A stretch of DNA of 30,769 nucleotides from a virus: positions 1 through 30,769 of the IMG/VR virus record IMGVR_UViG_3300031841_004375; one strand, given 5' to 3'. Below the pieces are notes generated by a model. That model had not been told where the DNA came from. It did not search any database and saw only the letters and a program-made list of their open reading frames with translations. Below, piece by piece: positions 1-30,769 of this stretch. The translations under genes were made by a program, and so were the position numbers. The first letter of the stretch is position 1. Each line of letters starts with the position of its first letter.

Positions 1-492
1 TCAGGCTCCGTTGAACTTATTCGGGTGAATGATATTGCCGTGTCTGGCGGGGATTTCCTTATTGGTAACGTTTACGTCTCCAGAACATCAAATCAAACTG
101 GCGGCGTACCAAACGTTGACGCAGATGTGCATGGACTAATTCCGGTCGGGACTGTTCCCTCCGAGACAGGATCTAGGGCGTCTGACCATGTGGCTCACAA
201 TGGTTTTTACACAGTCCCAGCGGGACACAGCCTAATACTAACCGAGGTGATTTCATCCGGCACAGGACAGGAGGGCTTTCTTTTCGGCAGGCTTAAACTG
301 AGGGGTGAGGATTATTGGACTAACCGAAACCCACTGCCTGTCACAGGGAATAGGATTGACGAGAAATTCAACCCCCCTCTAGCACTGCCAGAAGGGGTGG
401 ATTTTGAGCTAAGAGGGACAGGCGGAAACAACCAGCTCCAAACCGTTAGGGTTCAGGGCTACCTAGTCCGCAATGGATCGGCAAGCCTTTAA
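1..492 (+). CDS. Probable phage structural protein, C-terminal part (5' end outside window)
   Basis: The frame is open from the first base and ends at TAA 490-492, so at least 163 residues are visible and the true start lies upstream. The sequence is rich in Gly, Val, Thr and Asn, with short beta-strand-like segments (for example FYTVPAGHSLILTEVISSG) and no membrane segment or obvious catalytic motif. This composition is typical of phage head-decoration, neck or fibre beta-sandwich domains, but I do not recognise a specific family. It runs rightward and is followed by a stem-loop, so it probably ends a rightward structural operon. The structural role is inferred from composition and phage context only. 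Confidence 0.6.
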   Translation, partial: SGSVELIRVNDIAVSGGDFLIGNVYVSRTSNQTGGVPNVDADVHGLIPVGTVPSETGSRASDHVAHNGFYTVPAGHSLILTEVISSGTGQEGFLFGRLKLRGEDYWTNRNPLPVTGNRIDEKFNPPLALPEGVDFELRGTGGNNQLQTVRVQGYLVRNGSASL

Positions 493-517
493 TTCCAATC
501 AACCTTCCCAGACTCGC

Positions 518-544
518 CCAGCGCTCGAGATAGGCGAGCGTTGG
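518..544 (+). terminator. Stem-loop downstream of the structural gene
   Basis: A 10-bp stem (CCAGCGCTCG with CGAGCGTTGG, one G-U pair) closes a 7-base loop 25 bases after the stop of the gene ending at 492. No T-run follows, so it may be a weak or Rho-assisted terminator or an mRNA 3'-end stabiliser. The region up to 621 has no convincing gene. An 18-codon frame at 583-639 exists but lacks a ribosome site, and a 14-bp palindrome (AAAGTGATCACTTT, 610-623) overlaps the stop of the convergent KilA-N gene. Confidence 0.35.
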
Positions 545-621
545 CGCCCTGCGCTTCCAATGATTTGGAGAATGCATAAGCTATGGTAAAGAAGTTAACT
601 GCTAGTAATAAAGTGATCACT

Positions 622-1266
622 TTAATCCTCCTTGGGTAAGAAATTTTTTCCTAAAAAATCTTTGAGCTCTGGCCACGTTTTTATGAATCCAAATTTGAGT
701 GCGTCAGAAATTTTCCCCTCGATCTCAGTCCTTAACCTTAATTGATCAGCACTTGCTGTATTCCAGCTATCTCCGTCAGGCCTAACATGAGCCTTTAACA
801 TCTTTGCAACTTGAATAAATATACCTCTGTTATTTTTGCCGTCTCTATCTACTAGGCTGCTATCAATATTTTGATTCAGAGCTATAAATTCATTGCCAGA
901 CTCGTCGCGCCACTCTAGGATTTTTGAGTTGATAAATGTGTCAATTACCTCATAGTGAAACTCGATTGATAAGAACTCAGCCGCATATATAGCAAAGTGA
1001 AGACTAACAAATGTCTTTGATCTTTTTCCCCTACCCTCCTTTCTAATGATTGGCTTTCCTCCATTCCTGCTCTCGCAAATCTTTACAAATTCCTTTGTTA
1101 GCTCTCGGTTCATAAATAAAGTTACATTAGCTTGCGGCTTTCCTATAACACCTCTGTATGCGTTTCCAGCCCTCCAAATATCAGACAGAACGACCTCCCC
1201 AGTTTTGTGGTACGCCTCTATATTGTGAGCGCCAACAGTTATACTCATTAATTGGTTTTCTTTCAT
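622..1266 (-). CDS. KilA-N domain protein
   Basis: A 214-residue protein. The start chosen is the ATG at 1266, preceded by AGAGGG. The frame extends further upstream but only through AT-rich promoter-like DNA. Residues about 30-110 fit the KilA-N domain: a WRAGNAYRG segment, a basic GRGKRSKTFV stretch, and the characteristic helix LHFAIYAAEFLSIEFHYEVIDTFI. KilA-N is a DNA-binding domain common in phage regulators and antirepressors, often fused to a second C-terminal domain. Here the C-terminal ~100 residues are unassigned. The gene is alone on the minus strand, divergent from the accessory genes at 1457 and 1987, with an AT-rich dyad and a 15-bp inverted repeat between them. Probable role: regulator or antirepressor (family-based inference). 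Confidence 0.75.
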   Translation of the reverse strand: MKENQLMSITVGAHNIEAYHKTGEVVLSDIWRAGNAYRGVIGKPQANVTLFMNRELTKEFVKICESRNGGKPIIRKEGRGKRSKTFVSLHFAIYAAEFLSIEFHYEVIDTFINSKILEWRDESGNEFIALNQNIDSSLVDRDGKNNRGIFIQVAKMLKAHVRPDGDSWNTASADQLRLRTEIEGKISDALKFGFIKTWPELKDFLGKNFLPKED

Positions 1267-1344
1267 ATTAAACCCTCTTTGTTTTTGATTTATATTATAT
1301 TGTATATAATATAATATAAAAGTCAATAAGGTTTAATATGAAAG
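1260..1344. promoter_or_regulatory. Divergent control region with inverted repeats
   Basis: The 15-mer GGTTTAATATGAAAG occurs in inverted orientation at 1260-1274 (complement) and 1330-1344 (plus). In each copy it supplies an ATG preceded by a purine-rich tract. Between them is an almost pure A/T stretch containing the dyad ATTATAT-TGT-ATATAAT (1294-1310). The left ATG starts the KilA-N gene. The right one opens an 18-codon frame (1338-1394) with no recognised product. The arrangement looks like a divergent promoter/operator in which each start region is a mirror copy of the other. Confidence 0.5.
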
Positions 1345-1456
1345 GGCAACATCTAATCCACCCTCAAATTAAGCTAGCAAAACATCAGAAATAAAAACTT
1401 GCACGGTCAACAATGCCGTCTATCCTAAAGGCATACACAAAAAAAGGAGAAGCGTT

Positions 1457-1987
1457 ATGAAAGTTGAGTTCGATATAAAAACCAAAGCCGGAACAATAGA
1501 GAGAAAACTGTCAAATAGATGGCGCAACATTGTTGCGAGATGCAAACAAGATGGCCACGATCTATCCAAGGAGTGGCATAAGGTGTCTGCATTTATGGAG
1601 TGGGCAAAATCTAACGGCAATCTTGATCGCATAAACAACGGCATGTTTATTGACAGGTTTTGGCTGGAAGGAGGGAACACACTTTACCATCCCGAAAAGT
1701 GCCTATTAATGCCGAGAGTGATGGTTCGATTTGCAGATTTCACTCACGCGCCACCAATGCAGGGGCACGATTACGGAACAGGACTTCGACTTTATTACCG
1801 AGAGCCATACAAAACCAAGCAACGATACGCAGGAGAATTTGACTCAAGGTGCAAGCTTATCGAAGCATGGAAAGAGATAAAGATTCGACACTTAAACTTT
1901 TTTGAGCAGGAGGGGTTGATAGCGAAAACCGCCAAGCCAGAAGAAGCCTATAACGGATGCTTAAAATCAATCAAGGAGTACGAATAA
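1457..1987 (+). CDS. AP2/HNH homing-type phage protein (putative)
   Basis: A 176-residue protein with a strong ribosome site (AAAGGAG, 1442-1448) 8 bases before the ATG. Residues about 20-85 have the pattern W-x2-I-V-x-R-C, EWHKVSAFMEWAK, LDRINNG and NTLYHPEKCLLMP. This resembles the conserved block of phage AP2/HNH homing-endonuclease-like proteins, whose usual form is W-x-M-x2-RC ... EW-x3-F-x-F-x2-WA ... LDRID ... Y-x-P-x-NCRW. A complete HNH triad is not visible, so cutting activity is uncertain. The remaining ~90 residues are unassigned. Its stop overlaps the start of the next gene (TAATG), so the two are translationally coupled. Most likely a selfish or accessory gene. Confidence 0.55.
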   Translation: MKVEFDIKTKAGTIERKLSNRWRNIVARCKQDGHDLSKEWHKVSAFMEWAKSNGNLDRINNGMFIDRFWLEGGNTLYHPEKCLLMPRVMVRFADFTHAPPMQGHDYGTGLRLYYREPYKTKQRYAGEFDSRCKLIEAWKEIKIRHLNFFEQEGLIAKTAKPEEAYNGCLKSIKEYE

Positions 1988-2493
1988 TGATAGCGCTGGA
2001 AGCAATAAAAAACCTGAAGCAAAAGGAAAACTTACAAAAAACCCTAAAGCAAGGAATATGTTATAGCTTTTCTAGATTTCTGGAATTAAATTATAGTGAC
2101 TTGACCGACGACCAAAGAACAGGAATTACCGCAAACATATTTAACGTAATGAATAACTGGCCTCACACCTGCCTTGAAAGCGAGTGCTACCCAATACCTT
2201 TCGATATTGAGCAGTTTGACAAGGAGCTTTCAAAGCTAGTTAAAGAAGGACAGATATCGCTTAACGATGTCGAGTCTCTAGTGTGCAACCACATGGTGAC
2301 AGTAGAAAGCGGAAAGCTAGATATTCAAAATCAAGACGACCTTACTGCGAGTGAGATTGGCTTTGAGATATTTTTAGATAGCTACTTAAATCTAGCCAGA
2401 TTTGGTAACGCATTTACGTACACCAAACTGAGGCTAGATCTGCTAGACCACATTGAGAGAGAGCTAACTAGGTTAAGCAGCACTACCCCTTAG
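1987..2493 (+). CDS. Orphan protein, paralog of the 23714-24304 gene
   Basis: A 168-residue acidic protein. The start at 1987 is set by AAGGAG at 1975-1980 and by overlap with the preceding stop (TAATG). No known domain is recognised. Its C-terminal half aligns with the product of 23714-24304: both share an IPFD segment about midway, an acidic spacer, E-x-GF-[ED]-IF, then F-x-Y-x-KLR-[FL]-DLL-[DN]-H-[IF]-ERE near the end. Both genes sit in accessory positions behind other small genes. It converges on the portal gene and overlaps its 3' end by 21 bp. The function is unknown. A soluble helical protein with a role in host interaction or regulation is possible but not shown. Confidence 0.65.
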   Translation: MIALEAIKNLKQKENLQKTLKQGICYSFSRFLELNYSDLTDDQRTGITANIFNVMNNWPHTCLESECYPIPFDIEQFDKELSKLVKEGQISLNDVESLVCNHMVTVESGKLDIQNQDDLTASEIGFEIFLDSYLNLARFGNAFTYTKLRLDLLDHIERELTRLSSTTP

Positions 2494-4581
2494 CCGATCA
2501 ACCGCCCTCTTCTGGGCGGATTCCACGACTTTAAATCTCTGCTCCTGCTGTTTTAGGTTTATCTCCGCCCCATAACGCTCCGCATCAATCTGTGTCTTGA
2601 TCCTGCTAGTTTCAGCATTGTATTGGTCTATCGCTATACGCTCTTGGCCACCAATAACCTCCGCCTGATCCTTCATGGCTTCCCGCTGTTCTCGCATCTG
2701 CATAGCCTGAGCCTTAGCCATTTCAGCTTGAGCCAACACCATGTTCGGGTCAGGCTGTTGATTTTGTTTCATGGCCTGAAACATTTGTTTTTCCTCTTCA
2801 GTTTCAGGATCCACTACACCACTAGAAATAAGCTCTTTTCTGGCGTACTCTCTTAGAGGAGCCATATCCTCGCCGTCCGCCATCGTCACTATAGTGAATG
2901 TTATAGCCTGTTGCATTTTCTCGGGGACGATAGGCAGAAGCTCCTTAAGTGTTTGCATATTCTTATCCTTCTGAGACTTGAATGACGTACCAATTTCCGT
3001 ATACACCTCAAAGTAGGCGTTACTCAGGTCGTTCAAGTACTCCACATCGCCGCTTTCTGGATTCACAAAAACCTCCTGAACCATTACGCGATCACGAGTT
3101 CCATCTGGCTTCTCAATGGTAACTTGTCGCGGGGTATCCAAAATGTTTCGAGCAAACCCAATAAACACTAGCGCGTCATAACGCTTGGAGTGCTTCAAAT
3201 TGCTAAGATAAATCTCGCTCTGTTTATCCACCATCGAGCGCAATGCGTTTACAGCAACCCCGCTTGTATCGCTACTGGCTATGTCGTCAGGCAAGGCAGG
3301 ATTGGCTACATCCTCAATGGCTAATCTGGTCATCTGCTCAACAGCTGCCAATGATTGCGGTATTTGCTGGTCAGGAGTCACAGTTGGTTGATTGCCCATT
3401 GGCAATGGGTTGCCGTTTTCGTCTACACCATTCAGAAGTTTGTACGGCAAGTTGTTATCGGCACCGTTTTCTTGCCACATCCACTCATGCCCTTGAACCT
3501 GCCTTGGGTCTAGGATTGGCGTGTTTCGGTGGGTGGTGCTAACAATGTCAGCAAGATAAGACATGACATAGTTGCGCAAACGCTGAGGATCTTTCGCCAT
3601 GCGAACTATGCCCTCCCAGTATTCCGTCCCCTCAACGTGATAGCGCTCGCCGAAAACTGGAACGACCGGAATCCTGTCGCAATCAATATAATCCTCGTAA
3701 ATGATAGTGCCGCCAGTCCAAATGGTCTTCTTAACCTTCCATCGCTCAATCTCCCTAGCACCGATGTAAGCATAACCAACATCAATCAGTTGGTCTTCCT
3801 GCTCTTTAAAGTCATCATCCGACAATACAATCTCACCCCCAAACAAATCCCTAAGCCTGTGCTCTCGCTCCACCTCAAGCTCCCGCTCGTATGTGGTGCC
3901 AAGCCACGGCTTGTCTTCGCCGGAAGAGTAAAACTGAGTCACAAACGTGTATGAGGTCTCAGGATCATAGGCACTCGTATCGCTACAATCATTTGGATCA
4001 ACGCCATTTTCCTCGCACAGCTCGTCAATATACTCTTTCGTTACACTGGTCAGTATAGTTACATAGCTTGCGTCACTGCGATCCTGTAGCGACGAGTTTG
4101 GATCATAAAAAACGTTGTTGTTGAAATTGGGGATAGGGCGGCGGCGAATGACTTGCTTATTGTCGCGTCCTGTAACGTTTTCATACTCCGTGTACAACTC
4201 CCATCCGCCAACACCGCAAATCACAGCCTCCATAGTTGACTGTGTGTATGCTTCAATAGAGCTATTTTCCATATCAACTGCGCGATAATACCCATCAAGA
4301 AACTCTGCACCATCTTTGCGGGAAGAATCAATGGGCTGGAAATCTATCTGTATTTGGGCGGCTCGAATCTCACTCATGATGTCACGCACACATTTGCGCA
4401 ACATGTCAAACACACCTCGATAACCGAGAGTGGTGTTCTGTTCTAGACCTTCGTCCCACTGGTTAACACAATAAAAGAAAGTGTCGTCCGCACCTTCCTG
4501 CCTAGGCAGGCGACTATACTCGAACCCTTGTTCTGTCTTTTCTCTCAATTCTGTCAGTCTATCTATTTCGTTTTGAGCCAC
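2473..4581 (-). CDS. P22-like portal protein
   Basis: A 702-residue protein starting at GTG 4581 behind GAGAGGAG. It follows the P22 gp1 portal (about 725 residues) along most of its length: an N-terminal QWD-x-GLEQ-x-TTL-x-YRG-x-FD segment, VIRR-x-PI near residue 145, IPVVPVFGE near 305, a GIVRMAKDPQRLRN helix, and YTE-[IV]-G-x-SF-x-S in the C-terminal third. The C-terminal ~100 residues are Gln/Glu/Ala-rich and probably form the helical barrel of P22-type portals. Twelve copies would form the DNA entry and exit channel at the capsid vertex. It overlaps the upstream TerL gene by 23 bp. Unusually, the gene downstream is not a scaffold but a convergent accessory gene. Confidence 0.93.
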   Translation of the reverse strand: MAQNEIDRLTELREKTEQGFEYSRLPRQEGADDTFFYCVNQWDEGLEQNTTLGYRGVFDMLRKCVRDIMSEIRAAQIQIDFQPIDSSRKDGAEFLDGYYRAVDMENSSIEAYTQSTMEAVICGVGGWELYTEYENVTGRDNKQVIRRRPIPNFNNNVFYDPNSSLQDRSDASYVTILTSVTKEYIDELCEENGVDPNDCSDTSAYDPETSYTFVTQFYSSGEDKPWLGTTYERELEVEREHRLRDLFGGEIVLSDDDFKEQEDQLIDVGYAYIGAREIERWKVKKTIWTGGTIIYEDYIDCDRIPVVPVFGERYHVEGTEYWEGIVRMAKDPQRLRNYVMSYLADIVSTTHRNTPILDPRQVQGHEWMWQENGADNNLPYKLLNGVDENGNPLPMGNQPTVTPDQQIPQSLAAVEQMTRLAIEDVANPALPDDIASSDTSGVAVNALRSMVDKQSEIYLSNLKHSKRYDALVFIGFARNILDTPRQVTIEKPDGTRDRVMVQEVFVNPESGDVEYLNDLSNAYFEVYTEIGTSFKSQKDKNMQTLKELLPIVPEKMQQAITFTIVTMADGEDMAPLREYARKELISSGVVDPETEEEKQMFQAMKQNQQPDPNMVLAQAEMAKAQAMQMREQREAMKDQAEVIGGQERIAIDQYNAETSRIKTQIDAERYGAEINLKQQEQRFKVVESAQKRAVDRLRGSAA

Positions 4582-6217
4582 CGTAAACTCCTCTCGATAT
4601 TGGCGCCTTAACCACTGGTATTGACGGCTTAGAATATTCTTCTCGCAAACACATCATCACGCTGTCCGCCAAGTTAGGCGACTTAACATTAAACTTGGTC
4701 TTCATCTCCTGCTTGGTGTAGAGAGCGAATTTTCCGCCACCAACATACTTTACTGGCAGCCTACACAATTCAGACCTAAGCTTGCTTAATGAGGATATTT
4801 TACTACAAAATGATATGTATTCACCTTCCTCTATTGGGTCTCCATGTACAACAGCCCGATAGGTTTTGTGTATCAAGTCGCGCAACCTAAAATAATACTG
4901 TGCTCTTTTGTTTAGAAAATGGTCTTTAATTTTGCGCTTGTTGGCAATCTCCAAACCCTTGCATGGCACGTAAATAGAGTCTGGATTGTCTGGTGACTCA
5001 CTGCCTTTGAATTGCACAGCCTTCATCGTACCTTTCACAATAGATTTGTTTATCTGCTCAGTAAGACCTACACCCATGCCATCGCAATCCCATGTAAAGA
5101 AATCTATCTGAGCTGCATTGGCCAACGCCATAGCCCAGTGGCCACCCTCATTAATGTCGCCACTGGTCATCTCCTCTACTGCATAAAAAACCATGCCCTG
5201 CCTAGCTGCATAACCCTTGCTGTCGGCACCAATATCTGACGGATCATGCGCCGCAAACCGAGCGCCGGAGGGCTCAATGCCCAACTTAATATGAGCATCA
5301 ATACAGGCATCAAACCATTCCTGCATGATTAGGGCGTTTTCGATACTGTCGTTATACCCGCCCTCCCAGATGTGGTTGTAAAGTGCTCTAGGCTTGTTTT
5401 CGTAATCCCATTGCCTTTCAGCCTCCAGCCCAGACTCACAAAACCAAGGATTGTCGTTGTAGTTCATTTTCACAACGAGGTGCATATCGTCCTCGTAAAA
5501 CCCATCCCTATCTATGGCATCCTGAAATGGCACAATAAATCTCTGACTAAAGGCGTCCTCTTCGGATGCTGGGTTTGCCGTGAATATCATCTGTACGTTT
5601 GCAGTATCTTCGTTGCTGGAAGATTGATTGGGGAGCCCGTTTTTAGCCTTATTACGAGCCGTGGGCGTAAGAACAGTCAAGGAGTTTGCACTGATTGTCT
5701 GCGCCTCCTCACTCCAAAACAACCCAAACCCTGCCGCAGATTTTACCGATTCAATATTGCGCGCCAAGCCAGCGTATTTAAAACGCTCGGAGCCAGCATA
5801 CTTGATAAGGCTTTTTTGTACATCAAAGCCCTCAAGACCAAGTCTTTCTATCTCTTGGTCAAATAATGCGTGCACGGAATCATTGATTGACCGTTGAAAT
5901 TCACGCAAGCAAAACGTCTTCATGCCACCCATAGCTTTAAGCAGACATATATCAGCAACCCCAACTGATTTGCCCGACCCGCGCCCACCAATAACGACGA
6001 TAAACCGCTTTTTGGTTTTTAATACAGGCTCCAGAGCTGCAGGAATATACATTGATGGCTCTTTATGCGTCACATTCAGAGTTACAGAGTCCAAACAGTG
6101 CGACAGATCGCCATCTGGAGAAACTATTCCAACAACAATGGATTGTCCACCTCCTTTAGATTGAGAAATCGACTCCTCTATCTTCGCAACCCTTTTTCTT
6201 AACGCTTTACTGTTCAC
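4559..6217 (-). CDS. Terminase large subunit, Sf6 gp2-like
   Basis: ATP-driven packaging motor and headful nuclease. Counting from the internal Met at 6052 (MYIPAALEP...), the protein of about 497 residues resembles Sf6 gp2 throughout. It has Walker A GGRGSGKS (residues 22-29), a LREFQRSINDSVHALF segment, the acidic motif FWSEEAQT, nuclease residues in AHDPSD and in WDCDGMGVGL, then FKGSESP, NKRAQYYF-x-L and SPNLADSVMMCL. The frame is open upstream to GTG 6217 (preceded by GGTGG) or a TTG at 6241, adding about 55-63 residues that Sf6 gp2 lacks. I use 6217 as the outer limit, and ATG 6052 (with AAAGAG) is an equally good start. A strong leftward terminator lies just upstream, so TerL needs its own promoter or read-through. 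Confidence 0.93.
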   Translation of the reverse strand: MNSKALRKRVAKIEESISQSKGGGQSIVVGIVSPDGDLSHCLDSVTLNVTHKEPSMYIPAALEPVLKTKKRFIVVIGGRGSGKSVGVADICLLKAMGGMKTFCLREFQRSINDSVHALFDQEIERLGLEGFDVQKSLIKYAGSERFKYAGLARNIESVKSAAGFGLFWSEEAQTISANSLTVLTPTARNKAKNGLPNQSSSNEDTANVQMIFTANPASEEDAFSQRFIVPFQDAIDRDGFYEDDMHLVVKMNYNDNPWFCESGLEAERQWDYENKPRALYNHIWEGGYNDSIENALIMQEWFDACIDAHIKLGIEPSGARFAAHDPSDIGADSKGYAARQGMVFYAVEEMTSGDINEGGHWAMALANAAQIDFFTWDCDGMGVGLTEQINKSIVKGTMKAVQFKGSESPDNPDSIYVPCKGLEIANKRKIKDHFLNKRAQYYFRLRDLIHKTYRAVVHGDPIEEGEYISFCSKISSLSKLRSELCRLPVKYVGGGKFALYTKQEMKTKFNVKSPNLADSVMMCLREEYSKPSIPVVKAPISRGVYGGSKRNR

Positions 6218-6226
6218 TAACCACCA

Positions 6227-6252
6227 TAAAAAAAGCCCCAATTAAGGGGCTT
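6227..6252 (-). terminator. Intrinsic terminator of the leftward early block
   Basis: Read leftward, AAGCCCC and GGGGCTT form a 7-bp stem with a 6-base A/T loop, followed at once by seven T. It begins 4 bases after the stop of the 47-residue membrane-peptide gene and separates the early block from terL-portal. Confidence 0.85.
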
Positions 6253-6255
6253 ATT

Positions 6256-6399
6256 CTACTCTACTTTACGACATTCTGTTTTCATTGCATCGCCATAACC
6301 ATCTGGACTTTTTGACACCTTATCAACATAAGCTGCAACATTTAGCACAAAATAAAAAAGCACAACCAAAACAAACAGAGACATGCAATATCTAATCAT
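6256..6399 (-). CDS. Small membrane peptide (47 aa)
   Basis: A 47-codon gene starting at ATG 6399 with GGAG 8 bases upstream. It overlaps the stop of the preceding gene by four bases (ATGA), a standard translational-coupling arrangement. Residues 4-24 are strongly hydrophobic (MSLFVLVVLFYFVLNVAAYV) after MIRYC, giving one membrane helix or an uncleaved signal sequence. A short polar, Lys- and Asp-containing tail ends at a terminator. It is probably an inner-membrane peptide with its C-terminus in the periplasm. The family is not recognised. Short phage membrane peptides often act in superinfection exclusion or lysis control, but nothing here proves either. Confidence 0.7.
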   Translation of the reverse strand: MIRYCMSLFVLVVLFYFVLNVAAYVDKVSKSPDGYGDAMKTECRKVE

Positions 6400-6707
6400 A
6401 GTTCTTGCTCCAAATAACGATAAACACGATTCATGGTAGGTAATGTGTTCTCTCTTAAATGCAACTTAGTAAAGTTGCCAGAATACACAACCTTGGCATC
6501 AAATATTTCATTCACAAACTCCTTTAAGCAGCCAAAAACATGCTCTATAAGCTCCGCATCCGGCTTTACAGTCAGGTCAAAAAACAAAACAAAGCCTGAA
6601 TCACTTTCTTCTTCTCTCGGGCATACTCCCACATAGCGATTGATCATATCGAAATACAATGCCATTTTCTTTCCGCTATCCAGCTCTCTGTTTTTAATAG
6701 TAAACAT
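6396..6707 (-). CDS. Hypothetical protein (103 aa)
   Basis: The start at ATG 6707 fits AGAGG placed 8 bases upstream. A GTG two codons earlier is too close to that site. The product is a small, soluble, mixed alpha/beta protein with no membrane segment and no motif I can name. One of the six CTATAGT promoter-like motifs lies at 6727-6742, about 20 bases before the start, and the stop is fused to the start of the membrane-peptide gene, so the two form a bicistronic unit ended by the 6227-6252 terminator. The function is unknown. Confidence 0.7.
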   Translation of the reverse strand: MFTIKNRELDSGKKMALYFDMINRYVGVCPREEESDSGFVLFFDLTVKPDAELIEHVFGCLKEFVNEIFDAKVVYSGNFTKLHLRENTLPTMNRVYRYLEQEL

Positions 6708-6726
6708 GCTCACTTCCTCTTTGTTT

Positions 6727-6742
6727 GATAATTTAACTATAG
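6727..6742 (-). promoter_or_regulatory. CTATAGT promoter-like motif, copy 1
   Basis: Read leftward: CTATAGTTAAATTATC, followed by AAACAAAGAGG and the start of the 6396-6707 gene. TATAGT matches five of six positions of the sigma-70 -10 box. No good -35 is visible, while the A/T-rich 9 bases after the box are conserved among the copies. Confidence 0.6.
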
Positions 6743-6775
6743 CTCTCTATAAAAACTGCGTGTGCCTTTTAGTGA

Positions 6776-7723
6776 CTAAATCTCTCTAATAATTTTTAAC
6801 CTAGCCCTTTTACCTCTGCATGACTCTCCGACCTGCTCAATCACACCAATAGATTTAAGCTTTCTGACAGCCTTAAACACATCCGAGTAAGAACACCCAA
6901 CGGCCGCAGAAACCTTAGTATGAGACTGAAGGAAAACATTATTTAGGCCGTGCTCACTTAAGAGGTGATCATAAATCTCCTTATGGGTTCGACTCAGTTC
7001 GTTGTACATATCTTTAACTACATCCTTGTTTGCTAGCTTAAGCATTGAAACCCTTGATGAAACCCTAAGCTTCTCAGTAATAGCACCCCACTCCTTCAGT
7101 TTTAATGTAGCGCGGCTGACCTGCTTTTGTGTATAAGCGTCATTTAATAATTCTTTTATCTCAGCAAACAAGCAACACCTTTTTGCTGCATTAAATACAG
7201 ACCTATATAACTGAGATGCACCCATCGGTATCCTACTGCCATCAAAAGAATACCTTGTATCAATTGATATTTCATTCGAAGGGACTGACTCAGACACAAC
7301 ATAACCCATGTTTATGCATCTAGCTATGTTAGCGTATACTGCTTTTCTCTTTTTTTTGTCCCCGCCACTTAGATCTCTAACCAAATTCTGTTTGAATACG
7401 CCATCGGGATTCTTTGATAGCAACTCAAGGAGTTTTCTTGTTGGAGTACTAACCTTGCCTGTATGCATTGAGCCAGCTTTGCGAGTACCTTTATATTCTT
7501 TCTCTCTGCTCGGCTCGAATATGCACTTAACCCTAATAGGTCTAACCCCTATATCCGTCTCGCTAACAGATATACACCCAAGATTCACCAATTCACCAAG
7601 AGCAGAGGTAACTGAATGAACCTCATAACCGCTCCTGCTCGACAACCAATTCAACGAGGTTGGTTGGCACCGTGACAACTCGCACGTCTCGTATACATCC
7701 CTTACTCTCGCCTGAACATCCAT
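6776..7723 (-). CDS. Multi-winged-helix DNA-binding protein
   Basis: A 315-residue protein. ATG 7723 is preceded by AAAGGTGAT. The sequence reads as three to four successive winged-helix units. Residues about 1-70 end in LGELVNLGCISVSE. About 90-145 have ARCINMGYVVSE. About 165-230 have KLKEWGAITEKLRVSSRVSMLKL. About 245-315 have SDVFKAVRKLKSIGVIEQVGESCRGKRARLKI. Each shows the pattern of a recognition helix followed by a G-x-[IV] turn and a basic wing. Such serial winged-helix proteins act as phage transcription or replication-initiation factors. The role here is inferred. Its first 100 bp overlap the 3' end of the 7623-7808 gene. There is no close copy-motif promoter, so it is probably expressed from the motif at 8047. 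Confidence 0.7.
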   Translation of the reverse strand: MDVQARVRDVYETCELSRCQPTSLNWLSSRSGYEVHSVTSALGELVNLGCISVSETDIGVRPIRVKCIFEPSREKEYKGTRKAGSMHTGKVSTPTRKLLELLSKNPDGVFKQNLVRDLSGGDKKKRKAVYANIARCINMGYVVSESVPSNEISIDTRYSFDGSRIPMGASQLYRSVFNAAKRCCLFAEIKELLNDAYTQKQVSRATLKLKEWGAITEKLRVSSRVSMLKLANKDVVKDMYNELSRTHKEIYDHLLSEHGLNNVFLQSHTKVSAAVGCSYSDVFKAVRKLKSIGVIEQVGESCRGKRARLKIIREI

Positions 7724-7808
7724 AAGTATCACCTTTAGCTGGAAGAAACATCTGCAACAAATAATAAGCTTGAAACATGATTAGCGCAGCAAAAAAGACC
7801 CTATCCAT
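7623..7808 (-). CDS. Small membrane-anchored protein (61 aa)
   Basis: ATG 7808 has GAGGTGAT immediately upstream and overlaps the preceding stop by 8 bases, which argues for real, coupled translation. Residues 4-22 (VFFAALIMFQAYYLLQMFL) form one hydrophobic helix, followed by a Gly/Ser/Cys-containing polar tail. The last 34 codons overlap, in another frame, the first 100 bp of the winged-helix gene. That is a long same-strand overlap, so the end of the protein may be incidental. The function is unknown. Confidence 0.5.
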   Translation of the reverse strand: MDRVFFAALIMFQAYYLLQMFLPAKGDTYGCSGESKGCIRDVRVVTVPTNLVELVVEQERL

Positions 7809-8022
7809 GAATCACCTCAAAGTCGCCATTAACAAGCTCTACGAAAGCATCGACAATTAAAGAATCATCAGCATTCAACTTATCACCCAAACCAAGAACA
7901 CTAATAATGTCCGCTGGAAGGCTAAGCACTCTGTTAACTGAAGCATAATTAACCATCTCGTAGTCTGCACTAACAATCTTTGCTACGCCGTGACCTATTG
8001 CCATCTTTACTCTGAAAATCAT
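7801..8022 (-). CDS. Hypothetical protein (73 aa)
   Basis: ATG 8022 lies 8 bases after CAGGG. A GTG two codons upstream is less well spaced. The product is acidic and hydrophobic-patterned, with no membrane helix and no recognised motif. A CTATAGT motif (8047-8062) is 25 bases upstream, and the bidirectional terminator at 8072-8101 isolates this gene from the csrA unit. It therefore heads a unit with the 7623-7808 and 6776-7723 genes. Confidence 0.65.
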   Translation of the reverse strand: MIFRVKMAIGHGVAKIVSADYEMVNYASVNRVLSLPADIISVLGLGDKLNADDSLIVDAFVELVNGDFEVIHG

Positions 8023-8046
8023 GTCCACATCCCTGTCTGCTTGTTT

Positions 8047-8062
8047 GATAACTTAACTATAG
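8047..8062 (-). promoter_or_regulatory. CTATAGT promoter-like motif, copy 2
   Basis: Read leftward: CTATAGTTAAGTTATC, one base different from copy 1 across 16 positions. It lies between a terminator (8072-8101) and the 8022 start, as expected for a promoter opening a new transcription unit. Confidence 0.6.
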
Positions 8063-8071
8063 CAACAGGCA

Positions 8072-8101
8072 TAAAAAAAGCGTGCCTTTGCACGCCTTTT
8101 T
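8072..8101. terminator. Bidirectional intrinsic terminator
   Basis: GCGTGC-CTTT-GCACGC hairpin (8080-8095) flanked by seven A on the left and five T on the right, so it can terminate either strand. Leftward it ends the csrA unit, 20 bases after the stop at 8118. Confidence 0.85.
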
Positions 8102-8117
8102 ATTGGATTTTAATTGC

Positions 8118-8369
8118 CTAACATCTTGCATCTTGGTAACTAAAGTAAGCATCCACTATATGCGCACTGACACCTACAGCCGAACCATCTTTACCAGAAC
8201 AAAACCAAAGCCCACCGCTTCGCTTTATATTAGGCTTCACTTCATTACACAAGAGGAAATCACGGTAAGCCTCACTCTCGGTTATACCGACACCGATAGA
8301 TGGCCAGCTTCCGCTCCTGTCACCGCAAACAAAATCATCACCACACCTAACCGTGCTTAGATCAATCAC
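8118..8369 (-). CDS. Hypothetical protein (83 aa)
   Basis: Starts at GTG 8369 inside the end of the previous gene (GTGATTGA overlap of 8 bases). It has no independent ribosome site and is thus likely coupled. The sequence begins MIDLSTVRCGDDFVCGDRSG, with four Cys over 83 residues and several Gly-Ser-Trp/Phe turns. No family is recognised. It is the last gene of the csrA transcription unit and is followed by the 8072-8101 terminator. Confidence 0.6.
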   Translation of the reverse strand: MIDLSTVRCGDDFVCGDRSGSWPSIGVGITESEAYRDFLLCNEVKPNIKRSGGLWFCSGKDGSAVGVSAHIVDAYFSYQDARC

Positions 8370-8874
8370 TTTCCAGCGCCTCCAATCGCTCTAGCACATC
8401 CTGTAAGTCACATATCTCAGCAACACTCTTAATATTGTCAATCATGATCTTACCAATATCAGCAGACAGCTCACCGTTCATAATTGCATCCATAACAAGC
8501 TCAGCCCTTTGAGCGTGTGTAGCGCCTTTGTTGTACCCCTCCAACTTAACGGCATCAACCGATGCCTTGAGGGGTGGCAATATGCGCTCCATTAGCATAG
8601 CGACGTTCTTTTGATCTTGAAGTGTTGCATCCTCACGATCCCCTTTTAGCACCATATCCTTAACTATCGCTACCATAAGTTCGTTGCGGTGAGTGAACTG
8701 ACCGCAGGAAGAATACAGGCCTGAATTAGCGATACCCTGCAAAATAATAGACTTAATAGATGCTTGCCGCTTAGGATTCTCAATAAGAGACATATCCTGC
8801 CTAAATTCCTTTTCGTTCTCCTTTAGGCTGGAAGAGTCAACAGCCCCACCAAAACTACGATAATTTTTGCTCAC
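8362..8874 (-). CDS. Hypothetical protein; weak small-terminase candidate
   Basis: A 170-residue protein starting at GTG 8874, with AAAGGAG 8 bases upstream. An earlier Met is possible but would lie within csrA coding sequence. It is mostly helical. The C-terminal 60 residues (AELVMDAIMNGELSADIGKIMI..., ending LQDVLERLEALE) resemble the tail of DUF5681-type or small-terminase-like phage proteins, which carry a similar D-x2-NGE-[LI]-x2-D-[IA]-G segment and a final L-x-x-R-[LI]-x-ALE. No small terminase is otherwise visible, and TerL lies downstream on the same strand. The size matches P22 gp3 (162 residues), but homology is weak. It overlaps csrA by 20 bp. Confidence 0.5.
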   Translation of the reverse strand: MSKNYRSFGGAVDSSSLKENEKEFRQDMSLIENPKRQASIKSIILQGIANSGLYSSCGQFTHRNELMVAIVKDMVLKGDREDATLQDQKNVAMLMERILPPLKASVDAVKLEGYNKGATHAQRAELVMDAIMNGELSADIGKIMIDNIKSVAEICDLQDVLERLEALESD

Positions 8875-9133
8875 GATCCACTCTCCTTTGAATTTCCTCT
8901 CTGTGCACTGAAATGCTTCTAGGCGCCTCAATCCCTAACCTAACCTTACCACCACCAGCATTAAGCAACTTAACATAAGCGATTTCCTCACCAACATTAA
9001 CAATAATTTCCTGATTAAGCATCAGCTGCTGGCCGTTAAGCACCGCCTTTTTATGCCCAATCTTTTCCACCTTCACAAAGACACCTCCACCCAATACGAT
9101 GGATTGCCCTCTAAGCCTCGAAAGTACTAGCAC
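8855..9133 (-). CDS. csrA: Phage-encoded CsrA-like RNA-binding regulator, enlarged
   Basis: A 92-residue protein from GTG 9133, which is 7 bases after AAAAGGAG. The start gives MLVLSR at the N-terminus, equivalent to MLILTR of CsrA. The C-terminal half, KVRLGIEAPRSISVHREEIQ, is an almost perfect CsrA signature including the RNA-contacting Arg of VHREEI; the N-terminal Leu4 is also kept. CsrA is normally about 61 residues. This protein has about 30 extra residues in the middle. Both GQSIVLGGGVFVKVEKIGHKK and NQEIIVNVGEEIAYVKLLNAG align with the same CsrA beta2-beta3 region, so that region looks duplicated. CsrA dimers bind GGA motifs in mRNA leaders and block or stabilise translation. A phage copy could re-programme host or phage mRNAs. 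Confidence 0.88.
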   Translation of the reverse strand: MLVLSRLRGQSIVLGGGVFVKVEKIGHKKAVLNGQQLMLNQEIIVNVGEEIAYVKLLNAGGGKVRLGIEAPRSISVHREEIQRRVDREQKLS

Positions 9134-9216
9134 GTCTAATCTCCTTTTTTTTGAGCGCCCATTCAAAAATATAGTCAAATTGACGCACATCCCAAGATTT
9201 TGTTACGTAATACAAT

Positions 9217-9232
9217 GTAATTGGTTAATTAC
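9217..9232. promoter_or_regulatory. Operator-like perfect dyad upstream of csrA
   Basis: GTAATT-GGTT-AATTAC is a perfect 6-bp inverted repeat 84 bp before the csrA start and just outside the stop of the upstream gene. A possible leftward promoter (TTGGGA, 16 bp, TATATT) lies between it and csrA. It is a candidate binding site for one of the local winged-helix proteins. Confidence 0.4.
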
Positions 9233-9237
9233 ACTGG

Positions 9238-9573
9238 TCAGTTTACTTTGTTAACCCCAAAGATTACATTTATGTCATGTTCTGTAAACCGGAGGTCTTG
9301 AAACTTACAGCTTTCTGTAAACTTTCCCTTTGCGACCTCAACACTTGCGGATCGCTTGCGGCCAAATCCTCTCTTTGTGGCACGAAGCCGATGGGCGCCG
9401 CTTTTGGCTAATACATTCTGCGGGAATAGCTGGCGATACGTGTAAAGACCCGCCCTACATTCCTGCAAACTGACCTTCCCCCCAAGCACTGAGCACAACT
9501 TAATGCAGTCGATCTCACCACTATTAGCCATGTGCTCATGTATTACCTTCTGTATTTCCTTATGTAAACTCAT
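9238..9573 (-). CDS. Small basic protein, paralog of the 12076-12501 product
   Basis: A 111-residue protein. ATG 9573 has GGAGAGCTAGG upstream. Its central part (residues about 28-58: LGGKVSLQECRAGLYTYRQLFPQNVLAKSG) matches the product of 12076-12501 (ELKGVSREQCGRMLYQYQQFFPQNIRLVGG). This defines a shared unit V-S-x2-[EQ]-C-x4-LY-x-Y-x-Q-x-FPQN followed by a Lys/Arg-rich segment. The basic tract RATKRGFGRKRSASVEVA suggests nucleic-acid binding. The copies lie on opposite arms of the 11.2-12.1 kb control region. An attenuator-like terminator and a CTATAGT motif lie in the 154-bp leader. The family is not recognised; regulator or replication accessory is inferred. Confidence 0.65.
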   Translation of the reverse strand: MSLHKEIQKVIHEHMANSGEIDCIKLCSVLGGKVSLQECRAGLYTYRQLFPQNVLAKSGAHRLRATKRGFGRKRSASVEVAKGKFTESCKFQDLRFTEHDINVIFGVNKVN

Positions 9574-9603
9574 TAACCTAGCTCTCCATTCATTAGCATT
9601 GAT

Positions 9604-9634
9604 TAAAAAAACCCCTTTGTCGCCGCAGGCGGGG
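9604..9634 (-). terminator. Leader terminator / attenuator
   Basis: Read leftward: CCCC-GCCTGCGGC-GACAAA-GGGG followed by seven T, an outer 4-bp stem with an inner GCC/GGC hairpin. It sits between promoter-like copy 3 and the 9573 start. It ends the 9728-9880 gene's transcript and must be read through, or antiterminated, to express the 9238-9573 gene. Two short leader frames (10 and 13 codons) overlap it. Confidence 0.65.
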
Positions 9635-9720
9635 CTACCTGCATATTAACCATGTCTTGACTTGCATATTGTTTGCTGGAAGATACGCCCAGCGTTTATA
9701 GACACATCATGCCAGATGTC

Positions 9721-9738
9721 TTACTACTTAAACTATAG
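9721..9738 (-). promoter_or_regulatory. CTATAGT promoter-like motif, copy 3
   Basis: Read leftward: CTATAGTTTAAGTAGTAA, the most divergent copy. It begins inside the last codons of the 9728-9880 gene and points at the leader of the 9238-9573 gene. Confidence 0.5.
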
Positions 9739-9880
9739 TCCAACTGAAAGGTTTAGCGGGCTTTTTATCTCTTAAGTCTACTGGCTTGCGCTCATTAAAA
9801 AGTTGCTTCTGCTCCTCCTTCCTGCGCGCTTCTGCTTCCTTATCCATTTCTAGGTTTGCAATGTATTCGCTGGTAATCAT
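9728..9880 (-). CDS. Small highly charged protein (50 aa)
   Basis: The start at ATG 9880 follows AAGGGAG with 8-base spacing; the frame continues upstream but through the promoter-like motif. The product is 50 residues with a helical, charged middle (MDKEAEARRKEEQKQLFNER) and ends in KPAKPFSWTIV. No domain is recognised. It is preceded by motif copy 4 and followed by the 9604-9634 terminator, forming a single-gene unit. Confidence 0.65.
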   Translation of the reverse strand: MITSEYIANLEMDKEAEARRKEEQKQLFNERKPVDLRDKKPAKPFSWTIV

Positions 9881-9901
9881 CTTGATAGCTCCCTTGCTCT
9901 C

Positions 9902-9920
9902 TTGATACTTATAACTATAG
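9902..9920 (-). promoter_or_regulatory. CTATAGT promoter-like motif, copy 4
   Basis: Read leftward: CTATAGTTATAAGTATCAA, followed by GAGAGCAAGGGAGC and the 9880 start. Identical over 19 bases to copy 5, including the following GAGAGCAA. Confidence 0.6.
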
Positions 9921-9964
9921 GCCACCCCCACGATCTTTCCAGTTTAGGGGGCGCCAATCTTCAA

Positions 9965-10207
9965 TTATTCGTTAATGGCGCCCTGTAACTCTCTTAGATC
10001 AGCCTTTAGAGAGTCAATTGATACGTAGTAAAAGCTGCCAGTGTGCTCCCCAGTATCGCGCTCCTGAGAGGTTAGGATGTATTCGTCATTGGCCATGTGT
10101 ATTAGGTAGGTGCTGAACTCCGAGCCTAGGTCTAAATAGTATCGGCCTCCATCCTTGCCAGCTTCGATGATTGCTTTTTTGTTGATCGCTTTAATTGAGT
10201 TAGTCAT
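9965..10207 (-). CDS. Hypothetical protein (80 aa)
   Basis: ATG 10207 with AAAGGAA upstream. A small soluble protein with an alternating Tyr-rich middle (GRYYLDLGSEFSTYLIHMAN, then SFYYVSIDSLK) that suggests a beta-sheet, and a helical C-terminus. The family is not recognised. It is another single-gene unit, with motif copy 5 upstream and a GC-rich inverted repeat (GGCGCC copies) just after the stop. Confidence 0.65.
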   Translation of the reverse strand: MTNSIKAINKKAIIEAGKDGGRYYLDLGSEFSTYLIHMANDEYILTSQERDTGEHTGSFYYVSIDSLKADLRELQGAINE

Positions 10208-10245
10208 AGCTACATTCCTTTGTGTTTGTGTGTGTTGTTGCTCTC

Positions 10246-10264
10246 TTGATACTTATAACTATAG
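10246..10264 (-). promoter_or_regulatory. CTATAGT promoter-like motif, copy 5, with a -35 box
   Basis: Read leftward: CTATAGTTATAAGTATCAA. This copy alone has a good -35: TTGACC is placed 17 bp upstream of TATAGT, which supports reading the motif as a leftward sigma-70-type promoter. Confidence 0.65.
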
Positions 10265-10283
10265 TACGGATTTCTCGGCGGTC

Positions 10284-10308
10284 AAAAAGATAGCGGGGTT
10301 TCCCCCGC
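10284..10308 (-). terminator. Intrinsic terminator
   Basis: Read leftward: GCGGGG-GAAA-CCCCGC then TATCTTTTT, a 6-bp GC stem with a stable GAAA tetraloop. It ends the ParB-like gene 7 bases after its stop, and its T-run overlaps the -35 box of motif copy 5. Confidence 0.85.
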
Positions 10309-10314
10309 CAATAT

Positions 10315-10635
10315 TTATATTCCTTTGTTCTGAATTAGAGCAACCTGTTTTAGTAGGTTCAACTCATTAGCTTCGCCTGTAACAACAACCGCTTGTACAA
10401 CCTCGCCCTTTAGTAGATCAATCTGTTTTGCTCTCACTGCGGCGTGGTACTGTATAGCGCCATTGATTAGCTTGTACTCATTTAGTCCAGTTTGCTCAAG
10501 AATGATCGGATATACGACCATTTCTGCCTCGATCATCAATTTGGCGAGACTTTCCACATCGTCACTATTAAATGTGCTAGCAGGAGTTTCGCAAATGATT
10601 TTCTTAACTGATACTAATTTAGTCAACTGTTTCAT
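10315..10635 (-). CDS. ParB/Srx-like N-terminal domain protein
   Basis: A 106-residue protein. The ATG at 10635 follows GGGATTG. Residues about 22-75 fit the ParB/sulfiredoxin-like fold: SDDVESLAKLMIEAEMVVYPIILE, then YKLINGAIQYHAAVRAKQ, which corresponds to the family's [LI]-I-x-G-x-x-[RQ]-x-x-A-[AV]-x2-A motif. Here the usual GERR is NGAIQY, so the catalytic/CTP-binding basic pair is altered. Only the N-terminal module is present; there is no DNA-binding helix-turn-helix. Phages carry such stand-alone modules in regulatory regions. Whether it binds CTP or DNA is unknown. It has its own promoter-like motif and terminator. Confidence 0.6.
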   Translation of the reverse strand: MKQLTKLVSVKKIICETPASTFNSDDVESLAKLMIEAEMVVYPIILEQTGLNEYKLINGAIQYHAAVRAKQIDLLKGEVVQAVVVTGEANELNLLKQVALIQNKGI

Positions 10636-10683
10636 AACAATCCCATCCCTTGGTGTGGTCTACCGAAGCGGCCAATTCCCTTC

Positions 10684-10699
10684 GACAATTTAACTATAG
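10684..10699 (-). promoter_or_regulatory. CTATAGT promoter-like motif, copy 6
   Basis: Read leftward: CTATAGTTAAATTGTC, nearly identical to copy 1. It lies about 50 bases upstream of the ParB-like gene. Confidence 0.55.
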
Positions 10700-10727
10700 C
10701 ACCCCCTAGGATCTTCGCGAGGGAATT

Positions 10728-10753
10728 ACCCGCCAATCGCAATATTGGCGGGT
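10728..10753. terminator. Strong stem-loop after the winged-helix gene
   Basis: ACCCGCCAAT-CGCAAT-ATTGGCGGGT is a perfect 10-bp stem starting 9 bases after the stop at 10762. It lacks a clear T-run on the leftward strand (TAATT), so it is a probable but weaker terminator or a processing/stability hairpin. Confidence 0.5.
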
Positions 10754-10761
10754 TAAACACG

Positions 10762-11214
10762 TCATTTTTGCTGGAAGAATTGATAGCCTTCACCCAACTC
10801 AATACCAGAGCTAAACAGAACCCCCTCTAAATACTCTATTCTTTTATAGGCTGCCGCTAATTGTTCATCCCTCTCTAAGTTCTCCTCAATCGCACTTAAT
10901 AACTCCAAAGCGCTGCTTACATCCTCTGATACCTTCCTAATTAAAAATGGATATGAACCCTCTTTGGAGGTCTCCCTGACCTCCTCAGCAATCTTCACCG
11001 AACAACCACCCAATCGAGAATACTTTCTCGTTCCTCTAGGCGTTTTTGAGTAGCCCAGAACACCCAAACAGACAAGCTTTTCTATTTCATCATTAATGAC
11101 ATCTTGAGAGAAAACTCTATTGTCACTGTAGTTTCTTATCTCAGCCGCCGACATGCTTCTGCCGCGCTTCAGGGTGTTCCAAATCTTAGCTTTTACACCG
11201 CTAACTTCGATCAT
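10762..11214 (-). CDS. Winged-helix regulator sharing a domain with the primase
   Basis: A 150-residue protein. The start is placed at ATG 11214 (MIEVSGVKAKIWNTLKRGRS), which has AGAGGG upstream; a longer frame is open but lacks a ribosome site. Residues about 13-68 (KRGRSMSAAEIRNYSDNR ... PRGTRKYSRL) match the C-terminal 60 residues of the 12494-14863 primase/helicase (KRGKSLAMSCAEIRSYSDNR ... KRGTKKYYK), a winged helix with a basic wing. The rest is helical with a heptad-like stretch (ELLSAIEENLERDEQLAAAYKRIEYLEGVL) that may dimerise. It could compete with, or load, the primase at its DNA site. It is the first gene of the leftward arm. Confidence 0.7.
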   Translation of the reverse strand: MIEVSGVKAKIWNTLKRGRSMSAAEIRNYSDNRVFSQDVINDEIEKLVCLGVLGYSKTPRGTRKYSRLGGCSVKIAEEVRETSKEGSYPFLIRKVSEDVSSALELLSAIEENLERDEQLAAAYKRIEYLEGVLFSSGIELGEGYQFFQQK

Positions 11215-11383
11215 AACCACAAACCCTCTTATGCTTGGTTTTATCACAACTAACAATGGTACTATAAACTACCAAAGATAAAACCCATAATAATACTAAT
11301 AAATAAGAAAATGATCTTTAATATAAAATAATCATAAGATAAATATGCAATATAAATACTCATATCAATACTTCAAAGTTATT

Positions 11384-11406
11384 AAAACCCTCTTATTAAG
11401 GGTTTT
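11384..11406. terminator. Terminator, mainly rightward
   Basis: AAAACCCT-CTTATTA-AGGGTTTT with six T in total on the plus strand and four on the minus strand. It would stop rightward transcription entering the control region and, more weakly, leftward transcripts. Confidence 0.7.
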
Positions 11407-11617
11407 TTGCGTCAATTGAGAATTTATCGCAAATGATAGCATGTACTAATACCTTGTTTTTTACATGAATTGGATTTACTCAAAGCCACGGGAGACTAGG
11501 CGCTCCAACTGGCAATAATAAAACTATCAATCTTGGTGGTTTTTTTGGGGTGTCACTTTCCTCCTCTGAAATTTTTTTTTAGATATGTTAGGGGGTCAGA
11601 ATCACAAAATTTAGGCG

Positions 11618-11641
11618 AAAAAAAACCACCGTTAGGTGGTT
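11618..11641 (-). terminator. Strong leftward terminator in the control region
   Basis: Read leftward: AACCACC-TAAC-GGTGGTT followed by six more T, a perfect 7-bp stem. No leftward gene lies upstream of it, so it implies a leftward (antisense or regulatory) transcript beginning between 11642 and the replication operon. Confidence 0.75.
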
Positions 11642-12075
11642 ATGTTTATTTGCCTGAAAATAAAAATAGCTCTCCCCTCTCAATATCTCTAAGAGATATA
11701 AGATGCGGGCATAGGTTCCTGTAGTATACCACAGTTTTGAAGGGGGGTTTTTACAGGCTCGATTTGAGCCACCAAACTACTAGAAAAAGCCTAAATACTC
11801 TGTAGGCCGCGTCATCCGTGGCTTTCGGGTTTTATTTTCCATGTACTTGTATGATGTAAAGCCACCAAGAAAGTCGCCTAAATCATCTTTTTTGGTGTGT
11901 TTTTGCTGTTTTTTGCCAAAAATAATTCATGAAAAGACGAAAATAGTTTTTAGAACATTCGGGGAGGCCTGATTCTGCGCGGCCTGTGGGTAATATTGGC
12001 CTAGATTTGGGAAATCTTCAACTCTTCCAGCAATATGGTCTATTCTGTTTTTACAGTAATCAAAGAGGTGCGAAG

Positions 12076-12501
12076 ATGAAGTACGACAGGCGCGTGTGGC
12101 CAAAGATCACGGAGATATTGCGGATTGTGCAGGAAGAAGAAGTGGATGACTGGTTCCCGTTAGGCTGCATTGAGCTTAAGGGGGTTAGTCGAGAGCAGTG
12201 CGGAAGAATGCTTTATCAGTATCAGCAATTCTTCCCGCAAAATATCAGGTTGGTGGGAGGCAAGGCCAAGGTGGGGAATTTCGAATCTTCCGGCAATCCT
12301 CCACGAAGGAGATGCTACAAAGCCATAGACTTAATACTAGGATGCGGTTGTGTTGCTACTTGCGATGTCATATCAGCTATGGCAATGACTGACAGACGTG
12401 AATCGGCTTTAGCAATGGCTAGGTACGCAACCAATTCTAAGCGTGTAAGATTGTCCGCCCGTCGCAATGGCGATATATGTCTGGAGTTGATTGATGGATA
12501 G
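12076..12501 (+). CDS. Small protein, paralog of the 9238-9573 product
   Basis: A 141-residue protein from ATG 12076, preceded by AAAGAGGTG. Residues about 25-65 carry the same unit as the 9238-9573 protein: GVSREQCGRMLYQYQQFFPQN, then a basic stretch ending PPRRRCYKA. The second half adds a region with an Ala-rich helix (AMTDRRESALAMARYATNSKRVRLSARRN) not seen in the paralog. No known family is recognised; the basic content suggests nucleic-acid binding. It is the first gene of the rightward operon and overlaps the primase gene by 8 bases, so it is a candidate replication accessory or origin-binding factor. Confidence 0.65.
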   Translation: MKYDRRVWPKITEILRIVQEEEVDDWFPLGCIELKGVSREQCGRMLYQYQQFFPQNIRLVGGKAKVGNFESSGNPPRRRCYKAIDLILGCGCVATCDVISAMAMTDRRESALAMARYATNSKRVRLSARRNGDICLELIDG

Positions 12502-14863
12502 ATACAGTAGAACAATAAACGCACTGGAGTGGATGAACTGTTGTGAATACTCACAAGACCAATGGATCAAATACATACTGTGTATTAAGCATTATCTGGG
12601 TGAGGACGGCAGGGAGATAGCTAGGGAGTGGTCTGCTAGCGATCCAGAGAGGTTTACGGAATACGCCTTCAGGAAGGCATGGGATCACTCGGATGGGCGC
12701 AATAACGGCGAAGGTGCGCTATTTGGTGAGGCCAAGGCCAAAGGCTGGAGTCCTGTTGCCGAGTCCAAAATGACAGAAGCCCAAAGGGCGGCAATGGAGG
12801 AGTCAAAGCAGAAGGCCAAAGCCAGAATAAGAGAGTTGGAAGAAGAAAAAGCCAAGAAGTTTCAGGACGCACTAACAGCCTATGCCATGGCTGATCCAGC
12901 GACAGGGAAAGAGGGATACCTCACAAAAAAGCGTCTAGAGCTGCCGCCATGCTGCGAGGGTGTGAAATCAAATAGAGACGGATCACTGCTTCTTCCAGCA
13001 AAAAACCGAAAGGGCGACACTGTTGGTATCCAAGTTATAACTGGTACAGGAAAAAAATACATCTATGGAACCCAAAGCTATGGGTTTTTTGTCATTGGCA
13101 AGCTCGAGAGGGACTGCAAGGCTTGGCTGTGCGAAGGGTTCGCTACTGGACTTACTGGGTGGCGTGCTACAAACACTCCAGTAATCGTTTGTTTTACGGC
13201 GGATAACGTCAAAAACGTGGCAGATTCTCTGAGGGGTGATTTCGAGCTATCGGTACTGGCAGACAATGACAACGAAAAAACCAATAAAGGCTTGGAGGTT
13301 GCGCTTGCTACCGAACTCCCTTATTCGATGCCACGCTTTGAGCAGTACGGCGCAAAATCTGGGGATTGGGATGACTTGCGACAACTATCCAATATCGACG
13401 TAGTACGCAGAGAGATAAACGCTCAGCTAAAAAATAGCGAGGAAGACCTAACTCTCCCTGTTGATGTGAGCAAGGTAGATTTGCTTAACCCTCCTGACTT
13501 TGTGGGTGAGCTTGCCGACTGGATGGAAGCTAATGGACGCACAAACACTAAGCGGTTGTGCGTAATGGGTGCGCTTTATTCTGTTGGAGCTCTTGGTAGT
13601 CTGAGTCACTGCGATAGCGAAACGGGTGAGCCACTCAAGACAAACGTTTACGCATTTTGTATTGCGCCTTCTGGAACGGGTAAAGATACGGTTCTGGAAG
13701 GTGTTAACGAAGTGTTCCACATATCAGGTATGGGCGACGCTAACCAAGGCGAAACCATGTCATCACAGGAGATACAGCGGAACCTTTTTGATAGCCAGAT
13801 CGGCTCATATGTCATTGATGAAGTTGGGCAGGAGCTAAACTTAATCAACAAGAACGGCGGCCACAATGCTGGAATGGTTAAGCAGTTCACAGCTGGATTC
13901 ACCAAGGGTGATAAACGCTGGGGTGGACGGAAAACAGAGTTTAAGACATTCCTAGCTGCCAGAGACAAGCATATCGCCAAAATCAAGGCCGACCTAGAGG
14001 AGGGTTACGAAGGCGACGACCAGATAACAGAGGAGCGAGAGATATACCTAAAGGCTTTGCTTGAAGAATATCAATACGACAATGAAAACTACCTTGCTGC
14101 CAACTCATTCAATGGCGTGTCGCTAAATATGCTTGGTTTATCAACTCCAGAGAATTTTAACAAAATGGTTGACCACGAAAAAATTCAGGACGGTTTTTTC
14201 GGTCGAGCGTTTATTGCTGAGGAGTTCAATGACAACCCTAGATTCAAGAAGGGTTTCCGAAAGACGCCAATGACTGAAGACATGAAGATGGCATTAAAAG
14301 CGTTGACGTGCGGAGTTGAGACGGAAGCCAGATTCAAGGAAATTGGCATAAGGGCACCAAAGAAGCGCAAACCAGTAGGTACCTCTCCAGAGGCCGCGCA
14401 ATTAATGGAGGACATTAGCGAATACATTCATGGACTTGGTGAAGGTCTTCGAAAGCACGGCACTACTCCGCTATCTAGGCGAGCCTACGAGATGATTGAT
14501 AAGGTTAGCTTTATTTTGAGTCTATGCACTTCTTCCAGCAACACGTCCGTTAGGTATCGAACTGCAGAGCATGTTAGGTGGGCGTTTGCGTTTGTGCTAA
14601 ACGATATTCGAAATAAGGTTGAAATTGCCACCACTAACGCTTCTGTTGCTTTCGATGACAGGAGCGAGGCTGTGGTTAATGTGGTGCTCAAAACTGTTAA
14701 GCGAGGAAAGTCTCTAGCCATGTCTTGCGCCGAAATAAGGAGTTACAGTGACAATCGAAAATATGGCGCTGATGAAGTTAAAAAAGCGCTGGAAGAACTA
14801 GAGATGTCGGCTAAGATTAAGGTAACAAAGACAAAGCGCGGTACAAAAAAGTACTACAAGTGA
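12494..14863 (+). CDS. Toprim primase / DUF3987-type helicase with C-terminal winged helix
   Basis: A 789-residue protein; ATG 12494 with GGAG 7 bases upstream. Residues about 20-85 resemble a PriCT-like region (YAFRKAWDHSDGRNNGEGALF). A charged linker follows, then a Toprim fold with the catalytic Glu in WLCEGFATGLT (about 209-219) and the Asp pair in SVLADND (about 253). A DUF3987/VirE-like ATPase comes next: Walker A APSGTGKDT (about 391-399) and Walker B SYVIDEVGQE (about 438-447). The last 60 residues are a winged helix shared with the 10762-11214 protein. It probably primes and unwinds DNA at the phage origin. No N-terminal zinc ribbon is visible, unlike T7 gp4. Confidence 0.85.
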   Translation: MDRYSRTINALEWMNCCEYSQDQWIKYILCIKHYLGEDGREIAREWSASDPERFTEYAFRKAWDHSDGRNNGEGALFGEAKAKGWSPVAESKMTEAQRAAMEESKQKAKARIRELEEEKAKKFQDALTAYAMADPATGKEGYLTKKRLELPPCCEGVKSNRDGSLLLPAKNRKGDTVGIQVITGTGKKYIYGTQSYGFFVIGKLERDCKAWLCEGFATGLTGWRATNTPVIVCFTADNVKNVADSLRGDFELSVLADNDNEKTNKGLEVALATELPYSMPRFEQYGAKSGDWDDLRQLSNIDVVRREINAQLKNSEEDLTLPVDVSKVDLLNPPDFVGELADWMEANGRTNTKRLCVMGALYSVGALGSLSHCDSETGEPLKTNVYAFCIAPSGTGKDTVLEGVNEVFHISGMGDANQGETMSSQEIQRNLFDSQIGSYVIDEVGQELNLINKNGGHNAGMVKQFTAGFTKGDKRWGGRKTEFKTFLAARDKHIAKIKADLEEGYEGDDQITEEREIYLKALLEEYQYDNENYLAANSFNGVSLNMLGLSTPENFNKMVDHEKIQDGFFGRAFIAEEFNDNPRFKKGFRKTPMTEDMKMALKALTCGVETEARFKEIGIRAPKKRKPVGTSPEAAQLMEDISEYIHGLGEGLRKHGTTPLSRRAYEMIDKVSFILSLCTSSSNTSVRYRTAEHVRWAFAFVLNDIRNKVEIATTNASVAFDDRSEAVVNVVLKTVKRGKSLAMSCAEIRSYSDNRKYGADEVKKALEELEMSAKIKVTKTKRGTKKYYK

Positions 14864-14869
14864 GGAGTT

Positions 14870-15325
14870 ATGGATTACGGTAATTTTGTCTCGAACGAGA
14901 CAGATTCTAGATTGTTTGAAAGGATTTCATACTTCGATGGAGAGCATGAAGTCTTAATAAAGGATGATGCAATGATAACCTTCTTTGAAGGCGTTGATCC
15001 GATATTGGATTGTGAACCAATAGAGTCATTGTCGGAGAATAAGCGCATACTAATAGGTATGTTTAAAGAAGAATGCATAGATCATTCAAAGCACTATCCA
15101 GCCATTAAGCTGGAAAATATAAAATTTGATTATGACGGCGAAAGCGCTGTTTTTTTTTACGGAATTCCATTTAATATCAAGTATATAGACTTGCTTATAA
15201 GCATCAATCAGCCAGTCCTGTTGATGCCATCAAAAAACGGCAAATCTTTAGTGTTTTACACGCCGAATATGGGCATTTTTGGAAAAATAATGTCAATGTC
15301 ACCAACAAGGGAGAATAGGCAATGA
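14870..15325 (+). CDS. Hypothetical protein (151 aa)
   Basis: ATG 14870 follows TGAGGAG, six bases after the primase stop. The product is acidic in its first half, with hydrophobic stretches (SAVFFYGIPFNIKYIDLLI, QPVLLMPSKNGKSLVFY) typical of a compact alpha/beta fold; there is no membrane helix. The family is not recognised. Its stop is fused to the start of the hexad-repeat gene (ATGA), so it belongs to the same coupled series and is expressed with the Sak4-like ATPase. Confidence 0.6.
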   Translation: MDYGNFVSNETDSRLFERISYFDGEHEVLIKDDAMITFFEGVDPILDCEPIESLSENKRILIGMFKEECIDHSKHYPAIKLENIKFDYDGESAVFFYGIPFNIKYIDLLISINQPVLLMPSKNGKSLVFYTPNMGIFGKIMSMSPTRENRQ

Positions 15326-16173
15326 ACTTTGAAGTTAACGAAAAAGGTGGCTGGATAATCCCAAGTGGCACCGAAATGCCAAGCAATACCAAAATACCAT
15401 ATCACTCCTCTGTAGGTAATAATTGCAAATTTGGTGATTGCTGCGAATTTGGTGATGCCTGCAAATTTGGTGATTGCTGCGAATTTGGTGATGCCTGCAA
15501 ATTTGGTAGGTTATGCAAGCTTGGTTATTACTGCAAATTTGGTGATTACTGCAAATTTGGCGATGATTGCGAATTTGGTGGTAACTGCAAGCTTGGCAAT
15601 TACTGCGAACTTGGTAATGCCTGCGAATTTGGCAGGCTCTGCAAATTTGGCAGGTACTGCAAATTTGGTAATGACTGCAAATTTGGCATGTTCTGCGAAC
15701 TTGGCAATGCCTGCGAACTTAGTGATGCCTGCGAACTTGGTAATGGCTGCAAGCTTGGTTATTACTGCAATTTTGGTGATTACTGCAGGTTTGGTGATGA
15801 TTGCAAATTTGGCAATAGATGTGAACTTGGTAATGGCTGCGAACTTGGTGATGGCTGCGAACTTGGTGATGGCTGCGGATTTGGTAGTTACTGCAATTTT
15901 GGTGATGCCTGTGAGTTTGGCAATAGTTGCGAATTTGGTAATGACTGCAAAATAAATGAGGTAGCCGTTAAATATTTTATGCAAGCAAATAATATTGACG
16001 GTTCTGGCAGAGAATTAAAATTTATCTATGATGGAAATTATGTCTATATTGAGGCAGGGTGCTTTTTTGGCAAAAGTGAAGAATTTTTAGAAAAGGCCAA
16101 TAGCGAAGGAAAAATGGTCTACGCTAATATCATTAAGGTGATTAGCGAAGAAATCAAGAGGATGCAAAAATGA
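15322..16173 (+). CDS. Cys-rich hexapeptide-repeat protein 1 (29 repeats)
   Basis: A 283-residue protein starting at the ATGA junction. Residues 1-34 are a conserved head (MNFEVNEKGGWIIPSGTEMP). Residues 35-208 are 29 uninterrupted hexads C-[KE]-[FL]-G-[DN]-x, and the last 75 residues are a conserved tail (CKINEVAVKYFMQANN ... KSEEFLEKANSEGK). Read as [FL]-G-x2-C-x, the unit fits the [LIV]-[GAED]-x2-[STAV]-x rule of left-handed parallel beta-helices, giving about 9.7 coils with Cys stacked in the small inward position and Lys/Glu outside. No acyltransferase catalytic His loop is present. It has no signal peptide, so it is probably cytoplasmic with reduced Cys. Together with its paralog it brackets the Sak4-like gene. 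Its function is unknown; DNA mimicry, metal binding or scaffolding are guesses. Confidence 0.85.
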   Translation: MNFEVNEKGGWIIPSGTEMPSNTKIPYHSSVGNNCKFGDCCEFGDACKFGDCCEFGDACKFGRLCKLGYYCKFGDYCKFGDDCEFGGNCKLGNYCELGNACEFGRLCKFGRYCKFGNDCKFGMFCELGNACELSDACELGNGCKLGYYCNFGDYCRFGDDCKFGNRCELGNGCELGDGCELGDGCGFGSYCNFGDACEFGNSCEFGNDCKINEVAVKYFMQANNIDGSGRELKFIYDGNYVYIEAGCFFGKSEEFLEKANSEGKMVYANIIKVISEEIKRMQK

Positions 16174-17009
16174 GTCTATTATCACAATGCCAAAATCTGT
16201 CAGAAATAAAGCCATCTGCTCCAATATTGATGCTTGTTGGCGAGCCTGCCGTAGGAAAAACTTTGCTGGGTGCAACATTTCCAAAGCCATTAATTGTTAG
16301 GCTGGAAGATGGAAAGGAAACGCTTGTTAATGAGTGCGGCGACCTAGGATTAAGCGATATATGTATATCGCCAATCATTGACAGGGAAGAGCAGTTGATG
16401 GAATTACTAAGAGAGGTTGCAAAATCTGACTTTAAAACAGTCGTGTTTGATTCTGTTACATCGCTTAATGAAAAGATTTTGTGTAATGAAGTTCTTTGGG
16501 CTGATCAAGACCTTATAGCAAAAGGCAAGACTCCAACCATGAAAAACGTTCACGGAGGGTTTGGTGCTGGCGAAAAAATGCTCAAAGAAAAACACGTAAA
16601 CTTTCTGAAGGTATGCAACATCCTTAGGGGGCGCGGCATAGGCATTGTGTTTATTTGTCATTACGAGACTCGAAAAGTTGATGAAATTTCACATGATCCA
16701 TATGTGAAGGGTTCTATGCAGCTTCCGGCAGAAAAGTTGTGCAATGTCACTGCGCTGTATAAAAATGCCTGTGATGCTATCGGATTTATGCACAAGGAAA
16801 TGTTTGTTAGTGGTGCAGAAACAGAAGGGAAGTTTAAGAAAGCTGGAAGGGTAAGCGGATCCGGCAGCGTGTTTATTGAGTTTAATAATGACATAGCCTT
16901 TGATTGCAAGAGTCGCGGATACAGCTTTCCCGATAAGATTTTCATAGAAAAAGGTAAAAACCCGATACTTGAATACATTAAGTTTTATAACGAGGATCTT
17001 AACCAATGA
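16170..17009 (+). CDS. Sak4-like RecA-fold ATPase (single-strand annealing/recombination)
   Basis: A 279-residue protein at an ATGA junction. It has Walker A VGEPAVGKT (residues about 26-34), Walker B TVVFDSV (about 90-96) and a FICHYE segment (about 165) typical of the phage AAA_24/Sak4 group: short RecA-core ATPases that work with an SSB to anneal or exchange strands. The following MQLPAEKL and RGYSFPDKI segments also suit this group. The SSB-like gene is two genes downstream, as in known Sak4 modules. It is flanked by the two hexad-repeat genes through four-base overlaps on both sides. Alternative: a generic phage nucleotide-binding protein. Confidence 0.8.
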   Translation: MSLLSQCQNLSEIKPSAPILMLVGEPAVGKTLLGATFPKPLIVRLEDGKETLVNECGDLGLSDICISPIIDREEQLMELLREVAKSDFKTVVFDSVTSLNEKILCNEVLWADQDLIAKGKTPTMKNVHGGFGAGEKMLKEKHVNFLKVCNILRGRGIGIVFICHYETRKVDEISHDPYVKGSMQLPAEKLCNVTALYKNACDAIGFMHKEMFVSGAETEGKFKKAGRVSGSGSVFIEFNNDIAFDCKSRGYSFPDKIFIEKGKNPILEYIKFYNEDLNQ

Positions 17010-17641
17010 ACTTTGAAGTTAATGAAAAGGGTGGCTGGATAATCCCAAGTGGCACCGAAATGCCAAGCTTTTCGGTTATAGGCAATAACTGCGAATTCGG
17101 CAATGGCTGTAAGTTTGGTTATGGCTGCGAATTTGGTAATGACTGCGAATTTGGCAATTACTGTGATTTCGGCAATGGATGCAAGTTTGGTGATGACTGC
17201 GAATTTGGTGGTAACTGCGAATTTGGTGATGATTGCAAGTTTGGTTGTGATTGCATATTTGGTCATGGGTGCGAACTTGGCAGGTTCTGCAGTTTTGGTG
17301 ATAAATGCGAATTTGTTGATGATTGCGGTATTGGCAGGCTCTGCGAATTTGGTGATAGTTGCAAATTTGGTTATTGCTGTAAATTTGGTTATGGCTGCGA
17401 ATTTGGTAATGGCTGCAAAATAAATGAGATAGCCGTTAAGTATTTTATGCAAGCAAATAATGTTGATGGATCGGGTAGAGAATTAAAATTTATCTATGAT
17501 GGAAATTATGTCTATATTGAGGCAGGGTGCTTTTTTGGCAAAAGTGAAGAATTTTTAGAGAAGGCCAGTAGCGAAGGGAAGAATATGTACTATCATGTAG
17601 TTAGTTCAATCGTAAAATCAATCGAGGAGAATGCGCAATGA
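17006..17641 (+). CDS. Cys-rich hexapeptide-repeat protein 2 (18 repeats)
   Basis: A 211-residue paralog of the 15322-16173 product. It has the same 21-residue head, 18 hexads C-x-[FL]-G-x-x at residues 29-136 (about six beta-helix coils), and the same 75-residue tail. Some hexads are degenerate (CEFVDD, CGIGRL), while the tail is nearly unchanged. That suggests the repeat number and sequence drift while the head and tail are selected or homogenised. It starts inside the Sak4-like stop and ends inside the start of the SSB-like gene, so it should be made in a fixed ratio with both. Confidence 0.85.
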   Translation: MNFEVNEKGGWIIPSGTEMPSFSVIGNNCEFGNGCKFGYGCEFGNDCEFGNYCDFGNGCKFGDDCEFGGNCEFGDDCKFGCDCIFGHGCELGRFCSFGDKCEFVDDCGIGRLCEFGDSCKFGYCCKFGYGCEFGNGCKINEIAVKYFMQANNVDGSGRELKFIYDGNYVYIEAGCFFGKSEEFLEKASSEGKNMYYHVVSSIVKSIEENAQ

Positions 17642-18219
17642 CAAACTTATGGGCACAACAGGCAACAGATTCATTCGAAACAGATTCGACCGACAGTGTG
17701 TTTTTGAGTGGATCGGAGTTTCTGGCAAATATTGAAAAAATTTCATGGGAAGAGGTAAGAGCAGATTATCAAAAAGACCAAGGCGAAAAGCTAATTAATG
17801 TGCAGTTTCGTAACTGCGGCCAGCATTACAACAATCTAGTTCAATTCATGAAACTTAAAGTGATGTCCCCTAAGCAGGGGGCGGCTGAGCGTGCGGTAAA
17901 GTTTCTTTGTGCAATCGACGGCGCAACAGGTGCGGGAATCATGGGAAGCGGGCAGGCACCCACAAACGAGCAACTACAAGCTTGCATAGGTAAGCCGCTA
18001 ATCTACAAGTTGGATACGTGGAATATGAACGGCAACGAGGGCAACCACGTTAACGGTATTCGCACGTACATGGGAGAGGAGCCTCCAAAACCAACCAAGC
18101 GCCCAAAACGTGAACAGACGCAACAACAGTTTACTCCGCCACCGCCTGCCTCGCCATTTGGTGCTCCTCAAGCTCCAGTGCAGAGCTCTGATATGGGGGA
18201 TGACATCCCTTTTAGCTAA
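17638..18219 (+). CDS. SSB-like single-stranded DNA-binding protein
   Basis: A 193-residue protein. The N-terminal ~145 residues form a mixed fold (VQFRNCGQHYNNLVQFMKL, GKPLIYKLDTWNMNGNEGNHVNGIRTYMGE) compatible with phage OB-fold SSB/DUF669-type proteins. A Pro/Gln-rich flexible linker (FTPPPPASPFGAPQAP) leads to the acidic tip DMGDDIPFS. The DDIPF tip is the protein-docking tail of bacterial SSBs; here one Ser follows it. It probably coats ssDNA during phage replication and recruits the Sak4-like ATPase or helicase. It is coupled to the hexad-repeat gene by ATGA, and a hairpin (GTGCC/GGCAC, 18222-18252) follows the stop. Confidence 0.75.
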   Translation: MTNLWAQQATDSFETDSTDSVFLSGSEFLANIEKISWEEVRADYQKDQGEKLINVQFRNCGQHYNNLVQFMKLKVMSPKQGAAERAVKFLCAIDGATGAGIMGSGQAPTNEQLQACIGKPLIYKLDTWNMNGNEGNHVNGIRTYMGEEPPKPTKRPKREQTQQQFTPPPPASPFGAPQAPVQSSDMGDDIPFS

Positions 18220-18273
18220 GTGCCGTTTTGAGTTACAGTGAGTTCCGGCACGAAAAAATAGGAGCTCATGCTA

Positions 18274-18702
18274 ATGTCTCAAAAAAAATGTTTTAAATGC
18301 GGGGCTGAAAAGCCCCTAAGTGAATTTTACAAGCACAAAGGTATGGCGGATGGGCGTTTAAACAAATGCAAAGAATGTGCAAAAAAAGATTCGACAAAAA
18401 GAAGGTGGAATAAAATAGAGGAGGCAAGGGAATACGATAGAAAAAGAGGGAACAGACAAGGATACAAATACATAAAGGAGTACAGGGAAAAGTACCCCAA
18501 AAAGTACAAAGCTCACCGTTTTATAAACAACGGAATAAAAAGCGGACTATTAAATCCTGAGCCTTGTTGCGTTTGCGGAACCAAAGAAAATTTGGTAGCC
18601 CATCACGATGATTACAATAAGCCCCTAGAAATAAGATGGATGTGTCAAGCGCATCACAAGCAATGGCATAGGGATAACGGGGAGGGGTTAAACCCAACAT
18701 GA
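18274..18702 (+). CDS. HNH/zinc-finger endonuclease-like protein
   Basis: A 142-residue protein. ATG 18274 is 9 bases after GGAG; ATG 18268 is too close to it. The N-terminal CFKCGAEKPLSEFYKHKGMADG, followed by NKCKECAK, is a zinc ribbon widespread in phage HNH proteins. The C-terminal region holds CCVCGTKENLVAHHDDYNKPLEIRWMCQAHHKQWH, with the HH, the asparagine-replacing Asp/Lys segment and the second CxxH zinc pair. It is either a homing HNH nuclease or a nicking enzyme of the operon. It interrupts the otherwise coupled replication genes, and its end is fused to the small zinc-ribbon gene. Confidence 0.75.
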   Translation: MSQKKCFKCGAEKPLSEFYKHKGMADGRLNKCKECAKKDSTKRRWNKIEEAREYDRKRGNRQGYKYIKEYREKYPKKYKAHRFINNGIKSGLLNPEPCCVCGTKENLVAHHDDYNKPLEIRWMCQAHHKQWHRDNGEGLNPT

Positions 18703-18839
18703 AAAAGTGCCCAAATTGCAGCAATGTTAATTTGGTTAGGTACGGATCCGTCCGTGCCTACTACTGCACACATTGCAATAGATACATAAAATTGCCAGCA
18801 ATCGATAGGAAGCAAAAGAATGTCAAAAAGCCTTTTTGA
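18699..18839 (+). CDS. Small zinc-ribbon protein (46 aa)
   Basis: A short gene starting at an ATGA overlap with the HNH gene. The product MKKCPNCSNVNL ... YYCTHCNRYIKLP has two CxxC knuckles 16 residues apart, the layout of a zinc ribbon as in transposase-associated InsA-type and transcription-factor ribbons, followed by a basic tail. Its last 20 bases overlap the start of the Gp157-like gene. Probable nucleic-acid-binding accessory; the function is unknown. Confidence 0.7.
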   Translation: MKKCPNCSNVNLVRYGSVRAYYCTHCNRYIKLPAIDRKQKNVKKPF

Positions 18840-19311
18840 ATTAAGTGAAGAATTGTTAGCTGTTGCCAAGCAGCTGGAAGATTTAGATGATCCGAAAGCG
18901 GTAAAAGACACACTAGAAGAATACAAGGCTCCTGTGGCCGAAAAAATCAAAAGCATGGCAATTCTGTATAAGTCGCTAGAGGGAGAAATAGATGTATTTA
19001 AGCAACATAAAGCTTCAGTGGATGCCAGAATAAAACTAAAAGAAAAGGCGTCAGGAAGACTAAAGAATTACATATTAGAAAGCGTTATAAAGACAGGCGT
19101 CACAATTGACTGCCCAGAGGTTCAGGTTAAAACCAGAAGCAAGGCTCCAAGGCTGGGGGCTGTAACAGCAAACATAGAAGATCTTCCGGCCGATTGCATT
19201 AAGAGGCAAGCTCCCTCTATAGATGCAAGAGCGCTATTGGCTAGAGCAAAACAAGATCCAATCAAAGGGGTTGAGGTTATCAGAGGCGAAAAGTCGGTGA
19301 CAATAAAATGA
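18820..19311 (+). CDS. Siphovirus Gp157-like protein
   Basis: A 163-residue protein; ATG 18820 with AGGAAG upstream. The first ~90 residues are a long coiled coil (LSEELLAVAKQLEDLDDPKA ... KEKASGRLKNYILESVI), followed by a compact domain with VQVKTRSKAPRLG and a C-terminal GVEVIRGEKSVTIK strand. This is the Gp157 layout (helical N-terminus, then a beta domain ending in a short RGE-x-S-[VL]-x-I strand), a family found beside Sak/SSB/helicase genes in phage replication modules. The exact biochemical role is not established; recombination accessory is the usual inference from context. Confidence 0.75.
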   Translation: MSKSLFELSEELLAVAKQLEDLDDPKAVKDTLEEYKAPVAEKIKSMAILYKSLEGEIDVFKQHKASVDARIKLKEKASGRLKNYILESVIKTGVTIDCPEVQVKTRSKAPRLGAVTANIEDLPADCIKRQAPSIDARALLARAKQDPIKGVEVIRGEKSVTIK

Positions 19312-19496
19312 CGGCAAAAAGGTTCGCGTCAAAATCAGAAATAAAAGATGTCGAATGCCCAAGGGAGCGCCAGAAAATAATAGATAGGCATGTAGAAAAA
19401 TATCTAGCTAATGGCGGAAAAGTAACAAAATACGACACCAGAGTGTGGCAACAACACGAAAGGGATAAGTGGGAGTATGGAAAAATTAAATCTTAG
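19308..19496 (+). CDS. Small basic hypothetical protein (62 aa)
   Basis: It begins at an ATGA junction with the Gp157-like gene and overlaps the helicase start by 20 bases. The product is Lys/Arg-rich and probably helical (ERQKIIDRHVEKYLANGGKV, then WQQHERDKWEYGKIKS). No motif is recognised. Its position, wedged between two replication genes by overlaps on both sides, argues that it is expressed. Confidence 0.6.
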   Translation: MTAKRFASKSEIKDVECPRERQKIIDRHVEKYLANGGKVTKYDTRVWQQHERDKWEYGKIKS

Positions 19497-21300
19497 GCCA
19501 TACCAAAAGCGGTGCATTGACGCCGCTATTGAGCATTTTTCAAGGTGCGGAGACTCTGCCTGCATAGAAGCGGCTACAGGCTCGGGAAAGAGTATCTTAG
19601 TGTCAAAGATCGCTGAGTACTTGCACAAGACGACTGGCGGTAGGATCTTGTGTACAGCTCCGTCTAAAGAGTTGGTGGAGCAGAACCACAAGAAATATAC
19701 CGCAATCGGCAAAGCAAGTATGTTCTCTGCTAGTGCAGGAAAGCTAAGTACACGACACAGTGTAGTTTTTGGTACGCCAATGACCATTAAGAATCACATT
19801 AAGCGATTCTCGAGCGGCGATTACTGCGCGATTATCATTGATGAGGCTCACACGGCAATGACGCCGACAATGATCCATTGCATCCAAAAGATGCAAGAGG
19901 CCAACCCAAGTCTGGCAATATTGGGGCTTACCGCAACTCCATACAGGTTGGGGACTGGATACATTTATAATGTGGATGAAAACGGCAAAACTCTCGGTGA
20001 AGATAAGGCTAAAAACCCCTTATTTTTCAAGCTATTATGCAGGATAACAGCAAACGAGCTGATAGATAAAGGCTATTTGACTCCACCAACAACAAGCGTC
20101 AAGGATGGATACGACACCTCAAAGCTTGAAATGAAACGCGGGAAGTATACCGAGGAGTCGTTACAGGAGACGTTTGAGGGGCATGGAAGAAAAACCAGCG
20201 CCATTGTTGAGGATGTGGTTAATAATTCCGCCGGAAGAATGGGCATTATGTTTTTTGGGGCAACAATACAGCATTGTCACGAGATAGCTTCATCCCTTCC
20301 AGCCAATTCATATCGCGTTATCTCTGGAGAGATGAAAAAGTCGCAACGAGAGAAAGCGATAAGCGAATTTAAACAGCAAAAATACCGATACATTATTAAC
20401 CGAGACGTGCTCACAACAGGTTTTGATGCACCTCATGTAGATGTAGTGGCTATCCTCCGAAGGACAGAGAGTGCCGCACTGCTTCAACAGATTATTGGTA
20501 GAGCGCTCCGTCTGCACCCAAATAAAAAGGATGCACTGATTCTAGATTATGCTCAAAACATCGAGTCGCATTTCCCTGACGGCGACATATTCAGTCCATC
20601 CGTCGAAGCTAGGCTAACCAGCAAAGAGTCAGCAACACTTAATGTCACCTGCCCAGATTGCGGCTATGTGAATGAGTTTGCTGCAAGAGACAACCCTGAT
20701 AATTTTGATTACTCCGATGATGGGTATTTTGTTGATGCACTTGGAGAAAAGATTGAAAATCTTCCAAGTCACCATGGCAGACGATGCCAAGGTTATAACC
20801 TTGTTAATGGGCACCATCAACAGTGCGGTAAGCGCTGGATCGGCAAGGAATGCGAAAAGTGCGGCCATGATAACGACATTGCAGCCAGATATTGCAAGAG
20901 TTGCAAGCACGAACTGGTAGACCCAAACGAAAAGCTTGTGATGGAGTTCAGGAAGATAAAAAGAAGTACCACTACGCCTTCCAGCGACAAGGTTTTATCG
21001 TGGAATGCCTGCCTTCATCAAGGCATGAAAAACTTATGCGTAAGAATAGACTGGGTAACTGAATGCAGGAGCTTTTCTATATACTATACTCCAGCAATGA
21101 AGGTTGAGTGGGTTGCGATATGTGAAGCGGTTTATGGTAAGGGTCATATAGCCCCTACAGTTGATATGTTTATGTCTGCATTTCAGCAACACGCAAAAAT
21201 GCCAGATACCATAACAGCTTACCGAAACCCAAAAAATAACTTCTATAGCGCAACAAAATACAATGAGCCACTACTTGAGGAGCCAGATATTGAAATATAA
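19477..21300 (+). CDS. SF2 DEAH-box helicase with zinc-ribbon region
   Basis: A 607-residue protein. Motif I is EAATGSGKS (residues 31-39), motif II IIIDEAH (about 118-124), motif III LTATPYR, motif V TTGFDAPHVD and motif VI QQIIGRALRLHP, which is the RecG/UvrB-like SF2 layout of phage replicative or recombination helicases. After the core there are CPDCGY, then CxxCGH and CKSCKHEL knuckles (residues about 390-490), which probably bind zinc and DNA. The C-terminal ~100 residues resemble the end of other phage SF2 helicases. It probably remodels forks or D-loops with the Sak4-like ATPase. GTATGG gives a poor ribosome site; coupling from the preceding gene is likely. Confidence 0.88.
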   Translation: MEKLNLRPYQKRCIDAAIEHFSRCGDSACIEAATGSGKSILVSKIAEYLHKTTGGRILCTAPSKELVEQNHKKYTAIGKASMFSASAGKLSTRHSVVFGTPMTIKNHIKRFSSGDYCAIIIDEAHTAMTPTMIHCIQKMQEANPSLAILGLTATPYRLGTGYIYNVDENGKTLGEDKAKNPLFFKLLCRITANELIDKGYLTPPTTSVKDGYDTSKLEMKRGKYTEESLQETFEGHGRKTSAIVEDVVNNSAGRMGIMFFGATIQHCHEIASSLPANSYRVISGEMKKSQREKAISEFKQQKYRYIINRDVLTTGFDAPHVDVVAILRRTESAALLQQIIGRALRLHPNKKDALILDYAQNIESHFPDGDIFSPSVEARLTSKESATLNVTCPDCGYVNEFAARDNPDNFDYSDDGYFVDALGEKIENLPSHHGRRCQGYNLVNGHHQQCGKRWIGKECEKCGHDNDIAARYCKSCKHELVDPNEKLVMEFRKIKRSTTTPSSDKVLSWNACLHQGMKNLCVRIDWVTECRSFSIYYTPAMKVEWVAICEAVYGKGHIAPTVDMFMSAFQQHAKMPDTITAYRNPKNNFYSATKYNEPLLEEPDIEI

Positions 21301-21688
21301 AGTATACGGAGATATATCGTTTCGAGATAAAAATTGCCCTCATGAAACGCCTGAGCATATGGCGTTTGTGAACTGGGTAAAAAAGACTCACCCAGTCCAC
21401 TACGACATGCTTATTCATCCGAAAAACGAGGGTGTAAGGACGCATCACCAAGCGGCAAAGGACAGGGCTTTAGGCAGCTTAAATGCTGGCGCTAGTGACA
21501 TAATAATACTTGGCAAGACTCCGTTTGTCTGTGAGTTGAAGCGCAAAGATAAAACGCTCTCAAGATTGTCAGATAAACAGAAATCCTTTTTAAATCAAGC
21601 AGTTGAATGCGGTTGTTTTGCTTGTGTAGCATATGGTGCAGAGGCAGTTATTGAGGCTTTCGAGGATTGGCTTGAAGAATGCAATTAG
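21290..21688 (+). CDS. VRR-NUC-like nuclease
   Basis: I start it at TTG 21290, because GAGGAG lies 7 bases upstream and it overlaps the helicase stop. ATG 21263 in the same frame has no ribosome site. The product is 132 residues. NAGASDIIILGKTPFVCELKRKDKTLSRLSDKQKSFLNQAVECGCFACVAYG fits the PD-(D/E)XK-type VRR-NUC motif (G-x-x-D ... E-x-K ... Q-x6-[AL]-x2-G), and HPKNEG-x-R-T lies upstream. VRR-NUC enzymes cut branched DNA. A role as Holliday-junction or flap nuclease of the recombination operon is inferred. Confidence 0.7.
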   Translation: MKYKVYGDISFRDKNCPHETPEHMAFVNWVKKTHPVHYDMLIHPKNEGVRTHHQAAKDRALGSLNAGASDIIILGKTPFVCELKRKDKTLSRLSDKQKSFLNQAVECGCFACVAYGAEAVIEAFEDWLEECN

Positions 21689-21870
21689 AAAAAAGGCCTA
21701 GGCACTACGCATTAGAAATATGTAAACTCAAAACGAAAGAGGAGCGCCTAGAGGCGCTTTTTTTGGTTCCTGAGCACCTAAGAGAAATGACTAAAGTTCA
21801 CGTTATTAACACTTTTGCCTTGAATGCTCAGAGACTGGTAAAATACAACCTTCAACCACGATTCAGGTAG
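21679..21870 (+). CDS. Small protein with an embedded terminator (63 aa)
   Basis: Starts at ATG 21679 within the nuclease gene (10-base overlap). The segment TKEERLEALFLVPEHLREMTKVHVINTFA resembles a short helical unit found in small phage proteins next to replication genes (R-x-E-x-R-x-EAL-x2-VPE-x-LR-x2-V-x-x-H-V). The DNA coding for RLEALF folds into an intrinsic terminator (21743-21764), so a fraction of the operon's transcripts would stop inside the gene. The function is unknown. Confidence 0.6.
   Translation: MQLEKRPRHYALEICKLKTKEERLEALFLVPEHLREMTKVHVINTFALNAQRLVKYNLQPRFR
21743..21764 (+). terminator. Intrinsic terminator inside a coding sequence
   Basis: AGCGCC-TAGA-GGCGCT is a perfect 6-bp GC stem with a 4-base loop, and the following bases make a run of seven T. 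It lies about 22 codons into the 21679-21870 gene and near the end of the replication operon, separating it from the membrane-protein genes. Confidence 0.75.
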
Positions 21871-21876
21871 ATCGAT

Positions 21877-21978
21877 ATGTACGGACAAAGACCCAAGCCA
21901 AAGCCCAAGACAACCAAGAAAAAGGCTACTACGGCCATCAAGAAAAAGCCAAGAAACAAGAATGGTAGCAAGAGGTGA
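21877..21978 (+). CDS. Very small basic protein (33 aa)
   Basis: ATG 21877 with AGGT upstream; 33 codons. About half the residues are Lys, Arg or Pro (RPKPKPKTTKKKATTAIKKK). The stop overlaps the GTG of the next gene. Similar lysine-rich miniproteins occur in podovirus genomes next to lysis genes, but their role is not known. It could bind DNA or RNA, or the acidic head of another protein. Confidence 0.5.
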   Translation: MYGQRPKPKPKTTKKKATTAIKKKPRNKNGSKR

Positions 21979-22403
21979 TATCTTTTGTTCTTCTTTGTAT
22001 TGCTGGGCTACTTATTAGCATGGCGTGCAAAATTAATGCTTCAGTAATATTTTTTGGTGCCGCCTTAGCTTGGTTGGCTGTATCGCCAATGGCGCCACTA
22101 TCCATATACTTTCACCTTTCTGGCATAGTATCAACAATATCAATCACATTCATGTCGTTCTATCCGTCAAAAGCGGCTGAGCGTTTGGTGTGGTGTTCTT
22201 TAGCTTGCGTTGTTCTTAATGCCATAGATTTTACCTTATACCATTCAGGTAGCCAGTTATTCGCCTATACCCCCTTGGCGTTCTTTTCTGTCTATGTTGC
22301 GGCTCTACTCATTACCATTGAGGAATGCAGAAATGCAGGAGGTTATTGGAATCGGCTTAGTTTTCTTTCTTCTAATATTTTGGCTAGGGTTGCGGGAAGG
22401 TAG
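21975..22403 (+). CDS. Polytopic membrane protein (142 aa)
   Basis: Starts at GTG 21975, overlapping the previous stop (GTGA). The protein has about four hydrophobic helices: residues about 3-17, 22-40, 45-62 and 65-115, the last probably containing two. This is typical of a small inner-membrane protein with a short cytoplasmic tail. The family is not recognised. Being the first gene of a run of three membrane-protein genes, it may belong to the lysis cassette as a holin or holin regulator, but no lysis motif can be pointed to. Confidence 0.6.
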   Translation: MISFVLLCIAGLLISMACKINASVIFFGAALAWLAVSPMAPLSIYFHLSGIVSTISITFMSFYPSKAAERLVWCSLACVVLNAIDFTLYHSGSQLFAYTPLAFFSVYVAALLITIEECRNAGGYWNRLSFLSSNILARVAGR

Positions 22404-22455
22404 GCGATGCTCAAAACATTACTGCCAACATCGACAACAGCGGGAGCGACTGTAA
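22333..22455 (+). CDS. Nested small membrane protein (40 aa), possible
   Basis: A reading frame inside the end of the 21975-22403 gene and the start of the 22407-22622 gene, in a third frame. It has an AGGA ribosome site 8 bases before the ATG. Residues 5-19 (IGIGLVFFLLIFWLG) form one membrane helix, followed by a strongly basic, Cys/His-containing tail. Nested lysis genes of this type are known (spanin Rz1 within Rz), but there is no lipobox here. It may be fortuitous. Confidence 0.35.
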   Translation: MQEVIGIGLVFFLLIFWLGLREGRRCSKHYCQHRQQRERL

Positions 22456-22622
22456 TCGCTTACATAAGTGATATAGGTTCAGCAATTAGCATTCTAATCG
22501 GTCTTGTTGCTGGAGTATTTACTATAAAGTTTATGCGCCTCAGAAATGAGAAAATAAAGTTAGAGAGTGAAAAGCTTAGGCGGGAGATTGAAGCAATGGG
22601 GGAGAGCCCTACAGAAAAGTAG
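22407..22622 (+). CDS. Holin-like membrane protein (71 aa)
   Basis: ATG 22407 follows GGAAGGTAGG. Residues about 12-27 are moderately hydrophobic and about 28-44 (ISILIGLVAGVFTIKFM) strongly so. The tail (RLRNEKIKLESEKLRREIEAMGESPTEK) is highly charged and helical. One or two membrane helices with a charged cytoplasmic C-terminus is the form of small class II/III phage holins. It would time lysis by permeabilising the inner membrane. The neighbouring 3TM-type holin gene suggests a holin/antiholin pair. Confidence 0.55.
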   Translation: MLKTLLPTSTTAGATVIAYISDIGSAISILIGLVAGVFTIKFMRLRNEKIKLESEKLRREIEAMGESPTEK

Positions 22623-22634
22623 GGCAATAGACAG

Positions 22635-22826
22635 CTAGAAGTCTGGGTAATCCTGTTCAAATGCTTTTCTTGCTTCCCGCTCCATACATTCCTCGGCCTC
22701 TTGATCGCAGTTTGATATAAACCTATTCATGAACTCCTTAGACGTCTCGATATTGTGATTTGTGACCATGTTGTATCTTTCAATCGCTACTTTTGAAATA
22801 AAGAAAGCCTGATTTAAAATTCCCAT
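22635..22826 (-). CDS. Small antisense-oriented protein (63 aa)
   Basis: A leftward gene in the gap between two rightward holin-like genes. ATG 22826 has AGAGGA 8 bases upstream. The product begins with a short hydrophobic-helical part (NQAFFISKVAIERYN) and ends acidic (DQEAEECMEREARKAFEQDYPDF). The family is not recognised. No promoter is obvious, but its ribosome site occupies the region where the 22842 gene's own would be expected. It is oriented against the lysis transcript, so translation or antisense RNA could affect lysis timing. Confidence 0.5.
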   Translation of the reverse strand: MGILNQAFFISKVAIERYNMVTNHNIETSKEFMNRFISNCDQEAEECMEREARKAFEQDYPDF

Positions 22827-22841
22827 TACAGTGTTCCTCTT

Positions 22842-23195
22842 ATGAGTGTGTTAAATAAAATATTTCCAGTTTCAAAGTCCGCCGGAAAGATTGTTGACTC
22901 CATCACCAAGGGCGTTGACGAATCCATTCTTACCAAAGAAGAAAAGGCGAACTACCTATTAAAATGGCTTGACGCCTCACTGCCTCACAACACTACCATG
23001 CGCGTTTTGGCTTGGAGTGTTGGAGGTGTATGGATCATATCCTACTTGGCAATGCAGATTGCTGGAATGTCTGGTTATGATGCCCAGTATCAGCTACTTA
23101 AAGATGGCCTTACGCAATTTGTTGAGCCGCATTTTGATACTATCGTGTACGCCTACTTTGGTGTTGCTGTTCTTAGTCGCATCAAGGGAAAGTGA
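22842..23195 (+). CDS. Holin, GTA/3TM-holin-like
   Basis: A 117-residue protein. The N-terminal AGKIVDSITKGVDESILTKEEKANYLLKWLDA resembles the amphipathic start of the 3TM holin family (G-[KR]-x-[IV]-D-x3-x-[IG]-D-x4-T-x-EEK). Membrane helices lie at about residues 55-75 and 97-113. It would form lesions in the inner membrane at lysis. The ATG has no clear ribosome site, because the upstream DNA contains the start and ribosome site of the leftward 22635-22826 gene, so translation may depend on the long lysis transcript. Confidence 0.65.
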   Translation: MSVLNKIFPVSKSAGKIVDSITKGVDESILTKEEKANYLLKWLDASLPHNTTMRVLAWSVGGVWIISYLAMQIAGMSGYDAQYQLLKDGLTQFVEPHFDTIVYAYFGVAVLSRIKGK

Positions 23196-23369
23196 TATTG
23201 ATTCTATCGCCGTCTCAATATCGGAAATAGCCCTGCTTACATCTCTTGCCATTGCCTTTCTTGTCATTCGGAGTAAGCACTCCTTGGCCTCAAGTTCTAG
23301 CCAGTCTTCCCAATCGGACGGGTTGGTGCCGTATCGAGTCAAACATACCGTGCTGGCGTATCTGTTCAT
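23094..23369 (-). CDS. Small helical antisense-oriented protein (91 aa)
   Basis: ATG 23369 has GAGAGGAT upstream. The product is mostly helical and charged (DWLELEAKECLLRMTRKAMARDVS, then a coiled-coil-like SRAISDIETAIESISLSLDATKN). It overlaps the 3' 100 bp of the holin gene on the other strand. Its centre (EAKECLLRMTRKAMARD) recalls the EECMEREARKAFEQD of the 22635-22826 protein, a loose similarity. A divergent TATAAT region (around 23405-23425) could drive it. The function is unknown. Confidence 0.45.
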   Translation of the reverse strand: MNRYASTVCLTRYGTNPSDWEDWLELEAKECLLRMTRKAMARDVSRAISDIETAIESISLSLDATKNSNTKVGVHDSIKMRLNKLRKAIFK

Positions 23370-23410
23370 TATTTCATCCTCTCTAGTTGGTTTGTCCTGC
23401 TGCTCACATT

Positions 23411-23475
23411 TATAATAGTGAATATCTAAGATCGCTGCAGTTTATTGGGTGACAAAATTGCTATTTATTTTTTTG
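23411..23475 (+). promoter_or_regulatory. Promoter-leader module, copy A
   Basis: TATAAT at 23411-23416 (with TTGGTT 18 bp upstream), 19 unrelated bases, then TGCAGTTTATTGGGTGACA (23436-23454). Copy B before gp10 has the same box, the same 19-base gap and the same 19-mer with one difference. Here GGGTGA of the 19-mer can pair with TCACCC 25 bases further on. Downstream up to 23613 no gene is seen apart from a possible TTG-started frame of 26 codons. Confidence 0.5.
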
Positions 23476-23613
23476 AATCACCCAGCTACCGAAATTAGAA
23501 AAAAGGGCGCTGAATCACACACGCGATTTATTTTATGACGATATAGTTGAAAGTGTAAGGGTGAGGCGTTTGAGTCGCTTTGCCCGCATCTGACTAAATA
23601 AGGATATTTAATC

Positions 23614-23688
23614 ATGAAACTTAAAGCCCCAATCGTTACAGCAGGCAAGAATAAAGGCGTTTGGATCGTGGCAGTTCCCAGCGCATAA
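23614..23688 (+). CDS. Possible 24-residue peptide gene
   Basis: ATG 23614 with AAGGA about 10 bases upstream encodes MKLKAPIVTAGKNKGVWIVA followed by VPSA and TAA. The peptide is compact, starts right after promoter module A, and is followed by the ribosome site of the 23714 gene. It may be a real miniprotein or a leader peptide that controls the next gene. Confidence 0.4.
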   Translation: MKLKAPIVTAGKNKGVWIVAVPSA

Positions 23689-23713
23689 ACAAACCCAAGC
23701 GAGGAGATTAATA

Positions 23714-24304
23714 ATGCCTATTACTGAAGAAAACGGCAAATTCTTTTGCGACGATCAAGACATTTTAACTGTTCTACATCTCATGAAACATCCTAGATAT
23801 TTAGATGATGTTATGAGGACAGGTTTGTGTCATCAGTTTAAATCTAACTTAATTAAATTATTTAATCATAATTCTTATGATTCCATAGACCGAGATCGAT
23901 TATTTAACGAAAGGTTAGGGTCACTTAATGATTCCTTAGAGAGCATATTTAGCTCATGGCGATATGTTGAATTTAATGAGCATGGTGAATTAGGTTCTTA
24001 TGTTATACCTTTTGACTTCGATAATTTTATTCATGACTTAAATCAAGCTCATAGTTCAGGCATCCTAGACGAAAATAAGGTAATAAGAGAATTGATAGAA
24101 TGTGAAATTTTAAAAATATCAGAGCACGACAGCAAGCTTTCCATTTTCGGCCACCATTTTTATTCAGATAGAGAAGCGGGTTTTGATATTTTTTCTAATT
24201 GTGATGCTGAATTATATAAACATCATGATAGATTCGCATATTTGAAGTTAAGGTTTGATCTTTTGAACCATTTTGAACGTGAAATGAAGAAAGCTTTACG
24301 CTAA
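23714..24304 (+). CDS. Orphan protein, paralog of the 1987-2493 gene
   Basis: A 196-residue protein; ATG 23714 with GAGGAG upstream. Residues about 95-196 align with the 1987-2493 product: IPFDFDNFIHDLNQA, EAGFDIFS, then FAYLKLRFDLLNHFEREM. Its codon use is noticeably more A/T-rich (many TTA, AAT, TTT) than that of the neighbouring tail genes, which suggests separate acquisition. No domain is recognised. A perfect hairpin (ATGGGTGA-GTAA-TCACCCAT, 24310-24329) follows the stop. Finding two divergent copies in one phage suggests a selected accessory function. Confidence 0.65.
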   Translation: MPITEENGKFFCDDQDILTVLHLMKHPRYLDDVMRTGLCHQFKSNLIKLFNHNSYDSIDRDRLFNERLGSLNDSLESIFSSWRYVEFNEHGELGSYVIPFDFDNFIHDLNQAHSSGILDENKVIRELIECEILKISEHDSKLSIFGHHFYSDREAGFDIFSNCDAELYKHHDRFAYLKLRFDLLNHFEREMKKALR

Positions 24305-24309
24305 ATTAA

Positions 24310-24329
24310 TATGGGTGAGTAATCACCCA
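24310..24329. terminator. Stem-loop after the orphan paralog
   Basis: ATGGGTGA-GTAA-TCACCCAT, a perfect 8-bp stem 5 bases after the stop; only TTT follows, so termination may be partial. A second hairpin (GCTGCATA with TATGAGCAGC, 24372-24395) lies in the gap before gp10. The GGGTGA/TCACCC words recur in promoter module A. Confidence 0.5.
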
Positions 24330-24454
24330 TTTAGCCCAGTCAAAACAGCCTATTCATGCTGCGGGAGTTGAGCTGCATATGTTTGTATGAGCAGCGCTTT
24401 CGCACCTCTCTATTTCTCATAACCCCCTCACTGGCCTACCGTTCTTCCTGCAAT

Positions 24455-24500
24455 TATAATGAGCGTAATTTTATATTATTGCAGCTTATTGGGTGACAGG
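24455..24500 (+). promoter_or_regulatory. Promoter-leader module, copy B (gp10 promoter)
   Basis: TATAAT at 24455-24460, 19 bases, then TGCAGCTTATTGGGTGACA (24480-24498), directly followed by GG and the ATG of the gp10-like gene, so the end of the conserved 19-mer (GGGTGA) acts as or overlaps the ribosome site. No clear -35 is seen, as in many phage late promoters that need an activator. Confidence 0.55.
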
Positions 24501-25871
24501 ATGATTGTTGATTTGGTGTCAGGAGATAAGAGGGGCGACGATAACGACTTTCGTGACGCAATGCCTCTCAATATGTATGCAGTGCTAAAGAGGATGTTTC
24601 AATCCGAGGCGTACATGCAACAGGAATACGGACTAGATCAATTCGCCAGTGTTGATGGGGAGAGCTTGTGTCGTGGCGCCATCTACAATCGTAGAATGAA
24701 TAAGCATTACGCCGTTGTCGGTTCTGGATTTTTCGAGATAAGCTCTAATGGCGTAGCCACGAGACTCGGTACTGTTGCAGGTGTTGAGCAAGTATCAATG
24801 CCGTATTCGTTCAATACTCAGGCTATCATAGCTGGCGGCAACTACTATCTGTATGATGATTCTGTTGGGTTCCGCCAAATTGTTGACGAAGAACTAGGAA
24901 ATCCTATTGATGGTATATGGATAGGTGGATATTACGTATTCACCGATGGCGAAAACATATATCACACCGACATCACCAACGAGGAGGAAATAAGTCCATT
25001 CAGTTTTGCTACCTCCGAGTACTCGCCAGACCCAACATTGGCACTACAAAAGACCGACGATAACAAGCTAATGGTTCTGGATAGAGAGTCAATTAGCTAC
25101 TTTCAGCCGTCAGGGGGATCGGAGTTTGCCTTTGATTATCTGCAGTCAAACACGCTAAAACTTGGTGTCGTGTCCTCTCATGCTGTCACCGAGGTTAATG
25201 GGTCGCACTACATTGTTGGTGGCAAAAAGAATGAATCCTTAGCCGTGTATGCAGTATCTTTAGGGCAATATAAGAAGGTTTCTAACCGAGAGATAGAGAA
25301 GGTTTTGGCGGAATTTAGCGAGATAGAATTAAGTGGCATAAGGCTGGAAGGTAGAACCATCGAAGGGCAAGCCACGCTAATTATACATCTTCCAGCAAAG
25401 ACACTAGCTTGCAATCTAGGCCTTCCAGCAAGTGTGGCTTGGTATCGTCTTGGCAGTGGTCGAAATGAAAATTACCAAGCCATTAATGGCGTATTCAATG
25501 GTGACAAGTGGGTCTATGGGAATAAAAACAATGGCACATTCGCATCAATAAACACCTCGCAATGTCTACAATATGGTGAACGCGCTCAGTGGGAAATATT
25601 TACGCCGCTAATCAAAATGCCAGCACAGGCCATAAACAAGCTGGAAGCAGAAACCATAGCTGGAATAAATGATGACGACACGGTATTTGTCTCCCTAGGG
25701 CGGGATGGGCTTACATTTGGCAAAGAAGTGAGAATGTCATATGGCGACTTTGGGGAATACGACAAGAGGTTTATTCTACGAAGGCTTGGCTACATCAGAA
25801 ACTGGTTCACCATACGGATGCGCGGCTACACCGCATCAAAAATGACGTTTTGCAGACTGGACTTAACTTAA
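24501..25871 (+). CDS. P22 gp10-like packaged-DNA stabilisation (tail accessory) protein
   Basis: A 456-residue protein (P22 gp10 is 472). ATG 24501 is preceded by GGGTGACAGG; an earlier Met in frame would lie within the promoter. Similarity to gp10 is spread along the protein: MPLNMYAVLKRMF near the start, SYFQPSGGSEFAFDYLQSNTL mid-way (gp10 has IEYFSLTGATT), LIIHLPAKTL near residue 310 (gp10 LLIIHLPRHVL), WEIFTPLIK, and the closing FGKEVRMSYGDFGEYDKRFILRRLGYIR. It forms a hexameric ring closing the tail channel below portal and gp4. The stop overlaps the next start (TAATG). Confidence 0.9.
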   Translation: MIVDLVSGDKRGDDNDFRDAMPLNMYAVLKRMFQSEAYMQQEYGLDQFASVDGESLCRGAIYNRRMNKHYAVVGSGFFEISSNGVATRLGTVAGVEQVSMPYSFNTQAIIAGGNYYLYDDSVGFRQIVDEELGNPIDGIWIGGYYVFTDGENIYHTDITNEEEISPFSFATSEYSPDPTLALQKTDDNKLMVLDRESISYFQPSGGSEFAFDYLQSNTLKLGVVSSHAVTEVNGSHYIVGGKKNESLAVYAVSLGQYKKVSNREIEKVLAEFSEIELSGIRLEGRTIEGQATLIIHLPAKTLACNLGLPASVAWYRLGSGRNENYQAINGVFNGDKWVYGNKNNGTFASINTSQCLQYGERAQWEIFTPLIKMPAQAINKLEAETIAGINDDDTVFVSLGRDGLTFGKEVRMSYGDFGEYDKRFILRRLGYIRNWFTIRMRGYTASKMTFCRLDLT

Positions 25872-26380
25872 TGGCAACAGTTACTAGATACCGATTTTCT
25901 ACCCAAGAGCTAAGAACCCTTACAGGGTGGCCTCAGCGCGTCGTTGATGATTACACACAGGCTCAGGACGAGGCGGTGGGCTTTGAAGAAGAAATAGAAA
26001 CAATTCAATTTGAAATTGATCAATTGCAGTCAGACGTTCTAGATATTAATAATGAAATCAACACAATAAATACAACTATTGATGCCATTCAAGTTGAAGT
26101 TGATCAAAATGCCAGCGACATACAGCAAAACACAGATGCGATAGCCGACTTGGAATCTGGTGAGGATGCGTCCATAGCGCTACTGTTAGCCAGAAAGGCA
26201 TTAAGCCTTTTCGACTCGATTACTGAGAATGAGATGGAAGACCCAAGGATTCAGGTTCTTTTTCAGTTGCTGGAAGGGGTTAAGGATTCAAGTGAGGATA
26301 ATGCGGCGCTAGCTGCTATGGTAGCCAGCCAGCAAAAGAGAATATCTATCCTTGAGGATCTTGTGGCGTCTCTTGTTTGA
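25871..26380 (+). CDS. Coiled-coil tail protein, tail-needle (gp26-like) candidate
   Basis: A 169-residue protein. The N-terminus MATVTRYRFSTQELRTLTGWP is compact. Residues about 40-100 are a long coiled coil with heptads of Ile/Leu/Val and many Asn/Gln (IDQLQSDVLDINNEINTINTTIDAIQVEV), and the end is a short helix (QKRISILEDLVASLV). The place directly after gp10, the trimeric-coil form and the ALED-like ending resemble the P22 tail needle gp26, although it is shorter (P22 233 residues) and no sequence block is decisive. Needles plug the channel and pierce the host envelope. It overlaps the convergent DUF3310 gene by 35 bp. Confidence 0.55.
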   Translation: MATVTRYRFSTQELRTLTGWPQRVVDDYTQAQDEAVGFEEEIETIQFEIDQLQSDVLDINNEINTINTTIDAIQVEVDQNASDIQQNTDAIADLESGEDASIALLLARKALSLFDSITENEMEDPRIQVLFQLLEGVKDSSEDNAALAAMVASQQKRISILEDLVASLV

Positions 26381-27110
26381 GGCGCTTTTCGATTTCTCGA
26401 TTAATATACCAAGCTGCTTTTTTTAAATCCTCGATGTCCTTGCCCTTTAAGTCTGCTCTCCAAATGTACTTCATCGCGTTACCCAAACAAAAACCCATGT
26501 GCTCGGTTATCTGGATGCACTCCACGCCACTCGGGTGACTCGTGTAATGGCTAGGGTGGTTAACATTATCGTCACCGTCAGTATCATTAAGGTCTACAGA
26601 GGTGCTATCCAAGTATTCCCATGACTCGTGGTCTGAGTCAATTCCTATGGCTAGTCCATGCTCTTCGCTTTCCGATACATAAACTATTTCGTGGCATCCA
26701 TCCTCGTCATTATAAGAGTAAGCAGCCCGAAAAACGCCGCCAGTCTTGCTGTTCTTCATTAACCGGAGTTCAATCTTGCCGTGAAAATAACAGTCATTAG
26801 ATGGCGTAAATTCCTTTTTTTTCTGGCAAAAAACAAAAAGTTTGCCGTCTTCGTCCTTCCTGCCTATTTCATATTTTTGACTAACGAATTTACCACTGAA
26901 ACCATGATCCTTAAATATAAACATGCCTAAAATCTCATCATCCTCCACCAGCTCCCAATCATTGCTGCCAAGATTAACATAAACAACGCTACCGTCACCA
27001 TCCACCAATCCATTCATGTTGCTAGACTCGTCATATGTCACGCACTCATATATGCCGCCCTTGTTAAACCATGCTATGCTGTCGTTAAGACACCTGTATT
27101 TCATTGTCAC
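26346..27110 (-). CDS. DUF3310 protein fused to a small beta domain
   Basis: A 254-residue protein; GTG 27110 with GGGAGG 8 bases upstream (ATG 27104 is the alternative). The C-terminal ~70 residues are a clear DUF3310: DNVNHPSHYTSHPSGVECIQ, FCLGNAMKYIWRADLKGKDIEDLKKAAWYINREI. DUF3310 proteins are common in phages and are often annotated as nucleotide-kinase-like, without proof. The N-terminal part contains an SH3-like repeat (KYRCLNDSIAWFNKGGIYECV ... NDWELVE) that is also found in the neighbouring 27111-27410 product. Fusion of the two is unusual. It is the last gene of a leftward four-gene unit. Confidence 0.75.
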   Translation of the reverse strand: MTMKYRCLNDSIAWFNKGGIYECVTYDESSNMNGLVDGDGSVVYVNLGSNDWELVEDDEILGMFIFKDHGFSGKFVSQKYEIGRKDEDGKLFVFCQKKKEFTPSNDCYFHGKIELRLMKNSKTGGVFRAAYSYNDEDGCHEIVYVSESEEHGLAIGIDSDHESWEYLDSTSVDLNDTDGDDNVNHPSHYTSHPSGVECIQITEHMGFCLGNAMKYIWRADLKGKDIEDLKKAAWYINREIEKRLKQETPQDPQG

Positions 27111-27410
27111 TTACATTTCCTCCCAATTTTCTGGGTGATAATTCCACACAACCAAGCATTTTCCGCCAACGATTGGATTTACAAAAATTATTACCTTTCC
27201 ATCATAGTCGGGGAGACTGTCGAGTACTGCACACTCAATAATATCACCTCTATCAATAAAGCAATTTACAGTCTTTAGGCGCTTAAATTTCTTAGCTTTA
27301 GTAACAAGCTCCCAGTCTTCTGGATTATAGTCCTCCTCGAGAATATATGGGCACCCATCTTCATAACTATAACTCCATTCTTCGTCACTCTTGAAAATAC
27401 CTATCAACAT
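27111..27410 (-). CDS. Tandem small beta-domain protein (99 aa)
   Basis: ATG 27410 overlaps the preceding stop by 7 bases. Residues about 42-99 (KFKRLKTVNCFIDRGDIIECAV ... NYHPENWEEM) match the N-terminal domain of the DUF3310 protein. Residues about 15-36 (GCPYILEEDYNPEDWELV) look like the end of a further copy, so the gene may be a partly decayed tandem. The pattern of a hydrophobic strand, a [DK]-[KR]-G-[DG]-[IY]-x-EC turn and a W-E-[LE] end suggests an SH3-like barrel. The function is unknown. Confidence 0.6.
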   Translation of the reverse strand: MLIGIFKSDEEWSYSYEDGCPYILEEDYNPEDWELVTKAKKFKRLKTVNCFIDRGDIIECAVLDSLPDYDGKVIIFVNPIVGGKCLVVWNYHPENWEEM

Positions 27411-27790
27411 TTTTTAAATCCTCGACACTCGAAACAAATTTTGTAATTTAAAACCAAATCATGATCTACGGCGCCATCTTCCATAACTTCGTTGACCGCT
27501 GCCGTTAGGTCACTACCTTTAATATAGTCCTGTATATCTACCTCGTAGACCACCTCATCCTCTTTTGAGGCGTCACACACAACTGTTGCGTGCCACCGCA
27601 TCGGCGTATCAAAAAGCCAATTACCAAGAGGTTTAAATGATGCTGGATCAACAAATGGATTCTTGTGGGAAAGGCTGTATGAGTGAAATTCGCCTCCAAG
27701 AGCCTCGTTATCAACTGTAAAGTTAAACCTCAATCCATTAATGTACCGCATTAATCTAGCTCTAGCCTTTTGGCTTATTTTTTTTGTCAC
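27404..27790 (-). CDS. Hypothetical protein (128 aa)
   Basis: Starts at GTG 27790, two bases after the previous stop; no good ribosome site, so coupled expression is likely. It is basic at the N-terminus (MTKKISQKARARLMRYI), acidic in the middle and ends with a CxxC-containing tail (YKICFECRGFKKC). No family is recognised. It is the second gene of the leftward unit. Confidence 0.55.
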   Translation of the reverse strand: MTKKISQKARARLMRYINGLRFNFTVDNEALGGEFHSYSLSHKNPFVDPASFKPLGNWLFDTPMRWHATVVCDASKEDEVVYEVDIQDYIKGSDLTAAVNEVMEDGAVDHDLVLNYKICFECRGFKKC

Positions 27791-27792
27791 GG

Positions 27793-28005
27793 CTATACTC
27801 GCTCTAGATTAAATGAAGGGATGCAGTCGGAGTAACCAATATGCTTATATTCCTTCCTTAAATCGCCAGCCATAAGCGCCTTTGTGCGCCAGCCATTAGT
27901 TATTCTGACCTTACTTATACCTTGGCGCCTTTCTGTTTCGTACACATACCAGACCACATTGTCTTTAGATCGCCAGATTGATAACTTGTCATATCGTCCT
28001 GTCAT
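27793..28005 (-). CDS. Hypothetical protein (70 aa)
   Basis: ATG 28005 with AGGA 8 bases upstream. A basic, Tyr/Trp-rich small protein (MTGRYDKLSIWRSKDNVVWYVYETERRQG), compatible with an SH3-like or other small beta fold. It heads the leftward four-gene unit; only 14 bases separate it from the divergent 28020 gene, so the promoters of both must overlap coding sequence. Confidence 0.55.
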   Translation of the reverse strand: MTGRYDKLSIWRSKDNVVWYVYETERRQGISKVRITNGWRTKALMAGDLRKEYKHIGYSDCIPSFNLERV

Positions 28006-28019
28006 GCTAAGGTTCCTAT

Positions 28020-28592
28020 GTGTGTTTAAAAAAAGTGGATATTTATTTTATGTACAATGACATTAAAGACCTATACCGAAGTAAAGGCCATAAATTTTTC
28101 GAAAAAAAATGGAGTATTAACGTTTTTGGCATTCGAGATCTTGAATTGTCGCAACAAGATTCAAAACTTAACGAAAAGCTCGGCGTCTGCTTTATTGATG
28201 ACAGCGGATGCCCTATTTCCCTGTTCTTTGATGCTTGCACCATTCCAGCAATAAAGTACCTAGAAAGTCCAGTTAACCCCAGCGGGTGCGCAATACTTAA
28301 AGAAGGGCAATACAGGGGTAGCCATCAAATAGGAAAACACAAAGGCCGAAACGCACTAATACAGACTGGGGCTCCTGTAGACGTATGGAGAGATAAAAAC
28401 TTGGATGGAGTAATAGATATTGGCGGGAAGATGCAAAGTGGGTATTTCGGGATAAACATACACGACGGGAAAAGCCGAAACTGGTCGGCAGGATGCCAGA
28501 TAATCGCCAAGGAGGATATGGCGGTACTGTTTGCTATAGCGCAAAAGAGCGCCGAACGTTACGGCAACTCTTTCACTTACACGCTGTTCTAA
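28020..28592 (+). CDS. L,D-transpeptidase-like cell-wall protein / endolysin candidate
   Basis: A 190-residue protein. ATG 28020 has AAGG 5 bases upstream; ATG 28050 is an alternative. The C-terminal part contains YFGINIHDGKSRNWSAGCQIIAKEDM, which has the shape of the YkuD/L,D-transpeptidase active site: His, then Ser-x-Gly-Cys 11-13 residues later. Phage proteins with this G-x-NIH ... SAGCQ core occur near lysis genes. There is no signal peptide, as expected if holins release it. It may hydrolyse or remodel peptidoglycan cross-links; activity is inferred. No other endolysin is visible near the holin-like genes, so this is the best lysis-enzyme candidate in the window. Confidence 0.6.
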   Translation: MCLKKVDIYFMYNDIKDLYRSKGHKFFEKKWSINVFGIRDLELSQQDSKLNEKLGVCFIDDSGCPISLFFDACTIPAIKYLESPVNPSGCAILKEGQYRGSHQIGKHKGRNALIQTGAPVDVWRDKNLDGVIDIGGKMQSGYFGINIHDGKSRNWSAGCQIIAKEDMAVLFAIAQKSAERYGNSFTYTLF

Positions 28593-30769
28593 CCTCTGAA
28601 TCCGTCATCTGTACCGATATAGGAGAATGATATTGATAAAGGATCTGTTCTAGCCCCTGAAGTCCACCTGAACTCAGGTGCAGAAGATCCTGACGGCCAC
28701 CTAACCTCAATCGTTTCCCCGCTAGCTGGAACAGCAGAAGTGAGAGCAGAGAATGAAGAAGACCCGCCAGACACAGAGTCATCCGCCATAGCATAAACAT
28801 ACGCCGGAGTGTCGTTAGGTGTTCCGGCAATATTTATTAGATATGCACCCCTAGCTCTAGCGTAAGGAAATTCATACCATTGATCTTTTACGCAATCCTC
28901 AATAACCCCGAAATGGGCGCGCCCATTAGTTCCTGAGATACTGGGAGTATCCACCACAAACTTATCAATTAGATATATGTCAGACACTGACCAAGTGTTA
29001 GACCCGCCGCCCGATAAAACAGCATCTACGGTCGTGGCCGTGTTGGCCGTAATGGTTCCGCTAGATCCGTCACTAACATTAGTTACTGTGCTACCCACCA
29101 ATCCATCACCAGTCACTGGGAATGATGCCGTCGAATCAGTAAGAACAGACGCTGCCGCAGAGGTAGCTGTTCCCGACTTGAGGTATTTAAAATCATCCAA
29201 AAATACGGACGGAGTTTTAGCAAAAGGGTACATTCCAACGCCGACGATACCGTCGATATTGTCGTAACTTCCCTTGAACAACCCGTCCCCAAACCCAAAG
29301 TTATCTTCTATGTCCAAGAATCTAGGCTTTCTAGTCCCCCCCGACCCAAGGTCACATAAAAAACCTCCACCCGATTCTATGCGGACACCGGAGCAGGTTG
29401 TGTTCTGGCCATCACCATTCCAGAAGAAACATGTTGCATCCCCCTTGTTGTTACCATACACCCCATCTATTTTGGAGTCATACACGGCCACATCGGACGC
29501 AACAGCAATCAAATAGTCTGGCTTTTGACCTCCAGTCTCCCCCGTTGCCACAAACAGGTCTTTGATAATGGTTCGGGCGAAGCTGTTCTTTGGGGCGACT
29601 CCGCCAGCAGTACGTCGGAAATTGAATACTCGTCTTGGTGTATGGGCATATGTATCATAGAAGTGCATGTTTTCAGACCAATTTGAGTCTGCTGCATTAA
29701 CACAATCAAACATCCAGCACACGGCATGACCGTTCGCGGCTCCAGTGCTAACCTCATCGTTGTACATACTAGACCCGAAAAACGAGAAAGTAGTGCAGTT
29801 GTTGAGCGTCCATACAGCGGTTTCTAGAGTTGAGATGTTCTTAACATTTACGCGCCACCCCCTAAAAACCTTCCTCGGATTTCTGGCTGCGGTTCCAGAC
29901 AGGGTAAGTTCGAACGGCTTAAAGTCGGCAGAAGGAACAAATGTTGCGGTATTCATGTCATAGTCAATTGAACTTGTTCCTAGCACTGTCTTATCTATTG
30001 TGGAATCAAACAAATAGAATGCATCTATGTCCACGCATCCTCCACCATTAACGTTACAGTAATCGAACCAGTTGTTAAGCGCCGTGGTTGTAGCCGATCC
30101 ATTGGTTTCGTCTGTGTACGCACCAAACATTGATGGGGTTATGTGAGTAGGCGCATCTTGTCTTTTCCATCTGGCGCCACCAGAGGTTACAAAAGTTACA
30201 CCGTTGTCATCGGGAGTTGAGTTGTCTGATGCGTCATACTGGAATCTGCCGCCACCTATGCCACCATAGGTGTGCTCTATAACAGTCACTGTCTCGCCAT
30301 CCGTGCGCGGCTCTGTTAGCCTCAATGCGGCGACGTTCTGAACCTTATCCTGAGGTTGCCATACAACCCAGTTCGAGCCGCCATCATTCGCCGGATCATT
30401 ACCGGTATTAGAGCTAGAGATTGACTCATATACAATTCTATCGGAACCTATCGAATAAGAACCCATCTGGTATTCAAGAGTAGACTGCCACGCATATATG
30501 CCGTTGGTTGATATATCCCCAAGAGTAAGGGAGTTATTTATTTGGGTGTTATTCCTGACATAGAACTTATCTCTCTGTGCCGAGTCCTGCACCAACAACG
30601 AATAGGCTCCGTCGGTAACTATTCCGACAGGCTCACCATTGTAAGTGGGGTTGCCACCCGTATTGGTTCTGAGCGGCTGGGATACAGCAAGCGTAGTGCC
30701 GTCCGCCGTGATTACTGATATGTCCTTGAGATTGTTCGGAATGTCCTCTGGATCGGTGTCAGGCTCGCC
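28589..30769 (-). CDS. Tailspike protein (P22-type head-binding domain, beta-helix), 5' end outside window
   Basis: The frame is open to the right edge: at least 726 residues, truncated at its N-terminus. The first visible residues match the P22 tailspike head-binding domain: DTDPEDIPNN, then VSQPLRTNTGGNPTYNGEPV and GIVTDGAYSLLVQDSAQRD (P22 has IDTDP ... ITQPL ... YNGQLVKIVT ... YSMAIYDANGSQ). The Gly/Asn/Asp-rich middle, with repeated short beta segments from about residue 190, suits a right-handed beta-helix, and a Ser/Gly-rich C-terminal domain follows. P22-like spikes are trimers that bind and cut O-antigen. Here the receptor is unknown and catalytic residues cannot be assigned. It converges on the 28020 gene with a four-base overlap. 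Confidence 0.85.
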   Translation of the reverse strand, partial: GEPDTDPEDIPNNLKDISVITADGTTLAVSQPLRTNTGGNPTYNGEPVGIVTDGAYSLLVQDSAQRDKFYVRNNTQINNSLTLGDISTNGIYAWQSTLEYQMGSYSIGSDRIVYESISSSNTGNDPANDGGSNWVVWQPQDKVQNVAALRLTEPRTDGETVTVIEHTYGGIGGGRFQYDASDNSTPDDNGVTFVTSGGARWKRQDAPTHITPSMFGAYTDETNGSATTTALNNWFDYCNVNGGGCVDIDAFYLFDSTIDKTVLGTSSIDYDMNTATFVPSADFKPFELTLSGTAARNPRKVFRGWRVNVKNISTLETAVWTLNNCTTFSFFGSSMYNDEVSTGAANGHAVCWMFDCVNAADSNWSENMHFYDTYAHTPRRVFNFRRTAGGVAPKNSFARTIIKDLFVATGETGGQKPDYLIAVASDVAVYDSKIDGVYGNNKGDATCFFWNGDGQNTTCSGVRIESGGGFLCDLGSGGTRKPRFLDIEDNFGFGDGLFKGSYDNIDGIVGVGMYPFAKTPSVFLDDFKYLKSGTATSAAASVLTDSTASFPVTGDGLVGSTVTNVSDGSSGTITANTATTVDAVLSGGGSNTWSVSDIYLIDKFVVDTPSISGTNGRAHFGVIEDCVKDQWYEFPYARARGAYLINIAGTPNDTPAYVYAMADDSVSGGSSSFSALTSAVPASGETIEVRWPSGSSAPEFRWTSGARTDPLSISFSYIGTDDGFRG

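Follow-up and report, generated by a model that had tools for sequence, protein, structure and literature searches.

An internally duplicated CsrA encoded by a P22-like phage and its predicted fold as a single-chain pseudo-dimer

CsrA is a textbook interlocked dimer. The protein of 92 amino acids described here, encoded on a phage contig, is a CsrA with an internal duplication, and as such represents a new architectural form within the known CsrA family. In the reading that we favour, with a probability of about 0.68, it is a single-chain pseudo-dimer with one RNA site that came about by partial tandem duplication of a csrA gene followed by fusion, such that one fused chain would do the work of the two subunits of ordinary CsrA.

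The gene and its setting in the phage contig

The stretch of DNA analysed as a whole (the window, 30,769 nucleotides) belongs to IMG/VR record IMGVR_UViG_3300031841_004375. Judged by its genes, the record represents part of a P22-like phage genome, with a P22 portal, a terminase 3, a primase-like protein, an SSB, a DEAD helicase and a tail fibre encoded in the window, and the nearest DNA relatives of the terminase region are found in phages of Vibrio, Shewanella, Pseudomonas and Enterobacteriaceae. The same phage is also represented by a contig from a different sample (IMGVR_UViG_3300032086_003275), which is 99.9% identical over window positions 11601-30769 and runs about 3.5 kb beyond the window end. 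The window thus covers the phage genome only in part; the csrA gene lies outside the coverage of this contig. The open reading frame at 8855-9133 is a genuine gene, and the features around it are the following.

8855..9133, minus strand: csrA-type gene, 92 amino acids plus stop, with a GTG start at 9133
9134..9149, minus strand: ribosome-binding site AAAAGGAGA of the csrA gene, recognised from its sequence, about 6 bases before the GTG
8362..8874, minus strand: downstream gene, phrog_9747, of unassigned function, with its own ribosome-binding site AAAGGAGA inside the csrA gene

The full 92-residue product is MLVLSRLRGQSIVLGGGVFVKVEKIGHKKAVLNGQQLMLNQEIIVNVGEEIAYVKLLNAGGGKVRLGIEAPRSISVHREEIQRRVDREQKLS. 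The ribosome-binding site of the csrA gene contains a GGA within it, so that autoregulation by the CsrA-type protein is possible. The phrog_9747 gene and the end of csrA have 20 bases in common, and this overlap, together with a ribosome-binding site that lies inside csrA, makes it likely that the two genes are translationally coupled.

Several other genes of the window have unusual features of their own. Two related genes (15322-16173 and 17006-17641) consist of 18-base tandem repeats encoding Cys-x-Phe/Leu-Gly-x-x, in about 29 and about 18 copies, respectively; they have their N-terminal and C-terminal ends in common, and an AAA ATPase gene (16170-17009) sits between them. Their products look like duplicated repeat proteins and are perhaps beta-helices. 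The primase-like protein (12491-14863) has 790 amino acids, of which the first 300 are PriCT-2 and Toprim-like; the nearest phage proteins match it only from about residue 290 on, leaving this first part uncovered. Additionally, the gene at 622-1326 encodes a KilA-N-like protein, yet its PHROGs class is lysis/amidase (phrog_6095), so that the two labels conflict.

An internal duplication in the sequence

The Pfam CsrA family (PF02599) matches the window protein twice: profile positions 2-29 match the N-terminal stretch with 17.3 bits, and profile positions 13-51 match residues 46-85 with 39.6 bits, positions 13-29 occurring in both matches. The whole protein reaches 54.6 bits against this family, above the curated cut-off of 27, and falls below the CsrA equivalog cut-offs of NCBIfam, with 48.8 of 70.1 bits for TIGR00202 and 53.1 of 73 bits for NF002469. 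A second profile, built from the ordinary phage and bacterial CsrAs fetched in the present analysis, also matches twice, to residues 1-29 (22.0 bits; beta1 to beta4) and to residues 40-90 (55.2 bits; beta2 to the helix), with profile positions 9-29 shared by both matches. When scored alone against the beta2-beta4 columns, residues 38-70 gave 24.8 bits, a value that none of 3000 shuffles reached, and residues 9-36 gave 12.2 bits.

The latter score is weak for a copy taken without its beta1, as would be expected if the double match were a chance result or an artefact in an ordinary CsrA carrying a disordered, low-complexity insertion. Such an account is highly improbable, given that only 1 of 3000 shuffles reached 12.2 bits, that a double match is also seen in four further sequences with this layout and that the structure prediction described below contains no disordered stretch. 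The two overlapping matches and the shuffles thus bear out the internal duplication that a preliminary description of the gene had proposed, along with its remark that some 30 residues had been added to a protein with a textbook CsrA C-terminal half: the window protein has about 31 residues more than a CsrA of 61 amino acids, and residues 40-90 account for the higher of the two scores. The same description had confined the repeated unit to beta2-beta3. Its extent has to be redrawn, as the repeated piece runs through beta4 (beta2-beta4) and a degenerate second beta1 stands between the copies, ahead of the second. The parts of the protein are laid out as follows.

9047..9133, minus strand: copy 1, matched stretch (residues 1-29), with beta1 bearing L4 and R6, beta2, beta3 and the start of beta4
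9011..9040, minus strand: junction (about residues 32-41), with the degenerate second beta1, a strand at residues 35-38 in both AlphaFold2 models
8864..9016, minus strand: copy 2, matched stretch (residues 40-90), with beta2', beta3', beta4', beta5 and the C-terminal helix

Copy 1 has neither a beta5 nor a helix. The degenerate beta1 corresponds to residues 35-38 within GQQLMLNQ, where LMLNQ has a Q at the place of R6 of ordinary CsrA, and the beta5 of copy 2 reads V76-H77-R78-E79-E80. The sequence of each chain therefore holds one complete beta1/beta5 pair.

Predicted fold

The protein was modelled as a single chain with AlphaFold2, using 65 ordinary CsrAs as the alignment in the main run. 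The resulting model is a closed fold with a pLDDT of 94.6 and a pTM of 0.79, although the alignment under this best model splits the ordinary CsrAs over both copies, which counts against our favoured reading. The strands span residues 2-7, 11-14, 18-26, 29-32, 35-38, 42-47, 50-60, 63-69 and 76-78 and are followed by a helix at 79-91, in the expected order b1-b2-b3-b4-b1'-b2'-b3'-b4'-b5-helix. No residue falls below a pLDDT of 70, and an ordinary CsrA fold with a disordered insertion was thus not seen. The prediction made without an alignment was weaker (pLDDT 71.5, with 2 of the 5 models over 60): it contained strands 11-14, 18-25, 29-32, 35-38, 42-47, 50-60 and 63-69 and the helix, and beta1 was not formed.

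With VIA-align, residues 33-91 of the model superpose on residues 2-57 of 2bti_A, a whole CsrA protomer, with 1.4 A over 56 residues and a Z of 6.5, a moderate value of a kind (Z below 8) that according to the tool can be common, the sequence relation being independent of Z; against 1vpz_A the superposition was 1.3 A over 54 residues. Since these residues superpose on a complete CsrA chain, copy 2 appears to be shaped as one subunit of the swapped dimer. Residues 1-32 would then provide beta1-beta4 of a second subunit, and the order of the strands, taken together with the superposition, would place beta1 next to beta5. The model also implies that the sheet without beta5 has an open edge, which counts against the single-chain reading. 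In a Foldseek search against the PDB no match was obtained at E < 0.001, the best being chains of RsmN/RsmF at E of about 0.07.

These features set the protein apart from known members of the family, to which its Pfam score, the L4 and R6 of beta1, the VHREE of beta5 and the C-terminal helix relate it. Ordinary CsrA/RsmA proteins have one beta1-beta5-alpha unit in about 55-75 amino acids, whereas the 92 residues of the window protein are predicted to form nine strands and a helix and include a second copy of beta2-beta4. Moreover, CsrA/RsmA is an obligate swapped homodimer with two sites, while the window protein is predicted to be a closed single chain with one. The preliminary suggestion of an altered dimerisation gains support from this model.

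A more conservative reading would be that the protein forms an ordinary domain-swapped homodimer in which both RNA sites are kept and each chain carries an extra beta-hairpin module, the added strands either lengthening the sheets or creating a new contact surface. It would be in keeping with the conservation of both beta1 and beta5, as a normal dimer requires, and has a parallel in RsmN, where an insert between beta2 and beta3 redirects the chain and a two-site dimer is still formed (PMC3791407). We consider it unlikely, given that the added part of the window protein is a copy of CsrA beta2-beta4, predicted with high confidence to complete a closed single-chain fold, and that residues 33-91 by themselves already have the full shape of a protomer.

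RsmN/RsmF of Pseudomonas aeruginosa resembles the window protein in being a CsrA relative rearranged by residues in the middle of the chain and no longer domain-swapped. It differs in that the insertion is a helix and the C-terminal helix is missing (PMC3791407), whereas the window protein has copied CsrA strands as its added part and keeps the C-terminal helix at 79-91. RsmN is the only rearranged CsrA that we found described in the open literature (PMC3791407). A further point of comparison is the C-terminal domain of YqeH, a two-repeat single-chain sandwich with an architecture very similar to that of the CsrA dimer and related to it by segment swapping (PMC2954204). This domain is not a CsrA by sequence, and the published comparison is with CsrA; YqeH did not appear among the 50 structural matches listed by VIA-align, which is uninformative either way.

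Long CsrAs on plasmids and in phage vsMR

When the whole protein was used to search plasmids, 15 records aligned over at least 80% of its length, one of them an artefact. The other 14 plasmids, 13 from Xanthomonas and one from Stenotrophomonas, encode a 'carbon storage regulator' with the layout of the window protein, of 113-116 amino acids in the three examined, and Pseudomonas phage vsMR carries an unannotated form of 92 amino acids. All five long sequences, of about 90-116 amino acids, show two CsrA matches (beta1-beta4, then beta2-helix) with closely similar profile ranges. The window protein is 28% identical to the plasmid type (e.g. WP_041854964.1 of pXCV183) and 25% identical to the vsMR protein over nearly the whole length, and the latter two share 33% identity over 92-97% of their length. 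Like the window protein, the plasmid and vsMR proteins consist of beta1-beta4, a second beta2-beta5 and a helix; unlike it, they have a longer linker between the copies and, in the plasmid proteins, a longer C-terminal tail. In a tree of the second copies (51 columns), a single duplication was not separated from several. On the Xanthomonas citri plasmid plB (3001-3634 of the fetched locus), the gene for the long CsrA (113 amino acids) stands directly before one for an ordinary CsrA (62 amino acids).

The long layout was not recovered elsewhere in the collections searched. Viral scans with the whole protein, its first 53 residues or the neighbouring gene returned only ordinary CsrAs or nothing, and no closer homologue; a scan of viral contigs with an alignment of five rows returned 68 CsrAs, none of the long layout. 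Bacterial genomes yielded no long form when scanned with the plasmid type, and 47 CsrAs, all ordinary, when scanned with the window protein. There was thus no ordinary CsrA of the same length and layout among the 68 viral and 47 genomic loci. In 369 gammaproteobacterial genomes, a profile of the long form had no stop-free full-length match among the best matches listed, a search that could miss a strongly diverged form. Faint matches in a suggestive register were obtained to phrog_6522 and phrog_37490, whose members are in no genome searched.

Three apparent parallels were discarded. A CsrA on a Pseudomonas fluorescens plasmid is an ordinary one that appeared long because the reading had been extended into upstream sequence. 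In phage F116, the 123 amino acids of the CsrA comprise an ordinary CsrA plus a C-terminal tail. A synteny with Vibrio phage VvAW1 does not hold, as the next gene there encodes an HNH endonuclease that bears no relation to the neighbour of csrA in the window.

With regard to the literature, the part of the survey by Sobrero and Valverde drawn on here records csrA genes on plasmids and 30 phages and contains no duplicated form (PMC7366521). An ordinary plasmid CsrA, RsmQ, is able to take control of host behaviour (PMC9928087). No published account of the long CsrAs of plasmids and vsMR was found in the open literature; a description in a subscription journal is possible.

Diverged candidates among phage proteins

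A Foldseek search of the model against predicted viral structures returned about a dozen whole-length matches of 81-160 amino acids, with TM scores of 0.57-0.75 and identities of 11-33%. Nearly all are unnamed; the best, A0A6J5RUQ1, is named Carbon storage regulator and is 33% identical. Ordinary CsrAs of 61-66 amino acids were placed lower than these matches, which on the strength of the predicted structures are likely to be diverged relatives. By sequence comparison, UOX39989.1 of Vibrio phage V-YDF132 and its relatives in VHS1-type phages (phrog_23332) are likely diverged members as well. They resemble the window protein in that about 45 residues precede a second half that matches CsrA (with 20 bits in V-YDF132), and in the motif APDEVCVSREE; they differ in being much diverged, in carrying about 65 extra C-terminal residues and, in several members, in missing the RE pair of beta5. 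Of the two structural matches of 160 amino acids, G8CTD4 is probably VHS1098 and A0A2I7RQV3 probably the 1.215.A protein, as judged by length and accession style alone. In VHS1-type Vibrio siphophages, the gene for the diverged long CsrA-like protein is the middle one of a conserved trio, between those for a pyruvate phosphate dikinase and a tyrosine-phosphatase-like protein, and is annotated as hypothetical, with no assigned function in any of these phages.

The loss of the RE pair in these likely relatives (1.215.A, VHS1 and PJ32) would suit a CsrA that has degenerated to the point of losing RNA binding and acts through protein contacts, with partners such as a flagellar assembly factor, a secretion chaperone or the host's own CsrA; solved complexes do show CsrA bound to a flagellar assembly factor and to CesT. 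For the window protein this is improbable, as the RNA-contacting residues L4, R6 and R78, together with E79-E80, are invariant in the window, vsMR and plasmid proteins. The invariant columns across the five long CsrAs include L2, L4, R6, A70, P71, V76, R78, E79 and E80. The R7 of E. coli CsrA is an L in the window protein.

A probable single RNA site and its possible role

In the RsmA dimer, each sheet is composed of beta5A-beta2B-beta3B-beta4B-beta1A, and an inter-subunit salt bridge joins an Arg of beta1 to the Glu after beta5 (PMC3791407). By alignment, this pair corresponds to R6 and E80 of the window protein and is invariant in all five long forms. In CsrA, each RNA site combines beta1 of one monomer with beta5 of the other, L4 and R44 being critical (PMC7652899). 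In a single-chain pseudo-dimer, copy 1 would supply beta1-beta4 and copy 2 the degenerate beta1, beta2-beta5 and the helix, and the intact site would be made by beta1 of copy 1 (L4, R6) with beta5 of copy 2 (V76, H77, R78). The other site has lost both halves, since copy 1 is without beta5 and the beta1 of copy 2 is without R6; with the partner halves gone, selection appears to have kept one cross-subunit site. One site being intact and the other lost, the protein would have a single GGA-binding site and would be monomeric, or at least would not have to be swapped. The change in RNA specificity raised in the preliminary description is not supported, because the key residues of one site (L4, R6 and H77-R78) are kept.

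The targets of such a protein may be single GGA sites, located in leaders or in the loops of hairpins, of phage mRNAs, of host mRNAs or of Csr-type sRNAs. For glgC to be fully repressed, a CsrA dimer needs both of its sites (Mercante et al. 2009, reviewed in PMC7652899); a protein with one site would accordingly be expected to bind GGA and not to bridge two sites. It could thus act as a translational regulator or as a competitor in the Csr network, and an action on its own mRNAs and a competition with host CsrA are both possible; a closed single-chain fold would make mixed dimers with host CsrA less likely. GGA motifs are present in the phage leaders, many of them coinciding with ribosome-binding sites, and none is claimed here as a CsrA target. 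No known RNA was detected with Rfam, and hence no member of the known families of Csr/Rsm decoy sRNAs.

Significance

A route from dimer to single chain was proposed as plausible in 2010, in a study that counts CsrA among its examples of interlocked subunits and suggests that monomers may arise from such oligomers (PMC2954204). If the favoured reading is true, the window protein would be a concrete case in which an interlocked dimer has become a compact single-chain protein by duplication and fusion. The bridging of two GGA sites by CsrA is thought to matter for full repression, for instance of glgC. A natural CsrA with one chain and one site would put this idea to the test with no need for engineered heterodimers, and would reveal the advantage that a one-handed CsrA brings to a mobile element. 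More tentatively, CsrAs with a single chain and one site may make up a broad family on phages and conjugative plasmids, for the most part unannotated and derived from the swapped dimer by duplication and fusion, which would occupy host Csr sites without two-site bridging. A function would also be assigned to several phage proteins at present labelled hypothetical.
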